From Methylobacter sp. KS41 (GTDB lineage Bacteria; Pseudomonadota; Gammaproteobacteria; Methylococcales; Methylomonadaceae), in the NCBI GenBank assembly GCA_002862125.1, contig PHSP01000003.1, forward strand, positions 496,001 to 560,000: DNA of 64,000 nt, written 5' to 3'. A program made the translations under genes and the position numbers. Below are positions 1-64,000 of the stretch, in pieces. The notes under the pieces were generated by a model that did no database searches, had not been told where the DNA came from, and was given only the letters and a program-made list of their open reading frames with translations. Every line of letters begins with the position of its first letter. Within the stretch, counting starts at the first letter, position 1.

Positions 1-55
1 AACGATTGCTGGCTAAACCCACAATCAAGACCCGTTTGCCCTGCATAAAACCCAT
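1..55 (-). CDS. fabI: FabI enoyl-ACP reductase, N-terminal 18 codons only
   Basis: Reading the minus strand from position 55 gives MGFMQGKRVLIVGLASNR, which matches the start of the NADH-dependent enoyl-[acyl-carrier-protein] reductase FabI (usual opening M-G-F-x-x-G-K-x-x-L-I-x-G-x-A-S). FabI carries out the last step of each fatty-acid elongation cycle. A GGGAG ribosome binding site lies seven bases before this ATG, which favours it over the in-frame ATG six bases upstream. The gene runs off the left edge, so only the start of the dinucleotide-binding fold is visible. It is divergent from the ABC transporter gene set that starts at 202. Confidence 0.75.
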   Translation of the reverse strand, partial: MGFMQGKRVLIVGLASNR

Positions 56-201
56 TATCATCTCCCAGTATTTTTGTTTTTGTTGTTACAATAGAACTTT
101 TAAGTATTATTTCATTCTGATTACGACCAGCGCCCAAACGCATTCGGTGAATGATCCTCCAAGTATCTACGACCCGTTTATCGATGTCCAGTTTTTTGTC
201 C

Positions 202-2337
202 ATGAAGATACAAACTTACGAAGTCCTGTTATTTCTCGCTGTATTTCTGACTGCCTGCGATGTTTCGCCGCTTAACGATCCTTATCCGGAGAACGAAAGC
301 AAACTTTCGATTTTGTATCAATCCTTTTCAGAGCGTCCCAAGCATCTGGATCCTGCTGTTGCCTACAGTGAAAATGAATATGCCTTTATCGCACAGATTT
401 ATGAGCCTCCGTTTCAATATCATTACCTGAAAAGACCTTATCAATTGACGCCCTTGACGGCAAGCAAAATGCCGGAAATCAATTACCTGAATAAACAAGG
501 CGAAAAATTAGGCGAGGATGCAAAGGAATCTGACATTGCCTATACCGATTATGTGATTGATATTCAGCCCAATATCCAATACCAGCCGCATCCGGCGTTG
601 GCAAAAAATGAACGGGGCGATTATATCTATCATCACCTGACCGAAGCGCAAATCCAGTCACTCAACACGCTGAACGATTTTAAAGAAACCGGCTCGCGTG
701 AACTTACCGCTGAAGATTATGTTTACCAAATCAAGCGCTTGGCGAACCCTAAAATTCAGTCTCCGATTGCTGAAATTATGAAAAATTATATCGTGGGTTT
801 TGATGATTTTTCTAAACAAGCCAGTGATAAACAAAAGACTGATATTAAAAATATGCCGATGTCCGGCGTTGAGGCCATCAATCGTTATCGATATAGCGTA
901 CGAATTAAAGGCAAATACCCCCAATTCAGATTCTGGCTGGCGATGCCTTTTTTCTCGGCCATGCCTTGGGAAGCCGATGTGTTTTATGATCAGTCTGGTT
1001 TATCAGACAAAAATATTACGCTGGACTGGTTTCCACTTGGCACAGGCCCTTATTTACTGGCGGAAAACAATCCCAACCGGCGTATGATTTTACTTAAAAA
1101 TCCCCTGTTTCATTTGGAAAAGTATCCGTCGGAAGGCGAGCCTGAAGATAAACAGAATGGTTTGTTAATTGATGCCGGAAAACGGTTGCCATTTATCGAT
1201 AAAGTCGAATTTATGCTGGAAAAGGAAACCATTCCCTATTGGACTAAATTCTTGCAGGGTTATTATGATGCGTCGGGTATCTCTTCGGACAGTTTTGATC
1301 AGGCCGTTCAATTTACCGGTAGCGGCGGCGTTGCATTAACCAGTTCCATGAAGAAAAAGGGCGTACGGATGCAAACCCTGGTAGAAACGTCCATTTTCTA
1401 TATGGGCTTCAACATGCTGGATACAACCGTTGGCGGTGATAGCGAAAGAGCTAGAAAGCTGCGTCAGGCGATAGCTATTGCCGTCGATTATGAGGAATAT
1501 ATTTCCATATTCAGAAATGGCCGAGGGGTTGTCGCTCAGGGCGTTATACCGCCCGGTATTTTTGGTTATGTGGAAGGTAAGGATGGTATCAATTCCTATA
1601 GTTACGATTGGGTGGACGGCAAGCCGCAACGAAAAAAAATCGATGTGGCAAGGAAGCTAGTGGCAGAGGCCGGCTATCCCGATGGCATCGATCCAAAAAC
1701 CGGGGAAGCGTTGATTTTGTATTTTGATACGACTTCAGTCAGTATTGATGACCGCCCCACCATGAACTGGTATCGCAAACAGTTTGAGAAACTGGGCATT
1801 ACACTGGTCATTCGCGCCACTGATTACAACCGCTTTCAGGAAAAAATGCGGGCGGGCAATGAGCAGATTTTTGTTTGGGGCTGGAATGCCGATTATCCTG
1901 ATCCTGAAAATTTATTTTTCCTGTTGTACGGCGCCAACTCAAAAGTCAAACACGGCGGTGAAAATGCTGTTAATTATCAAAATCCTGAATTTGATCGCTT
2001 GTTCGAACTAATGCGGAATATGGATAACAGCGAGCAACGTTACCGGATTATTCAAAAATTACAGGAAATTGTGCGGCGTGATGCGCCGTGGGTTTTTGGC
2101 TTTTACCCCAAGAATTTTTCGCTATATCATAGCTGGTATAGCAACTTGAAACCTAACTCGATGGCAAATAACCGGCTTAAGTATACCCGTATTGATCCGG
2201 ACGCCAGGGCGGAAAAAAGGCAAGCGTGGAATAAGCCCATTTTTTGGCCGTTGGCGCTTGGAGGTTTGTTATTTGTACTGATGCTGCTGCCGGCGTTTAA
2301 TGCATACCGCCGCCGGGCCAGGGAAACATTGCAATGA
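202..2337 (+). CDS. ABC transporter substrate-binding lipoprotein, family 5 (oligopeptide type)
   Basis: A 711-residue extracytoplasmic solute-binding protein of family 5, the peptide/nickel/microcin C class. The start at 202 gives a short lipoprotein signal (MKIQTYEVLLFLAVFLTAC) with the lipobox cysteine at residue 19; an upstream in-frame start at 151 would bury the signal. Typical family features include FPLGTGPYLL around residues 280-290, a central ligand-binding region, and WGWNADYPDPENLFFLLYG in the C-terminal third. Unusually, the protein ends with a hydrophobic segment (PLALGGLLFVLMLLPAF) and a basic tail, so it may be held in the membrane at both ends. Its stop overlaps the first permease by four bases, so the three genes form one operon. 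The substrate cannot be read from sequence; peptide import is the family default. Confidence 0.85.
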   Translation: MKIQTYEVLLFLAVFLTACDVSPLNDPYPENESKLSILYQSFSERPKHLDPAVAYSENEYAFIAQIYEPPFQYHYLKRPYQLTPLTASKMPEINYLNKQGEKLGEDAKESDIAYTDYVIDIQPNIQYQPHPALAKNERGDYIYHHLTEAQIQSLNTLNDFKETGSRELTAEDYVYQIKRLANPKIQSPIAEIMKNYIVGFDDFSKQASDKQKTDIKNMPMSGVEAINRYRYSVRIKGKYPQFRFWLAMPFFSAMPWEADVFYDQSGLSDKNITLDWFPLGTGPYLLAENNPNRRMILLKNPLFHLEKYPSEGEPEDKQNGLLIDAGKRLPFIDKVEFMLEKETIPYWTKFLQGYYDASGISSDSFDQAVQFTGSGGVALTSSMKKKGVRMQTLVETSIFYMGFNMLDTTVGGDSERARKLRQAIAIAVDYEEYISIFRNGRGVVAQGVIPPGIFGYVEGKDGINSYSYDWVDGKPQRKKIDVARKLVAEAGYPDGIDPKTGEALILYFDTTSVSIDDRPTMNWYRKQFEKLGITLVIRATDYNRFQEKMRAGNEQIFVWGWNADYPDPENLFFLLYGANSKVKHGGENAVNYQNPEFDRLFELMRNMDNSEQRYRIIQKLQEIVRRDAPWVFGFYPKNFSLYHSWYSNLKPNSMANNRLKYTRIDPDARAEKRQAWNKPIFWPLALGGLLFVLMLLPAFNAYRRRARETLQ

Positions 2338-3311
2338 TTCATTATATTATTCGAAGATTTTTATACGCAATCCCGCTGTTAATGGGCGTCAATATTTTAA
2401 CTTTTGTATTGTTCTTCATCGTCAATAGTCCTGATGACATGGCGCGCATGCAACTGGGGCAAAAATACGTAACCGGACAGGCCATAAGCAATTGGAAACA
2501 TCAACACGGTTACGATTTGCCATTGTTATGGAACGATACTGAAAAAGGCGAAAAAAAAATAACACGGACTATTTTTTATCAAAAATCAGCCGGCTTGTTT
2601 ATGTTCCGTTTTGGCGTATCTGATAGCGGCAGGAATATTGGCGCTGATATTCAGGAGCGCATGTGGCCAAGTCTTGCAATAGCATTGCCGACCCTGTGCG
2701 TCGGTTTAATGGTTGATATCAGTTTTGCTTTATTGATGGCGCTGTTTCGCGGCAGTTATCTGGAGCGCGCAGGAATCGTCCTGTGCGTGATATTAATGTC
2801 GATTTCGTCGCTGTTTTATATTATCGGCGGACAGTTTTTTATAGCCAAATTACTTAGGCTGGTGCCCATCTCCGGTTATGACGACGACATGGCGGCGATT
2901 AAATTTTTAATATTGCCCGTGCTGATCGGGGTGATTTCAGGCGTAGGTTCTGGCGTTCGATGGTATAGAACATTATTCCTGGAGGAAGTCGAAAAAGACT
3001 ATGTGCGGACTGCAAGGGCTAAGGGCTTGTCTGAAACCCAAACCTTGTTTCGCCATGTCTTGCGCAATGCCCTGATTCCTGTTTTAACCGGCGTAGTGGT
3101 GATTTTGCCGCTGTTATTCATGGGCAGTTTAATCATGGAATCTTTTTTCAGCATTCCCGGATTAGGCAGTTACACGATAGATGCGATTAACAGTCAGGAT
3201 TTTGCCATAGTGCGGGCAATGGTTTTTCTGGGATCGGTTTTATATGTGCTCGGACTGTTGTTGACTGATATTTCTTATACCCTCGTTGATCCTCGCGTGA
3301 GATTGTCATAA
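2334..3311 (+). CDS. ABC transporter permease, OppB/YejB-like
   Basis: A 325-residue inner-membrane permease with the usual opening of the DppB/OppB/YejB group (MIHYIIRRFLYAIPLLMGV) and about six membrane segments. The coupling loop that contacts the ATPase is recognisable as YVRTARAKGLSETQTLFRHVLRNA around residues 223-246, followed by a conserved SFFSIPGLGSY stretch. The ATG overlaps the stop of the substrate-binding gene (ATGA), which indicates translational coupling. It should pair with the next gene to form the translocation pore. The family assignment is firm; the transported substrate is unknown. Confidence 0.88.
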   Translation: MIHYIIRRFLYAIPLLMGVNILTFVLFFIVNSPDDMARMQLGQKYVTGQAISNWKHQHGYDLPLLWNDTEKGEKKITRTIFYQKSAGLFMFRFGVSDSGRNIGADIQERMWPSLAIALPTLCVGLMVDISFALLMALFRGSYLERAGIVLCVILMSISSLFYIIGGQFFIAKLLRLVPISGYDDDMAAIKFLILPVLIGVISGVGSGVRWYRTLFLEEVEKDYVRTARAKGLSETQTLFRHVLRNALIPVLTGVVVILPLLFMGSLIMESFFSIPGLGSYTIDAINSQDFAIVRAMVFLGSVLYVLGLLLTDISYTLVDPRVRLS

Positions 3312-4666
3312 TGGCCGTTTTATGGACTGACGCACTGATATATATCCTTATCATTGTCGTGGCGGGACTGGCGATTTATATGCGTGGCAAGGAACACATC
3401 AAGCGTCCCCTGCAAAAAATACTACGCAGTAAAACCGGGATGGCGTCGCTCGTGGTGTTGCTGTTTTTTGTGCTGATTGGTTTGCTGGATTCAGTGCATT
3501 TCAAGCCTGCCAATAATAAAAATTCCGAGATTATCAGTCTTTTGGATTATTGGGCGACGCCACTGAGAGAACATGGCGAAAAAACCTATTCGGCGCCATT
3601 TGCCACCACGCTTTATAGTAAGGAAATAATGACATTGGCTGATGGAACATTGCAATGGGGTTATCCCCGGCTGAAATTTGGCGGCGGCTATTTGGATGAT
3701 CCAGATACTCAACACGTTCCTGATGTCCTGAAAAAGGCCGGTTACGGCTTTGCTCAAGGCGCTAGCCTGTTTGGGTTTTTTATACTCTGTTATCTGGGCG
3801 TTAGGCGTAAACCGCAAGGGGAAAAAAGGCAGGCTTTTGGGCTGACTAGAAGCTCTAAATCCGTTTTGGCAGTAGTAGCGTTTCTAATTGTGACGACTAG
3901 TTACACCTTAATTTACTTATCTTCCTATTATCATGTGTTGGGCACAGATAAGGTGGGCGAGGACGTTTTTTATCAAACTGTAAAAAGCATACGTACCGGT
4001 TTGGTGCTGGGGACGCTAACAACACTAATAATGCTGCCGATGGCGATAGTATTTGGCATCTTGGCGGGTTTTTTCCGTGGCTGGGTTGACGATCTGATTC
4101 AATATATTTATACCACCCTGAACTCCATCCCCGGCGTATTGCTGATAGCCGCTTCGATCTTGATGGTTCAGGTTTATATGGCGAATCATGAGCAGCAGTT
4201 TACCAGCGTGATAATGCGCGCTGACATGCGGCTGTTATTTCTTTGTCTGATTCTCGGTGTGACCAATTGGACCGGCTTATGCCGGTTACTCAGGGCGGAA
4301 ACCCTGAAGCTTCGCGAAATGGAATACGTGCAGGCTGCACAAGCGCTGGGTGTTAAAAAAAGCATGATTTTACTGCGCCACATTTTACCGAATGTCATGC
4401 ACATCGTCTTAATCTCCGTAGTGCTGGATTTCAGCTCTCTGGTATTGGCCGAAGCGGTATTGTCTTATATCAATATAGGTGTTGATCCGACAACCTATAG
4501 CTGGGGCAATATGATAAACGGCGCGCGGCTGGAAATGGCGCGTGAGCCTATTGTTTGGTGGTCCCTATCCGCCGCCTTTGTGTTTATGTTTGCCCTGGTC
4601 CTGGCGGCTAATTTATTTGCCGATACTGTGCAGGATGCGTTTGATCCAAGGCGGAGTTCAGATTGA
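3311..4666 (+). CDS. ABC transporter permease, OppC/YejE-like, long form
   Basis: A 451-residue second permease, starting one base before the end of the previous gene (TAATG). The C-terminal half has the classic permease fold with the coupling loop MEYVQAAQALGVKKSMILLRHILPN. The N-terminal half is longer than usual: OppC proteins are about 300 residues and YejE about 340, whereas this one has a large periplasmic-type insertion around residues 60-150 plus additional membrane segments around 155-170 and 190-210. No ATP-binding subunit follows; the next gene is csrA, 250 bases downstream. The pore must borrow an ATPase encoded elsewhere, or the transporter is incomplete. Confidence 0.87.
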   Translation: MAVLWTDALIYILIIVVAGLAIYMRGKEHIKRPLQKILRSKTGMASLVVLLFFVLIGLLDSVHFKPANNKNSEIISLLDYWATPLREHGEKTYSAPFATTLYSKEIMTLADGTLQWGYPRLKFGGGYLDDPDTQHVPDVLKKAGYGFAQGASLFGFFILCYLGVRRKPQGEKRQAFGLTRSSKSVLAVVAFLIVTTSYTLIYLSSYYHVLGTDKVGEDVFYQTVKSIRTGLVLGTLTTLIMLPMAIVFGILAGFFRGWVDDLIQYIYTTLNSIPGVLLIAASILMVQVYMANHEQQFTSVIMRADMRLLFLCLILGVTNWTGLCRLLRAETLKLREMEYVQAAQALGVKKSMILLRHILPNVMHIVLISVVLDFSSLVLAEAVLSYINIGVDPTTYSWGNMINGARLEMAREPIVWWSLSAAFVFMFALVLAANLFADTVQDAFDPRRSSD

Positions 4667-4914
4667 TTGGCCCTATGGGTGTCAAGAAGTATAATTGTCT
4701 GATGGATGAACTCAAGCCACTTGAAGAGAAAGAGAGTAATTTAATAAATATCTGTTTTTCGGCTCTGGGCATGATTGTTTGTTTGAATCGATAGTTTCTC
4801 AAATCCCCAGCGGGTTTTAGGTTTTATTAATATAAAAAAGCTGATACAATGGCAAATCTTAGTTGGATGCTGTGTAAGAACAGTGGGTTTTTAACATACA
4901 TTTAGGGAGAAGCC

Positions 4915-5115
4915 ATGCTTATATTGACTCGTCGAGTAGGGGAGACTTTAATGATTGGTGATGAAGTTACTGTTACTGTTCTTGGAGTGAAAGGAAATCA
5001 GGTTCGTATAGGTGTAAATGCACCCAAAGATGTCTCTGTTCACAGGGAAGAAATTTACGAAAGAATCAAAAAAGAACAAGCCGGGTCAGCTGGTTCCTCC
5101 GATTCTGAAGTCTAA
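4915..5115 (+). CDS. csrA: Carbon storage regulator CsrA/RsmA
   Basis: A 66-residue homodimeric RNA-binding protein that represses or stabilises mRNAs by binding GGA motifs near ribosome binding sites. The opening [18 protein letters not shown] and the segment [19 protein letters not shown] are diagnostic and include the RNA-contacting arginines R6 and R7 and R44 region. A good ribosome binding site (AGGGAGA) precedes the ATG. It is followed directly by tRNA-Ser and tRNA-Arg, the arrangement also seen around csrA/rsmA in E. coli and Pseudomonas, so this is conserved chromosomal backbone. The C-terminal tail ([13 protein letters not shown]) is family-variable. Confidence 0.97.
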
Positions 5116-5124
5116 AATGTTTTA

Positions 5125-5216
5125 GGAGAGATGGCCGAGAGGCTGAAGGCGCTCCCCTGCTAAGGGAGTATGGGTTTTATCGCCCATCGAGGGTTCGAAC
5201 CCCTCTCTCTCCGCCA
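5125..5216 (+). tRNA. tRNA-Ser(GCU)
   Basis: A 92-base tRNA with the long variable arm of a class II tRNA. The acceptor stem GGAGAGA pairs with the segment before the encoded CCA (5214-5216). The anticodon stem CTCCC/GGGAG frames the loop CTGCTAA, giving anticodon GCT at 5159-5161. The T-arm contains GGTTCGAACCCC. It sits nine bases after the csrA stop. Confidence 0.95.
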
Positions 5217-5290
5217 CAACAAACTGTCAATTTGTGGTAAAAAAAGTTGACAAAAAATCCATATAAAAAGATAATAAACGGCTCAATAAA

Positions 5291-5367
5291 GCGCCCGTAG
5301 CTCAGCTGGATAGAGTAATCGGCTACGAACCGATCGGTCGGGAGTTCGAATCTCTCCGGGCGCGCCA
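5291..5367 (+). tRNA. tRNA-Arg(ACG)
   Basis: A 77-base tRNA. The acceptor stem GCGCCCG pairs with CGGGCGC at 5357-5363, followed by discriminator G and an encoded CCA. The anticodon stem ATCGG/CCGAT frames the loop CTACGAA, giving anticodon ACG (wobble adenosine, normally edited to inosine by TadA). It is the second gene of the csrA-linked tRNA cluster. Confidence 0.95.
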
Positions 5368-5387
5368 TTTGAGACATAAAAGTTTAA

Positions 5388-5463
5388 TCCCCTGTAGCTC
5401 AGTCGGTAGAGCGGGTGACTGTTAATCACTAGGTCGGCGGTTCGAGCCCGTCCGGGGGAGCCA
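5388..5463 (+). tRNA. tRNA-Asn(GUU)
   Basis: A 76-base tRNA with acceptor stem starting TCCCCTG, D-arm TAGCTCAGTCGGTAGAGC, anticodon loop CTGTTAA (anticodon GTT), T-arm GTTCGAGCC and an encoded CCA at 5461-5463. It resembles the E. coli tRNA-Asn closely. It is the last tRNA of the cluster and is followed at once by a strong terminator. Confidence 0.94.
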
Positions 5464-5471
5464 AGTAAATG

Positions 5472-5505
5472 AAGGGCCTACTGTAAAAGGTAGGCCCTTT
5501 TTTTT
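5472..5505 (+). terminator. Rho-independent terminator of the csrA/tRNA cluster
   Basis: A perfect nine-base stem (AAGGGCCTA / TAGGCCCTT) around a ten-base loop, followed by a T-run. It lies eight bases after the tRNA-Asn CCA end. Confidence 0.9.
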
Positions 5506-5613
5506 GCCTGGAGGGGGTGGTTTTTCGGGAGTCACCGGGTCGGTATTGGTCGGTGGGGGTGATTACAAATGGGTCCAAAATGACTTCTACTGATCCAATC
5601 AAGGCAATCGCGC

Positions 5614-6498
5614 TTAAATTATCCCCATGACACGAAGTAAATAATCGTTGTCCCATCCGGCCTTTAATCGTTTGATCTTGACGCCGACCTTAGCTGTTTT
5701 TTCAGTCTTGATCAGATTCAGAGCGATATGCCCCTTGCGAGCTCGATTGCTATCTTCATCAAAGGCAATATCAAGAACCCAATGAAGATTGTTTTCAATT
5801 GCCCAATGCGCTCGCACCACACGCTCTAATCGCTTTGGATCATTCGCATTAAGGCTGCTGATAAAATAGCGTGTTTCCTCAGTAACTTTGTCGCCGATTT
5901 CTCTTTTGGCAGTGACGGCGATAATGCTTTGCAGACTGTCCCAATTATGCCGCTCTTGTAACCAGGCTATATCGGCGGTTGCTCGAATCGAACGTGTTTC
6001 GATTCGGCCATGCTCACCTTCATAGCTAACAGCGGTAACCAGCTGGGATAAAGACGAAGTAAAAAATGTTTTAACATCGTCATGCAGATTACCCTGATTG
6101 CCTTTCAGGCTAAACACATAATCGCCGCCTTGTCGTTTAATCTGTTCGGCTATTTTCTTTTGGCAACCCATCGCATCGATAGTAATCACTGCTCCCGCTA
6201 TATCCAGCCGTGACAGTAACTTGGGAATAGCCGTGATTTCATTCGATTTATCGTCAACTTTAACTTGGCCTAAAACCAGGTTATTCTGTTGCGCCCAGGC
6301 ACTGACCATGTAGATAGCGGCTTTTTTTGAAGCCTTGTCTATGCTGCGCCTTAAGCACTTGCCATCGATCGCAATCACTTCGCCTTCGGTTAGCTTGGCT
6401 AGGAGGCTGTCGGACAATAGATATGGCTGCCTGATATTTTGTGGTGCCGTTACCCAAAAGAAGCGGGATTCGGCTTGCAAAACAACTTCCCGGATCAC
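5614..6498 (-). pseudogene. ISAs1-family (H-repeat type) transposase, 5'-truncated
   Basis: The last about 270 residues of a DDE transposase of the ISAs1/H-repeat family are intact: GEVIAIDGKCLRRSIDKASKK, SNEITAIPKLLSRLDI, VITIDAMGCQKKIAEQI, GGDYVFSLKGNQGNLHDDV and the C-terminal RAHWAIENNLHWVLDIAFDED. The N-terminal about 90 residues present in full-length family members (compare the 370-residue copy at 20750-21862) are missing. The first about 25 residues of the open frame (MIREVVLQAESRFF onward) are unrelated sequence read through from the neighbouring IS remnant. The junction lies near 6420-6440. No matching terminal inverted repeats were found, so this is a dead fragment. Confidence 0.85.
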
Positions 6499-6569
6499 GC
6501 ACAGCTAAAAGCAGCCCGGAATTATCCTTATTCAACGCAAACTGTCGAGATTTTGGCTGGCTTTCCGGC

Positions 6570-6794
6570 TTATTCGTCCATCAATACATGCATCCGTTTC
6601 AAATTATAGGCCATGGCCACCAACTTCCATTCGCCCGGGGTCGCTTGCAGGCCTCGTAACGAGAACAGGCGAAAGCCCATGATCTGTTTGATGATGCCAA
6701 ACACGGGTTCGACGGTACGCTTTCGCTTTCCGTACAAGGCGCGACCTTGCTTGGTTTTTAGTGTGCGAGCCATTTTTACCAAGGTAACCGTCAA
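6570..6794 (-). pseudogene. IS1182-type transposase, C-terminal fragment
   Basis: A 74-residue piece containing YGKRKRTVEPVFGIIKQIMG and FSLRGLQATPGEWKLVAMAYNLKRMH, the C-terminal signature of IS1182/IS5-superfamily DDE transposases, where the glutamate of the catalytic triad lies in R-x-x-x-V-E-P-x-F. An in-frame stop upstream of 6794 removes the rest of the protein. It abuts the truncated ISAs1 fragment and is clearly non-functional. Confidence 0.8.
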
Positions 6795-6865
6795 TTAAAG
6801 CACACCTACTAAAGCCTTTAATATCCGGGCAAACTACAGCTTCCTAACAAATACCGGTGGCATTC

Positions 6866-7116
6866 ATGAGTCCCTATCAAAATCACGCTACTATGTAAGG
6901 CCATATTGCCAAATGGCAAGCCAGTGACTTAACACAGTCGGCGTATTGTAAAGAGCATGGTATTAAGCCGCTATTTTCAGTTACTACAAAAAGAAATTAT
7001 GTCCGAATTCCGCGGTAACAAAACACTCCAGTCAACTGGTGCCGGTAAAGCTGGAAAAACTGCCTACTTGGCCTAACAGCCGTATCGATGAGCTACTGCC
7101 GTTTGCAGCCGAGTAA
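6866..7116 (+). pseudogene. IS66-type accessory protein (TnpA-like) remnant, stop plus frameshift
   Basis: Reading from the ATG at 6866 gives MSPYQNHATM, an in-frame TAA at 6896-6898, then GHIAKWQASDLTQSAYCKEHGIKP. A frame change near 6970 then gives FSYYKKKLCPNS, QLVPVKLEKL and RIDELLPFAAE ending at 7116. This matches the small IS66-family accessory protein (W-Q-A-S-x-L-S-Q-x-A-Y-C-x-x-H and F-S-Y-Y/W-K-K-K-L). At least two lesions make it a pseudogene. No adjacent tnpB or tnpC is present. Confidence 0.7.
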
Positions 7117-7224
7117 AGACGTTAAACCACAGAGCGATAATGAGGGGGTGGAGCTGGTAGCGATAGCCCCTTGCTTTCAATCAACTGCTTTATAAATTGT
7201 AATAAAATCCGCGCTCATAGAAAT

Positions 7225-9306
7225 TCAACTTTCCTGCTTGGCAAGAGGTAGTTTGATGATAAAAGTACTGCCTTCGCCCAACTTGCTCTCAACATTACAA
7301 GTCCCGGAATGTCTCACTATATAATCGCGCGCTTCGTAGACGCCAATTCCCATGCCGGCATTGCCTTTCGTTGTGTCAAACGGTTTAAATAAACGTTCAG
7401 CGATAAATTTATTGTCCATTCCGGAGCCATTATCAATAACCTTGATAATGGCATGGTGTTCATCTTTGCTTAAATCCAGGATAACAAAGCCATCGTCAGC
7501 AGTTGCCTCCTGCGCATTTTGCACCAGATGACCTAGAATAGCCGTTATTTTTTCCTTCTCAGCTAAAACTTCCACTTTGTCCAGGCTTGTCTTCAGTTGC
7601 AGAGCGGGTTTGTTTCCCGCTTGCTGTATAGCAACATCCTTGATAATTCCGGCAAGGTTAATAATTATGTTGTTATCGGCTTTTATCATCCCTTTTTTAA
7701 GTTGGCTAAGAAGATGTTCTATCTTAGAGACCACATTTTTAAGGGTCTCAATAGAATCATCGATAAATTCGGGATTGTGTTTGTATTTTTCCGCATTCTT
7801 TACAATGAGAGAGACTTGAGCTACCAGATTTTTAAGATCATGAACCAGAAAGGCGGATAGCCGGTTATAGGCTTCAAACTGGCGTGACCGGGACAAGGCG
7901 TCACTGGCATGACTAAGCGCCAGCGCATTTGTCAATTGCATGCCGACAGTTTTTAATAAATCGTGATCTTCCCAATTGAGTTGTCTGTGTAATTTGGCTT
8001 TGGTTAAGACCACTAGAGCTTCTATTTCATTTTGCCGAAACAGGGGGATGATCAAGCTGATATTATTCTGCTCAGCCTGCCACTGCGACAAATCTACTTC
8101 ATCATAAACTTCAGGGGACTTTGATAATTCAAAAAAATCTATAACCCATTGCTTTTTAATTAAAAACTTTATTATAGGCTGATCTGCCTTGATCAATTGT
8201 GGCGGAGAAAACCCCAAGTAACTTTCTTCGGCCAAATAAAAATCACCCTGTTCATTTTTTAGCCATAATCCGCCGCCTGAGCAATCGGCCAGTTCAGATA
8301 GGGTCTTAATGATAAAGCCTGACAATTCGTTAATAGAGTCCAGCTGTGAAATTGTTTTGCTAAGCTTAATCCACTCGTCCCGGTAATCATAACGATAGTG
8401 AAGAAAATGTTTGTTAACAAAAACTTTAGTCATTGCTCTGACTTTACCCGAAAGAAATAAAATCAACAGCAACAATACAGCTAAAAAGACAAAGAGAATC
8501 TGTGCAACTTCTCCCCAATTACCCCCATAATCCCTGATATAAAAGCCGGCCAGTGACATTAAGATAAGATACAGCCCTGAGCCCAATAATACAGTGGTAT
8601 GAAACACTATTTTTCTTGATGCGGTAATTTTAGGGGCATCATCCGTTTGCAGGCGCAGAATAGAAATAGCAAACAAAGGCGCTATCAAGGCATTAATGAA
8701 TCCTCGTGAACTCCAGAGTAATGAATCAAGTTGTACAAACAATAACGACTTGCTGTAAACAATGAAATCAATAGTAAATAACGCCCCTAGACCCAGGCAT
8801 AGAAATTTAATTGCCCAGTGCAAATCCGGTGTTGAATTACGATAGAGTTGCTCTGTCAGCATCAGGCCAATAATGGCAAATACAACATGAGCAAAAATGC
8901 GCAGATCCTGCCCCAGAAATTGCTGGATTTGATAGCGTAAATCGCTGAAGATTTCCAGTATCAGGGTAAAAACTATTAACAGCGCAAGGACTTTTGCAAA
9001 TCCTGATTTAAGGAATAAAAAATAGTTATTGTTAAATTGTTGACGTGAGATTAATGCGCTTAATAAACAGAACCAGCCGGCATCACGTAACGTCTCTAAA
9101 GGCAGGCTCTCCGAAGTAAATAATTCATTAGTGTGAATTAAAAAAGCGGTATAACCAGACCAGATCAATGAAAAAACAATCGCTATAATTAAAGGGATTG
9201 CAACAGGGTTTTTTTTAATCCCTATTAGCGATAAAGGCAGCAAGCATAAATAGGCTACCGTAGCGGTTAAATAACTGTAGTAGCTGTAGTTTTCCAGGAA
9301 ATTCAT
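7225..9306 (-). CDS. prsK: XrtA/PEP-CTERM system sensor histidine kinase, PrsK-like
   Basis: A 693-residue membrane histidine kinase. Residues 1 to about 300 form eight or nine membrane helices of the PrsK type. A GAF-like region follows at about 320-480, then a dimerisation/phospho-acceptor segment with the predicted histidine at 489 (FLVHDLKNLVAQVSL). The ATPase domain has the N-box LGHLVQNAQEA, the G1 box VIDNGSGMD, F-box KPFDTTKG and G2 GMGIGVYEAR. In PEP-CTERM/exosortase loci PrsK works with the response regulator PrsR to control exopolysaccharide and sorted-protein genes. No PrsR gene is adjacent here: the region after the stop is IS debris. The PrsT-like TPR gene lies upstream on the same strand. 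Confidence 0.85.
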   Translation of the reverse strand: MNFLENYSYYSYLTATVAYLCLLPLSLIGIKKNPVAIPLIIAIVFSLIWSGYTAFLIHTNELFTSESLPLETLRDAGWFCLLSALISRQQFNNNYFLFLKSGFAKVLALLIVFTLILEIFSDLRYQIQQFLGQDLRIFAHVVFAIIGLMLTEQLYRNSTPDLHWAIKFLCLGLGALFTIDFIVYSKSLLFVQLDSLLWSSRGFINALIAPLFAISILRLQTDDAPKITASRKIVFHTTVLLGSGLYLILMSLAGFYIRDYGGNWGEVAQILFVFLAVLLLLILFLSGKVRAMTKVFVNKHFLHYRYDYRDEWIKLSKTISQLDSINELSGFIIKTLSELADCSGGGLWLKNEQGDFYLAEESYLGFSPPQLIKADQPIIKFLIKKQWVIDFFELSKSPEVYDEVDLSQWQAEQNNISLIIPLFRQNEIEALVVLTKAKLHRQLNWEDHDLLKTVGMQLTNALALSHASDALSRSRQFEAYNRLSAFLVHDLKNLVAQVSLIVKNAEKYKHNPEFIDDSIETLKNVVSKIEHLLSQLKKGMIKADNNIIINLAGIIKDVAIQQAGNKPALQLKTSLDKVEVLAEKEKITAILGHLVQNAQEATADDGFVILDLSKDEHHAIIKVIDNGSGMDNKFIAERLFKPFDTTKGNAGMGIGVYEARDYIVRHSGTCNVESKLGEGSTFIIKLPLAKQES

Positions 9307-10003
9307 TCGGATTAAAATTGTTACTTAACTTATCTTACGCAGACCTTGATTTACAGAGCAAGCCATCTGGATTACCTATATTAAAAAGCTTTGCCCGCAA
9401 CGCAACATGACTGGCTTTATGTATTTATTCGTTAATACCGCATAGTTCCCAATTAAGGCGTGGTTGTTCGATATTGTGCTCCTTCGGGTTCATGATTTAG
9501 CAAATCATCATTGGAGTTAATGGCTAGTGAAACCCTTCGACTTTCCGATTTTTTGGTTGTGACCACCCGTTTTTCATTGCAAGCAAAATTGCCGTAAAGA
9601 GGATTCATCGGACTTTTGTTGCAGCCCTTACCGACAAATATTCACCTGTTAAAAAGCGCTTTCTGCCTTTGAAGTGAATATAAGATCATTTATGATTTAG
9701 CAACATCCGCCCAGGCTTTCGCTTCAATCGTATAGCCAAAAAAGGCCCCGCCTTATCCAAAGTTGGCGGACTAACGTTTTGACCCCCCTTGGCTGGAATC
9801 CTTGGCGCAGCGCTACAACATATCTGCATTTCCGGGCTCATCAAACATCACGCCACTCCACGCTGTCCCCTGAAAAAATGCCCGGGGCATTTTGGGGTAT
9901 TGGATAAACGAAACCAGCTATTTCAGGAATTCAGCCCCTCCCTTGGTTGTTAAGCTTTGATGGGTCAGTTGCCAAGTTGACTTTCGCCATGCGCCTGTTG
10001 AGT
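9307..10003. other. Intergenic region between the PrsT-like and PrsK-like genes
   Basis: About 700 bases with no convincing gene. A minus-strand frame of about 50 codons near 9470-9620 has no ribosome binding site and resembles nothing I know. The promoter of the PrsK-like gene is expected just above 9306 but no clear -35/-10 pair was recognised. Confidence 0.5.
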
Positions 10004-11704
10004 CTAATGAGCTTTTAATTTTTCCAGCAAAGCGATTGCTGCTTTTTTTTCTGAAAAATCTTGCTCCGCTTTAACGATTTTATCCAGTATTTCAATGGCT
10101 TTTTGATTGTTGTTATCAGCAACATAGGCTTCTGCCAAGTGAAACTGAATATCATTTACCTGGGGCGCTAATCCGGCGGCCTTTTCAAGTATTGGCAGGC
10201 CTTCTTTTGATTGACCTTGTTTTAACAGAATATAGCCGTAAGTGTCCAAAATTGCAGCTGACTCCGGCGCCTTCTCATACGCTTTTTTTGCAAATTCCAG
10301 GGCGCGAGGGTCCTTTTGTTGTGAATAAAGGAAAGCCAGATTATTCAAGGCAAGTACATCATCGACTTTTTCAGCCAGCATCGCCTTATAATGCGCTTCG
10401 GCTTGCTTGATATCATTTTGCTGTTGGTAAATGTTAGCCAGTTTGAAATGTATGGCAATGTTCTTGTTGTTTTTTTCTAATGCGTTGTTAAGGAGTTTGA
10501 TGGCCTCAGGCTCCTTCTTCTGCGCATTCAGCAAATCAGCCAGGGTAAACAATACCCTGTCATTGGGCTCAATTTTATAAGCTTGTTGATACATATCGGT
10601 TGCTTTATCCAGCTTTTTCTCTGCCAGATAGACGTCACCTTTTAACAGCTTGCCCAACACCAGCTTTGGAAATTGGCTGTCTATCTTATTGGCCAGATCC
10701 ATGGCTTCCTGATAACGTTTCAATTTAATTAAATAGGCGGTCTTATAAACCGGAGCTTCCGGATTATTTGGCGCTATCCGGGCTGTTTCATCTAATAGCT
10801 TTAGCGTCTCCTGCTCTTTATCAGGGTGCTCGCTCAGTAATTTGATTAATAATAAACGGCTGCCGACATCCTGTTTTTCCTGGGTAATTAGTTTGAGCAG
10901 GGTTTGCTCGGCTAATGGTTTTTTATTATTAATGATTTGAGCCTGAGCAAGCAGACCGAGCGCCATGCTGTTGTCTGGGTAACGTGAGACCAACTCTTCA
11001 GTTAATGCCAGGATTTTATCCGGTTGTTTCTGCATTGCATAAAACTTGGCCAGATTTTTGATGACTTCTACTTCTGCCGTGATATTTCCTTTTACCTTTT
11101 CCAGCGCTGTTTGTAAAAGCTTTTCCACTTCGGCATTGTTTTTCTGTTTATAAGCGACATCCGCCAACACCAGATAGCCATTGATCGCTTTGTCATTTAT
11201 GGCCAATGCTTTGTTGGCATATTCCTTGGCTTTATCAAGTTGTCCGCCATCTAAAGCCAGTTTTGCCGAACCCAGGTAGGCCAGAATATTTTTCGGGTCC
11301 AGTTTAATTGCTTTTTCATAGTTTTGCTGGGCGGCGGAAGTATCTTTCTTAAGCGTTTCAAGCAATGCATTTAAATTATAGTAATCTGCTTCATTTGGGT
11401 TCTGTTTTAATAATGAAGAAATCTTGTTTTGGGCCTCTTCAATCTTGTTTTGTTTTAGAAGTTCAAGCGCTTCAAGGTAATTCGCTTTTTTGTTGCTTTG
11501 TTCAGCTTGCTGGAATGATTCTAATGCTGAAATAGAACGTCCCGGTTCAGTTGTTTGCGGTGTAATTTGATCCAGACCATTAAAATTGTTTTGTTGATGA
11601 TCCAGCGCGGTATAGTTTGCCGCCAACACCTGAGTACTGGAGGCCAGGAGGCCGATTGCTATTGCCTGAAAACAGTGTTTCGTAATTATGGTTTGATTTT
11701 TCAT
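10004..11704 (-). CDS. Periplasmic TPR-repeat protein, PrsT-like
   Basis: A 566-residue protein with a cleavable signal peptide (hydrophobic core IAIGLLASSTQVLAA) followed by about a dozen tetratricopeptide repeats, for example ALELLKQNKIEEAQNKISSL, AYLGSAKLALDGGQLDKAKE and ALNNLAFLYSQQKDPRALEF. TPR solenoids serve as protein-protein scaffolds. In exosortase/PEP-CTERM loci a long TPR protein, PrsT, is encoded near PrsK and PrsR. This one is shorter than the roughly 900 residues usual for PrsT, so the PrsT assignment rests partly on its neighbour. The long 5' region (11705-11982) separates it from ispB on the same strand. Confidence 0.75.
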   Translation of the reverse strand: MKNQTIITKHCFQAIAIGLLASSTQVLAANYTALDHQQNNFNGLDQITPQTTEPGRSISALESFQQAEQSNKKANYLEALELLKQNKIEEAQNKISSLLKQNPNEADYYNLNALLETLKKDTSAAQQNYEKAIKLDPKNILAYLGSAKLALDGGQLDKAKEYANKALAINDKAINGYLVLADVAYKQKNNAEVEKLLQTALEKVKGNITAEVEVIKNLAKFYAMQKQPDKILALTEELVSRYPDNSMALGLLAQAQIINNKKPLAEQTLLKLITQEKQDVGSRLLLIKLLSEHPDKEQETLKLLDETARIAPNNPEAPVYKTAYLIKLKRYQEAMDLANKIDSQFPKLVLGKLLKGDVYLAEKKLDKATDMYQQAYKIEPNDRVLFTLADLLNAQKKEPEAIKLLNNALEKNNKNIAIHFKLANIYQQQNDIKQAEAHYKAMLAEKVDDVLALNNLAFLYSQQKDPRALEFAKKAYEKAPESAAILDTYGYILLKQGQSKEGLPILEKAAGLAPQVNDIQFHLAEAYVADNNNQKAIEILDKIVKAEQDFSEKKAAIALLEKLKAH

Positions 11705-11982
11705 TAGCTTTACCTTCGTGTAAAAAAATTACTTTTCAGCAATGGGTGTTTACTTTTATTTCTCCGGATATTTATATTGTAATTTCCGGTGTTTAAAATA
11801 GCGTCCAAAATTAAGTAAATTGTTAGTCTAGCTGTTTTTCGTAAAATTTTGGTATTTCTGAAATCCCCTATCACTATTTACCCCGGAAAGCTGCCGGATT
11901 GTCCAGGATTTAAGACATTCTTGGAGGTATCGTTATTTGTATGCCGGATAATGAGCAGAAAGGCAAAAGCACTGAGTTTTTC

Positions 11983-12993
11983 TCAGTAATTTCTTTGAAC
12001 TGAAAATTTTGCTAATAATGTCAGAGCATCCTTGTATTCGGACGCAGGCAAGAGACTTAAAGCATTGATGGCTTTTCCAGCTTCTTCGTCCGCGCGCTGC
12101 TCTGTGTAAGCGATGGCTTGAGTACTTTCCACAATAGCATAAACCTCATTGAAGGCGTCACGATTGCCATTTTTGATGGCGTCAATTATTATTTTGGCTT
12201 GACTTTCACTGCCTTTTTGAATGGCGTAAATTAGGGGCAGCGTCGGTTTTCCTTCGGCAAGATCATCACCAAGATTTTTGCCCAGATCTTCTTGACTGGC
12301 TTTGTAGTCAAGTGCATCGTCTATCAATTGAAAAGCCACTCCGAGGTGTTGTCCATATTGCGCCAGACTTTCTTCCGTCTGAGCAGACGCACCTGCAATG
12401 ACGGCGCTTAATCTCGTCGCGGCGCTAAATAGAATCGCTGTTTTTCTGGCAATAACTTCCAGGTATTTTGTTTCTGTTGTTTCAGGGTTGTTACAATTTA
12501 AAAGCTGCAGCACCTCGCCTTCGGCAATTGCGGTTGTGGTTTTTGAAAGGATTTCCATGACGCGCATATTGCCTGTGCGCACCATCATTTCAAAGGCGCT
12601 TGAGTACAGGTAATCTCCCACTAATACGCTGGCTGCATTACCCCAAACGGCATTGGCGGATTCTTTGCCGCGCCTGAGATCCGACTCGTCAACAACATCA
12701 TCATGCAACAATGTCGCGGTATGAATAAATTCAATGACAGCAGCCAATATCAGGTGGCTATCTTGTACGCCTCCCAGCGCTTTTGCGGCAAGCAACAGAA
12801 GCATGGGACGCAAGCGTTTGCCGCCGTTGCCAACTATATAGCGCCCCATCTGATTGATGAGGATAACATCGGAACTTAACTCGTTGATAATGAGTTGATC
12901 TACGGCTTTGGCTTCGGCGGCGGTTAAATTCTTGATTGAATCAAAATCAATGGATGCCAGTGTGTTCGAAAGTGATTGTGAATGCGATACCAT
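11983..12993 (-). CDS. ispB: Octaprenyl (polyprenyl) diphosphate synthase IspB
   Basis: A 336-residue trans-polyprenyl synthase that extends farnesyl diphosphate with isopentenyl diphosphate to make the ubiquinone side chain. The first aspartate-rich motif is FIHTATLLHDDVVDES (DDxxD type, with the following GxxxRRG region as LRRGKESANAVWG) and the second is FQLIDDALDY. GGKRLRPMLLLLAA near residue 56 binds the substrate pyrophosphate. The length matches gammaproteobacterial IspB (about 323). It is divergent from rplU, the classic arrangement in Gammaproteobacteria, which supports IspB over the shorter IspA. Confidence 0.93.
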   Translation of the reverse strand: MVSHSQSLSNTLASIDFDSIKNLTAAEAKAVDQLIINELSSDVILINQMGRYIVGNGGKRLRPMLLLLAAKALGGVQDSHLILAAVIEFIHTATLLHDDVVDESDLRRGKESANAVWGNAASVLVGDYLYSSAFEMMVRTGNMRVMEILSKTTTAIAEGEVLQLLNCNNPETTETKYLEVIARKTAILFSAATRLSAVIAGASAQTEESLAQYGQHLGVAFQLIDDALDYKASQEDLGKNLGDDLAEGKPTLPLIYAIQKGSESQAKIIIDAIKNGNRDAFNEVYAIVESTQAIAYTEQRADEEAGKAINALSLLPASEYKDALTLLAKFSVQRNY

Positions 12994-13166
12994 TAATTTA
13001 ATGCTGAGAATGTAAGTTTTGGTTATTTTTCATAGTGGAAAACTATAAAACACAAATTTTGGCCATTATAACTCAATAGAAAGCTGACTGCTCATGCTAT
13101 TGAATAAAGTATATTAATGTCAATAGCTTTCTATTGGCGTTTTAGCAACAAAAGAACAAATTATAG

Positions 13167-13195
13167 TTGACTGGACTCGAGATTAAAAATATAAT
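13167..13195 (+). promoter_or_regulatory. Sigma70-type promoter of the rplU operon
   Basis: TTGACT at 13167-13172 and TATAAT at 13190-13195 are separated by exactly 17 bases, a near-consensus vegetative promoter. It lies about 45 bases before the rplU start and probably drives rplU-rpmA, with possible read-through into obgE-proB. Confidence 0.75.
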
Positions 13196-13241
13196 TCTGT
13201 GTTCACTATTAACAGATTAATGCTTGATGGAGCTTGCGCAG

Positions 13242-13553
13242 ATGTATGCGGTAATTCAAACAGGTGGTAAACAGTACCGCGTTGAAGAAGGTACTTACTT
13301 AAAAATAGAAAAACTGGAGTTGGGCACAGGCGACAGCATTGAATTCGATAAAGTGCTGATGATTCAAACAGATGATACTGTAAAAGTCGGCTTGCCTTAC
13401 GTTGAAGGCAGCAAGGTTACAGCGACTGTTCTGTCTCAAGGCAGGCATGAAAAAATCAAAATTATTAAATTCAGGCGGCGTAAGCACCATATGAAGCAAA
13501 TGGGGCATCGTCAATATTACACAGAAATCCAGATTACTGGCATTTCTGCTTAG
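13242..13553 (+). CDS. rplU: 50S ribosomal protein L21
   Basis: A 103-residue L21. The start at 13242 gives the canonical [20 protein letters not shown]; the in-frame ATG at 13224 would add six residues that are not in the family. The signature [23 protein letters not shown] near residues 66-88 binds 23S rRNA. A GGAG sequence precedes the ATG by about ten bases. It is followed 16 bases later by rpmA. Confidence 0.96.
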
Positions 13554-13569
13554 GATATAGGAGTTACAG

Positions 13570-13827
13570 ATGGCTCATAAAAAAGCAGGCGGAAGCACTC
13601 GTAACGGCCGCGACTCTAATGCCAAAAGGTTAGGAGTAAAGCGTTTCGGCGGGGAAAGCGTGATAGCAGGAAACATCATTGTTCGTCAACGTGGAACTCA
13701 ATTTCACGCTGGTGATAATGTTGGTTGCGGAAAAGATCATACCTTGTTTGCTACTGCTGACGGCAAAGTGGTTTTTCAGGTTAAAGGCCCTAAAAGCCGT
13801 AAATTTATCAGTATTGTTGCTGCATAA
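13570..13827 (+). CDS. rpmA: 50S ribosomal protein L27
   Basis: An 85-residue L27 beginning [20 protein letters not shown], whose N-terminal tail reaches the peptidyl-transferase centre. The conserved core [20 protein letters not shown] is present. The length is normal, and the ribosome binding site TAGGAG lies just upstream. It is the second gene of the rplU operon, followed by a terminator-like hairpin. Confidence 0.97.
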
Positions 13828-13893
13828 AACTTATAGCTGCATTATAGTTAACTGTTATGTAGGCCGGGTTAGTGTAGCATAGTCCGGCAGTTT

Positions 13894-13928
13894 TAAAAAA
13901 GCTCCGTCCTTAAGACGGGGCTTTTTTT
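13894..13928 (+). terminator. Terminator after rpmA
   Basis: The stem AGCTCCGTC / GACGGGGCT (one T-G pair) with a short loop is flanked by an A-run and followed by seven T's. It lies between rpmA and obgE, so obgE-proB expression probably depends on partial read-through or on its own promoter. Confidence 0.85.
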
Positions 13929-13966
13929 GTTTTTACCGGTTGGATTTTAAGTGTGGCGGCGTGTAA

Positions 13967-16112
<2,146 letters not shown>

Positions 16113-16231
16113 GATTTTGTGGAGATTCAAACAAGAACAATAGACCCGGTTGAGGAACAAAATCCAGCACCCGTTTGATCTACTCCAGGTATAGATCGAA
16201 TAACATCTTTATTAATAAAGAGCGGCGTACT

Positions 16232-17677
16232 ATGCAAGATTCTGAAAAAATTAATTCCGCACAGTTCCTGGAGCACCAGCTTCAGGAGATCAGTACGCTG
16301 CTGGAAAAACAGCAACTGGAAAGATCACTGGTTCAAAGAGGCCCTGCAATCAATCACGAATTGGTTGAAGCGATGCTGCAAAATCAGCATCAGGCACGTC
16401 TTCAGGAAAAGTTTGCACATTTGCACCCTGCTGATATTGCCTTCATTCTTGAGTCGCTGCCCCTGGATCAGCGTAAGACGTTATGGGATGCGATTAAAAC
16501 CCTGCATGACGGACAAGTATTGCTAGAAGTATCAGATGCGGTTCGTCAGACGCTTATTTCAGGCATGGAAGCGGAAGAATTGGCAATAGTCGCCGGTAAA
16601 TTAAACACCGATGAAATAGCTGATCTTGCTGCTGATATTCCCAAGAGAACCATGCTGAAGATTCTCCGGTCGTTGAATAGCAAGGAGCGCAAGCATTTAA
16701 ACGCCATACTTTCTTATCAGGAAAGCCAGGTTGGGGCGCTGATGGATTTTGGCATGATCACCATACGGGCTGATCTCAACCTAAAAGCAATCATCGCTTA
16801 TATTCGCAAACTTGGCAAGCTGCCCAGTCATACCGATAAATTGTTTGTAGTTGATCAGCACAATAAAGTCCAGGGCATACTGCCATTGCAGCGATTATTA
16901 ACACATCCGCCCTCCCAACAGGTCTCCGATGCGATGGTGACGGAATTCGTCCGGTTTCAGATTGATCAGGAGGCGGCTGAAGCGGCGCGGGCATTTGAAC
17001 GCTATGATTTGATCTCCGCACCGGTCGTCGATAATGAGGATAAGCTCCAGGGACGGCTTTGCGTAGATAATATTCTGGATTTTATCCGCGAAAAAACGGA
17101 TGAAGATCTGCTTACTCAGGCAGGCGTAGGGGAAGAAGAAGACTTATTTTCCAGCGTCTGGAAAAGCGCGAGAAACCGCTGGGGCTGGTTACTAATTAAC
17201 ATCGCCACGGCTTTCGCCTCGACGCGTATTATTGGCGTATTTGAAGATATTATTTTGCAACTGGTTGCGTTGGCGTCTTTAATGCCGATTATCGCGGCAA
17301 TGGGCGGCAATACCGGTAATCAAACCAGTATGTTGATAATCAGATCATTAGCCTTGGGGCAAATCACCTCAACCAATATACGCCGCATGATAAAAAAGGA
17401 ACTGACTCTTGCCGTTATCAATGGTATCTTCATTGGGTTGATCATGGGTTTGTTGAGTATGCTGCTTTACTGGGATGCGGCTCTTTCAGTTGTTATGGCA
17501 ACAGCCATGTTCATCAATCTGCTAGTTGCTGTTCTGGTCGGTCTCGGCATTCCTTTGTTACGGCATAAATTTGGCAAAGACCCCGCAGTGGGCACCAGCG
17601 TTATACTAACTGCTATCACGGATTCAATGGGTTTCTTTATCTTCCTTGGTTTGGCTAGCCTATTTTTAATCAAATAA
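16232..17677 (+). CDS. mgtE: Magnesium transporter MgtE
   Basis: A 481-residue Mg2+ channel/transporter. The N-terminal superhelical domain (HLHPADIAFILESLP) is followed by two CBS domains at about 190-310 that sense cytoplasmic Mg2+, a plug helix, and five membrane helices. The pore signature region is LMPIIAAMGGNTGNQTS, with TAITDSMGFFIFLGLAS at the end. The ATG at 16232 was chosen because the codons before it are not MgtE-like. It stands alone on the plus strand, between proB and bfr. Confidence 0.93.
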   Translation: MQDSEKINSAQFLEHQLQEISTLLEKQQLERSLVQRGPAINHELVEAMLQNQHQARLQEKFAHLHPADIAFILESLPLDQRKTLWDAIKTLHDGQVLLEVSDAVRQTLISGMEAEELAIVAGKLNTDEIADLAADIPKRTMLKILRSLNSKERKHLNAILSYQESQVGALMDFGMITIRADLNLKAIIAYIRKLGKLPSHTDKLFVVDQHNKVQGILPLQRLLTHPPSQQVSDAMVTEFVRFQIDQEAAEAARAFERYDLISAPVVDNEDKLQGRLCVDNILDFIREKTDEDLLTQAGVGEEEDLFSSVWKSARNRWGWLLINIATAFASTRIIGVFEDIILQLVALASLMPIIAAMGGNTGNQTSMLIIRSLALGQITSTNIRRMIKKELTLAVINGIFIGLIMGLLSMLLYWDAALSVVMATAMFINLLVAVLVGLGIPLLRHKFGKDPAVGTSVILTAITDSMGFFIFLGLASLFLIK

Positions 17678-17832
17678 AGACATGATTTATCAAAGATTAT
17701 CTTTTTACCGGTAAATCTATAACCCACGGCTAGCCTTGGTTGGCAGAATCATTGATCCGAAAAACAGGGTCAAGTTTCTCATGGTAAAATCGTGCATTAA
17801 CTCAACCTGATTGTTTCTTGGAGGGAATAATT

Positions 17833-18300
17833 ATGAAAGGCAATAATCAAATCATCGCACTGCTTAACGAATTGCTGGCTGGAGAATTAACAGCCATCGA
17901 CCAGTATTTCATCCATTCCCGTATGTATGAAAATTGGGGTTTCAGCAAATTGTATGAGCGCATCGCTCATGAGGTTCAGGACGAAACCAATCATGCCGAT
18001 GCATTGATCAAGCGCATTCTATTTCTGGAGGGAACGCCCGATTTATCCAAACGCGAGCCGATGCAGGTGGGAAAAAATGTAGAGGAAATGTTGCAAAACG
18101 ACCTGGCGGTTGAATTGAAGGTCGTGCAAGACTTGCGCAAGGTGATGGCGTTTTGCGAATCGGTGCAGGATTATCAAACCCGCGAGATTTTACAGAGGAT
18201 GCTGGAAGACACCGAGCACGATCATGCTCATTGGCTAGAGCAGCAGCTGGGTTTGATCGAATGCACCGGCGTGCATAATTATTTGCAATCGCAGATGTAA
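17833..18300 (+). CDS. bfr: Bacterioferritin-type ferritin lacking the heme-ligand methionine
   Basis: A 155-residue four-helix ferritin. The ATG at 17833 has a strong GGAGGG site and gives the family start MKGNNQIIALLNELLAGEL. The di-iron residues E18, E51, H54 and E94 are present, as are E128 and H131 (one position later than E. coli E127/H130). The heme axial ligand Met52 of E. coli Bfr is replaced by threonine (DETNHAD, where heme-binding Bfr has DEMxHAD). That pattern matches the non-heme subunit type of two-subunit bacterioferritins, which assemble with a heme-binding partner encoded elsewhere. The role would be iron oxidation and storage. No second bfr gene is adjacent. Confidence 0.92.
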   Translation: MKGNNQIIALLNELLAGELTAIDQYFIHSRMYENWGFSKLYERIAHEVQDETNHADALIKRILFLEGTPDLSKREPMQVGKNVEEMLQNDLAVELKVVQDLRKVMAFCESVQDYQTREILQRMLEDTEHDHAHWLEQQLGLIECTGVHNYLQSQM

Positions 18301-18638
18301 AGCGCCCTTGATTCGCCAAGTAATTCATCTTGATTCTTGGCATAAGATGATCAGTAATGGTATCTCTCTTTAAATGTCGAGGTGATGTTGTCTCGAACAA
18401 TAGTTGATTTTCCTCCCAACTTTTGTGCTGAATGACGCCCAACGGCGTGATCCGGGGAAGGCTTTTTTCAGCGGACTCATCAGTTTCTGCGGATTCCAAA
18501 ACGCAGCAACTGCGCGGCCGATATCCGCCAGCAACTTTTTTCTTTAAGTTTTCCTGCTCTTGATCAAATCGCCTACATTTTTGATGGTTTAATCGACGCT
18601 GCACCCCAGGCGATGACAGCTTGCTTACCATAAGGAAG
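18301..18638. other. Intergenic region between convergent bfr and kup
   Basis: About 340 bases between two genes that end toward each other. No gene or convincing hairpin terminator was recognised. Confidence 0.5.
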
Positions 18639-20579
18639 CTATAATTCGACCTGGATGCCGATTTCGACCACGCGTTCTGGTGGAATGGAATAGAACGCGG
18701 TAGCCCGCGCGGCATTACGTGAAATGACGGCAAATATCGCTTGTCTCCAGGCTGTCATCCTGGTTGTTGATGAAGGAATCAAGGTCTCCCGGCCGAGATA
18801 GTAGGTGGTTTTTTCCAAGTCGAACTTTAACCCGAAACGGCCGCATTCTCTAAGCGCGACGGGCAGGTTGGGGCTCTGCATGAACCCGTAATTTACAAAC
18901 ACCCGATAGAACCCAAGTCTGAATAAGCTTATTTCCAACCGCTTAGCTGCCGGCACCCTGGGCACATCGTTGGAAATAACGGTGAGAAGCACAACTTGCT
19001 CATGAAGCGCCTGATTGTGTTCGAGATGGTGAAGCAGCATCGGCGGTGTCCCCTCAGTGTGACTGGTCAAGAAAACAGCGGTTCCGGAAACGCGCACGGG
19101 AGGATTTTCATCAAGTCGTGCCAGGAACGTATCCAGTGGCATCATGGTTTCCTTCAAGCGGTGTCTCAGAATCGTCCGCCCTCGCCGCCAAGTCGACATC
19201 AGCGTATAGATGATGCCGGCGACTAGCAGCGGAATCCATCCGCCCTGGAATATTTTGGGGAGATTGGCGCTTAGGAATGACAGATCGACTACCATAAATG
19301 AAGCAGCTGTCATTCCAGCAATGACCGGATTCCATCCCCAGCGTCCACGCATCACAAAAAAAGCCAAAATAGTCGTGATGACCATCGTGAAGGTGATGGC
19401 GACGCCATAGGCGCCAGCCAGCCTGGCAGACGAGCCAAAGCCAAACACCAGTGCGAGCGTCGAGATCATCAAAAGCCAATTCACCACTGGAACGTAAATC
19501 TGCCCTATCGCGTCGGGAGATGTTTGGATGATGGTCAAACGTGGACTTTGCCCGAGTTGCACCGCTTGCCGGGTTAAAGAAAATGCGCCGGTTATGACGG
19601 CTTGCGAGGCGATCACGGTGGCCAGCGTGGAAAGCGCAGTCAACGGATAAATCCCCCAACTCGGGGCGAGATGATAAAACGGTTCGGCTGCTTCGCCCGG
19701 ATTTCGCAATACCAGTGCGCCTTGGCCAAAATAATTCAAAAGTAACGCGGGCAAAACCAGGCCAAACCAGGCCAACCGGATAGGCATCCTGCCGAAGTGT
19801 CCCATGTCGGCATACAGGGCTTCTCCGCCGGTTACAACCAGAAAAACCCCGCCCATAATCAAAAATCCGACCCTGCCTTTTTCCAGGAGGAAATCGGCAG
19901 CGAAGACCGGATTGACCGCTGCAAGGACTTCAGGCTGACGGAGGATACTCGCCAAACCGAGTGCCGCCAGAGTAACAAACCAGAGGAGCATCACCGGACC
20001 GAAGACCATTCCTATACGGGCAGTGCCGTTTTTCTGGAACAGGAACAGGAGAACAAGTACCGCTACAGTAAGAGGAATGACATAAGGCTTCAAGGCAGGG
20101 GCTGCCACGCCAAGCCCTTCCAAGGCGCTCAACACTGAAATTGCCGGCGTGATCATCCCATCACCGTAGAGCAAAGCCGCGCCGAAGAGACCGAGCGCGA
20201 TGAGAATTTTGCGGCTCCGGAACGATGCATCCTTCCACGGACGCAAAAGCGCCAGCAGTGCAAGAATGCCGCCTTCACCGTCGTTGTCCGCCCTCAGCAT
20301 AAAAATCATATATTTGACTGAAATGACGATGACCAGAGCCCAAAAGATAAGCGATAGGACACCCAGCACGTTGCTCCCGGAAATAAGTGCCGGGTCTTGG
20401 CCGTGAATTGATTGACGAAAAGCATAAAGCGGGCTAGTGCCGATGTCGCCGAATACGATACCGAGCGTCGCCAAACTAAGAGGAGCGAATTGCTTGAACT
20501 TTTCGCCGTCTTGGGTGATTTCCTGCGCCAAGCCGTCGGATTTATTCGTCTGACGTTCTGATGCTTTCGTAGGTGTCAT
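18639..20579 (-). CDS. kup: Low-affinity potassium transporter Kup
   Basis: A 646-residue KUP/HAK/KT family K+-proton symporter. Diagnostic stretches are LGIVFGDIGTSPLYAFRQS, NDGEGGILALLALL, LYGDGMITPAISVLSALEGL and VFLTSHTEGTPPMLLHHLEH. About twelve membrane helices are followed by a cytoplasmic C-terminal domain. The frame extends upstream to 20714, but the ATG at 20579 (MTPTKASERQ) has a GAGGGA ribosome binding site and gives a normal length. An ISAs1-family element lies about 150 bases upstream at 20728-21939 and may have displaced distal control sequences. Confidence 0.93.
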   Translation of the reverse strand: MTPTKASERQTNKSDGLAQEITQDGEKFKQFAPLSLATLGIVFGDIGTSPLYAFRQSIHGQDPALISGSNVLGVLSLIFWALVIVISVKYMIFMLRADNDGEGGILALLALLRPWKDASFRSRKILIALGLFGAALLYGDGMITPAISVLSALEGLGVAAPALKPYVIPLTVAVLVLLFLFQKNGTARIGMVFGPVMLLWFVTLAALGLASILRQPEVLAAVNPVFAADFLLEKGRVGFLIMGGVFLVVTGGEALYADMGHFGRMPIRLAWFGLVLPALLLNYFGQGALVLRNPGEAAEPFYHLAPSWGIYPLTALSTLATVIASQAVITGAFSLTRQAVQLGQSPRLTIIQTSPDAIGQIYVPVVNWLLMISTLALVFGFGSSARLAGAYGVAITFTMVITTILAFFVMRGRWGWNPVIAGMTAASFMVVDLSFLSANLPKIFQGGWIPLLVAGIIYTLMSTWRRGRTILRHRLKETMMPLDTFLARLDENPPVRVSGTAVFLTSHTEGTPPMLLHHLEHNQALHEQVVLLTVISNDVPRVPAAKRLEISLFRLGFYRVFVNYGFMQSPNLPVALRECGRFGLKFDLEKTTYYLGRETLIPSSTTRMTAWRQAIFAVISRNAARATAFYSIPPERVVEIGIQVEL

Positions 20580-20727
20580 GCGAGATTCCCTCAAGGTTAT
20601 TTCGAGATATTCGGGTATGTTTAAAGAACCGGCGCTGGGTGACCGTTTGCATACGTGCCGTAAATGAGTAACATCCAGGATTTTACTCCATCCTTGGTTT
20701 TCGCGTCCCCGCAACTTATAAAGGAGT

Positions 20728-21939
20728 CAGGGCGAGCGCATATAAATGCTTAAGAAAATATTACCTTAGCGCGATATTCATCATTCCAAGCCGCTTTACG
20801 ACGTTTTTTGGCAAGGCTTAGTGAAGAACTCTCCCGTTCAAACAGATTCAGGCACAAGTGGCGGAGAGTGGTCATAATCGCGGGGCCATTGCCTCTGCGA
20901 ATACGACTGGCATCCTCGCCAAAAATGACATCCAAGCGCCAGTGCAGACGGTTCTCCACGCCCCAGTGTCCCCGCACAGCTTGCGCAAACGTCTTTGCCT
21001 CAGCAGCAATCGAGTTAATGAAGTAACGGCGTTCAAGCGTTTGCGTGCCGCCTTGTCGGCATTCCCGTTCCGCCATGCCGATACTTCGAAGGCCCTTCCA
21101 ATTTTGCGGGTCGGGTAAGGTGCGCAGGTCATCAGTAATCCAGTAGCGTCTGACCTCAAGTCGGCCATGATTTTTATCCGCTTCTTCCGTAAAGGCGTGA
21201 GCGACGCCTGTAAAATGATGAGCGTGCGCGGTGGTAAAAAAGTCCTCAACAGCTTCATGCAAGTTGCCCTGATTGCCTTTCAAGCCAAGCACATAATCGC
21301 CACCCTGATCGATGATCTGTTCGGCAATGGCGCGTTGGCAGCCCATGGCGTCAAGAGTCACGATGCAGCCTTTCAACGCTAAGAGTTCTAGGAGTTTCGG
21401 GATGGCGGTGATTTCATTGGATTTCTCATCAGTGGCTTCTTGACCTAGCGCCAGCCTATTCTCACACGCCCAGGCGCTAACCATGTGTAATGGATTTCGC
21501 TGGTTTTTGCGATCGCGCGAACCTTTTGCGGTCTTGCCGTCTACAGCGATGATTTCGCCTCCGGTATGCCCGGTCACCGCCTGCGCCCAATTCATAAAAC
21601 AGTCCCGGAATTTCTGCGGCGATAACCGGCATAGCACATAGGCAATGCAATCATGCGAAGGAACGCCATTAGCCAATGGGATATACTGGCGTAACCACGC
21701 CAGCTGTTCTTTGCCAAAATCCTCAATGGCTTCCCAGCCATCAGAACCACTGGCTACGGCACAAATAGCGAGAACAATAATGTCGATTAAGGCATGGCAT
21801 TTGTTTCTTTCAATTCGGTGATCGGGTAGCGAAGAGAAATGGGTTGTTAAATCGGGTATCACGAGAGCCTTTTAATGTTGTTTCTCGTGATATTTTCCTA
21901 ACTTATTATTTATATGAAAATTTATATGCGCTCGCCCTG
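20728..21939 (-). mobile_element. Complete ISAs1-family insertion sequence
   Basis: A 1212-bp element bounded by 20-base perfect inverted repeats: CAGGGCGAGCGCATATAAAT at 20728-20747 and its reverse complement at 21920-21939. It contains a single intact transposase gene. No 8-10 bp target duplication could be seen in the flanks (left ends ATAAAGGAGT, right begins CCCGGAGATG), so flanking DNA may have been rearranged after insertion. Confidence 0.92.
20750..21862 (-). CDS. ISAs1-family transposase, full length
   Basis: A 370-residue DDE transposase of the H-repeat/ISAs1 family. The N-terminal DUF-like segment (FSSLPDHRIERNKCHALIDI, AICAVASGSDGWEAIEDFG) and the catalytic part (EIIAVDGKTAKGSRDRKN, VTLDAMGCQRAIAEQIIDQG, GGDYVLGLKGNQGNLHEAVE, VRGHWGVENRLHWRLDVIFG) are complete. 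It fills almost the whole element between the inverted repeats. It is related to, but clearly distinct from, the truncated copy at 5614-6498. Confidence 0.95.
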   Translation of the reverse strand: MIPDLTTHFSSLPDHRIERNKCHALIDIIVLAICAVASGSDGWEAIEDFGKEQLAWLRQYIPLANGVPSHDCIAYVLCRLSPQKFRDCFMNWAQAVTGHTGGEIIAVDGKTAKGSRDRKNQRNPLHMVSAWACENRLALGQEATDEKSNEITAIPKLLELLALKGCIVTLDAMGCQRAIAEQIIDQGGDYVLGLKGNQGNLHEAVEDFFTTAHAHHFTGVAHAFTEEADKNHGRLEVRRYWITDDLRTLPDPQNWKGLRSIGMAERECRQGGTQTLERRYFINSIAAEAKTFAQAVRGHWGVENRLHWRLDVIFGEDASRIRRGNGPAIMTTLRHLCLNLFERESSSLSLAKKRRKAAWNDEYRAKVIFS

Positions 21940-22103
21940 CCCGGAGATGCGGCTGGTGTTAACCCATAATTTGGTTGCGCATTTCCCAATCACCGGATGA
22001 GTTAAGTCAATATCTAAAGATGCCAATTGATTTTCTCTGTGATCTCTCTTCAAGTTAGATTGTACTGGGTCATTTGTTAATTCTTTGCGGCATATACAGT
22101 GCA

Positions 22104-22871
22104 TTAGTTCGCTCCAGGACTTGGCGAAATTGGTAGCGCTTGGCCAGGGCTTGATTGCTCGATCACATGAACGATGTAGTCATACAGCGCTTTGGCCTCC
22201 TCATCCGAGATCTTGGTGGCTGTGAAGGCGGGCATATCGCCAGCCGTTCCGTTTGGCATCTTCGGGTTACGAATGAACTGCTCGAATTCCTCGAAACTCC
22301 TGAGTTGGGATGCATGAGCCAGCGGTAAATCCGGCGCGATCACGTTGCCTCCGTGCGCGTGGCAACCGGTGCAGTTATTATCGAACACCTTTTCCCCGGC
22401 GCGATAGACCGGTGGCCCGGCAGGCGCGAGCCCGGAATAGACCAATTGTCCGCCGAAGTATCCGAGGACCACGACCGTCGCGAAACACAAGCCGTAGATT
22501 AACATTAATACCTTGGGCGCAGTCTTGCCCCGATAACCCAAAACAACGCCGGTGACGAGAAATACCAACAATGCCAAAGCGAGTGCGAGCTTCATTTTGA
22601 TCACAAACAGCCAGGCTCCGCCCAGGTAGCGCTGCCAGTCCAGGATGCCGAACAGCACGGTGGGAAACCAGAAAATCAGCGCGAGTACCATGACGTGGTG
22701 GGCCGATACTCTGAATTGATGGAAACGGGCGAAGGCGGCGATAACTATGAATACAGTGGCTCCGACCACAAGACCGATCGGCATATGCACCATTGCGGGA
22801 TGAATAGGATGCATGTAACCGATTCGATCCAGGAAGCCGTAGAACGCATCGATATAATGTTTCATACGCAT
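22104..22871 (-). CDS. DUF2231 membrane protein fused to a c-type cytochrome domain
   Basis: A 255-residue protein. Residues 1 to about 150 form four membrane helices of the DUF2231 type (HPIHPAMVHMPIGLVVGATV), and the C-terminal part is a mono-heme cytochrome c with CTGCH at 167-171 and a probable methionine ligand in NGTAGDMPAF. The cytochrome part should face the periplasm. It probably passes electrons in a respiratory chain, but the partner is not visible. Two ATGs six bases apart are possible starts (22871 or 22865); an AAGGA sequence fits the second slightly better. The upstream gene is not co-transcribed in any obvious way. Confidence 0.82.
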   Translation of the reverse strand: MRMKHYIDAFYGFLDRIGYMHPIHPAMVHMPIGLVVGATVFIVIAAFARFHQFRVSAHHVMVLALIFWFPTVLFGILDWQRYLGGAWLFVIKMKLALALALLVFLVTGVVLGYRGKTAPKVLMLIYGLCFATVVVLGYFGGQLVYSGLAPAGPPVYRAGEKVFDNNCTGCHAHGGNVIAPDLPLAHASQLRSFEEFEQFIRNPKMPNGTAGDMPAFTATKISDEEAKALYDYIVHVIEQSSPGQALPISPSPGAN

Positions 22872-23058
22872 TGTTCCTTGTGTTTGGTTGCAGTTTTCAA
22901 AATTACACTCATGTTGAATGTTCCTTTGGTTCAGCTCTTGGGTTAAAACATACTAACCGCGGTGAATTATTTTCTGCGCATTACCGGACTAACGCAGCAT
23001 CGATAACGCTTATTTGAAGGGCGGGTTTGCTGAAGCCGTATAGCGAAAACCAGACTTG

Positions 23059-23128
23059 CTAATCAAAAACAGCCATTGTTGCGATTAATTTCATTTTCAT
23101 TATCCTGGCAAAATTAAAAAATTATCCA
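23059..23128 (-). pseudogene. Duplicated 5' end of the hdeA-like gene
   Basis: On the minus strand, the leader TAATTTTGCCAGGATA and codons MKMKLIATMAVF closely copy the leader and first residues of the HdeA-like gene 460 bases upstream (TAATTGTACCAGGAGA, MKMKLNVTMTVL). A TAG follows after 13 codons (23059-23061) and similarity ends. This looks like what remains of a tandem duplicate after internal deletion. Confidence 0.6.
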
Positions 23129-23130
23129 GT

Positions 23131-23163
23131 AAAAAAGCTCCCGGCAAGGCAGGGAGCTTTTTC
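23131..23163 (-). terminator. Terminator of the HdeA-like gene (bidirectional shape)
   Basis: The stem AAGCTCCC / GGGAGCTT has an A-run on one side and a T-run on the other, so it can act on either strand. It lies about 80 bases beyond the minus-strand stop of the HdeA-like gene. Confidence 0.75.
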
Positions 23164-23240
23164 TTGATAGCCACTCAAAAAGACCGCTTCAGGAAAAACC
23201 TAATGCCGATCATTTTTTATTCAGCTTCTGAAAGCAATTC

Positions 23241-23567
23241 CTATTTACTCTTCTTAGCGCCTTTAACTTCCTTTAGCTTCTCTGTCAAAGAAGCTTTGGG
23301 GGTTTTCTGGCATTCTGTAATAAGTACGGGAATCAAATGATCTGTTTCATCGATATCAACAACAGCGTCAACCGGCTTGCCCTTGTTATTGATAAAACCT
23401 TCATTCCAGTACACCACTTTGGGTTGAATCACATCGTCGAGCGCCACAAATTCTTCGCATGTCATTGTTGCCGGTTTATGCGTTGCCGCTACAACCGGTG
23501 AAATCATGGTTGCGGATAGCAATACACCACTCAAAACAGTCATTGTTACGTTTAGTTTCATTTTCAT
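23241..23567 (-). CDS. HdeA-family acid-stress periplasmic chaperone
   Basis: A 108-residue protein with a signal peptide (TVLSGVLLSATMISPVVAA) and a mature part that follows HdeA: MTCEEFVALDDVIQPKVVYW, then GKPVDAVVDIDETDHLIPVL. Two cysteines, C37 and C86, match the single conserved disulfide of HdeA. HdeA proteins protect periplasmic proteins from aggregation at low pH by unfolding into a chaperone form. The lysine-rich tail (KEVKGAKKSK) is also family-like. The AGGAG site before the ATG is good. It sits among other stress-type genes. Confidence 0.82.
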   Translation of the reverse strand: MKMKLNVTMTVLSGVLLSATMISPVVAATHKPATMTCEEFVALDDVIQPKVVYWNEGFINNKGKPVDAVVDIDETDHLIPVLITECQKTPKASLTEKLKEVKGAKKSK

Positions 23568-23722
23568 TCTCCTGGTACAATTAAAAATAAGCAGTTAACC
23601 TGCATGTTATATTTGTCTATCGCTTCGATCGTTTACACTCACCTGATTTGTTAGCCTCCTCTGTATTCAACTTATTATTAAACCTCTACATAATCAGCTA
23701 ATCCTGAATTTTATGTTTAGCC

Positions 23723-23920
23723 CTACTCTTTTCGGCTACCGCATAATTCCTGTTCAGCTTCAAGCCAGTCGTCAAGTTCATAACCCGGCTCAAAGCCTCT
23801 GTTTTCAGCTTTAAGATAGGCAAGCTCAGCAATTCCGGCTTCACGATCTGCAATATTCATCGCATCGTCCGATTCTTCGGGAACTGAAATTGTTGCGTGT
23901 TTAACTGTTGTAACCATCAT
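23723..23920 (-). CDS. DUF2934-family small protein
   Basis: A 65-residue acidic protein. Its C-terminal part, IAELAYLKAENRGFEPGYEL followed by DDWLEAEQEL, matches the DUF2934 pattern (I-A-x-x-A-Y, G-x-x-x-G, D-W-x-x-A-E-x-E). The function of this family is unknown; members often occur next to stress and glycogen-metabolism genes, as here. A GAGG site precedes the ATG pair at 23920/23917. Confidence 0.75.
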   Translation of the reverse strand: MMVTTVKHATISVPEESDDAMNIADREAGIAELAYLKAENRGFEPGYELDDWLEAEQELCGSRKE

Positions 23921-24019
23921 TTACCTCGCTATTGTTAAATTAAGTTTGGCCTTAAGTCTTTAGCTCGTCACGCGTCTCCATCGACAACTCTCCAAAGCGC
24001 AGCATGCGCCATTTCTGTT

Positions 24020-26110
24020 TCAGGCTATGCTGCCAATCGACCATTTGCCTGTCTGCTGCGCCTTTGCCGGCAGGTAGTATTGTCCGGTGTATTCGCGCAC
24101 CGCGCGTTTGGAGGAGAACTGTGGCGTCAATCGCGCCATGCTTTCGCGCATCCTCGCTACCCAGGCACGGGGAATGTTGTTTTCGTCGCGGTTATAAAAC
24201 TCCGGTATCACCTCATGTTCGAGCAGGTTGTAGAGCGCCTCGGCTTCAATCGCGTCCCGATCCGGACCGTCGCCATGTTCCAGGCCGTCGCCTAACGCCC
24301 AGCCCGCTTCAGGCGCGCAGGCTTCCGCCCGCCAGCTATCCAATTCGGATAGATTGAGGCCGCCATTAACGAGCACTTTCATGCCGCTTGTTCCACATGC
24401 CTCCCAGGGCCGCCTGGGGGTGTTCAGCCAGACATCCACGCCCTGCACAAGCCGCTCTGTCAAGAGCATGTCGTAGTCGCTAAGGAAAATTACATGAGAG
24501 CGAGCTCCGGAACGCCGGATGAAATGCGTCCATTCCTGAATCAGAGCCTGTCCTGCCTGATCGTCCGGATGAGCCTTGCCTGCGATGATGAGTTGCACCG
24601 GTCGCTCTGAGTTTGATAACAAGCGCAGTAGTCGTCCGGGGTCGTGCAGCAGCAGGTTCGATCTCTTGTATGTCGCGAAACGGCGTGCGAAACCAAGCGT
24701 CAGGGTATTGGGTTCAAATAGATGTTTTGCTTCTTCAACCGCCTCGGCAAATGCGCCGGAGGCGGCCAGTTGCCGGGACAATCGCTCCCGGGCATATTCA
24801 ACTAACGACTTGCCTGCATCGGAGCGAAATTGCCAGAGTCTGACATCGGAAATACGGCGGATGTTGTGCTCCAGGTTTTCCGTCGACCCCAGCCACCGGT
24901 CTTTTCCACAGGCTTCGGTCCAGAGATCGTCTGCCTGGGCTGAATCCCAGCTCGGCATGTGGACGCCGTTGGTTACGTGTCCGACGGGCACTTCGTCCTG
25001 CGGCCATTGCGGAAAAAGCGGCAGGAAGATGTGCCGGCTGACCGCCCCGCTGCCGCGGATTGCCAGATAGTCCATGTTGAAAAGCTCTGCCGGATCGTCT
25101 GGATTCTGGCGGCCCAAGGACAGCAAATCATAGCGGGTTATGCCAAGTTTCTGCTCGGCATAAGCGCCGAGGAATTGTTCGATGAGGACCGGAGCAAAAC
25201 GGTCAAAGCCGGCGGCTACCGAGGTGTGAGCGGTAAAGTGGTTGCCCGCCCGGGTGACGGCCAGCGCAACTTCGAAGGACTGACCGCTGTCAAGCATAAA
25301 ACTGCGGGCGCGTTCCAACACGGCAAAAGCTGTATGACCTTTATTCAGATGACAGACTTCCGGCTGGATGCCCAGCGCACTCAGCAGCCGCCATCCGCCA
25401 TACAGCTCGCTGGTAATCCCCCGATGCGCGGGGAAGTTGGCTGCGTCATTGCTGTCCAGCAAGTAAAGCTTCACTCTACCGACCTGGGCCACCCAGGCGC
25501 GCAGCCAGACCGAGTAACCGGGTAAAGCGATTTCCAAGCGCAGCCACTCGCCGTTCTCCTGGCGCAACGGCGTGACCGGCAACTGTCCGGGGTCGTTATA
25601 TGGGAAGAGCGCCTGTTGCGCGCCGTCCTTGTCAAGCGCTTGGCGAAAATAGCCTTGCTGATAGAGCAGCCCTACGCCGACCACTGGCACACCCAGATCG
25701 CTGGCGACATTGCCGAGTCCGCCCGAGTAGATCGGCAGCGCTTCGCTCAACATAAATTCCATGTTGAAATAGGCGACACAGTTGAGCGGAGACTGCGGGC
25801 AGGTTTGCTGGAACCACGCAGTCGATTCCAGCAATTGCCGTCTGGTCCGGACCAGGTCATCAATGTTTTTGCGAAAAACGGGGTCAGCTAACACGCTCTC
25901 GATCCGGTCGCGCGCGACCGTCTGCAGGACAACCCACGGATTCTGGGTGATTTCCCACAATTCGGAATCAAGCTGCCGCCAGACTTCGTCGGTCGCATGA
26001 TTCCACGACGAACGCATATCCAGGGCCAGTTCGGCCAGGGAATCGAAACCCTCTATTTCCATGGGTAGAAGGTTGTACAGGGGGTGGCTGACTCGTTTTT
26101 GCTTGCTCAT
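24020..26110 (-). CDS. glgP: Alpha-glucan phosphorylase (GT35 family)
   Basis: A 696-residue phosphorylase that releases glucose 1-phosphate from glycogen or maltodextrin. The start at 26110 (MSKQKRVSHPLYNLLP) has an AGGAGGAG site; the frame continues upstream without family similarity. Recognisable parts are VAYFNMEFMLSEALPIYSGGLG near the N-terminus, GHVTNGVHMPSW, and the pyridoxal-phosphate region CGTSGMKVLVNGG with the cofactor lysine at about 578. It belongs to the short bacterial and archaeal glucan phosphorylase type, not the 800-residue E. coli GlgP/MalP type. No glycogen synthase gene is adjacent. Confidence 0.9.
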   Translation of the reverse strand: MSKQKRVSHPLYNLLPMEIEGFDSLAELALDMRSSWNHATDEVWRQLDSELWEITQNPWVVLQTVARDRIESVLADPVFRKNIDDLVRTRRQLLESTAWFQQTCPQSPLNCVAYFNMEFMLSEALPIYSGGLGNVASDLGVPVVGVGLLYQQGYFRQALDKDGAQQALFPYNDPGQLPVTPLRQENGEWLRLEIALPGYSVWLRAWVAQVGRVKLYLLDSNDAANFPAHRGITSELYGGWRLLSALGIQPEVCHLNKGHTAFAVLERARSFMLDSGQSFEVALAVTRAGNHFTAHTSVAAGFDRFAPVLIEQFLGAYAEQKLGITRYDLLSLGRQNPDDPAELFNMDYLAIRGSGAVSRHIFLPLFPQWPQDEVPVGHVTNGVHMPSWDSAQADDLWTEACGKDRWLGSTENLEHNIRRISDVRLWQFRSDAGKSLVEYARERLSRQLAASGAFAEAVEEAKHLFEPNTLTLGFARRFATYKRSNLLLHDPGRLLRLLSNSERPVQLIIAGKAHPDDQAGQALIQEWTHFIRRSGARSHVIFLSDYDMLLTERLVQGVDVWLNTPRRPWEACGTSGMKVLVNGGLNLSELDSWRAEACAPEAGWALGDGLEHGDGPDRDAIEAEALYNLLEHEVIPEFYNRDENNIPRAWVARMRESMARLTPQFSSKRAVREYTGQYYLPAKAQQTGKWSIGSIA

Positions 26111-26277
26111 GTTTTCTCCTCCGGTTTTACTTCGAACGGACTCCATGTCTGCTGCGGGGACGGCGACGGCATTGTATCGACAGCGATCATCTGTATTTTC
26201 ACTTTAGCGCTTTCTTCACCAGTCCCGGATAAACCAGAGCAACAATGGGGGGAGGCTTTTAGTTATTATGAGTTGTT

Positions 26278-26805
26278 CTAGGCGATCGTAACTTCGTGGA
26301 CAGTTGCCTCTTCGGCTTTATGCTGCATCAAGATATTCTTTGCTTTTTCGACTTCCTCCACGGTTCCGTGAACGATGAGAAGGAACTTGTCGGCCTTCAG
26401 CGCGGTTTCGTATCGAATAACACTATCCTTGGGAATCCCAATGCTTGCAAGTGCGCCGCCAAGGGCGGTAAGGCCTCCGGTGACGACCGCTACTTCTAAA
26501 GCACCGATTATCCAGCTTACCAACGGGCCGCCTACCATAACCGGACCTAACCCCGGGATGAATAAGAAAGCGGAGCCGAAAAGAAGCCCCCAAATCGACC
26601 CCCAAAACAGACCGAACTTACCCCAAGTCGCCATACGATCGCCAGTATTGTAGTAACCGATAACATTTTCTTCGCTGTGATAGTCCTTTCCGACGACGGA
26701 AAGTTTCTTCATATCGTAGCCGGATTTCTGCAGTTCCTTGACTGCACTTTCGGCATCCTGGTGGCTGCTAAAGACTCCAACGGCTGAGCTGTTTTTATTA
26801 GGCAT
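26278..26805 (-). CDS. General stress protein 17M-like membrane protein
   Basis: A 175-residue protein whose N-terminal segment (VGVFSSHQDAESAVKELQKS, then KLSVVGKDYHSEENVIGYYN) matches the GSP17M/YflT-type stress domain. The middle is a glycine-rich hydrophobic double hairpin (FGSAFLFIPGLGPVMVGGPL, GGLTALGGALASIGIP) that probably inserts in a membrane. The C-terminal part (DKFLLIVHGTVEEVEKAKNI) resembles a small alpha/beta regulatory domain. The molecular function is unknown. It is separated from the phosphorylase by about 170 bases on the same strand. Confidence 0.7.
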   Translation of the reverse strand: MPNKNSSAVGVFSSHQDAESAVKELQKSGYDMKKLSVVGKDYHSEENVIGYYNTGDRMATWGKFGLFWGSIWGLLFGSAFLFIPGLGPVMVGGPLVSWIIGALEVAVVTGGLTALGGALASIGIPKDSVIRYETALKADKFLLIVHGTVEEVEKAKNILMQHKAEEATVHEVTIA

Positions 26806-28899
26806 AATATTTCTCTTGGTTTGTGGTGAAAAAAAGCGGGGCGTTGTCTGCTTGACTGTTCGCCGTCGCAGGGGATATACAAATATAAATCAAAGCGTCC
26901 AGCAGAGGCGCCTTAGTCCCAACTGGGCTATCATCAACGAACTTTTCACAGATTTCGTGATTTAGTCTCCTTGTGGATTCAATATCCAGCGTCTGAACCA
27001 ACAATCCGGCGGCTTTATCCGGGATGGCCATTATTCCGGTTTCTCGCAAGGTAGTCTGTTCGCCAGCGTACATATAGATATTTTCAGTCCTGCGTGAATT
27101 CGTGGTTATAGATTTCTCCGGTATTTTCAACCAGTATAAAAGCCATTCAGTCGCAATAACCAACCCCAGTCCAAACACGCTCGCTGATAATTAAATAATA
27201 CAAGTAGCTTGCTTATCGGGTTGTTGCTCTCAAGGATCGAGGGTATGCCATCGCGGCATATCGGGTTAAAACCCGACCTACAACCCATTGACTTTGCAAC
27301 ATCTTAAAAACATAAGAATTAACTGGTATCAACAGATGACGCTTTCTTTGTCCTTTCCGGCTCGGAAAGGGCAACAACCGGATAAGCAGGTAACGGCAAC
27401 TCTCAACCTTTGTTCCGCACCGGTCTTAATGCCAAAGCAAAGATATCTACGCAGCCTTGGTAAATTATGTCTCCACTTGATTATTAGCGATTACTATGCC
27501 AGCCCGAGATTATTTCTATAACACTATGATTTCGTAGTTCTGTTCGGTGCATTACTTATAATGATAGTGGGATAATAAAAGCGGACACAGGTGCAAAACA
27601 ACCTATCAGCGGGTCATTTGACCGCGATTAACGAAGAGTATCTATTTCCGGAACCTGATTGAGTAGGGAAATCTGTGATTAAAGACAAAGCCATCTACTT
27701 AACTTTGAATATAAAAAATACCGCCTGATAAAAGTTCATGCAGTTCCCTCTTCTGTTTAATAGAGGGTGGTTGATTGGAAAAATAAGATAAATCAGTTAT
27801 ATACATCATTTTTGAGCGCTTTATGGCTTTAGCTGGATAGCAATTCACGCAGATAATTGCGGCTTTGCTCTTTGAATATTTGCGACAGGATCCCGGAATT
27901 GGACAGCGTTATAAGATCAATGGAGAAAGTATATGTTCGCTTGCAGAATAGTTTAAGCATTCGCGAACGACCCTCTGAAAACCCTGCAACCGGTTGAAGT
28001 TCCGGCTTATCAACGACAACTCCAACCACTGCCGGAACTTAACGAATATGAAGCTCAATTAAAGGCGCAGTCACAACATCATGTCCGGTTAGCGCGATAA
28101 CAACGGAGTGGTTTTCGCATATTGGATAGATTCTAAGCTATTGATGTTTGTGCCTTGTCGCAGCAAGTGTCGTTTAAAACAGTTAACAATATATCAATAA
28201 ATTGTTGACAATCGCTTTGCAAACACATTATATTAACCCCGCTGTTTGACCAACTAGCCTTGTTGGCTTGCTCAATAGGTTTTTTGTCGACGGCTAACAA
28301 CAATAATAAAAGTAAACGCACCTTTAAATTCAAATCTAGGTAACTTTGCCGTTGTTGCGGCGGGTTGCCTAGTTTTCTATTTTCCTGAGCTTGGCAAAAG
28401 CCGGTTTATAGAAGGGGGGTTGATTTTTAGCGTGCTTCAGAACCTAAAAAACTATTAAGGATCCTGCAAGCGCCGCTTCGTGCTATAAACGGGTCAATCT
28501 AATCAATCCGCCACCATGGATAAGCCGTCAATTTTCTGCGGGATTTTTACATTTCAAAATCCGTCAATAACATGAGTCCCTCCGCGTAGGCAGGTATTTC
28601 ACTGTCTCCAGCAAAGGTATATATGGCATTAACCCGAAAAATGTCATGCCGCGTCAACGGCATCTGGTTGCGATGCGTTTAAACACGACGCCAAAGTCCC
28701 ATGGTTTTTTAAGCCAATCTTCCTGTAATACGTTTACTTAGCTATTGCCTCTTAGCTGAAGCGAATGCGCCGAGACATCTCTTAATGAGTCCGGAAAATG
28801 AGAACTGACAACATGCGCTTATTTTTATCATGTTCAGAGATTGCCTGTTACTGATAATGAGATTTTGCGGATATTGCTAAATTTAAGGTTGAACTCATA
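26806..28899. other. Two-kilobase region without a supportable gene
   Basis: No frame with family similarity or a good ribosome binding site was found. A 126-codon minus-strand frame at 26798-27178 is the longest candidate and is not convincing. Around 27250-27290 there is a short inverted sequence (GTCGGGTTTTAACCCGA type on the minus strand) of the dispersed-repeat kind. The stretch at 27830-28060 reads like decayed coding sequence with several stops but could not be assigned. The end of the region must hold the promoter of the gene at 28900. Confidence 0.5.
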
Positions 28900-31800
28900 A
28901 TGACCATCTACTTAAAGTCCCGATGCTTTTGGCAAGCCATTTTTTTTATTTTGAGCCTGACTGGCCTGCTGATTTTTTCTGACACGATTTTGGCGCATGA
29001 ACGCTGGATTTTAACACCCGAACAAATCGAGCAATGGAATTCCCGGCAGCGCCCAGCTCTTTTTTCCAGTTTTTCCCCTCTCAATCTGACAATGATTTCG
29101 ATTTTTTCAGCTTTCATTGTTGGTTGGGTATGGCTTGGATTTACCGGAGCCCGCGAACTATTTCCGGATCTGCAAGCCAGATTGTCTTCGTATGGCGATC
29201 ACGTTCCACGTATTTTACGGGTTTGTCTGGGATGGATTTTATTATCCTCAGCTTTCGGCGTAGAACCCCGCTTTGGGGTTGCTCCTTTTACCACGCCGAC
29301 GCTTTTCGCGCCGGATCTTGATCTAAATCAGCTAGGTCCTAAGTGGGCCTGGTTACGTTGGTCAGAAGTTATTTTAGGTCTGGCTATTCTATTTGGCATC
29401 TATGTGCGTTTGTTTGCCGCTCTATTAATTGTTTTGAGCTTTCTGGGCGCTTATTTATTCGGCGAGGCTATGCTCGCTTATGCCGGAGCCCTTATTGGAG
29501 CCTGTATTTATTTAGTTCTTCAAGGCCCCGGCAGGCATTATTTGCCTTTGCCGTCCTTATCCATATTTAATGGCATGCAAGTTTGGCTTGCTGATCAACC
29601 GCGTCAGCGGGCTCAAGCAATTATGCGCATTCTTACCGGCACGACACTACTATACTTGGGGGTGTTTTTTAAAGTGCTGCAACCCAATCTATCGATTGGT
29701 ATCATTTCCAACTATCAATTACCAATCTTGTCAGCGAACCCGGAAGCCTTCACGCTGTTGATGGCTCTGGTAGAGGTAAGCGCAGGAATTTTGATGATTG
29801 CCGGTGTGCTATTGCGTCCTCTGTCGTTGTTTTTAATAGTTGCTTTTTCTGTTTTTGCATTGCTATTGCCGGAAACGCCGACCGAGCATATTCTTTTTTA
29901 TGGCGTTGTTCTCTCCTGTCTTATCAATTCAGCAGGCCATTTACGGCGTCCTGTACCCAGAGATAAAGCCGCTCATATCGTGATTGCCGGTGGCGGGCTT
30001 GCAGCCTTGCAGGCTGCTATAAAAATCGAGAAACTTACCGGTCAATACTCCAATGTCCGAATTACCTTATTGCATGAGCAGGCGAATTTTCTGTTTGCAC
30101 CGTTTTTACCCGAAGTGATTGGCGGCACGGTTCAACCTGGCAATGTGGTAAATCCGTTTCGGCGCATTATTCAGCAGACGAATGTCGTAGTTGGCCATTT
30201 GGATTCCATTGATGAGAAAACCCAAAGAATCACTGCAAAACGTAAAAATAACGAGATAACCGAACTTCACTACGATAGTTTGATCCTCGCACCCACTCCA
30301 ACTTCGCATTTTTCGGTCATTTCCGGTATGACTGCTCATGCCTGTCCCGTCGACTCAGTGGCTGACGCGCTTCGCATCAGGCAGCGTATTCTTGATTTGG
30401 TAGAGGAGGCGGGGTTTGTTGACGACCCGGTTGAGAAAGTGCGTTTACTTACTTTTGCCATCATTGGCTCCGGGGAATGCGCGTCTGCGATAGCTGTTGA
30501 AGTGAGTCAAATATTGCGTTCGGCAGAATCTTCCTACCCCGTGTTACGTGATTCAGGCTGGCAGGTGCATCTTTTTCAAGTGCCGGGACGGCTTTGTTCT
30601 GATTTTGAAAAAAAGATTAGTTCAAAGCGCGCTCTATGCCTGAAAAAAGCAGGCGTTATCGAGTATTTGGAAGATGAAATTACCGATATTACTCAAAGGA
30701 ATCTGATTTTTGCCAGTGGCAAGAGCCAATCAGTGGGCCTTGTGATAAACGCTACTTTGACATTCCCCGCAATTCCTTTCACAAGCGGCAATTTGAACTG
30801 GCCATTAGCAATCAACGACGAGTTGCGTCTGGAATCTTTTGAAAATATCTGGATTACAGAAACAACACAAAGCTTTACCAGCTCTCAATTTGTTTTCAGC
30901 AAGGATCAGGCCGATTTAGGCTATAGCGCAGGCTTCAACGCCTGGGCAAATTCCCAGGGCTATGCGTCCCGTCCATTTAAACAGCGAGGTCATTTAATTC
31001 AACCCTATAATATGGGGCTATTTTCTTTGTGTCGCATAGGATGGTTTATATTTAGTGGGAAATCGGCCTGGTTTATCTCGCGTCTTATTAATTTGTTATC
31101 TGTCCCCGGATTGGAGAGAAATCTACGCATTATTATTGATTGGTTTTTAGTGCTTGCATTTCGCAGCGATATTGCCATTTTGGCGCAAACCGCTTCGGCT
31201 CATCTGCAAAGATTGCACTTTAAAGCCGGCGATGAGGTTTTTCACCAGGGCGATGCCGCGCAAATGGCTTATGTTGTCGAATCAGGCCGTTTAAAGGTTA
31301 TCCAGGATCACCGTAAAATCAGAGAATTAGGTCCCGGCGATTATTTCGGCGAAATCATGCCTACACATCTAAACCGGCGCATGGAATCCGTCCTATGTCT
31401 TTCAGACTGTGAACTGAAGATCGTTTCGCAAGAAGATCTTAAAGCGTTGATTAAAAGCGGGTGGCTGATGGGCAAGGCAATCCGTAATTTAACTGATTAT
31501 CAATCGATGGCTGCGGATACCGGGTTGTCGCTGGGCATGAAGCGGCTTACCTACGTGAGTAAACTTAATGCAATACTTGGCGAGGAAGAGATTCTTGAGA
31601 TAGGACGAATATCTAGTCTGAACAACAGAAAGATAGATGTAACGGGTGTTCTTATCTCAGTACGGGATTATTTTTTTCAAGTTCTGGAGGGTGAGGAAGC
31701 CATTGTTGATGCGCTGCTGGAAAAAATCTCCCGGGATCCCCGGCATCACGAGTTAACAATACTCAGCTCAGAGACCGGATGTGAAGAGCGCCTCTTTACG

Positions 31801-32514
31801 GATTGGGGCATGAAAACGGTTGCGCTAAGCGAAAGCAATGATCTTATGTTGCTTGCTATCGGCATGATGCTGCAAAATATAGCCCAATCCTATAATATCG
31901 TCGGGCGGTACACACAGCCGGTTCTGCTCAAGTATCTGATGGAAGGGATTAATCCCCTAACCATACCCGTCAAAAGTACAGAAAAAATCGTGGTATCCGG
32001 CAGCATGACGGCTTTTTCAACATTATCCCGGCAGTTTTCCGTTGAAGAGATCATTGATGTGATTAATAGCTATTTGGAAATCTGTTCCGCCTCATTCATT
32101 GAATACGGCGGACAAGTAGCAAAATATTCAGGGGGGTGTGTTATTGCTCATTTTCCGCCAAATGATGTCGATGCATCCATAGCATCATGCGTCGATGCAT
32201 TTAGAAAACTCAAGGCTTCGACAACTATTTTTAGAGCCATAAGTTGTGGATTTGGACTGGCTTCCGGAGCGATGATCGAAGGAAACATCGGCTCGTCCGT
32301 TAAAATGGATTATACCGTTTTAGGCAATGCGGTTGATCAGGCCGTGAATTTAGGGGTGCTTGCCAGGGATTTAAACAAGACTATTGCCGTTAGCGAGTCT
32401 ATCCGGATAGTTGCTGCGCAGTCATGGCGCTTTGAACATGCCGGAGAATTCACTTTTAATGAACCGGGTGCAGTCACTCAGGTTTATGCGCTGGCGGATC
32501 TATGCGATAGCTGA
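28900..32514 (+). CDS. DoxX-like / NDH-2-like / cNMP-binding / BLUF / degenerate cyclase fusion protein
   Basis: A 1204-residue multidomain protein. Residues 1 to about 355 hold a signal-type helix and about eight membrane helices of DoxX-like character. Residues 358 to about 690 form a pyridine-nucleotide-disulfide oxidoreductase of the type II NADH dehydrogenase kind (IVIAGGGLAALQAAIKI, second nucleotide site FAIIGSGECASAIAVEVS). About 769-850 is a cyclic-nucleotide-binding domain (FKAGDEVFHQGD, LGPGDYFGE). Residues 880-975 are a BLUF domain in which Tyr885, Asn909, Gln927 and Trp969 fall at the spacings of AppA Y21, N45, Q63 and W104. Residues 1025-1200 are a class III nucleotidyl cyclase domain that lacks the two metal aspartates (S1035, G1079) and the transition-state pair. 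I infer a blue-light- and nucleotide-regulated membrane oxidoreductase. The next gene, 130 bases on, is a cytochrome c peroxidase. Confidence 0.85.
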   Translation: MTIYLKSRCFWQAIFFILSLTGLLIFSDTILAHERWILTPEQIEQWNSRQRPALFSSFSPLNLTMISIFSAFIVGWVWLGFTGARELFPDLQARLSSYGDHVPRILRVCLGWILLSSAFGVEPRFGVAPFTTPTLFAPDLDLNQLGPKWAWLRWSEVILGLAILFGIYVRLFAALLIVLSFLGAYLFGEAMLAYAGALIGACIYLVLQGPGRHYLPLPSLSIFNGMQVWLADQPRQRAQAIMRILTGTTLLYLGVFFKVLQPNLSIGIISNYQLPILSANPEAFTLLMALVEVSAGILMIAGVLLRPLSLFLIVAFSVFALLLPETPTEHILFYGVVLSCLINSAGHLRRPVPRDKAAHIVIAGGGLAALQAAIKIEKLTGQYSNVRITLLHEQANFLFAPFLPEVIGGTVQPGNVVNPFRRIIQQTNVVVGHLDSIDEKTQRITAKRKNNEITELHYDSLILAPTPTSHFSVISGMTAHACPVDSVADALRIRQRILDLVEEAGFVDDPVEKVRLLTFAIIGSGECASAIAVEVSQILRSAESSYPVLRDSGWQVHLFQVPGRLCSDFEKKISSKRALCLKKAGVIEYLEDEITDITQRNLIFASGKSQSVGLVINATLTFPAIPFTSGNLNWPLAINDELRLESFENIWITETTQSFTSSQFVFSKDQADLGYSAGFNAWANSQGYASRPFKQRGHLIQPYNMGLFSLCRIGWFIFSGKSAWFISRLINLLSVPGLERNLRIIIDWFLVLAFRSDIAILAQTASAHLQRLHFKAGDEVFHQGDAAQMAYVVESGRLKVIQDHRKIRELGPGDYFGEIMPTHLNRRMESVLCLSDCELKIVSQEDLKALIKSGWLMGKAIRNLTDYQSMAADTGLSLGMKRLTYVSKLNAILGEEEILEIGRISSLNNRKIDVTGVLISVRDYFFQVLEGEEAIVDALLEKISRDPRHHELTILSSETGCEERLFTDWGMKTVALSESNDLMLLAIGMMLQNIAQSYNIVGRYTQPVLLKYLMEGINPLTIPVKSTEKIVVSGSMTAFSTLSRQFSVEEIIDVINSYLEICSASFIEYGGQVAKYSGGCVIAHFPPNDVDASIASCVDAFRKLKASTTIFRAISCGFGLASGAMIEGNIGSSVKMDYTVLGNAVDQAVNLGVLARDLNKTIAVSESIRIVAAQSWRFEHAGEFTFNEPGAVTQVYALADLCDS

Positions 32515-32643
32515 CAAAACGGTCCATGTTGAAAGCATTATCCATAAAGATGGTAAACTGAATACTCGAAACCATTGTTGCCGGTAAAAATTTAACCACG
32601 CTTTCGCGCCTCCCCGAAAGATAACGTAACAACTTAAAATTTT

Positions 32644-34047
32644 ATGAAAAAAATATATTTATTTTTACTCTTGCTTGTGGCGTTAACGTTATTTTTACCC
32701 ATTTCAAACCTGCTGGGATTCTCCGGAAAGAATGAACCCATCCCTGCGGTTCCCGGTAGTTCCCAAAATTTTGCCGCAGTTACGCAAATTTTTCAGAATA
32801 AATGCGTGGATTGTCATTCGCCCGGCATGACCCGCATGCCTATTTATGCAGACTTCCCGATAGCAAAGCAGCTTATGGCAAATGATATTGAAAAAGCCTC
32901 GGCGAGACTGAATCTGTCAAAACAGCTTTACAGTGGTGAAACCAGCTTTACTCCATTGATGCTGGCCCGATTGGAAGGCGCCATTCGAAACAACAGCATG
33001 CCGCCGGCTATATATCTTCTAATGCACTGGACAGATAATTTGACCGCCGATGAAAAACAAATCATCCTCGGCTGGATTGCAGATGAACGGGCAAAGTCAT
33101 CCTGGAGCAGCGATTCTACAAAGGTTTTAAAAGGCGAACCGGTACAGCCCTTGCCGTTAAAGACGGATCTCGACGCTAAAAAAGTAGCATTGGGCGACAA
33201 ACTCTTTCACGATCCCCTGCTTTCCAGAGACAATACCTTGAATTGCGCATCCTGCCACAACTTGACCAAAGGCGGGACTGACCAGAGCAAAGTCGCTACC
33301 GGCATTCGCGGGCAGCAAGGGCCGATAAATTCACCAACTGTCTATAACGCAATGTATAACATCGCCCAATTCTGGGACGGTCGCGCCAAGGATTTGCAAG
33401 AACAAGCCGCAGGCCCAGTTGCCAACCCCATGGAGATGGGCGCTCAATGGGATAATGTTGTCGAAAAACTTAAGCAAGTACCTGATTATCAAATTGCTTT
33501 TGCTGATTTGTACGCTGAGCAAGGGCTGACTAAAGCGACGGTAACCGATGCGATTGCCGGTTTTGAACAATCCCTCGTGACACCCAATTCCCGCTTTGAT
33601 CAGTATTTGCGTGGAAATAACGATATTCTGACAGCTGATGAAAAGGCCGGATATGATTTATTCAAAGACAATTGCGCTTCTTGTCATTTTGGCCCGGTTC
33701 TTGGCGGCTTATCCTTTGAAAGGATGGGGGTCAAACAGGATTATTTTAAATTGCGTGGCGGCCAGCTGACTGAAGCTGATAATGGCCGTTTTAACGTAAC
33801 AAAGCTGGAAAAGGACCGCCACTTTTTCAAGGTTCCTGTCTTGCGTAATATTGAGCTAACCCACCCTTATTTTCACGACGGTTCAGCCGGTAATTTATCC
33901 GACGCGGTCCGGATCATGGGTAAAGTTCAACAAGACAAAAACTTTACCACTGAAGAAACAGATGAAATAGTGGCCTTCTTAAAAACGTTGACCGGTGAAT
34001 ACAAAGGTAAACCGGTCTCGCAGTTGGAGAGTGAAGATGTAAAATAA
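32644..34047 (+). CDS. Tri-heme cytochrome c peroxidase family protein
   Basis: A 467-residue periplasmic protein with an N-terminal signal/anchor helix (IYLFLLLLVALTLFLPI). Three heme-binding motifs are present: CVDCH at 54-58 in an extra N-terminal heme domain, then CASCH at 201-205 and CASCH at 344-348, the latter two being the standard di-heme CcpA/MauG-type pair. The peroxidase core shows LGDKLFHDPLLSRDNTLNCA, QFWDGRAKDLQEQAAGP and ELTHPYFHDGSAGNLSDAVR. Known family members reduce hydrogen peroxide with electrons from small cytochromes or the quinol pool; tri-heme forms such as E. coli YhjA take electrons from quinol. It follows the BLUF fusion gene in the same direction. Confidence 0.9.
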   Translation: MKKIYLFLLLLVALTLFLPISNLLGFSGKNEPIPAVPGSSQNFAAVTQIFQNKCVDCHSPGMTRMPIYADFPIAKQLMANDIEKASARLNLSKQLYSGETSFTPLMLARLEGAIRNNSMPPAIYLLMHWTDNLTADEKQIILGWIADERAKSSWSSDSTKVLKGEPVQPLPLKTDLDAKKVALGDKLFHDPLLSRDNTLNCASCHNLTKGGTDQSKVATGIRGQQGPINSPTVYNAMYNIAQFWDGRAKDLQEQAAGPVANPMEMGAQWDNVVEKLKQVPDYQIAFADLYAEQGLTKATVTDAIAGFEQSLVTPNSRFDQYLRGNNDILTADEKAGYDLFKDNCASCHFGPVLGGLSFERMGVKQDYFKLRGGQLTEADNGRFNVTKLEKDRHFFKVPVLRNIELTHPYFHDGSAGNLSDAVRIMGKVQQDKNFTTEETDEIVAFLKTLTGEYKGKPVSQLESEDVK

Positions 34048-34429
34048 ACGCTCTACCCGCTTTACGGGATAAATTAACCAGAACAACGGTTTTGTTCCGC
34101 TGCCAATCTGAAAACATTGGCATCAGCCACGCACAGACGAAATGCCGGCTTTAAAACCAGCCATAATTTGCCTTGATTTTAGGTGGCAAATGGATGGGGG
34201 CTGTTGTAAATATTTAGTTAAGAATCCTGTATCGCTTGTTAATCCGCCTATTTCGACGGAATTGAAAAACAGCGCCCAATAGATACAATTTTTAGCGTCA
34301 GTTTTTCCAGCTAACTTGTACAACAAATATTGAACAGCAGCGCGGTAATTATCTGACATGGCCAGTTTTGACGCTACTTTTACCCGTTAACCGGTCGTAT
34401 TTCCCAGGACTGTTTAGTTAAAATGGCCA
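34048..34429. other. Intergenic region after the peroxidase gene
   Basis: A small hairpin (ACCCGC TTTA CGGGAT type, near 34057-34072) follows the peroxidase stop but lacks a T-run. A minus-strand frame of 78 codons at 34123-34359 has no recognised family. Nothing else was seen. Confidence 0.45.
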
Positions 34430-35131
34430 TTATCTTACCTTCGAAGTTGTTTTGGAATATCGCCCATTATAACTCCCTTTCAATCCACATACAGAACCTT
34501 TGCTGTGTACCGTAATTACTGCGTCTTTAGTTGAAAATTTCACTGTGAATTTAGCTGGCTCACTTAATTCAGGGTCAGTTGATTCGTCAATTGACTCGAA
34601 TCCGGACTCTATAGAATTGGGCGTACTGATTGGATTAGCTCCGGTTGCCTCAAAAACACAATCATCGCCATTTGAGTTATTAACTGTCTGTATGACCGCC
34701 TTCCAACTGAGTGGAAAGTTCGAGAATTGTTTGATTTCCATTACACCCGTTAATCCCTGTTCCTGATATTTGTATGTACCGACCGGATCGATTGTGCCTG
34801 CAACTAATATCGAGGACGTTGATCCGTTTAATATAGCATCCAGGATAGCTATTCTTTCGTTGTAAAGTTGCAGCATTTTTGATGCATCCAAAGCTGAGTT
34901 TCTGGATTTTAACCATTGTAACTGTGTCTGCTTGAGAAGTTCCTTATATTCTACTTTAGCTAATGCCGCTTTGTACGAGGATGACAGAAGTTCATCCGCT
35001 TTTGACAATTTTGGGTTTGAGCAGACAGTTTTTTCTGTACGCGTTGATGCCTTGCCGCAATCAAAACTTGCGGCAGCAGATGTGTTTGCTGCTACAAGCA
35101 AAATGCAGATGTTGGTTAACTTTAGTTTCAT
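34430..35131 (-). CDS. Secreted protein with LprI/DUF1311-type N-terminal domain
   Basis: A 233-residue protein with a signal peptide (LTNICILLVAANTSAAASF) and then the LprI-like pattern: FDCGKASTRTEKTVCSNPKL, LSKADELLSSSYKAAL, and QLQWLKSRN before residue 95. The two cysteines at the start (about 24 and 38) are typical. LprI-type domains are known as lysozyme inhibitors in some bacteria, but many members are uncharacterised. The C-terminal 120 residues look like a beta-rich domain with two cysteines and are not recognised. An IS701-like element ends 14 bases upstream of the ATG, so the native promoter has been removed or replaced. Confidence 0.7.
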   Translation of the reverse strand: MKLKLTNICILLVAANTSAAASFDCGKASTRTEKTVCSNPKLSKADELLSSSYKAALAKVEYKELLKQTQLQWLKSRNSALDASKMLQLYNERIAILDAILNGSTSSILVAGTIDPVGTYKYQEQGLTGVMEIKQFSNFPLSWKAVIQTVNNSNGDDCVFEATGANPISTPNSIESGFESIDESTDPELSEPAKFTVKFSTKDAVITVHSKGSVCGLKGSYNGRYSKTTSKVR

Positions 35132-35144
35132 TTGAATACCTTTC

Positions 35145-36275
35145 TAGAAGTTACGCATTGACGACAGCCAGAAATTCTGGGTTGAGATGTGCCATGGTCG
35201 GCATCAACGTGCCGATGAATCCCGCAATGACTTCATTGAAGAGGTTGCGTTGGACGCTATAACAGTTGTCTATCAAGGACATGGCACTGAGCTTCTGGAA
35301 CTGGACATAGCCACAAAGGGCGGCAAACAGGTGATTTCTGATAGCGGTCTTGCTGCGCACTTGGAAATTCTCGATGTTGCAGACCTGCTTGATGGCGCGG
35401 TGGTACTGTTCGATATGCCAGTGCTTGTCGTGTTGTTCGAGGAAGGCTTTCCGGTCAAAGGAAGCAAGCTGGCCATCATCGGGCAAGAAAACCGCATAGT
35501 GGCGTGGCTGGTCTTTCAGCCATGTCCGAAACAGTTTTACGTTGCCGAAGTCCTTCAGCCAAACGGCCAGGCCGTCGTCGGGGATGTCGAGCTTTTGCAC
35601 TTGCACCCAGTGACCTTTGTCCACGGATACTGTACGGTTGCTTTCCACGGCGAACAGCCAACCCAGCCGGAGGTTCTTCACCCGCTTCAGGTTGTCTACG
35701 CCGCTGTACCAGCTGTCGCCGGTCTGATAAGCGGGTTCCAGCCCCCAGGCCAGGACTTCTTCCTGCATCTCGCGGAAATAATCGTTCTTGGTGTTGCCTT
35801 CCGATTTGTCATAGACGCGGAAGTTGATAGGCAAATGTTGCCCTTCGGTGTCCGTGTAATACAGCGTAATGAGATTGATGCCCTTCACGGAACGGTGGTG
35901 CTTGCCCGGCCAGAAATAACCGACAAAGGCCAAATACTGGCTGTACGGCTTGTCCAGCACGCTGTCATCGACACTCAGCGTGCCGCCTTTCAGGTTCAGC
36001 AGGCGCGCTGATTCGTTGTATAAGTCCTTGCCCTCGTAGCATTCCCGTTGCAGGAAACGGTTTGCGCTATCGTGGGAAATGTCCATGACTTCCGCCAGAC
36101 GGCAACAACTGCCGTATTTGGGTTCGCCCAGCAAAAAACTGATGTACATCGGCAGAGTGCAACGGGCTGTAGTGGGGCGGGTGATTTTCCTTATCATGGC
36201 TTGGCCTTCCTGTGGCTTTTGGTTGGGTTATTTTAAAACTCATATTGTAACTTGGCTGTCAATGCGTAACTTCTA
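35145..36275 (-). mobile_element. Complete IS701-like insertion sequence
   Basis: A 1131-bp element with an 18-base perfect inverted repeat, TAGAAGTTACGCATTGAC at 35145-35162 and its complement at 36258-36275, with partial similarity continuing inward. It holds one intact transposase. Flanking target duplication is not evident (TTTC on the left, TAAT on the right). Confidence 0.88.
35151..36197 (-). CDS. IS701-like DDE transposase
   Basis: A 348-residue DDE transposase. The triad is recognisable as SVDDSVLDKPYS, YQTGDSWYSG and HWHIEQYHRAIKQVCNIENF. The N-terminal segment (MYISFLLGEPKYGSCCRLAE) contains the DNA-binding part. The coding region covers nearly the whole element and ends within the left inverted repeat area. 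The frame is undisturbed, so the element may still be active. The IS701 label is from memory of the family pattern; an IS4-superfamily relative is the alternative. Confidence 0.85.
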   Translation of the reverse strand: MIRKITRPTTARCTLPMYISFLLGEPKYGSCCRLAEVMDISHDSANRFLQRECYEGKDLYNESARLLNLKGGTLSVDDSVLDKPYSQYLAFVGYFWPGKHHRSVKGINLITLYYTDTEGQHLPINFRVYDKSEGNTKNDYFREMQEEVLAWGLEPAYQTGDSWYSGVDNLKRVKNLRLGWLFAVESNRTVSVDKGHWVQVQKLDIPDDGLAVWLKDFGNVKLFRTWLKDQPRHYAVFLPDDGQLASFDRKAFLEQHDKHWHIEQYHRAIKQVCNIENFQVRSKTAIRNHLFAALCGYVQFQKLSAMSLIDNCYSVQRNLFNEVIAGFIGTLMPTMAHLNPEFLAVVNA

Positions 36276-36551
36276 TAATGTTTTTAACGTTTTGAGTGAA
36301 CTTTTTCCGGCATTAAAGAAGAGTGATGATGATCTATATGCCACTTGCCATTTATATTTGGAAAGTCTTTGGAGATATTAAGAGTTTTCAAGCAATCCCA
36401 AGGGTGATATAACTTCTGCCGGAGAAAACCGCATAATTTTTTTCGTTACCAAGGTAAACAAGATATCTTAGCGCAATACAATGATTCTTTTGATGGCAAT
36501 TTTTTGCATTGGGAGGGGTTGGAAAATCCAACTCTGATCCTAGAATAATTA
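36276..36551. other. Decayed coding sequence next to the IS701-like element
   Basis: Two short open stretches, VFNVLSELFPALKKSDDDLY ending at 36381 and DSFDGNFLHWEGLENPTLIL ending near 36547, look like pieces of former genes, but neither has a start or a recognised family. Confidence 0.35.
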
Positions 36552-38462
36552 ATGCTTCGAAAGCTAATGATTAAATTCATTAATTTTACAGAGACGCCTA
36601 ATTACAACAGTTCATTATTAATGAAAATAATACTCTATTTAATTTTTTCCATGGCATTGATTTTAGAAAATCATGCTGTTCCAGCTGAACAAAGCCAACA
36701 CTGTACTAACCGATCTTCCGGTTCTGAAAAGGGATGTTTGACGGGAAAGAAGGAAGAAAGGGCAAGCAATAGCAAATCATACATATCACAACTTTTGCAA
36801 AGCCTGGCGGAACAGAGAGCGATTTCCAGTATTACTCCTCTTTTGCAAGATAGCGAACCTTATGTACGCGTTGCCGCAGTAGAAGTATTAGGGCAATTAG
36901 GCGCAAAAGAAACGATTCCAAAAATTATTCCTCTTTTGCAAGATACCGACAGCTCTGTTCGAAATAAAGCAATAGAAGTATTAGTGCAATTCCACGCAAA
37001 GGAAGCGATTCCAAGCCTTATTTCTCTTTTTCAAGAAAAAGACCAAAAAGTACGCATCAGCGCAATGGAAGCATTATTGCAATTGCAAGCTAGAGAAGCG
37101 ATTCCAGCAATTATTCCTCTATTAAAAGATAACGAGAGCGCTGTGCGCATGGCTGCTATAAATACTCTATCGGAACTGCGAGCAAAAGAAGCGGCCCCCG
37201 GCATTACGGAGCTTTTGAAAGATAAGGATAACACTATTCGTATCCGAGCCATGAAAGCACTAAGCTTGTTACAAGGAAAAGGGGCTATTCCTGGAATTAT
37301 TTCTCTTTTACCAGACAAGGACGACAATGTGCGGTTGAGCGCGATAGAAGCATTGCAGGATTTGGACGCAAAAGAAGCTGCGTCAAGCATTATTCCTCTT
37401 TTACAAGACAGCAATACAAAGATCCGTTCTACTGTAATAAGCCTGTTACGCAAAGTAAAGGCAAAGGAAGCAATTCCCCGTATTACCCTTCTTTTGCAAG
37501 ATAGCAATCCTGACGTGCGTAGAAGCGCAATATCTGCATTAGAAGAATTACAGGGTGAAAATGCTGTTCCCAGCATTATCCCACTTTTAAATGATAGCAT
37601 TGGCGATGTGCGCCTTCAGGCGATAAATTCGATATCTCGATTGCAAGAAAAAGAATTAACCCCTCGTCTTCTTTCTCTGTTGCGTGATAATGACGACCAG
37701 ATACGAATCCGGGTAATGGAATTATTGAAGCAATTGCCGGAAGAAAATGCCTTAATCCCAAAAAAAGTAGCAATGTCCAATATTTTGCCTCTTTTGCAAG
37801 ACAGCAATAAAAGCATACGCTATACGGCGGTCACTACATTAAAAGAATTACAGGCAAAGGAAGCGATCCCCGGCATTATTTCTCTTTTGCAGGATAACGA
37901 TCCTGACGTACGCTTTGCAGCGATAGAGGCCGCGGCAAAATTACAGGCAAAGGAAGCGATCCCGGCACTTGTCTTTTTATTAAAAGATAATGAACCTAAG
38001 ATACGTATTGGCGCAATGAACGCACTGATAGAATTACAAGGAAAAGAGGCAGTCCTTATTATCGATCCTCTTTTAAAAGATGAAGTAATTGATGTTCGCA
38101 ATGCAACGAAGGAAAGACTGTCACAGATACAAAATCCATATTTAGCAGCATTAATTAATAAAACATTTGTCCCCTTAATGGTGGTATGTCCTATCCTGGC
38201 GTTTTTGCCGTTGTTTCTGACTAAAAAAAAGTTTTTTATAGGCATTGCAGCCTTAATCGCCGCAATATTCCTTTTTCGTCTTTTTGCTAGTATATCTCCT
38301 TACTATCCGCAGTTTAAAGAAGGAGCCATGTGGGGAGGAATATATCAGGCGGGGGTATTGATTGTTTTTGCAATCTCAATGGTGTTGAAATTACTTTGGC
38401 TTATCCTGGCAGATGTGTTTAAGCGCTCAACTGATATTGACGAGGATAATATAAATGCGTAA
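36552..38462 (+). CDS. HEAT-repeat (PBS-lyase type) membrane-anchored protein
   Basis: A 636-residue protein made of 14 consecutive HEAT-like repeats of 31 residues (pattern AIPxIIPLLQDxxxxVRxxA followed by IxALxxLxAKE) from about residue 93 to 535, then two or three membrane helices at 541-615. One repeat (about 370-408) carries a seven-residue insertion. The regularity of the repeats, also visible in the DNA as a 93-base period, suggests recent expansion. The N-terminus contains a possible signal peptide if translation starts at 36621 (MKIILYLIFSMALILE); neither candidate start has a clear ribosome binding site. Such repeats serve as protein-binding scaffolds. The partner and role are unknown. 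Confidence 0.8.
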   Translation: MLRKLMIKFINFTETPNYNSSLLMKIILYLIFSMALILENHAVPAEQSQHCTNRSSGSEKGCLTGKKEERASNSKSYISQLLQSLAEQRAISSITPLLQDSEPYVRVAAVEVLGQLGAKETIPKIIPLLQDTDSSVRNKAIEVLVQFHAKEAIPSLISLFQEKDQKVRISAMEALLQLQAREAIPAIIPLLKDNESAVRMAAINTLSELRAKEAAPGITELLKDKDNTIRIRAMKALSLLQGKGAIPGIISLLPDKDDNVRLSAIEALQDLDAKEAASSIIPLLQDSNTKIRSTVISLLRKVKAKEAIPRITLLLQDSNPDVRRSAISALEELQGENAVPSIIPLLNDSIGDVRLQAINSISRLQEKELTPRLLSLLRDNDDQIRIRVMELLKQLPEENALIPKKVAMSNILPLLQDSNKSIRYTAVTTLKELQAKEAIPGIISLLQDNDPDVRFAAIEAAAKLQAKEAIPALVFLLKDNEPKIRIGAMNALIELQGKEAVLIIDPLLKDEVIDVRNATKERLSQIQNPYLAALINKTFVPLMVVCPILAFLPLFLTKKKFFIGIAALIAAIFLFRLFASISPYYPQFKEGAMWGGIYQAGVLIVFAISMVLKLLWLILADVFKRSTDIDEDNINA

Positions 38463-38662
38463 CTCAATTAAGAATTTGATAAACCAGCGGGGAATTTGAG
38501 AGAACAACAAGAACTCAAATGCCGGTAAGTAAAGACAAAAAATACAATGTGAATAAATTTTCTCTGTACTTTAAATTGGTTTTTTTAATCAAAACATAAC
38601 TCAAAAATAAGTTTTAAAATTTACTTCGCTCTACTTTGTCAGATTATGCTAAATCGCGTCAT

Positions 38663-38862
38663 ACCCGTCAGGAAGCGGGTATTCAGTGCCATGGACTGTC
38701 TTGAACGTAGTCGCATGGGACGGTAAGCTTAATTCCATCCATGGAGCCTGGATTCACAATGTACATCCTTGTAAATTGCCCTTTGGGTCAATGTAAATCG
38801 GCCGTCCTGCCGATTTGTCCGGCACCAATCTGTCTGGAACAGATTTGCATTGACTCGAAGGG
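38663..38862. repeat. Dispersed palindromic repeat element(s)
   Basis: Two back-to-back imperfect palindromes. The first starts with the hairpin ATACCCG / CGGGTAT and continues with near-inverted CCATGGA sequences to about 38755. The second has arms CCCTTTGGGTCAATGTAAATC at 38779-38799 and GATTTGCATTGACTCGAAGGG at 38842-38862 (about 19 of 23 positions complementary over the extended arms). They lie in the non-coding stretch between the HEAT-repeat gene and the YceK-like gene and have the look of REP- or MITE-type elements. Confidence 0.55.
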
Positions 38863-39090
38863 CGTCTGGCGCGATGCCTGACTTAAATCCATGCCGGAAA
38901 GACGATCTTGGAAAATAGTGATCATGTGATCTGACAAAGCAGAATTAAGCAGCTGGTTTCCGGCCAATTAAAACTTCAGATAGGAATTATGGCAGGCCGG
39001 GTTTGATGTTCCCTCCTGACAAAATCGGTAAAATTTCCACGCTGTTTGACATCCCAGGCCGCAGCATCCTTAAATTTGGCGCGTAGAAGG

Positions 39091-39411
39091 CTATTTCGAT
39101 GATTCCATGGCTGCTCCGGAGTGCTTCGGGGTGTAAATCCGATATAGGTCGTAAGGCGCGACAACAGTATCGAACACAGCTGAGAAAGGCAGGTCGACTG
39201 AATAGATGGCTGCCATTATCCCTTTTATCCAATCCGGGTCCTTGCTCTTGGCGCTGAGTAGCCCAACAGAATCTGTTACGTCCAGCCGGACACCGGGATA
39301 GACTTTCCATTCCTTATCAGCGGTATCTGTCCTTGCACGTATGCTTGAGCAAGCTGTCATAAGAAAGCTCATGAGAACAACCACAGCCCATATTTCAAAT
39401 TTTAACTTCAT
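39091..39411 (-). CDS. YceK/YidQ-family lipoprotein
   Basis: A 106-residue lipoprotein. The start at 39411 (MKLKFEIWAVVVLM) has an AAGGA site eight bases upstream; an alternative TTG start 15 bases earlier is less likely. The lipobox is LMTAC and the mature part starts CSSIRARTDTADKEWKVYPG. The pattern YPGVRLDV, followed by LPFSAVFDTVVAPYDLYRIY, is characteristic of the YceK/YidQ (DUF1375) family of outer-membrane-associated lipoproteins of unknown function. It stands alone on the minus strand. Confidence 0.82.
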   Translation of the reverse strand: MKLKFEIWAVVVLMSFLMTACSSIRARTDTADKEWKVYPGVRLDVTDSVGLLSAKSKDPDWIKGIMAAIYSVDLPFSAVFDTVVAPYDLYRIYTPKHSGAAMESSK

Positions 39412-39659
39412 GTATTTTTCCTTCAAATCAATAGAGAGATCACCCTGGAAACCGAACTCAAGAAAGCGGGTAACCGGAATTAAATTTGCCTGAATTTCAC
39501 GAACGCGCGGCTAAGTGATTTTTTAGCCGGCAGCCCCTGCGCTGCTATAGCCCAAAGCCGTTTTGCGATTGAATTGTAACACCCTTCACACTATATTCGA
39601 ATGTTTGCCTGCTCCGGTTCGAATCCGCTCACCCTAAGCCGATTCGATCACATGGGGTG

Positions 39660-39788
39660 TTAATCTTCACCATCTTGCCCTTCATTTTCATCATTAAGCC
39701 TATTTTCTTTTGCGAGTACCTTGGTCACGAAGAACAAGCCCCCGATAATTGCTAGTACCATCGCTATTTCAAATATCATTCTCATCAT
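39660..39788 (-). CDS. Small single-span membrane protein (42 aa)
   Basis: A short frame with a perfect GGAGGT ribosome binding site seven bases before the ATG at 39788. It encodes MMRMIFEIAMVLAIIGGLFF, then VTKVLAKENRLNDENEGQDG and ED. One hydrophobic helix is followed by a charged, mostly acidic tail, the usual architecture of small membrane regulators. No family is recognised. An ATG six bases earlier overlaps the ribosome binding site too closely to be used. Confidence rests on the strong translation signal and the sensible protein topology. Confidence 0.6.
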   Translation of the reverse strand: MMRMIFEIAMVLAIIGGLFFVTKVLAKENRLNDENEGQDGED

Positions 39789-39801
39789 TGCCATCACCTC
39801 C

Positions 39802-40494
39802 GCACTAGAACAACAGCACACTACGCCCATCATGACATAGAATGCCTTATAAGTATCTGGTTTTGTAAGCCTTGCGATTAACTTCCATATTTAATGCCTT
39901 ACCTGGGGTAAAAAGTTAGGAAAGCGCCAAAACTGGGTTCTGTCGCAATTATTAAAGAATCGTAAAGTGGCACTTAATACTTGGTCAGAATTATCCTGTT
40001 AAAGCCAAAAGCTGCTTATAAGCAGGCATATTTTCCTCAGAAAGCGGCCAAAGCCTAAGGAAGATGAATGGCGAATAACTCAGCGATTTTGTGGCATAAT
40101 CTACTTTTACGCCTTTTTCATCGAGGTACAGAAAAAGACAGCATATCTCACATAGAAAAAACGGCGAAGAGAATTAATTCTTTTGGAAAATAGACGTCTT
40201 TAAAAACTAATCACCCGAGCTTTTACTTTCTAAACTTTGAATCATCGCTCACTCTTTCAAACTTTTGGCGCAACTCATCTTTAATACGAATTAAGAGCTA
40301 AATATCAAACGTGCAGAAAATAGGCCATCTCCAGAGGGAGAGAGTTGGGTGAGGGGAAATAAGACCAACATAACCACTTGATTTCATAGTTAAAAATTTA
40401 GCTCTTAATTCACATTTTAGTGTATTTCATAAAATAATTTACCATATAGGTAAATGATGCGGGCGGTTAACAAAATACTTTAAAAAGGGCAATT
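39802..40494. other. Intergenic region with a dispersed palindromic repeat
   Basis: No gene was recognised. At 40326-40356 lies CATCTCCAGAGGGAGAGAGT followed by TGGGTGAGGGG, a copy of the widespread CTCTCCCTCTGGGAGAG-type palindromic repeat. A related copy lies inside the methyltransferase gene at 57642-57680. Confidence 0.5.
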
Positions 40495-40980
40495 ATGAAA
40501 AGATGGTTATTCTGTTTAGTTTCTGCCTTATCCCTATATTGCGGCTTTGTAAAAGCAGATACATTAGGGGATGCTGGAGCGGCATATGTCAAAGGAGACT
40601 TTGCACAAGTTGTTACATTGTTGCGTCCCCTTGCCGAAAAAGGGAATTCAGAAGCGCAATATAAGCTAGGGGTTATGTATGATGAAGGTAAAGGAGTCCC
40701 CCAGAACTATAAAGAAGCAAGCAAGTGGTATCGTCTTAGCGCAGAACAGGGGAAGCCGGGAGCGCAATATAATCTCGGAGTAATGTACGCGCAAGGTCAA
40801 GGTGTCTCGCAGGACAATGTTCGTTCTCACATGTGGTTGAGCTTAGCGGCTGCTCAAGGTTTTAGCGAGGCACAAAAGGACCGGAATTGGCCTGATCAAC
40901 AGATGACACCTGCCCAAATCTCTGAAGCTCAAAAAATGACGCAAAAATGCAAAAAGAGTAATTTTAAAAACTGCAACTAG
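40495..40980 (+). CDS. Secreted Sel1-repeat protein
   Basis: A 161-residue protein with a signal peptide (WLFCLVSALSLYCGFVKA) and two or three Sel1-like repeats: EAQYKLGVMYDEGKGVPQNY, then EASKWYRLSAEQGKPGAQYN and LGVMYAQGQGVSQDNVRSHM. Sel1 repeats are TPR-like and mediate protein contacts in the periplasm. The C-terminus is basic with two cysteines. The AAAGGGC sequence before the ATG can serve as ribosome binding site. A GC-rich hairpin follows the gene. Confidence 0.82.
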   Translation: MKRWLFCLVSALSLYCGFVKADTLGDAGAAYVKGDFAQVVTLLRPLAEKGNSEAQYKLGVMYDEGKGVPQNYKEASKWYRLSAEQGKPGAQYNLGVMYAQGQGVSQDNVRSHMWLSLAAAQGFSEAQKDRNWPDQQMTPAQISEAQKMTQKCKKSNFKNCN

Positions 40981-41020
40981 GTAAATTGGCAAACATCGGT
41001 TTTATTTCAAAATAAATACT

Positions 41021-41040
41021 GGGCCGGCCCATGCCGGCCC
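41021..41040 (+). other. GC-rich hairpin after the Sel1 gene
   Basis: GGGCCGGC and GCCGGCCC enclose a four-base loop 40 bases after the stop. No T-run follows, so it is a weak or factor-assisted terminator at best. The rest of 41041-41480 contains no recognised gene. Confidence 0.45.
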
Positions 41041-41501
41041 GGTGACGCCCTAGAAGGCTTGCTCCGGTAAGCAGTCGGGGTTCGTTATCCAACCTTATTT
41101 TGAATAACCGGGTCCGGCCGCCATGAGCAGACGTTCTGGTTATTTGACACTTCGTATCGAAAAGTCTAGATGAGCTACTAATCCGTGAAGAATCAGTAAG
41201 ATTGTTTATCGATGAGGGTAATTCTCGCCGAACACAAAAAATGATTTTTGGTACGGCGCCTTTGATTTCTGACTCAGAGCTGTTTTGCTTTGAACTCGTT
41301 ACGAAATTTATGTTGACAACATTTGAAATTTTCTGTAGGTTTTATTACAAGGGAATACCAAAAGCTAAGAGGTCAATTCTCCGTTTAAAGAAGAGCGTTC
41401 CCCGTATTTCTGATCCATAGACGAGCAGGAAATTAGAACAGCACACTCGCATAAATGCAGAGAGTCATCAGGTGTCTTTAACTTAGAGGAGCTTACCCTT
41501 T

Positions 41502-42380
41502 ATGAAAATAAATGTCCCTACGCTGAACGCCCAGCAGGCAAACATCCAGGCCATTGACATTGGACAGGTCGTGATAGGGCCTATAACCGTTGGCAATCTG
41601 ACGCTTAGCAACGCTGATTTTACCATGTCGGCTGCGAAAGGTGTTTTAACTGACGTGAGCGTTAGTATTTCTATACATATCTCCGTTGAGTGGCATGTAC
41701 ATGTAGGATTACCCGACGGAATTCCTGACATCGACATCGGTGACACGTACGATCTCGGCTCGATTGGCTTCGGGCCGATCAGCATTGGCAACATTGTGAT
41801 ACCGGGACTCAATAACATCAAGCTGCATATTCCGAGCTTTACGGCTCAAAATATAACTTCAGCACCGAGTGCCCCTGTAACCATACAATTGAAAAAAGTT
41901 ACCGCAGATAATATCAATGCGGCCAATTTTACCTTGCCCTCGGCAGGCTTTTCACTCTCCGGCATGACGCTCACATCAGCCCAAGCTAATGGCCTTGGAG
42001 TTCCCGCCGCGAACATGGATCGGGCAACAATCAGCCATCTTCACGGTGAACCAGTGCAAATTCCCTCGTTCGCGCTCGGTAATTTGAATCTGGGGGCCGC
42101 GCAAATCCCCGATATAAGCAGTTCAGTGCCGCTCGATATACCCGCAAATTTGCCAACGCAGTCGCCAGGCTTCGACGCTGGCATACTAAAGCTGTATCTA
42201 CACCTAACCCCATCCGCGCTTATGCATATCGACCACTTGGAAATCACTAACGCCAAAGCGAGCGCCACAGTCAATAATGTCGTGCTGAATAATGTGACCC
42301 TTCCCTATGATGTCATGAATCTCAAGCTGTCTGATATCGGAATAAATACCCTAACAATTCCTTCTATCAATATTGCCTAA
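41502..42380 (+). CDS. Unrecognised protein with IxIG/IxIP beta-type repeats
   Basis: A 292-residue protein with no signal peptide and no membrane helix. The sequence is rich in short alternating hydrophobic motifs around glycine or proline: DIGQVVIGPITVGNLTLSNA, LGSIGFGPISIGNIVIPGLN, VQIPSFALGNLNLGAAQIPD and LTIPSINIA. This spacing is typical of beta-solenoid or other repetitive beta structures. A good GAGGAG site precedes the ATG. It is followed 12 bases later by an 83-codon gene with its own strong site, so the two are an operon. I do not recognise the family. The absence of a signal suggests either a cytoplasmic role or export by a route without an N-terminal signal. Confidence 0.7.
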   Translation: MKINVPTLNAQQANIQAIDIGQVVIGPITVGNLTLSNADFTMSAAKGVLTDVSVSISIHISVEWHVHVGLPDGIPDIDIGDTYDLGSIGFGPISIGNIVIPGLNNIKLHIPSFTAQNITSAPSAPVTIQLKKVTADNINAANFTLPSAGFSLSGMTLTSAQANGLGVPAANMDRATISHLHGEPVQIPSFALGNLNLGAAQIPDISSSVPLDIPANLPTQSPGFDAGILKLYLHLTPSALMHIDHLEITNAKASATVNNVVLNNVTLPYDVMNLKLSDIGINTLTIPSINIA

Positions 42381-42392
42381 AGGAGAGCGAAG

Positions 42393-42644
42393 ATGGACGC
42401 CAACGATACTTCAAAAGTTGTGATGGTTCCGGTGAAACGTTATGACATCAACCTCACGCTTGATGACATACTTACACCCCTTACCGAAACCGTAAATAAT
42501 ATTACTACTAAAAATATGAAGGTGGGTGCAGATGTCGCCCCGCATTTATTGAGGTTTCATGATCTCGTTAGTCAGCTCCATGAAGTTGTCACTATAATCA
42601 ATCGGATAGACCCAAGTCTGTTGGCTTCCAAAGAAAAAAAATAA
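42393..42644 (+). CDS. Small unrecognised protein, partner of the preceding gene
   Basis: An 83-residue protein (MDANDTSKVVMVPVKRYDIN and onward), soluble, with mixed helix-forming sequence (LTPLTETVNNITTKNMKVGA, LHEVVTIINRIDPSLLASKE). A strong AGGAGAG ribosome binding site lies in the 12-base gap after the beta-repeat gene, so the two are very likely co-expressed. No family was recognised. Confidence 0.65.
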   Translation: MDANDTSKVVMVPVKRYDINLTLDDILTPLTETVNNITTKNMKVGADVAPHLLRFHDLVSQLHEVVTIINRIDPSLLASKEKK

Positions 42645-42757
42645 GGCGGCGCCTGTATTGATTCGTGCTTAAGAGGGGGGGTGTTGCCGAAATTTTATAA
42701 AAACTCATAGTTGCCTTATTAGTGGGCAAATTATCCTGCTTACGCCATGAACTGCTT

Positions 42758-43084
42758 CTAAGCCGGTATTTGTCTTCTGACAACTGTTTCTCTTGTTTCA
42801 TGTCCCAGTTTCAAGGCTATTGATAGTCGCCGTCTGCGCTGAATAAAATGCATTGCATCCCAACAGGGCGTTTTTTTCTTAATGAATCGATGACCCTGCT
42901 CGACCATATTGTTCAAATAATTAACCGGGCATATTTCTATAAAACTGATCAAATCAGTCAAAATGGGTGACATGTTGATGTTTTCGAGACCGGCAAAATT
43001 TGCGCCGTTTTTATCCGCGACGACTTTATGGGGAAAGCAATAGTTGTTGATCGCTTGTTTAAAAAATGTGTTAGACCGTGGCAT
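42758..43084 (-). pseudogene. IS6-family transposase, C-terminal remnant
   Basis: A 108-codon frame that reads FFKQAINNYCFPHKVVADKN and later NYLNNMVEQGHRFIKKKTPC, the C-terminal half of IS6/IS26-type transposases (K-x-x-x-D-K-x-G-A-N, then K-Y-L-N-N-x-V-E-Q-D-H-R-x-I-K-R). The catalytic D of VEQDHR is G here and the N-terminal half is missing. No terminal repeats were found. Confidence 0.75.
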
Positions 43085-43254
43085 TATTTATCTCTGCTTA
43101 AAGCAACCCATTTCAGATCTTCGCATTTTTCAATATCGGACTGCCGAATTTATAAAACAAGTTTCCATCAGCGGCGAGCCGATATTATTCAGGAAGGGTC
43201 GCCAACGTACAAATTTATGATATGTTGGCCGTTAAAAATCCTGGAGCAACCGAT

Positions 43255-44292
43255 ATGGTAGAACACCAAGAAGACCCGGAACAAGCAGGGAACTGGTACA
43301 TGCCGAGGGAAATAGCTTATCTCGCCTTTGCAGCTTTACCGATCTCGATCTATGTACTGGCTATAGTCATTCTCGAGCAGGCGAATTTCGGCTCTATGGC
43401 TTTGGAGTCGAAACTAGCTGCAATCAACCATACCGCGAAAGATCATTCAGCGCTTGAGCTCTTCGTCGAGGGCCGTTTACACGTACTTTGGCTTAATAGC
43501 ATTTTGCTCTATTACATTTTGGCTGTAGCCGTTATCGCAACCTGCGCACTCGGATTGAAAAGATCGCTAACGCCTAAAGGCTTCAAACAAGCACTTGCGC
43601 TCTGGATGGCATTGTCTTGTGTCGGATTCGGCCATTTGGCTTATGTCGCCGGCAACGATAATACGACCCTCGGTGCAATCTTTCTTTTCACCTTCGAAAC
43701 GCTGCAAAACTCTCATTTCTTCAAACCACTGGAGTTGGCTTACATCAGGAATATGGTATATATCGTCAACCTTCTGGCAGCCATAGCCCCTATTGCTATC
43801 GCACTGACTGCCGCCGCATGCCTGACCCCAGTGGTTGCTACCGACCAGCGCCTGTATTTACAGCTACTCGCAGAGCGATCGCATCAGCTGAAAACAGTAG
43901 TTAACCTCGGTTCGGCGTTATTGGTTGCAGGCGTCCTGCACATGCAAGCCTGGCTGAGATGGCCCATCGTATTTGTTGACGATGCCAAACTGGCTAACGC
44001 GATGAACGATTGGAGCTTGGCGTTGACGACTTATATCGGTAGCGTTTTCTCATTAATGATTGCGTGCATTTATATTTACTGCGCAAAGATTTTGGCGAAA
44101 CGGGCTGCGGCGAAATTACTGCAATTATCTGCGGATACGCTTGATTTTTCACTTGAAGACTGGCTAGAAAAACACGGATTCTCGCCTGATCCGACGCTGC
44201 GGATTCCGCAAATACTGGCTATATTTGCACCGCTATTGGCGGGTCCGGTAGGCGCGGCGTTAACCGGATTGGGGAATTCAGTCGGACATTAA
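43255..44292 (+). CDS. Unrecognised polytopic membrane protein
   Basis: A 345-residue protein with about six hydrophobic helices (for example IAYLAFAALPISIYVLAIVI, LLYYILAVAVIATCALGL, FLFTFETLQ, LLAAIAPIAIALTAAACL, IGSVFSLMIACIYIYCA, and ILAIFAPLLAGPVGAALTGL). The ATG at 43255 has a GGAG site eight bases upstream; an ATG 33 bases earlier lacks one. Between helices there are soluble stretches of 40-60 residues. I do not recognise a family. It lies alone between an IS6 remnant and a small membrane gene on the other strand. Confidence 0.65.
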   Translation: MVEHQEDPEQAGNWYMPREIAYLAFAALPISIYVLAIVILEQANFGSMALESKLAAINHTAKDHSALELFVEGRLHVLWLNSILLYYILAVAVIATCALGLKRSLTPKGFKQALALWMALSCVGFGHLAYVAGNDNTTLGAIFLFTFETLQNSHFFKPLELAYIRNMVYIVNLLAAIAPIAIALTAAACLTPVVATDQRLYLQLLAERSHQLKTVVNLGSALLVAGVLHMQAWLRWPIVFVDDAKLANAMNDWSLALTTYIGSVFSLMIACIYIYCAKILAKRAAAKLLQLSADTLDFSLEDWLEKHGFSPDPTLRIPQILAIFAPLLAGPVGAALTGLGNSVGH

Positions 44293-44561
44293 GTTCTGCT
44301 GCTAAAGTTCGCATGTTTTAGACGCTCTATCATCAAAGCCCAATGCCGCTAGGCAGCCTAGAAAGCCGGAAGCTTAGCTGGCCATGGTGCGCGTATTGAT
44401 CGGGAATGAGTGTCGAGGAAATTTGTATATTGCATTTTTCAATGCCTGCCTGATGACTTTTTACTGATCTTTCTCACGGGCAAAAATGCCCTGCGTACGC
44501 GCTTAAGCAATTGATTTTACCTATAAAGTACTGGAACGAACCGCCGGCCTTGGACATCATT

Positions 44562-44912
44562 TTACGATGCTTCTCCATACACATTTGTTACGACCCGGTA
44601 AAACCATTGCGGCCTACTCAGGATTATCAGAAAGGCAATGACCGGCGTTACGGGAATTGGGGCTATGTCTATAATAAACAATGCCAACAAGCTTAGAAAG
44701 CCCTTGATCCGTGAGCTTCTGGTTTGCTGAACTCTAACAATTGAAGCAGATAACTGCGGATTGCCGTACATATTTTTAACAAGCCGCAAGAACCATCCTG
44801 GACGCATGACAACTATATACATGCCTATCAAGCAACCCGGAGAGACTGGGCCAAAGCCTATGATTGCGAACAACGAGAAAACGGAAAGACATTTTATCTG
44901 TGCGACATTCAT
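44562..44912 (-). CDS. Small membrane protein with an internal repeat
   Basis: A 116-residue hydrophobic protein in two related halves: GPVSPGCLIGMYIVVMRPGW followed by FLRLVKNMYGN, and IPVTPVIAFLIILSRPQWFY followed by RVVTNVYGE. Each half is one or two hydrophobic helices ending in R-P-x-W-F-x-R-V-V-x-N-x-Y-G. The internal duplication argues that the frame is a real protein. The ribosome binding site is poor, so the exact start is uncertain. No family was recognised. Confidence 0.5.
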   Translation of the reverse strand: MNVAQIKCLSVFSLFAIIGFGPVSPGCLIGMYIVVMRPGWFLRLVKNMYGNPQLSASIVRVQQTRSSRIKGFLSLLALFIIDIAPIPVTPVIAFLIILSRPQWFYRVVTNVYGEAS

Positions 44913-45073
44913 AATGGTTTATCGAACGGCGAGTAATTTTAATGGCTAACAGCGTATCAGACAAACTCAAATTCAAGAACAGAGACTATAAATTCACCAC
45001 GGGCCTATGCCGGTCTGGAAATTTTTTGGCGATGGTTTTCTGATCAGTTCGAAAGCAAGACCACATCAGCAAT

Positions 45074-45254
45074 TGGCGGCGATTGATGAATAAGGCAGGA
45101 GCGATAAAGAACAGATTTACGTTTCACGATCTGAGAGCAAAAGCTGGCAGTGATGCGGGCAGGAGGTGCGCAAGAATTATTGGGCCATGCCAGTGCGGCA
45201 ACAATCAAAAAAGTGTACGAAAGAAAGCCAGCGAAGGTACGTCCGATTCGCTAA
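45074..45254 (+). pseudogene. Tyrosine integrase, C-terminal remnant with frameshift
   Basis: Frame one reads WRRLMNKAGAIKNRFTFHDL followed by RAKAGSD, the HxLR region of phage-type tyrosine recombinases. After a frame change near 45155-45168 the sequence continues AQELLGHASAATIKKVYERK and PAKVRPIR, containing the G-H-x-x-x-x-T motif and the catalytic tyrosine (V-Y-E-R). The N-terminal part is missing. The remnant ends 45 bases from the tRNA-His fragment, the usual integrase-attachment-site arrangement. Confidence 0.75.
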
Positions 45255-45299
45255 AAGTTAGACAATCCTAAATTTTAATTTTTCTAACTTATTGATATT

Positions 45300-45345
45300 T
45301 GGGGTGAACGACGGGGCTCGAACCCGCGACAACCGGAATCACAAT
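45300..45345 (-). other. 3' half of a tRNA-His gene (attachment-site remnant)
   Basis: The 46 bases on the minus strand run from the anticodon loop (ATTGTGATT, anticodon GTG) through the variable region, the T-arm (GCGGGTTCGAGCCCCGT) and the acceptor strand to discriminator C and CCA. Discriminator C73 and the sequence match tRNA-His. The 5' half is absent: beyond 45345 the DNA becomes AT-rich and unrelated. This is what a tyrosine recombinase that crosses over in the anticodon loop leaves at the far end of an integrated element. Confidence 0.85.
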
Positions 45346-45934
45346 TACAAACACAACTTATACATATCAACATCTTACGTATTTTATTTATCAGTAATAT
45401 CAAGAGAAAGACTATTGTTTATTAAGAAGCTTTCTTTTTTTTGTCAGTAGACTTTTGGGTTATAAAACTTTAAAAACTAAACATTGATTTATCTCATATT
45501 CTTATTGAAGTATATATAATAAACAAAAGGTAAAAATAATTATCATAATTTAATCACTAACTTTTTATATAAAATAATCTAAATTAATTTACTAAATACA
45601 AAAGCAACATAGATACTATGCCGATTTCATATAATATTAAAACATTTTTACATTGACTTTAATTTTGGATAATATGATATATAGAATATAAATAATTTTT
45701 AATAAAAATAGTTATCCTGTATAAATATTAATTTATAGCAACAAATAAAAAAGAAAATTTTAACGTAAATAACATAAATACAAGCCATACAATAAATATT
45801 TAACTCTATACCATTACAATGGACAAATACTATTAATACAAAAAATACATTAACAAATTACATATGCATATCAATTAGCTTATATCAATATTAATTCTAC
45901 CTATAGAAAAATGCTAACTTATTAAGGCTACAAT
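45346..45934. other. Very AT-rich region without a recognised gene
   Basis: About 590 bases composed mostly of A and T, in sharp contrast to the flanking chromosome. No gene was recognised. It probably holds control sequences or an origin for the element whose gene begins at 45935. Confidence 0.55.
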
Positions 45935-47122
45935 ATGAACAATACACTATCAAATGATATTATAGAGCATTTCAATGAAAGAACATTTGGATTCAGTGAA
46001 AATGAAAGAATAATAACTAATGAATATGATATTGCCAGTAGAATACCTCGTATTGAATCTATGGTTAAAAAAATTATAAATTCAGAAGGAGAGTTATTTT
46101 ACAAAGAAGAATCAAAGGATGGCAGAGTAAAGTTAGGTTGTATATACAATCAGCTTTTGTACAATATCGAAGTTTATTTTAAATATAACTTGAGTCCACT
46201 ACATGATAGAGAATTTTCAAAGTCACATTTTGCAAATGAAATTATCGAAACTTTTTCTCAACATCAATTTAATCCTTATGTTTCATTATTTATTAATATT
46301 TTGAATGAGGTGGTAATTTGCAAATTCGACACTAATTTAAAAACTAACTCTATAGATTACGAAGAAAAGTTAATCAAAAAAATAGAAGTATTAAATAAAT
46401 TTATTGAGCGAATTAGAACTGAAGGAAAAAGCAAAGAATTTAAAAGAATTATAAACAATTTTAAACGCCAAGTAGACAAAAACACCAAGAGCGTTATTGA
46501 TTACATTAATCACTTGTTTACGATAAACTCAAGATTACTTTCATTACGTTTAGACTTTAGATATAACAAAGATAATAATTCAAATTCGCTTATGACAAAA
46601 GAAGAGGTATTCCAACAGTATTTGAAGTTAAAAAAGGATCGTGAACAATTATTTAATGTTAATAAATCCAATAGACTTCTTGAACATATGGTTGGATATG
46701 TTTGGAAAATGGAATATACCCGACTCACTGGATGGCATTGTCATACTATTATTTTTTTTGATGGTTCTAAAGTTAGACGCGATTGCGGTCTTGGCATGTT
46801 AATTGGAGAATTTTGGAAAAAAACAATTACTGAAGGTAAAGGTTTATATTTCAATTGCAATGATCTAAAGTATAAAAAAAGTTTTGAGGAACAAGGAACT
46901 CTCGGCATTGGTATGATTAATCACGACGATCATAATCTCAGAAAAAATTTAGAGAAAGTTGCTGAATATTTGACTAAACCAGATTATTACGCAAGGGTAG
47001 TTGTTAAAGAAAATGGGAGAACATTTGGTAGAGGTGAAATTATAAAAAATCCTAAAGTACTTCAACGTGGTAGGCCTAGAAAATGTTCAACAGATTACCT
47101 TCATAGTCATTTCAACGCATGA
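45935..47122 (+). CDS. Inovirus Gp2 / YagK-YfjJ-like replication protein
   Basis: A 395-residue, AT-rich gene. The C-terminal third contains YVWKMEYTRLTGWHCHTIIF followed by FDGSKVRRDCGLGMLIGEFW, and later KNLEKVAEYLTKPDYYARVV. This fits the YagK/YfjJ C-terminal domain, also annotated as inovirus-type Gp2, found in filamentous-phage relatives and phage satellites. The H-x-H (WHCH) recalls the metal-binding HUH motif of rolling-circle replication proteins, though I cannot confirm the catalytic tyrosine. Its composition and position next to the tRNA-His fragment mark it as part of an integrated element. Confidence 0.65.
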   Translation: MNNTLSNDIIEHFNERTFGFSENERIITNEYDIASRIPRIESMVKKIINSEGELFYKEESKDGRVKLGCIYNQLLYNIEVYFKYNLSPLHDREFSKSHFANEIIETFSQHQFNPYVSLFINILNEVVICKFDTNLKTNSIDYEEKLIKKIEVLNKFIERIRTEGKSKEFKRIINNFKRQVDKNTKSVIDYINHLFTINSRLLSLRLDFRYNKDNNSNSLMTKEEVFQQYLKLKKDREQLFNVNKSNRLLEHMVGYVWKMEYTRLTGWHCHTIIFFDGSKVRRDCGLGMLIGEFWKKTITEGKGLYFNCNDLKYKKSFEEQGTLGIGMINHDDHNLRKNLEKVAEYLTKPDYYARVVVKENGRTFGRGEIIKNPKVLQRGRPRKCSTDYLHSHFNA

Positions 47123-47143
47123 ATTGTTCGAAAAGATCTTACT

Positions 47144-47347
47144 ATGCTGTTGAAAGATGAAGTAAATGTTTCTGAGCATGTACTTATGTATCTTCTTGGA
47201 AAATTTTTTACATCTGATGACGAAGAAGTGGTTAAAGTTGGTATTGAGAAATTAAAACTAACTCTTGCAGAAAACTATGTTCGCCCAGATGAGGCCGCAA
47301 GAGGCAAATCGCTGATCCGTGAAAAAAATTCTATTTTTCGATTTTGA
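47144..47347 (+). CDS. Small protein following the Gp2-like gene
   Basis: A 67-codon frame (MLLKDEVNVSEHVLMYLLGK and onward) with the same AT-rich composition, 21 bases after the Gp2-like gene. It has no clear ribosome binding site and no recognised family. The last 20 codons are close to the start of an IS4 remnant, so the C-terminus may be truncated. Treat as a possible gene. Confidence 0.35.
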   Translation: MLLKDEVNVSEHVLMYLLGKFFTSDDEEVVKVGIEKLKLTLAENYVRPDEAARGKSLIREKNSIFRF

Positions 47348-47357
47348 ATTCAACCGA

Positions 47358-47820
47358 CTATAGCTTCTTCCTCATGCGTAGGGGTTCTATGGTACTAGCT
47401 ATGTAATCAATGAGCGCTTCAAGTTTGCCCGGCAGTTTCCTGGCCGTAAGCAGGAGGAGTTCAACCAGGATATTTTGCAGTTTGGAAAGGCCAGTGCGAA
47501 ATTGACTTGCTAATCGTGTCGGCGATGGGCCGTGGCCTTACTGACCTGGTGTTGGGAGGCTTTAGTGACCATCGCGGTGAGATTGGTCGAGAGGACCTTG
47601 GCATAAAAATCTTGTTTAACTGACAAGGCGGATTTGCTGGAAAAGTTCTCAATTTTCACCCGCTGCTTGAGGCGTTTGTAGTTTTTTTCAGCGACCTATC
47701 CAAGGGGGTACAGTTCCTCGAATTCGCTGACAGGGAAGGCTTCCTGAGCCATCAGGTTAGTGATCAGCACTTCAATTTCGCCATCCTCCAGCTCAACGCT
47801 TATCAGACGAAGTTTAATTA
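47358..47820 (-). pseudogene. IS4-type transposase, C-terminal remnant
   Basis: Minus-strand translation in pieces gives VRLISVELEDGEIEVLITNL and SEFEELYP, then NFSSKSALSVKQDFYAKVLS followed by TNLTAMV, then LSKLQNILVELLLLTARKL, ending in RMRKKL at 47358. This order (L-I-T-N-L, then S-V-K-Q-D-F-x-A, then a leucine-rich tail) is the C-terminal end of IS4-family transposases. Frameshifts separate the pieces. An IS200 element interrupts its upstream side. Confidence 0.7.
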
Positions 47821-47834
47821 ATCAATAGGTAAAC

Positions 47835-48429
47835 CCCCGGCTTAGCCGGGGAGACTCTCATAGGTTTTACCGATGCGGTAGTTTTTCTTATTTTTAAATT
47901 TCGACCAAGAAATTTGAAGGAAAAGAAAATATGAAAGACTATAAGAGTTTGTCGCATACGCGATGGGATTGTAAATACCACATTGTATTTATTCCGAAGA
48001 AAAGGAAGAAAGTCATTTATGGCGGCTTGAGAAAATATTTGGGTGAGATTCTGCATGAGCTGGCGAAGCAAAAGGGCATTGAAATATTGGAAGGGCATTT
48101 GATGAGAGACCACGTTCATATGTGTTTGAGTATCCCTCCCAAAATAGCGGTATCGAGTGTAGTTGGCTATTTGAAAGGGAAGAGTGCAATAGCCATTGCG
48201 AGGAAATTCAAGGGAAGACAAAGAAACTTCAATGGCGAGCACTTTTGGGCGAGAGGATATTTTGTTTCAACGGTAGGGCTGGATGAATTTGTAGTGAGAG
48301 AGTACATTCGCCATCAAGAAAGCCAAGATGAATTTTACGAGCAATCAAGTTGGATATGACAGGCGGCTTGGCCGCAATAAGAGCCCTTTTGAGGGCGTAA
48401 CCCAATAAACCTCCGGCTATGCCGGAGGT
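47835..48429 (+). mobile_element. IS200/IS605-type insertion sequence
   Basis: A short transposon with a single Y1 transposase gene and, as expected for this group, subterminal hairpins in place of inverted repeats. The left hairpin is CCCCGGCT/AGCCGGGG at 47835-47851, and the right hairpin CCTCCGGC/GCCGGAGG at 48411-48429. The exact ends lie a few bases outside these hairpins. It sits at the edge of an IS4 remnant. Confidence 0.85.
47931..48359 (+). CDS. tnpA: IS200-type Y1 transposase TnpA
   Basis: A 142-residue single-strand DNA transposase. The HUH motif is HLMRDHVHMCLSIPPK and the catalytic tyrosine is Tyr125 in VREYIRHQE. The opening YKSLSHTRWDCKYHIVFIPK is typical of IS200 TnpA. The length is normal and there is no accessory tnpB gene, so this is the IS200 subtype. 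GGAAAAGAAA precedes the ATG. Confidence 0.95.
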   Translation: MKDYKSLSHTRWDCKYHIVFIPKKRKKVIYGGLRKYLGEILHELAKQKGIEILEGHLMRDHVHMCLSIPPKIAVSSVVGYLKGKSAIAIARKFKGRQRNFNGEHFWARGYFVSTVGLDEFVVREYIRHQESQDEFYEQSSWI

Positions 48430-48904
48430 GACTTAATTGGTTTCGTCGTAATGACATTGGTGTCCACTTTATTTTTTTAGTAAAAATTCGATGCTGAATA
48501 GTACACTGAGTAATTTAAAGTTTTTTCTAACGCATTATTGTATTAGGTGTATACCTGATGACGTAAAGTTAAGCATTTGTGGTAAGTGTGTCGAAATATG
48601 CCCATCTTAACTCTCGAACCTAAAATAACAGTTGTCTCGTTAACTTAACAACAACAGCTGTATTATTACAGGGGGATCATGGCTTATACTTAAATGATAT
48701 GTAGGGCTTTTTTTATTAGTAGCTCGCCCGTCTTTAAATAACTCGCTGGTATCGCCTTAAAATGACTATTATTTTTCATAGCTTACACATTTCTTATTAA
48801 TACTTCGCGTTCAGCTGCAGCTGTTTTTTTTAAAACTTATGGCTTTGCTTTATAGATAGGATTAAAGCCTAGTAAATAGCAGGATCCAATAGACGTAGTT
48901 TCCT
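48430..48904. other. Intergenic region upstream of the defence operon
   Basis: About 475 bases of relatively AT-rich DNA with no recognised gene. The promoter of the helicase operon should lie here. No clear operator or hairpin was identified. Confidence 0.45.
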
Positions 48905-51900
48905 ATGAAAAATGTTTTCGATTTCCGTGACGAACTGGTTTCAGATTACAGCTCCTTCTCACGCAGCTTCACCCGCATTGCAGCCCTAGACATCCGTCAA
49001 GAAGTTGAACGTCAATACGATGCAGGGCGCTATTGGCCGGAAGCACTGATTCAAATAAACCCCAATTACCAGCGCAAAACGACAGTCCAGCAACTCGCTG
49101 AGCAGGGTATTCTGCATAAAAAATGTGCTGATATTTTTCAATTAGGCAAGCTGGAACATAACCTCCAGCCGTTACACCTTTACACGCACCAACTGCAAGC
49201 CATAGCAAAAGCACAATCTGGTCAAAGCTATGTTGTAACGACCGGTACTGGTTCGGGTAAGTCGCTGTCTTTCTTCATTCCGGTAATCGACAAAATACTT
49301 CAAGATAAAGCAAATGATGGAATTGCCAAAACGCGAGCCATTGTCATTTACCCTATGAACGCGCTGGCGAACAGTCAGCTTGAGGAATTAAATAAATTTT
49401 TGTACGGCTATGATGACGCAGAACGGCCATTCAGTGTTGCTCGTTACACTGGCCAGGAATCCAAGGCGGAACGTGAAGCGATAGCCGAAAGCCCCCCGGA
49501 TATTTTGCTGACCAATTTCATGATGCTTGAGCTCATATTGACGCGTTATGAGAATACAGATCGCCGTGTTGTCGAGCATTGTACAGGGCTCAATTTTATA
49601 ATCCTGGACGAACTGCATACCTATAGAGGGCGTCAAGGTGCCGATGTTTCCTTGTTGGTTCGCCGATTACGTGAACGCTTGCACGCCGAACAAATGATTT
49701 GTATTGGTACCTCCGCAACCATGTCGAGCACTGGCAGCAAAGATGACCAGATGAAAACGGTAGCCGAAGTTTCCAGCAAGTTATTTGGCACCTTAGTCTC
49801 TGCCAACGACATTATCCGTGAAACGCTTGAGCGTGTTACTGACCCTTCTAAGGATGTTACCGCCATTCGGCCACTGCTATTGGAATCACTTGCCAGAACG
49901 TCCTTTAAATGGTCAACCTTTGAAGACTTCCAAAGCGATCCGCTCGCCATTTGGGTGGAATTGAATCTGGGTATTGAGTTACCAGTTGATAGCGAACCTG
50001 TTCGAGCAAAACCCATCAGTTTATCAGAAGCAGCCGATCGATTAGTTCAAGATGCTTCCTGCACTTTGGAAATTGCAAAAGCGGGATTGCAAAAATTCCT
50101 TATAGCAGCCCAGCACGATGTAACAACTCCGCAAGGTCAACCACCCTTTGCATTTAAGCTGCATCAATTTATTAGCGGCCCCGGCAAAGTTCATGCAACA
50201 CTGGAGGCGCAAGGTACCCGGCATATTACCTTGGATGCGCAACGTTTTGCGCCAGGAAGGCAAACAGAATCCGTACTCTTATACCCTACCCATTTCTGCC
50301 GGGAATGTGGGCAGGAATATCATCCGGTTTGGCGTGAAGAAAGTAGCAGCATCCATTTTAAGCCACGGGAAATTGATGATATTAGTGCCGATGAAAATGA
50401 GGAAGCCCGGTTTGGATTTTTATGTCCAAGCAATAACAGTCAGCAATTTCATGGGAACATAGAAGACCTTCCTGAAATCTGGCTTGACCTTAATAAAGCG
50501 GTACCCAAAGTAAAAAGTACCTATAAGAAAGCAGTGCCCATTGCTACGCAAGTTGATCCGCAAGGTGTCGAAAGGCAAGGTGAACATTATTGGTTTATAC
50601 CGGGTAAATTCCGCTTTTGTCTGAACTGCGCCTATGTGCATGAAGCGCATGGCAAAGACATTAACCGGTTATCCAGTCTTTCTGGTGAAGGGCGTTCATC
50701 AGCAACAACCATGCTTACACTGAGCGCCTTACGCCAGCTATTTGTTGAAACCGATATTCCAAAAGGAATACCTGACCCCAGAAAATTGCTGGGGTTTACC
50801 GACAATCGTCAGGATGCTGCCTTACAAGCTGGACACTTTAATGATTTCGTGTTTTTGCTTACTTTGCGAGCTGGCTTGATAGCCGCCTTGGAAAATAAAG
50901 GGGGCATTCTGACCGAAGAACATCTGGCAGACGAAGTGTTCAATGCGCTCGGTTTCAATCAATTAGACCCGGCAACATTAGCAGAGTATCTACGTACGCC
51001 CAAGTTAATGGGGCTTGCCCGGCAAGAAGCGCAACGAACCTTGCGCTTTGTATTGGGTTATCGGTTACTGAGAGATTTGCGTAGAGGTTGGCGCTTTAAT
51101 AATCCCAATCTCGATCAACTCAATCTATTGGTTATTAACTACCGCGAATTACACGAGTTTTGTGCCGATGAATCGGCATTTGGCCAACCTGGTACGTTAT
51201 TACGCAAGCTGGACACAACCGGGCGAGAAGCATTCTGCAGGTTGGTGTTTGATGAAATGCGGCGAGCGCTTTGTTTGGAAAGCCGTTATCTGGACCCAGT
51301 TGACCAGGAAAAAACCAAAAACACCGCGCATCAATATCTCAATGAACGCTGGGCATTTACGTCAGATGAGGCTTTGGCGACTTCGAAGTATCTGATTCTA
51401 GGCAAGCGTCCCGAATATAAAGGCAAACCTCGAAATGACCTAGTCAGTGGCGGCCCGCGTTCACGCATCATCAAACAGCTGAAAAGAGCAGCATTCTGGA
51501 AGGAGTCGCCATTTGCTGGACAGGTTTCCAGTTGGAAGGAACAGGAACTCGTTGAAGCGATGGAAGCTCTGCTTAATGTGGCTGTGAATTACGGGTATGT
51601 TCATAAGCACTCTATCGATAATTCAATTCTGGGATGGCGATTAAATGCAGCTGCTATGGATTGGTGCTTGCCGCTCGTTGATGATAATGAAGATCAACGT
51701 AAACCCAATGCCTTTTTCCGCCAGCTTTATCTAGTGATGGCGCAAATGATTAAACTACCTGCGCATCCCTTGTTTGAGTTTGAGGCTCACGAACATACTG
51801 CCCAGGTTGATGCTGCTCGTCGACAGCTGCTTGAACAGCGCTTTCGCTATACCGACAAAGATCGTCAGGACTGGGCGGATAATCCCGCGCATGAAGCGCC

Positions 51901-54199
51901 CCTGGAACGCCTGCCCGTGATGTTTTGTTCACCCACTATGGAGCTGGGTGTTGATATTTCCGCACTCAATACCGTTTATTTGCGCAATGTTCCACCCACC
52001 CCAGCCAATTATTCACAACGCAGCGGCCGGGCAGGCCGATCAGGTCAGCAAGCCTTAGTTATCACTTATTGCGCCGCGCAAAGTCCTCATGATCAATGGT
52101 TTTTCCATAATGCCGACAAAATGGTTTACGGCATCGTCAAACCACCTACCTTGGATTTGGCAAACCGTGATTTGGTGGAAAGTCATTTACACGCAGTATG
52201 GCTGGCCTGTTGCGAAGTGGAACTGGAAAACAGTATCGCTCCGCTGGTTGATCTGGAAAAGCCGGAAAAACCAATAAAGCCTGAACTGCTTGCACGTCTA
52301 AGCGACAAAGATGCTCTAGTCAAAGCCAGAAATGCAGCCACGCGCGTTGTCGCGCAATTGCAAACCGAGCTGAAGGAGACTAACTGGTTCAATAACGACT
52401 ATGTTGAGCAGGTTATTAATGCCTCGCCCAAAGCGTTTACAAATGCCCTGGAACGCTGGCGAACGTTATTTGATGCAACCCTCAAGCAAATGGATATGGC
52501 TGACAGCATCGTCAAAAGCCATACCGCGTCGCACAGCGAACGTGAAAATGCCCGTCGGCGCTACGGCGATGCCGCCCGTCAATATACCGTGTTATTAAAA
52601 ACAGGCAATACGCAGAATTCCGATTTTTATACCTATCGTTATTTGGCAAGCCAAGGCTTTTTACCGGGCTACAACTTTCCGCGATTACCACTTATGGCCT
52701 GGATTCCTGCACGCGGAGGCGTAAATAGCAGTGGCAAGGATGATACTGGCAGCATGGTGAGTCGCCCACGTTTTCTGGCACTGTCAGAATTCGGTCCGCG
52801 CAGCCTGATATACCACGAAGGCCAAATGTATCGTGTGGTTCGTGCCAAACTCAATGTAGGCTCGGCGGATCATGTTTCAGGAAACAGTACCTTAGGGACG
52901 GTGTCGGCGCGTATCTGTAGTCAATGTGGTTATGGTCATCTGGGCGAAGAGCATGAATCAGAACCACTGGCAAACTGCTGCGAGAATTGCGGCGCATTGC
53001 TCACCGAGCATGATTGGGTCAATCAACTGTACCGTATTGAAACCGTTGAGACTATTGCAGTGGAACGCATTTCAATCAACGATGAAGAACGTCAACGCCA
53101 AGGCTTTGAATTACAAACCACCTATCGATTTCTGCCTGGCCCGGATGGCGTGGTGCAAAAGCATAAAGCGCATGTAGTCCATCATGATGAAACGTTCTGT
53201 GCCATAACCTACTCGCCGGCAGCACGAATTTGGCGTATCAACCGGGGTTGGCGGCGGCGCAAAGATAAAAATCAGCTAGGCTTTTACATCAATCCGATTA
53301 CAGGTGTTTGGAGCAAGCAGGATGATCCGAATAAGGACGAGGGGGCTGAAAACGATGAGGCATTACTCGATAAAGTACCCAATCAACGCATTGTTCCGTT
53401 TGTAGAAGATCATCGTAATGTTCTGATCCTTACCCCGGTAAAGCCCTTGTCTCTAATAGCCATGGCAACTTTACAGGCAGCACTTAAGCGTGGTATAGAA
53501 CAGACTTTCCAAATTGAGGAGTCAGAACTGGTTGTTGAATCTTTGCCAAACGCTGATAATCGCCAGGCGTTATTGTTTTATGAAGCAGCAGAAGGTGGGG
53601 CTGGTGTTCTGACTCGCTTAGCAACGGAACCAACCAGTCTGGCTATAGTGGCTAGCGCTGCGCTTCGCGTGATGCATTTTGACACCCTGAAAAACGTTAC
53701 TAGCGTTGAGGAACTCGAACAGCATGATCAACGTAATGCTGAGGGTGAACGTATTTGTGAAGCAGGTTGTTACCAATGCTTGCTGTCCTATTTCAATCAG
53801 CCTGACCATGACCATATCGACAGACGCAACCGGGATGCTTTGCAATTGTTAATCGCACTCGTCAATGCCAATGTCACTTCGATCAATGACGAATATCAAC
53901 CGTTTAAACAGCAAGCCACTGAAAATGGGTTGCTTGGTGAGTGGCTTACCGCGTTGCAGGCAAGACAGCTAAGGCAACCTGATGCAATCGAAGTTTCCAT
54001 CAATCATGGACAAGCCATTGCAGCCGGACAATATAAAGGCCAGCGCATTCTGGTATTTTTAGAAGCCTTGGCAAACGATACAAAAACCCAATTGGAAGAT
54101 AAAGGTTGGCAAGTGCTGGATTTTTCAAACCCCAACCAATGGCCTACTTTATTTGAACAATACGCCGAGTTACTCGGTAAACAAGAGAGCAATTCATGA
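48905..54199 (+). CDS. Large DEAD/DEAH-box helicase with DUF1998 domain
   Basis: A 1764-residue superfamily 2 helicase. Walker A is TTGTGSGKS near residue 112, the Walker B box is DELH at 235-238, motif III is GTSAT, and the second RecA domain ends with TMELGVDIS and QRSGRAGRSG near residue 1038. Three Cys pairs look like zinc ribbons (CRECG near 466, CLNC near 577, CSQCG with CCENCG near 1337-1362). The DUF1998 region is at about 1558-1642 (AAEGGAGVL, CEAGCYQCLLSY). Helicase-DUF1998 proteins occur in Druantia (DruE), and as the separate DrmA and DrmB subunits of DISARM. The gene is first in an operon: its stop overlaps the next ATG. No good ribosome binding site was found at the ATG. Confidence 0.85.
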   Translation: MKNVFDFRDELVSDYSSFSRSFTRIAALDIRQEVERQYDAGRYWPEALIQINPNYQRKTTVQQLAEQGILHKKCADIFQLGKLEHNLQPLHLYTHQLQAIAKAQSGQSYVVTTGTGSGKSLSFFIPVIDKILQDKANDGIAKTRAIVIYPMNALANSQLEELNKFLYGYDDAERPFSVARYTGQESKAEREAIAESPPDILLTNFMMLELILTRYENTDRRVVEHCTGLNFIILDELHTYRGRQGADVSLLVRRLRERLHAEQMICIGTSATMSSTGSKDDQMKTVAEVSSKLFGTLVSANDIIRETLERVTDPSKDVTAIRPLLLESLARTSFKWSTFEDFQSDPLAIWVELNLGIELPVDSEPVRAKPISLSEAADRLVQDASCTLEIAKAGLQKFLIAAQHDVTTPQGQPPFAFKLHQFISGPGKVHATLEAQGTRHITLDAQRFAPGRQTESVLLYPTHFCRECGQEYHPVWREESSSIHFKPREIDDISADENEEARFGFLCPSNNSQQFHGNIEDLPEIWLDLNKAVPKVKSTYKKAVPIATQVDPQGVERQGEHYWFIPGKFRFCLNCAYVHEAHGKDINRLSSLSGEGRSSATTMLTLSALRQLFVETDIPKGIPDPRKLLGFTDNRQDAALQAGHFNDFVFLLTLRAGLIAALENKGGILTEEHLADEVFNALGFNQLDPATLAEYLRTPKLMGLARQEAQRTLRFVLGYRLLRDLRRGWRFNNPNLDQLNLLVINYRELHEFCADESAFGQPGTLLRKLDTTGREAFCRLVFDEMRRALCLESRYLDPVDQEKTKNTAHQYLNERWAFTSDEALATSKYLILGKRPEYKGKPRNDLVSGGPRSRIIKQLKRAAFWKESPFAGQVSSWKEQELVEAMEALLNVAVNYGYVHKHSIDNSILGWRLNAAAMDWCLPLVDDNEDQRKPNAFFRQLYLVMAQMIKLPAHPLFEFEAHEHTAQVDAARRQLLEQRFRYTDKDRQDWADNPAHEAPLERLPVMFCSPTMELGVDISALNTVYLRNVPPTPANYSQRSGRAGRSGQQALVITYCAAQSPHDQWFFHNADKMVYGIVKPPTLDLANRDLVESHLHAVWLACCEVELENSIAPLVDLEKPEKPIKPELLARLSDKDALVKARNAATRVVAQLQTELKETNWFNNDYVEQVINASPKAFTNALERWRTLFDATLKQMDMADSIVKSHTASHSERENARRRYGDAARQYTVLLKTGNTQNSDFYTYRYLASQGFLPGYNFPRLPLMAWIPARGGVNSSGKDDTGSMVSRPRFLALSEFGPRSLIYHEGQMYRVVRAKLNVGSADHVSGNSTLGTVSARICSQCGYGHLGEEHESEPLANCCENCGALLTEHDWVNQLYRIETVETIAVERISINDEERQRQGFELQTTYRFLPGPDGVVQKHKAHVVHHDETFCAITYSPAARIWRINRGWRRRKDKNQLGFYINPITGVWSKQDDPNKDEGAENDEALLDKVPNQRIVPFVEDHRNVLILTPVKPLSLIAMATLQAALKRGIEQTFQIEESELVVESLPNADNRQALLFYEAAEGGAGVLTRLATEPTSLAIVASAALRVMHFDTLKNVTSVEELEQHDQRNAEGERICEAGCYQCLLSYFNQPDHDHIDRRNRDALQLLIALVNANVTSINDEYQPFKQQATENGLLGEWLTALQARQLRQPDAIEVSINHGQAIAAGQYKGQRILVFLEALANDTKTQLEDKGWQVLDFSNPNQWPTLFEQYAELLGKQESNS

Positions 54200-56955
54200 A
54201 CATGCCAGTCCACGATTTTACTATCGGCAATCTGGTTCGCGCACGAGGCCGTGAGTGGGTTGTGCAACCCGATTCAAAGCAAGATTGGTTGCGCTTGCGG
54301 CCCTTGGGCGGTGCTGACAATGACATCATAGCGTTGATTCCCGAGCTGGAGTTCCAGCCAGTCGAGCCCGCTACATTTCCTTGGCCTAACCCCGAAAAAC
54401 CCGGCAATCATGCCTCTGCCTTGCTTTTGCGAGATGCACTGCGCCTAAAATTACGGGCTGGTGGTGGTCCATTCAGATCTTTTGGTAACATCGCTGTAGA
54501 ACCCAGAGCCTACCAGTTGGTGCCATTACTCATGGCATTGCGACTAACCACGGTGCGACTATTGATTGCCGATGACGTGGGTGTCGGTAAAACCATTGAA
54601 GCTGGCCTAATTGTTCGCGAATTGATGGACCGCGGTGAAATCAGCCGATTAGCCGTACTCTGTCCACCGCATCTAGTTGAACAATGGCAAGGTGAACTGG
54701 AGGAGCGTTTCAACCTCCAGGCCGTTGTTTTAACTTCAGCCAGCGCCAGCCGCATCGAGCGCGATTTGCCGCATGGTGTTAGTTTGTTTGATCATTATCC
54801 CTGTATCGTGGTGAGTCTTGACTACATCAAAAGCGAACGTCATCGTGAGCATTTTCTGGCGATTGCTCCGGAGTGTGTAATTGTCGATGAAGCCCATACC
54901 TGCGCGAGCAGCGGTCAAGGTAAACAATTGCGATTTGAGTTGTTGCAACGCCTGGTGGCTAATGAAGAGCGGCACATGCTGTTGCTAACGGCTACCCCGC
55001 ATTCCGGTGATGAAGCCGCTTTTTATAATCTTCTGTCGCTGCTTAACCCCGCGTTTGCAGCGTTGCAAAACCGCACTTCTGCCAGCGATCCGTTGCGTCT
55101 TGAATTGGCTCGCCATTTCGTACAACGACGCCGCATAGATATTGACGAATGGCATGATACACGGGGATTTCCTAAACGCATGACTACAGAATTGACTTAC
55201 GAGCTCAGCGGTGCGTGGGGACAGTTTTTTGATGACGTGCAAAGCTATTGCCGCGAACTCGCTGAATCAGTTGAACAATCGGCAAACGGCAATACCCGAT
55301 TGATTTGGTATGCCACTTTAGCATTATTACGCTGTGTAGCCTCATCACCAGCGGCTGCCGTTAAAGCGTTGAATACCCGGCTTGAAGGCACATTGGATAA
55401 CGAGACGTGTCTGACCGATAACCGGCTCTACGACGGTCAAGCGGATGATTTGGATACTAACGACCTGGAACCGCCTGCGCAATTGCAGGATGCAGCCCGG
55501 TTACAGAATTTGATTGCTCAGGCAGGAAGACTGAGCGGTAAAGCCGGTGATCCCAAGCTGGCATTATTAATTTCCCACCTCAAAATCCTGCTAAAAGAAG
55601 GTTTCCAGACGGTCATCTTCTGCCGCTATATCGCAACTGCCCATTATGTTGCCGAACACTTACGTGCCCAGTTTCCAACCGTGACCGTGGAAGCCGTGAC
55701 TGGCGAATACACCCCGGTGGAACGCGAGCAGCGGGTACAATCAATGGATGACGCCAATCAGCGTTTGCTAGTCGCTACCGACTGTTTGTCGGAAGGCATC
55801 AACTTGCAGCATTTATTTACCGCAGTGGTGCATTACGATTTGGCATGGAATCCAACTCGCCATGAACAACGCGAAGGCCGGGTTGACCGCTTTGGACAGC
55901 AGGCCCCCGAAGTGCGCTGCACCATGCTCTACGGTCAGGATAACCCGGTAGATGGCTTTGTATTAAACGTAATCCTCAGAAAAGCTGACGTTATTCGCAA
56001 AGAGCTTGGGGTACTGGTACCCATGCCTGAGGATGAGTCACGCATTAATCAAGCACTTGTCAAAGCAGCCTTGATGAAACGAAGCGAACGAAACCTTAGC
56101 TTATTTGATTTCGTTGAGCAGGAAGAAATCCTCAAACCTCTGCAAGCCAAATGGCACGATGCCATGGAAAAAGCCAAGGCCAATCGCACCGTGTTTGCGC
56201 AGCGCCGTATTAAACCGGAAGAAGTCATGCCGGAATGGCAAAAACAGCAAATCGCATTAGGCTCTGAAGCGGATGTTAAACGCTTTGTGCAAACCGCCTG
56301 CGCTCGACTCAATGCGCCACTGGAACCTTTTAAAGGTAACCGTTTCAAATTATTGCCCCAGCATTTCCCTGAAACTTTAAAGCTCAGGCTAGCCGATGAA
56401 GGCATTGAAAAGCCCTTGACTATCGATTTTTCACAATTACACCGCAGCCACCCAGTCGTTAGTTTGCTGGCCGAACACTTACTGGAAGAAGCCTTGCTTG
56501 GCGAAAAGCCGCTGGCAGCCCGTTGCGCAACAACTGTCACCGGATCAGTCGAGGTGGTAACCACCTTATATCTGCTCCGTCTGCGCCATCAACTCAGTTA
56601 TGTTCGTCGTAGACAACCCTATCAACTGATGGCTGAAGAAACCGTCACCCTTGCAGTTCGAGGCCGGACCCAACCGGAATGGCTCAGCGAAGAAACTGCC
56701 GGCGCACTACTGGAATGCCAACCCAGCGGCAATTTACCGCTCGAAGTCATGCAACGCGAAATCAAAACAGCATTGGAATTTATCCAGGCCCACCCGGATC
56801 GAGTGGAAGCGCTCGCGGGGCAGCGAGCGGAAGCCTTACTGGTTGATCATCGCCGGGTACGCGAAGCGGCCCGCGATGTCGGGCAATACAGTGTCACTCC
56901 TTGTTTGCCGGTGGATGTTATCGGTATTTACGTTTTACTTCCCGACGCATTGTAA
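54196..56955 (+). CDS. SNF2-family helicase/ATPase, DrmD-like
   Basis: A 919-residue SNF2-type ATPase. Walker A is DDVGVGKT at 126-133, the DEAH box is DEAH at 231-234, motif III is LLLTATPHSGDE, and the C-terminal RecA domain has LLVATDCLSEGINLQHLF and RHEQREGRVDRFGQ (about 555-568). A long C-terminal region follows. The layout is that of the HepA/RapA-like helicases in defence loci, including DrmD of class 1 DISARM. It overlaps the preceding gene by four bases (ATGA) and lies 10 bases before the methyltransferase gene, so it is translationally coupled within the operon. The SNF2 class is secure; DrmD is an inference from context. Confidence 0.88.
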   Translation: MNMPVHDFTIGNLVRARGREWVVQPDSKQDWLRLRPLGGADNDIIALIPELEFQPVEPATFPWPNPEKPGNHASALLLRDALRLKLRAGGGPFRSFGNIAVEPRAYQLVPLLMALRLTTVRLLIADDVGVGKTIEAGLIVRELMDRGEISRLAVLCPPHLVEQWQGELEERFNLQAVVLTSASASRIERDLPHGVSLFDHYPCIVVSLDYIKSERHREHFLAIAPECVIVDEAHTCASSGQGKQLRFELLQRLVANEERHMLLLTATPHSGDEAAFYNLLSLLNPAFAALQNRTSASDPLRLELARHFVQRRRIDIDEWHDTRGFPKRMTTELTYELSGAWGQFFDDVQSYCRELAESVEQSANGNTRLIWYATLALLRCVASSPAAAVKALNTRLEGTLDNETCLTDNRLYDGQADDLDTNDLEPPAQLQDAARLQNLIAQAGRLSGKAGDPKLALLISHLKILLKEGFQTVIFCRYIATAHYVAEHLRAQFPTVTVEAVTGEYTPVEREQRVQSMDDANQRLLVATDCLSEGINLQHLFTAVVHYDLAWNPTRHEQREGRVDRFGQQAPEVRCTMLYGQDNPVDGFVLNVILRKADVIRKELGVLVPMPEDESRINQALVKAALMKRSERNLSLFDFVEQEEILKPLQAKWHDAMEKAKANRTVFAQRRIKPEEVMPEWQKQQIALGSEADVKRFVQTACARLNAPLEPFKGNRFKLLPQHFPETLKLRLADEGIEKPLTIDFSQLHRSHPVVSLLAEHLLEEALLGEKPLAARCATTVTGSVEVVTTLYLLRLRHQLSYVRRRQPYQLMAEETVTLAVRGRTQPEWLSEETAGALLECQPSGNLPLEVMQREIKTALEFIQAHPDRVEALAGQRAEALLVDHRRVREAARDVGQYSVTPCLPVDVIGIYVLLPDAL

Positions 56956-56965
56956 AGGCTTAATC

Positions 56966-59900
56966 ATGAAACGCGTCAGAAGAAACCATACTAACGCCCT
57001 CAATTTGCCAACCTTGCACCTGGAAGGTGGCTTATTCCTGCCCGATCAACTGGAAAATGCGGCATTGGGTAAAGCCAGTTATCAAAAGGAGGCTGATTAT
57101 CAAATTCCCACTGGCCTTAAACTAAAAGACGAATACAGCCGGGCGTTTCAAATCGCTTCTGCCCAATGGAAACATTTTGCTCCCAATCTGGAACGGCAGG
57201 ATGTCGATGTTGCCGATGTCACCATCAAGTTTGTCCACGACCTGCTGCGCGATGCATTGGGTTACAGCGGTTTTCAACTGATAAGCGGTATCAGCATCGG
57301 CGAACGTCAATACCCCATCACAGCATTAGCAGGGCAAACCATTCCGGTAGTAATTGCCCCACACTCTCTTGGGCTGGATGAAGCCGACCCACAATTTGCT
57401 GTTGCCGGCAGTGGCGCTCGTAAGAAAAGTCCGTTTCAACTGGCTCAGGAATTTCTCAATGCGAGTGCTCAACATCTTTGGGCACTGGTCAGCAATGGTA
57501 AACAAATCCGCCTGTTACGCGATGCCGCCACCCTGACACGGCCCAGCTATTTAGAGTTTGACTTGCAAGATATGTTAGGTGGCTTACGCTTTGCCGAATT
57601 TGAAATGGCCTGGCGTTTACTGCACGCTAGCCGATCATTACTCCCCTCTCCCTCTGGGAGAGAGGATGAGGGAGAGGTAGCGAATATCTGGGAAAACTGG
57701 CGCAGCGAAGGCCAGCGCGAAGGCACCCGAGTCCGCGACGGCTTGCGTCAAGGTGTTACCGATGCCTTGTTAACACTGGGCACTGGATTTATCCAACATC
57801 CCGCCAATGAAACCTTGCGCCGCGATCTGCACGAAGGCCGCTTGAGTAAGGATGCCTATTTTCAACAACTGCTACGCCTGGTTTACCGGCTGATATTTTT
57901 GTTTACCGTTGAAGATCGCGGGATATTACACACTGATGATAACGACAGGAAAACCATCGCTGCCCGTAAAGCCTATGCCGAAGGCTATGCCATGGCCCGG
58001 CTACGTGACCGTTGTTTGCGTCGCCGAGCCCGTGACGGTTTCGACGACTTGTGGACGGGCTTGCGGATTGTGTTTCGTGGCCTTAGCAACGGCGAACCAC
58101 GCTTGGCCTTACCGGCCTTGGGTGGATTGTTTGCCGACACTCAATGTCCGGCGCTGGACACATCCACCCTCAGCAACGCCAATTTGCTGGCAGTGATGCA
58201 ACAAATGCGCTGGTCCAATCTTAGCGGTCATCTCACTCCCGTCGATTACCGCAATATGGGACCTGAAGAACTGGGCTCGGTATATGAAAGCTTGCTGGAA
58301 CTGGTGCCGGAAATCGACCTGCCTGCCCGACAGTTCGGTTTTGTCGGTTTGACCTCATTGGGCAGCACCCAAGGCAATGCCCGCAAAACCAGTGGCAGCT
58401 ATTACACAGCAGATAGTCTGGTGCAGGAACTCATTAAATCTGCCCTCGACCCAGTGATAGAAGACCGGTTGTCGAATAATCCCGCCAACCCCACCGCAGC
58501 CTTGCTCAGCATCAAAGTCATCGATACCGCCTGCGGCAGTGGTCACTTCTTGCTCGCCGCTGCCCGGCGCTTGGGCGAACGGCTGGCAGCCTTGCAGGCG
58601 CCAGATGGCGCAGTCAAGCCACATGACTATCGCCATGCCTTGCGTAAAGTCATTAGCCACTGTATTTTCGGCATCGATCGCAACCCGATGGCGTTAGAAC
58701 TGGCTCGAATGGCGTTATGGCTGGAAGGTTTTGAAGAAGGTGTAGCGCTGTCGTTCCTCGATCACCATTTACAATGCGGCGATGCCTTGATCGGCTTGAC
58801 CGACCTCAAACAACTGCAACACGGCATCCCCGACGCCGCCTTCAAACCTTTGTCCGGCGATGACAAGATGGTATGCAGGGACATCGCTAAAGCCAACAAA
58901 GAATGGCTTAAAGCTTTTGCTAAACATAAAACTAACCGCAATCTCGACATAGCGCTCGACGACGCCGATGGGCTTTCTAGGCTACAAGCTTTAGAAGCGC
59001 TGCCTGATACAACTACCGCAGAAATTGCCGGCAAGGAATCCGCCTATCAAGTATTCATGTCTCATGAAAAACAAAGCAGGTTAGGTAATGCTGCTAACCT
59101 GCTAGTAGGTGCTTTTTTAATCCCCAAAACCGATGCAGAGGCTCAACTCACCACCCCTACCAGTCAAAATCTCTATTTGGAGTTGTTCACCAAGCAAACA
59201 GCCGATGAATTGAACTTTGTGCATCAGCGTCAACGTCTAGCGATGGCACGGCAGGCCTGTGAAGAGGCTCGCGTGCTGCACTGGCCTTTGGCGTTTCCGC
59301 AAGTTTTTGCGCAAGGAGGTTTCGATTGCGTATTGGGCAACCCGCCATGGGAGCGCATCAAGCTGCAAGAAGAGGAATTTTTTGCCACGCGTAACCGTTT
59401 TGTCGCCGAAGCCAAAAACAAGTCCGAACGCGGGCAACGTATTGACTGGCTGGCACATGGCATGTTGGCCCGCAATCTGTATCCAGAACTGGAACATCCA
59501 CCCCTGGAATGTGAAGCCGAACAACGAGTATATCAAGACTTTATCAGTGCCCGCCGTACCGCCGAAGCAGCCAGTGTTTTTGCCCATGTTAAAGACAAGG
59601 ATGGCGGACGTTATCCCTTGACCGGTGTCGGTGACGTCAATACTTATGCATTATTTGCTGAAACTATCATCCAGATTACCGCCAAAACCGGGCGAGCTGG
59701 GTTTATTGTGCCTACCGGCATTGCCACCGACGATTCCACCAAAGCCTATTTTGGCCATATTGCTCAGAGTGGGCAACTAGCCAGTCTGTATGATTTTGAA
59801 AATCGTGAAAAAATTTTTGCGGCAGTCGATAGCCGTATGAAATTCAGCCTGCTGACGTTGGGGCATGCCGAACAAGCTGAATTCGCTTTCTTTTTGACCA

Positions 59901-61918
59901 ACACCCAGCAACTCGGCGACTCGCGTCGCCGTTTTGCGTTGAGTGCCGATGACTTTAGTCGCATCAATCCCAACACGCTGACCTGTCCGGTCTTCCGCTC
60001 GCGTATGGATGCCGAACTGACTCGCAAAATCTACCAGCGCGTGCCGGTTCTGATTCGTGAGGCACGGGGCAAAGAGCCAGAACAGAATTCGTGGGGGATT
60101 CGTTTTATGACGATGTTTCACATGTCCAACGATAGCCACTTGTTTCAAGACGGCCCTGCACCGGACAGATTACCGCTGTACGAGGCGAAAATGATCCACC
60201 AGTTCGACCATCGCTGGGCAAGCTACCGGGTTGAAGACGGCAAAGACACAATAGGCGATGTAGCGCTTGCAGATAAACAAACCCCGGATTTTTGTGTCAT
60301 CCCGCGTTACTGGGTTTCTGCTCGGAGCGTATACTTACGAACTGCAAAGTTACCCAGCGGGCTGCTCAAGGCATTGGAAGAGAATTGTACACAATTAATT
60401 ATTTTAGGGATTGCCCACCTATTATTTGGCCACTGGTTGCTGCAAGTCGATTCAAACGATCCAGAGCTGATAGTTTCTAACTTGTTTTCCAGATGGAAAG
60501 ATTTTGTGGATTTTCATCCATTTGCGAGAAAAATCCCTCCGACTAGTTTAGGCCTATACGGCAACAATCCTGGTTGCTTCAAACCTCTGAATGATAGCTA
60601 TCTGCCCGCGGAGGGACTTGATTCAATCAAATGCACAGACCGTGAAAGTACTGCCTGGTATATGGCTGATGAAAAATCTGTCTACGCCTACTTGGATTTT
60701 GCATCTCAGTATGAGATAGACATAGCCACATTCCCTTCGCTTAAAGATGACGAAGACGTGTTGAATTATTCAGAATTACTTTTGGAGCAAGCTACGCCAA
60801 AATGGTTTATGGGATTTCGAGATATTTGCCGGGCAACTGACGAGCGTACGGTGATTGCAAGTGTGATTCCAAGAGCGGGTGTGGGCAATAAAGCACCTTT
60901 GTTTTTTTTCGACGAAAATATTTCTAAGTTACGAATTGCCGCACTTGTCGGTAATTTGTCGGCCTTATGTTTTGATTTTGCAGCAAGACAGAAAATTGGC
61001 GGCACCACACTGAATTACTTTCTTTTTAAACAGCTCCCCGTTCTAACACCAGATTTCTACAGTGAAGTAGACTTCACTTTCATCGTCCCCCGTGTCCTGG
61101 AACTGACCTACACCGCCCACGACCTGCAACCCTGGGCGCAAGATTTGGGTTACGATGGCCCACCCTTTCCGTTTGACCCCGATCGCCGAGCCATACTCCG
61201 CGCCGAACTCGACGCCTGGTACGCCCGTGCTTACGGTTTAAACCGTGACGAACTGCGTTACATCCTCGACCCCGCCGACATCATGGGCGACGAGTACCCC
61301 TCCGAAGCCTTCCGCGTGTTAAAAAACAACGAACTACGCAATTTCGGCGAATACCGTACGGCTAGGTTGGTTCTGCGGGAGTTTGATCGCATGGCTTTAG
61401 CTGATGCTGAAAATAAACCATTTGAGAGCCTGCTTGTACCTCCGCCGGGTCAAAAAATACCTGTTGCCTACTCCTCGCTAGGCGTAATCCGTGATGATGG
61501 GGATGCCCGATTGGCGGGCTTGATGTTCTCAATGATCAAAGAGTCGAGTTCGTTGCCGCGCAAGCAATTGGATTTAGCTTTAACACTTGCCCAGATGTCT
61601 GATAGCGCATCCAGTCAATTAGCTAGTAAGGCTACTAATGTGCTCGATAATTACCGCAACATGGGGGTGTTTGACCCGGAGCGGATTGGGCGTTCGCAAA
61701 CCTTGCTACGCTATTTTGAAGAGGCTGGAGTTATTTGTTTTGAACAAAAAGGAGCTGAGATTACTGCCCTACCAACTACGGTTATACCCGATGGGTTAAT
61801 TTTTGAACATGATATGAAAGAGATAACGCTTGCGTTATTGAGTGTTGCACAAACAAGACTTCAACAATCGTCTTCCCTGAAAGATGAAGATGCAGATACT
61901 CAAGTGAAGTATGCATAG
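56966..61918 (+). CDS. Eco57I-like adenine-specific DNA methyltransferase, DrmMI-like
   Basis: A 1650-residue protein. The frame is open from 56651, but the ATG at 56966 (MKRVRRNHTNALNLPTLHLE) follows the previous stop and has an AAAGG site. The gamma-class N6-adenine methyltransferase domain has GSYYTADSLVQELI, motif I VIDTACGSGHFLL from about 518, IDRNPMALELARMALWLEG and the catalytic NPPW at 792-795. The N-terminal part (LLRDALGY, NASAQHLWALVSNGKQIRLL) resembles the front domain of type IIG and Eco57I enzymes, but no complete PD-(D/E)XK nuclease motif was seen. The C-terminal part should recognise the DNA target. A dispersed palindromic repeat is inserted in frame at 57642-57680. It most likely marks self DNA for the two helicases. 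Confidence 0.85.
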   Translation: MKRVRRNHTNALNLPTLHLEGGLFLPDQLENAALGKASYQKEADYQIPTGLKLKDEYSRAFQIASAQWKHFAPNLERQDVDVADVTIKFVHDLLRDALGYSGFQLISGISIGERQYPITALAGQTIPVVIAPHSLGLDEADPQFAVAGSGARKKSPFQLAQEFLNASAQHLWALVSNGKQIRLLRDAATLTRPSYLEFDLQDMLGGLRFAEFEMAWRLLHASRSLLPSPSGREDEGEVANIWENWRSEGQREGTRVRDGLRQGVTDALLTLGTGFIQHPANETLRRDLHEGRLSKDAYFQQLLRLVYRLIFLFTVEDRGILHTDDNDRKTIAARKAYAEGYAMARLRDRCLRRRARDGFDDLWTGLRIVFRGLSNGEPRLALPALGGLFADTQCPALDTSTLSNANLLAVMQQMRWSNLSGHLTPVDYRNMGPEELGSVYESLLELVPEIDLPARQFGFVGLTSLGSTQGNARKTSGSYYTADSLVQELIKSALDPVIEDRLSNNPANPTAALLSIKVIDTACGSGHFLLAAARRLGERLAALQAPDGAVKPHDYRHALRKVISHCIFGIDRNPMALELARMALWLEGFEEGVALSFLDHHLQCGDALIGLTDLKQLQHGIPDAAFKPLSGDDKMVCRDIAKANKEWLKAFAKHKTNRNLDIALDDADGLSRLQALEALPDTTTAEIAGKESAYQVFMSHEKQSRLGNAANLLVGAFLIPKTDAEAQLTTPTSQNLYLELFTKQTADELNFVHQRQRLAMARQACEEARVLHWPLAFPQVFAQGGFDCVLGNPPWERIKLQEEEFFATRNRFVAEAKNKSERGQRIDWLAHGMLARNLYPELEHPPLECEAEQRVYQDFISARRTAEAASVFAHVKDKDGGRYPLTGVGDVNTYALFAETIIQITAKTGRAGFIVPTGIATDDSTKAYFGHIAQSGQLASLYDFENREKIFAAVDSRMKFSLLTLGHAEQAEFAFFLTNTQQLGDSRRRFALSADDFSRINPNTLTCPVFRSRMDAELTRKIYQRVPVLIREARGKEPEQNSWGIRFMTMFHMSNDSHLFQDGPAPDRLPLYEAKMIHQFDHRWASYRVEDGKDTIGDVALADKQTPDFCVIPRYWVSARSVYLRTAKLPSGLLKALEENCTQLIILGIAHLLFGHWLLQVDSNDPELIVSNLFSRWKDFVDFHPFARKIPPTSLGLYGNNPGCFKPLNDSYLPAEGLDSIKCTDRESTAWYMADEKSVYAYLDFASQYEIDIATFPSLKDDEDVLNYSELLLEQATPKWFMGFRDICRATDERTVIASVIPRAGVGNKAPLFFFDENISKLRIAALVGNLSALCFDFAARQKIGGTTLNYFLFKQLPVLTPDFYSEVDFTFIVPRVLELTYTAHDLQPWAQDLGYDGPPFPFDPDRRAILRAELDAWYARAYGLNRDELRYILDPADIMGDEYPSEAFRVLKNNELRNFGEYRTARLVLREFDRMALADAENKPFESLLVPPPGQKIPVAYSSLGVIRDDGDARLAGLMFSMIKESSSLPRKQLDLALTLAQMSDSASSQLASKATNVLDNYRNMGVFDPERIGRSQTLLRYFEEAGVICFEQKGAEITALPTTVIPDGLIFEHDMKEITLALLSVAQTRLQQSSSLKDEDADTQVKYA
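57642..57680. repeat. Dispersed palindromic repeat inside the methyltransferase gene
   Basis: TCCCCTCTCCCTCTGGGAGA and GAGGATGAGGGAGAGG form a copy of the CTCTCCCTCTGGGAGAG-type genomic repeat also seen at 40326-40356. It is read through in frame as LLPSPSGREDEGEV, at about residues 226-239 of the enzyme, and does not disturb the frame. Confidence 0.7.
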
Positions 61919-61930
61919 CGAGAATTGATT

Positions 61931-63937
61931 ATGGAAAACTTGCAAGAAAGCCTTTCCACACAAAAATCATCGCCTCATCTCTGGATTGAGCGCTTGGCGA
62001 TATTTAGTCAGGCCGATGCCGATCAATGTATTCGTTCGGTTGCGTTTCGGCGGGGATTAAATGTGATTTGGGCACATGAGCCAGCCGCCGGCAGTGCCTA
62101 TACTGGCATCCATGCCGCTGGTCACGGCGTAGGCAAGACATCGCTCTGTTTACTAATGCGCTTTTGCCTTGGCGACAATGCCAAATCAGTTAATGAACTT
62201 AGGGAAGAAGTCTGTGGCGAGTTTCCGCATGGCGGGGTTGGTATGGTGGTACACCTCGCAAATCAAACCTTCGCTGTTTTTCGTTTGTTTAATGCTTACA
62301 AAGACGGTTTCGTTGCAAACGGCAGCAACATTGAATCTCTTTTTAACGATAACACAAGCCAGTCTTTTAAGGATTTCGAGACACAATTGGCGGAGGTATT
62401 CTTATCCAGGATTCATCCCCGAATCATTCCTGAAACGGCACAAGTTATTGAATGGCGCCATATTCTTGCTTGGATGACCCGCGATCAAGGTTCACGGTTC
62501 AAGTCATTTTTCGCATGGCGGGAGGGCGAAGGCACCGGTTTACAGCGATCACGGCAAGACCCGCCTATTATTATGCGTGCCGTGCTGGGCTTGATGGATC
62601 AACAAGAATCCGGGTTATTAACAGACATACGCGCTCTTGAACGCAACCTGGAAACCGTTCAGCAAGATACTGAACGACTTCAACAGGAACCCGTACTGAT
62701 ACGCCGTCGTATTGAGTCTGAGCTGAGAACCTGGTTAGAGCTGCCAGATGATCTGCCAATGCACTCTGATGATTTATTTAAGGAGTCCGTTGAAGATAAA
62801 GTCAATGAGGCCAGGAAAATAGCTGAAACGCAGTTAAATGCAGCCGATACCGCGCTCGATAAGGCTAACGAGGCATTATTTAAACTTCGGGCAGAGCAGC
62901 AAGAGTTGGGGCGACGCTATCAACAGGCTGATGATGAATACCAGTTGGCAAAGGCCGCCCATCTTAAGGATGAAGAGTCGGTCAAGAAAATTAACCAACA
63001 ACGCAGTAAACTTCAAGGACTGGTTGGCCCTTGTGAACATGGCAATATTTTGTTTAGCGAGTGTGCTTATATTAAGGACGAAATCCAAAAACTTCAGGCG
63101 ATCCACTTGAAAGATCACCGAGATCAAAGCACGCTCTCGCGTTCTGAAAAAGAATGGGCTGCCCGCGCTGTAGCGGCGTTGAAGTCTCGTGATGCACTTG
63201 AATATCCGCGTCAAAAATTAAACAACCAAGTGTCAGTAAAAGAGCAAGAATGCAGATCACTAAAGATTAAGCGAGATTCTGTCATGCTTACCGTTGACCG
63301 TGGTCGTCGTTTATTGGGTGAATTGGATAGATGGGAACGGTTATCCGGTTCAACCGAGGAGGCGGAAACAATTCGACAGTTGATTTCAAGACGGGAGGCG
63401 ATCTCTAGTGACATCGATAATAAACGTTTGCAAGTTCAGATGCTCAAACAGAAAAATTCTTATCGCAAAAAGATCTTGGCTGACATCATCAATACACTTA
63501 CTCGGGAACTTTTATCTGAAGAGGCATTTGGTAATTTTGAATTCCAGGATGAAAGCCGTCCTTTCCAATTGTCGGTTCGCGGTGGAGAAGCTTATCGGGT
63601 TCTGGAAGTCCTGCTTGGCGACTTGGTATGTTTGTTGGATTCAGTAAATTCCGGTAGTGCTTTTCCAGGCTTATTAGTCCATGACTGTCCCAGAGAAGCT
63701 GATATGAGCTCTGGTTTATACGAGAATTTTTTGCTTCTGGTGCAAAAGATAGAACAAGAAATCTTTGGCGGGGAGGCTCCATTCCAATACATCGTAACCA
63801 CTACGACGCCGCCACCAGCGTCAATTCAGTGTTCGCCTTACCTTCGGGTAACGCTTGATCCATGCACTGATGAGGGATTATTGTTTCGGCGGCGTTTTAA
63901 CATATCATTGCAAAGCGAATATCTTCAAGGGATATAG
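61931..63937 (+). CDS. SMC/RecN-like coiled-coil P-loop ATPase of the defence operon
   Basis: A 668-residue ATPase. Walker A is AAGHGVGKTSLCLLMRFCLG with the P-loop at 64-70. A Walker B-like strand, FPGLLVHDCPREADM, lies near residue 580. The region between about 225 and 530 is predominantly coiled coil (long runs of E, Q, K, L). It contains a cysteine pair, GPCEHGNILFSECAY near 367-379, at the place where Rad50-type proteins have their hook. The N-terminal IERLAIFSQADADQCIRSVA and FRRGLNVIWA resemble the DUF2326/ABC-three-component type of ATPase. The start at 61931 follows the methyltransferase stop by 12 bases. It is not a component of the DISARM or Druantia systems as I know them. Confidence 0.75.
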   Translation: MENLQESLSTQKSSPHLWIERLAIFSQADADQCIRSVAFRRGLNVIWAHEPAAGSAYTGIHAAGHGVGKTSLCLLMRFCLGDNAKSVNELREEVCGEFPHGGVGMVVHLANQTFAVFRLFNAYKDGFVANGSNIESLFNDNTSQSFKDFETQLAEVFLSRIHPRIIPETAQVIEWRHILAWMTRDQGSRFKSFFAWREGEGTGLQRSRQDPPIIMRAVLGLMDQQESGLLTDIRALERNLETVQQDTERLQQEPVLIRRRIESELRTWLELPDDLPMHSDDLFKESVEDKVNEARKIAETQLNAADTALDKANEALFKLRAEQQELGRRYQQADDEYQLAKAAHLKDEESVKKINQQRSKLQGLVGPCEHGNILFSECAYIKDEIQKLQAIHLKDHRDQSTLSRSEKEWAARAVAALKSRDALEYPRQKLNNQVSVKEQECRSLKIKRDSVMLTVDRGRRLLGELDRWERLSGSTEEAETIRQLISRREAISSDIDNKRLQVQMLKQKNSYRKKILADIINTLTRELLSEEAFGNFEFQDESRPFQLSVRGGEAYRVLEVLLGDLVCLLDSVNSGSAFPGLLVHDCPREADMSSGLYENFLLLVQKIEQEIFGGEAPFQYIVTTTTPPPASIQCSPYLRVTLDPCTDEGLLFRRRFNISLQSEYLQGI

Positions 63938-63945
63938 GAAAAATT

Positions 63946-64000
63946 ATGAACGTTGTAAATCTAACTTACGTCCTACCACATGTGATTCGTCTTGCTATTA
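63946..64000 (+). CDS. Unrecognised gene start, truncated at the window edge
   Basis: An ATG with a good AGGAAAAA ribosome binding site eight bases after the ATPase stop. The 18 visible codons read MNVVNLTYVLPHVIRLAI, too few to assign. The spacing makes it the fifth gene of the operon. Confidence 0.6.
   Translation, partial: MNVVNLTYVLPHVIRLAI

Follow-up and report, generated by a model that had tools for sequence, protein, structure and literature searches.

A predicted ARMADA Type I variant operon in Methylobacter sp. KS41 with a methyltransferase-linked SMC/Lamassu-like ATPase and a separate HNH-family gene

Genes of the operon

The window, by which we mean the whole 64,000-nucleotide stretch of Methylobacter sp. 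KS41 DNA analysed here, ends in four large, closely spaced genes that encode a YprA-family helicase, an SNF2 helicase, an adenine DNA methyltransferase (MTase) and a coiled-coil ATPase (Table 1). The families named in the initial annotation (DUF1998 helicase, SNF2 helicase, Eco57I-like MTase, coiled-coil ATPase) agree with the gene positions and with the Pfam domains found, and for the ATPase, which has no Pfam match, with the PADLOC profile LmuB. The YprA and SNF2 genes overlap by 4 bases, and the gaps that follow are 10 bases (SNF2 helicase to MTase), 12 bases (MTase to ATPase) and 8 bases (ATPase to the next ATG). All four reading frames are open, and a motif check found the catalytic motifs of these genes unbroken: TGTGSGK and DELH, Walker A GVGKT and DEAH of the SNF2 helicase, DTACGSG and NPPW of the MTase, and Walker A GHGVGKT of the ATPase. 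A promoter and terminator scan of the operon performed no better than on shuffled sequences.

Five coupled genes had been proposed. Four stand, with the spacing claimed, but the fifth is a stub, since the ORF at 63946 ends after 43 codons, and a full gene at this position was rejected. We followed the operon in L003, which belongs to the same genome and continues past the window. It is an HNH-family protein encoded past the window end, and not the stub, that is the conserved fifth partner; the VapBC-like pair is an insertion between the ATPase and HNH genes of the operon. DrmC had been suggested as the missing piece past position 64000, but the partner there is the HNH-family (HNH_2) protein, and no DrmC or phospholipase-D gene is present among the ORFs directly following the operon.

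Residues ~1126-1278 of the MTase are replaced between close relatives, with flanks that are 67-78% identical (L154), and comparison by tblastn with L154, L156 and L153 indicates that they probably form the target-recognition region.

Table 1. Features of the operon and of its continuation past the window. Window-equivalent positions are L003 positions plus 61999.
Feature	Position	Strand	Description
YprA-family (DUF1998/MZB) SF2 helicase	48905..54199	+	1764 aa; Pfam DEAD, Helicase_C, MZB
Vsr-type nuclease domain remnant, YprA C-terminus	53822..54196	+	PDFxY...DGxxH motif lost
BrxHII/RapA-like SNF2 helicase	54196..56955	+	919 aa; Pfam SNF2-rel_dom, Helicase_C
PglX/Eco57I-type adenine DNA MTase	56966..61918	+	1650 aa; Pfam Eco57I, N6_Mtase
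Probable target-recognition (specificity) region of MTase	60341..60799	+	residues ~1126-1278; tblastn vs L154, L156, L153
MTase C-terminal adaptor extension	61406..61915	+	residues 1481-1650, ~170 residues; predicted winged helix and long C-terminal helix
SMC/Rad50-like coiled-coil ATPase, LmuB-like	61931..63937	+	668 aa; PADLOC LmuB
Stub ORF	from 63946 to window-equivalent 64077 (L003:1947-2078)	+	43 codons; reads past the window
VapBC-like pair	window-equivalent 64088-64728 (L003:2089-2729)		between ATPase and HNH gene
HNH_2 / HNH-family gene	window-equivalent 64864-65631		255 aa; past window end

Relation to ARMADA Type I

The PADLOC 2023 profiles yielded no matching complete system, and the best matches were split among DruE, DpdE/DrmD, DrmMI and LmuB. 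The YprA protein matched DruE profiles at 1e-90, the SNF2 helicase matched DpdE best (2.5e-204) and also DrmD (2e-87), and the MTase matched DrmMI (1.4e-67); YprA aside, no Dru profile was among the best matches of the operon's proteins. The initial annotation had taken the locus for a mixture of DISARM-like and Druantia-like parts. The SNF2-MTase combination, the single-chain DUF1998 helicase and the lack of a complete system in PADLOC 2023 all bear this out, but the core has since been named ARMADA Type I.

In the accessible parts of the preprint by Bell et al. (2025; PMC12458937), ARMADA Type I has the order YprA, BrxHII-like helicase, PglX-like MTase. The order of the window genes, as given by ORF calls, PADLOC and Pfam, is the same. 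These parts of the preprint set the type by clade together with gene set, and describe ARMADA YprA proteins as typically ending in a predicted active Vsr nuclease; the phage tests reported there concern Type II only, in which all four genes are required for protection and the defence is non-abortive. In a careful maximum likelihood tree, for which E. coli ATCC 8739 supplied ARMADA II and Druantia III controls, the window YprA grouped with the Type I-order loci with support of 100/100. Loci that have the published gene order stand for Type I in this tree, in place of the reference protein of the preprint itself. The nearest protein was that of Acidithiobacillus caldus. The window YprA stood apart from both controls, to which its BLAST similarity is limited to ~235 helicase residues.

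Judged from its sequence, the operon belongs to the ARMADA Type I family, in a variant form. With that family it shares the order of YprA, BrxHII-like SNF2 helicase and PglX-like MTase, the YprA clade, and the helicase and DUF1998 regions in a single chain. It differs in the lost Vsr motif, because of which we file it as a variant, in an added LmuB-like ATPase with an adaptor on the MTase, and in a separate HNH-family gene. The main text of PMC12458937, as distinct from its supplements, which may differ, does not mention such an ATPase (SMC, Lamassu or ABC-3C), and its accessible main-text sections contain no mention of the HNH gene. The phage-tested ARMADA Type II systems of E. coli (ATCC 8739, NCTC 12900) have the same three core families, but their YprA lies in a different clade and their order is SNF2, MTase, YprA and then a UvrD-type (GajB-like) helicase with a RelE domain, which is not that of the window.

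The ATPase and its methyltransferase adaptor

The ATPase matches the LmuB profile with E=1.5e-17, LmuB profiles are matched by 10 of 10 of its relatives too, and a search of PDB sequences with it returned only coiled-coil matches at chance level. The earlier statement that it belongs to neither DISARM nor Druantia holds, and it stays the novel part of the operon. A pair of cysteines lies in the middle of the coiled coil. In ABC ATPases the catalytic Glu directly follows the Walker B Asp. The window ATPase has Cys at this position (HDCPREAD), and across the alignment of its family the residue is Cys or Ser. A change from Glu to Gln at the corresponding position is general among LmuB proteins (PMC10586767). 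Because the catalytic position is altered in both, slow ATP hydrolysis is likely for the window-type ATPases and for LmuB alike.

The likeness to Lamassu/ABC-3C systems (LmuA-LmuC-LmuB) comprises the LmuB-like ATPase of ~660 residues, the small winged-helix partner, the zinc-hook-like Cys pair and the altered Walker B motif of the family. Unlike Lamassu, the window has no LmuA effector with a docking domain and no separate LmuC; its partner domain is part of the MTase chain. ABC ATPases that accompany restriction systems are known in general (PMC12839542, PMC10853773). As far as the accessible parts of the sources go, DndD-DndE of Dnd systems (PMC10853773) and PrrC/RloC (PMC2610378) are comparable cases of ABC/SMC-type ATPases attached to DNA-modification systems; DndE, however, has an RHH fold, unlike the window adaptor, and no anticodon-nuclease domain like that of PrrC/RloC was recognised in the window system.

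A scan of GTDB species identified 215 relatives of the ATPase. We surveyed the context of the best 80 of these, 73 of which have at least 1.5 kb of upstream sequence; the survey used the ATPase's own profile, and the counts describe ATPase relatives and not frequencies among ARMADA systems. ARMADA-I-type genes lie upstream in 57 of the 73 (45 with YprA within the available stretch). The others comprise seven DISARM-1 loci, two with a PLD-SNF2 helicase and an Eco57I MTase, one Type I and one Type III restriction locus, two with a weak MTase match only, and three of other kinds, and 70 of the 73 relatives sit in DNA-modification-type systems. A plasmid collection gave eight matches, seven of them directly 3' of an ARMADA-I MTase; at the eighth (L013) the features resolved are the extension's end, the ATPase behind it and an HNH gene. 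In most loci the start of the ATPase gene either overlaps the stop codon of the preceding gene or lies shortly behind it. Among the close relatives, some have no ATPase (e.g. L154, L155); it is therefore not essential to the core.

Presence of the ATPase is matched by a C-terminal extension on the upstream core subunit, found in 85 of 85 loci with the ATPase and in none of 18 without it. The MTase runs 99-615 residues (mostly 160-240) past its core where the ATPase is present and 4-34 residues where it is absent, and the two ranges do not overlap. The boundary can be placed by tblastn: L154, which has no ATPase, matches the window MTase (78% and 67%) up to residue 1476 and then ends, whereas L153 and L156, which have the ATPase, match it through residues 1642-1650. 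On an SNF2 tree of 75 loci the state of the ATPase changes ~13 times, and in each of the 11 supported tree-independent pairs the extension changes too (p=0.00098). What this shows is a sharply bounded unit that is inherited together, not physical contact; the ATPase gene and the extension are adjacent, so one exchange can carry both.

Homologous extensions occur on HsdS (L043), on a Type III Res subunit (L055) and on DrmMI (L036), and as a standalone 228-residue protein (L053). E-values within this cluster reach 1e-25, and a comparison of profiles links it to the cluster of the window's extension (hhalign E 6e-8, probability 95%); the remaining links between extension clusters are weaker than the window's. 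AlphaFold models the window extension as a winged helix followed by a long helix at the C-terminus (pLDDT 88), and its model for the other cluster has these elements in the same sequence (pLDDT 95). With the window model, the first Foldseek matches were LmuC and MukE at a non-significant E of 0.24, and with the second model generic winged helices were found and no LmuC. Identity with LmuC was accordingly not accepted and is kept as a lead only. The extension matched no PADLOC profile and no PDB sequence.

We lean, if cautiously, towards the view that the LmuB/SMC-like ATPase and the ~170-residue winged-helix adaptor form a portable cassette that has repeatedly joined DNA-modification defence systems not related to one another (ARMADA I, DISARM-1, Type I and Type III restriction, PLD-helicase/MTase), and would provide them with an SMC-based DNA sensor or clamp. 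This cassette is the part of chief interest. Whereas the three-gene core was known as ARMADA Type I, the tie between the ATPase and a putative MTase docking domain and the separate HNH gene are new here; in the accessible literature we found no description of the adaptor, or of its occurrence on subunits of ARMADA, DISARM and restriction systems, an earlier mention of the ATPase being possible in the ARMADA supplements.

Loss of the Vsr motif and the proposed mode of action

At the C-terminus of the window YprA the Vsr motif is lost, and the protein does not have the predicted active nuclease. We compared this motif in more than 75 relatives, in some of which (e.g. L019, L022, L050) it is unbroken. 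Among loci with enough sequence, the HNH gene is present in 33 of 36 with a lost motif versus 3 of 40 with an intact one; that is, 33 loci combine loss with HNH, 37 have an intact motif and no HNH, three (L025, L058, L032) carry both nucleases, and three have neither, namely L049, where the gene is broken, and L027 and L153, where a contig ends ~6 kb away. Mapped on the tree of 75 loci, the motif was lost only once, within one clade of 35 loci, so that the link between Vsr and HNH is not independently replicated, and a convergent swap of the two was rejected. Within the Vsr-lost clade the HNH gene persists although the ATPase is present in some loci and absent from others, which would fit an essential role for the HNH gene. 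In 39 of 39 aligned rows its product keeps the three HNH motif residues, His, Asn and Asp, with Asp and not His in last place throughout. The HNH-family protein is probably the cutter, as a predicted nuclease, and seems to stand in for the dead Vsr nuclease.

Adenine methylation marks self DNA, and YprA and SNF2 helicases act on DNA. We think it probable that the operon is a variant ARMADA Type I defence system, in which the known core is joined by an SMC/Lamassu-type ATPase docked on the MTase and by an HNH protein that replaces Vsr. The adenine MTase would mark self DNA and the two helicases would act on unmarked DNA. The ATPase, docked through the C-terminal winged-helix adaptor, may serve as an ATP-gated DNA clamp or sensor with slow hydrolysis, held at the MTase, and the HNH-family protein would take over from the lost Vsr domain and presumably make the cut. 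This reading builds on things observed, which are the gene order, the YprA clade, the pairing of adaptor and ATPase, the loss of the Vsr motif and the conserved HNH gene. It is weakened by the VapBC pair and stub that interrupt the operon ahead of the HNH gene, by the three loci with both nucleases, by the single event behind the Vsr loss, by the Asp in the last HNH position, by the lack of the ATPase in some close relatives and by the weak fold likeness to LmuC. Such a system would connect methylation-based restriction with the SMC-based sensing of Lamassu and Wadjet, two branches of immunity that are usually kept apart. The adaptor offers a direct handle for testing what the SMC part does, as loss of ~170 MTase residues should uncouple the ATPase and leave modification untouched. 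The Vsr-dead, HNH-bearing clade suggests, in turn, a way for a YprA defence system to outsource its nuclease.

Guard-like parts such as PrrC/RloC and PARIS stand beside restriction systems. The main rival, which we rate as unlikely though by no means negligible, is that the ATPase-adaptor cassette is a guard that has no part in DNA cutting by ARMADA and watches the MTase, and that a phage anti-restriction protein that disables the MTase triggers a backup response through the HNH-family protein, VapC or other effectors of the slot between the MTase and HNH genes. The cassette does sit on a core subunit, mostly for modification or specificity, of quite different systems, as would be expected for an often-attacked target; the slot holds HicAB, VapC, DUF3696-like ATPase or UvrD-like genes in relatives; and OLD-ABC guard modules have been described for BREX (PMC12839542). 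Several relatives (L014, L023, L129, L154), however, have the HNH gene but no ATPase, so that the former is not the dedicated effector of the latter, and no consistent alternative effector was seen beside the ATPase in the HNH-less loci, part of which were read gene by gene.

It is improbable that the ATPase and HNH genes are independent passengers that merely share an island with a cooperating three-gene core. The richness of the region in mobile elements (an IS200-type transposase upstream, VapBC and IS downstream) and the different slot contents of close relatives would agree with this; the strict co-occurrence of ATPase and MTase extension over the independent pairs, the tight junction of the ATPase with the upstream gene and the concentration of ATPase relatives in modification-type loci all speak against it. 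More improbable again is a decaying operon that no longer defends. Such decay could account for the stub, the inserted toxin-antitoxin genes, the lost Vsr motif and the broken genes of some relatives (L015, L163), but the four large genes are open with unbroken catalytic motifs, and the Vsr loss is common to a whole clade and is therefore old and tolerated, not local.

We give almost no credence to class 1 DISARM or Druantia, suggested by the DruE, DrmD and DrmMI profile matches and rejected on gene structure and the YprA tree, since helicase and DUF1998 form one 1764-residue chain where class 1 DISARM has separate DrmA and DrmB, DrmB and DruH are absent, as is DrmC among the ORFs directly following, YprA aligns with a DrmA over 127 residues only (E=0.009), and it separates from DruE on the tree. 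With class 1 DISARM the window shares the SNF2 helicase and the adenine MTase, and the same ATPase together with a fused extension is found in DISARM-1 loci such as L036 and L067. DISARM-1 loci with this SMC-like ATPase (L036, L062, L063, L067, L080) have the order DrmD-DrmMI-ATPase-...-DrmA-DrmB, with DrmC in some; in L036 a HEPN/RES protein follows the ATPase.

The operon had also been placed beside an integration site, which we could not support: the nearest tRNA is 43 kb away and only an IS200-type transposase gene lies near. This IS200/IS605-type Y1 transposase gene (47931-48359) is 550 bp upstream of the operon and has a hairpin-like end at ~48380-48435. Further upstream, 45935-47122 encodes a protein whose C-terminal domain is of the YagK/YfjJ type and which matches a replication-protein (ORF2/G2P) family below threshold; similar proteins occur on small integrated elements. 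A 636-residue protein (36552-38462) has, as read by eye, HEAT-like repeats and a C-terminal membrane stretch. Downstream, L003:5131-18400 is mobile-element-like, with a DDE transposase, a YqaJ recombinase, MoxR/VWA-like genes, a second transposase and RadC. In relatives (L154, L155, L163, L015, L020, L022) the slot between the MTase and HNH genes, or past the MTase, varies in content, with HicAB-like genes, a PIN toxin, a DUF3696-like ATPase, a UvrD-like helicase, McrBC or nothing, and in A. caldus (L014) another VapC pair lies between the SNF2 and MTase genes of an operon of the same kind.
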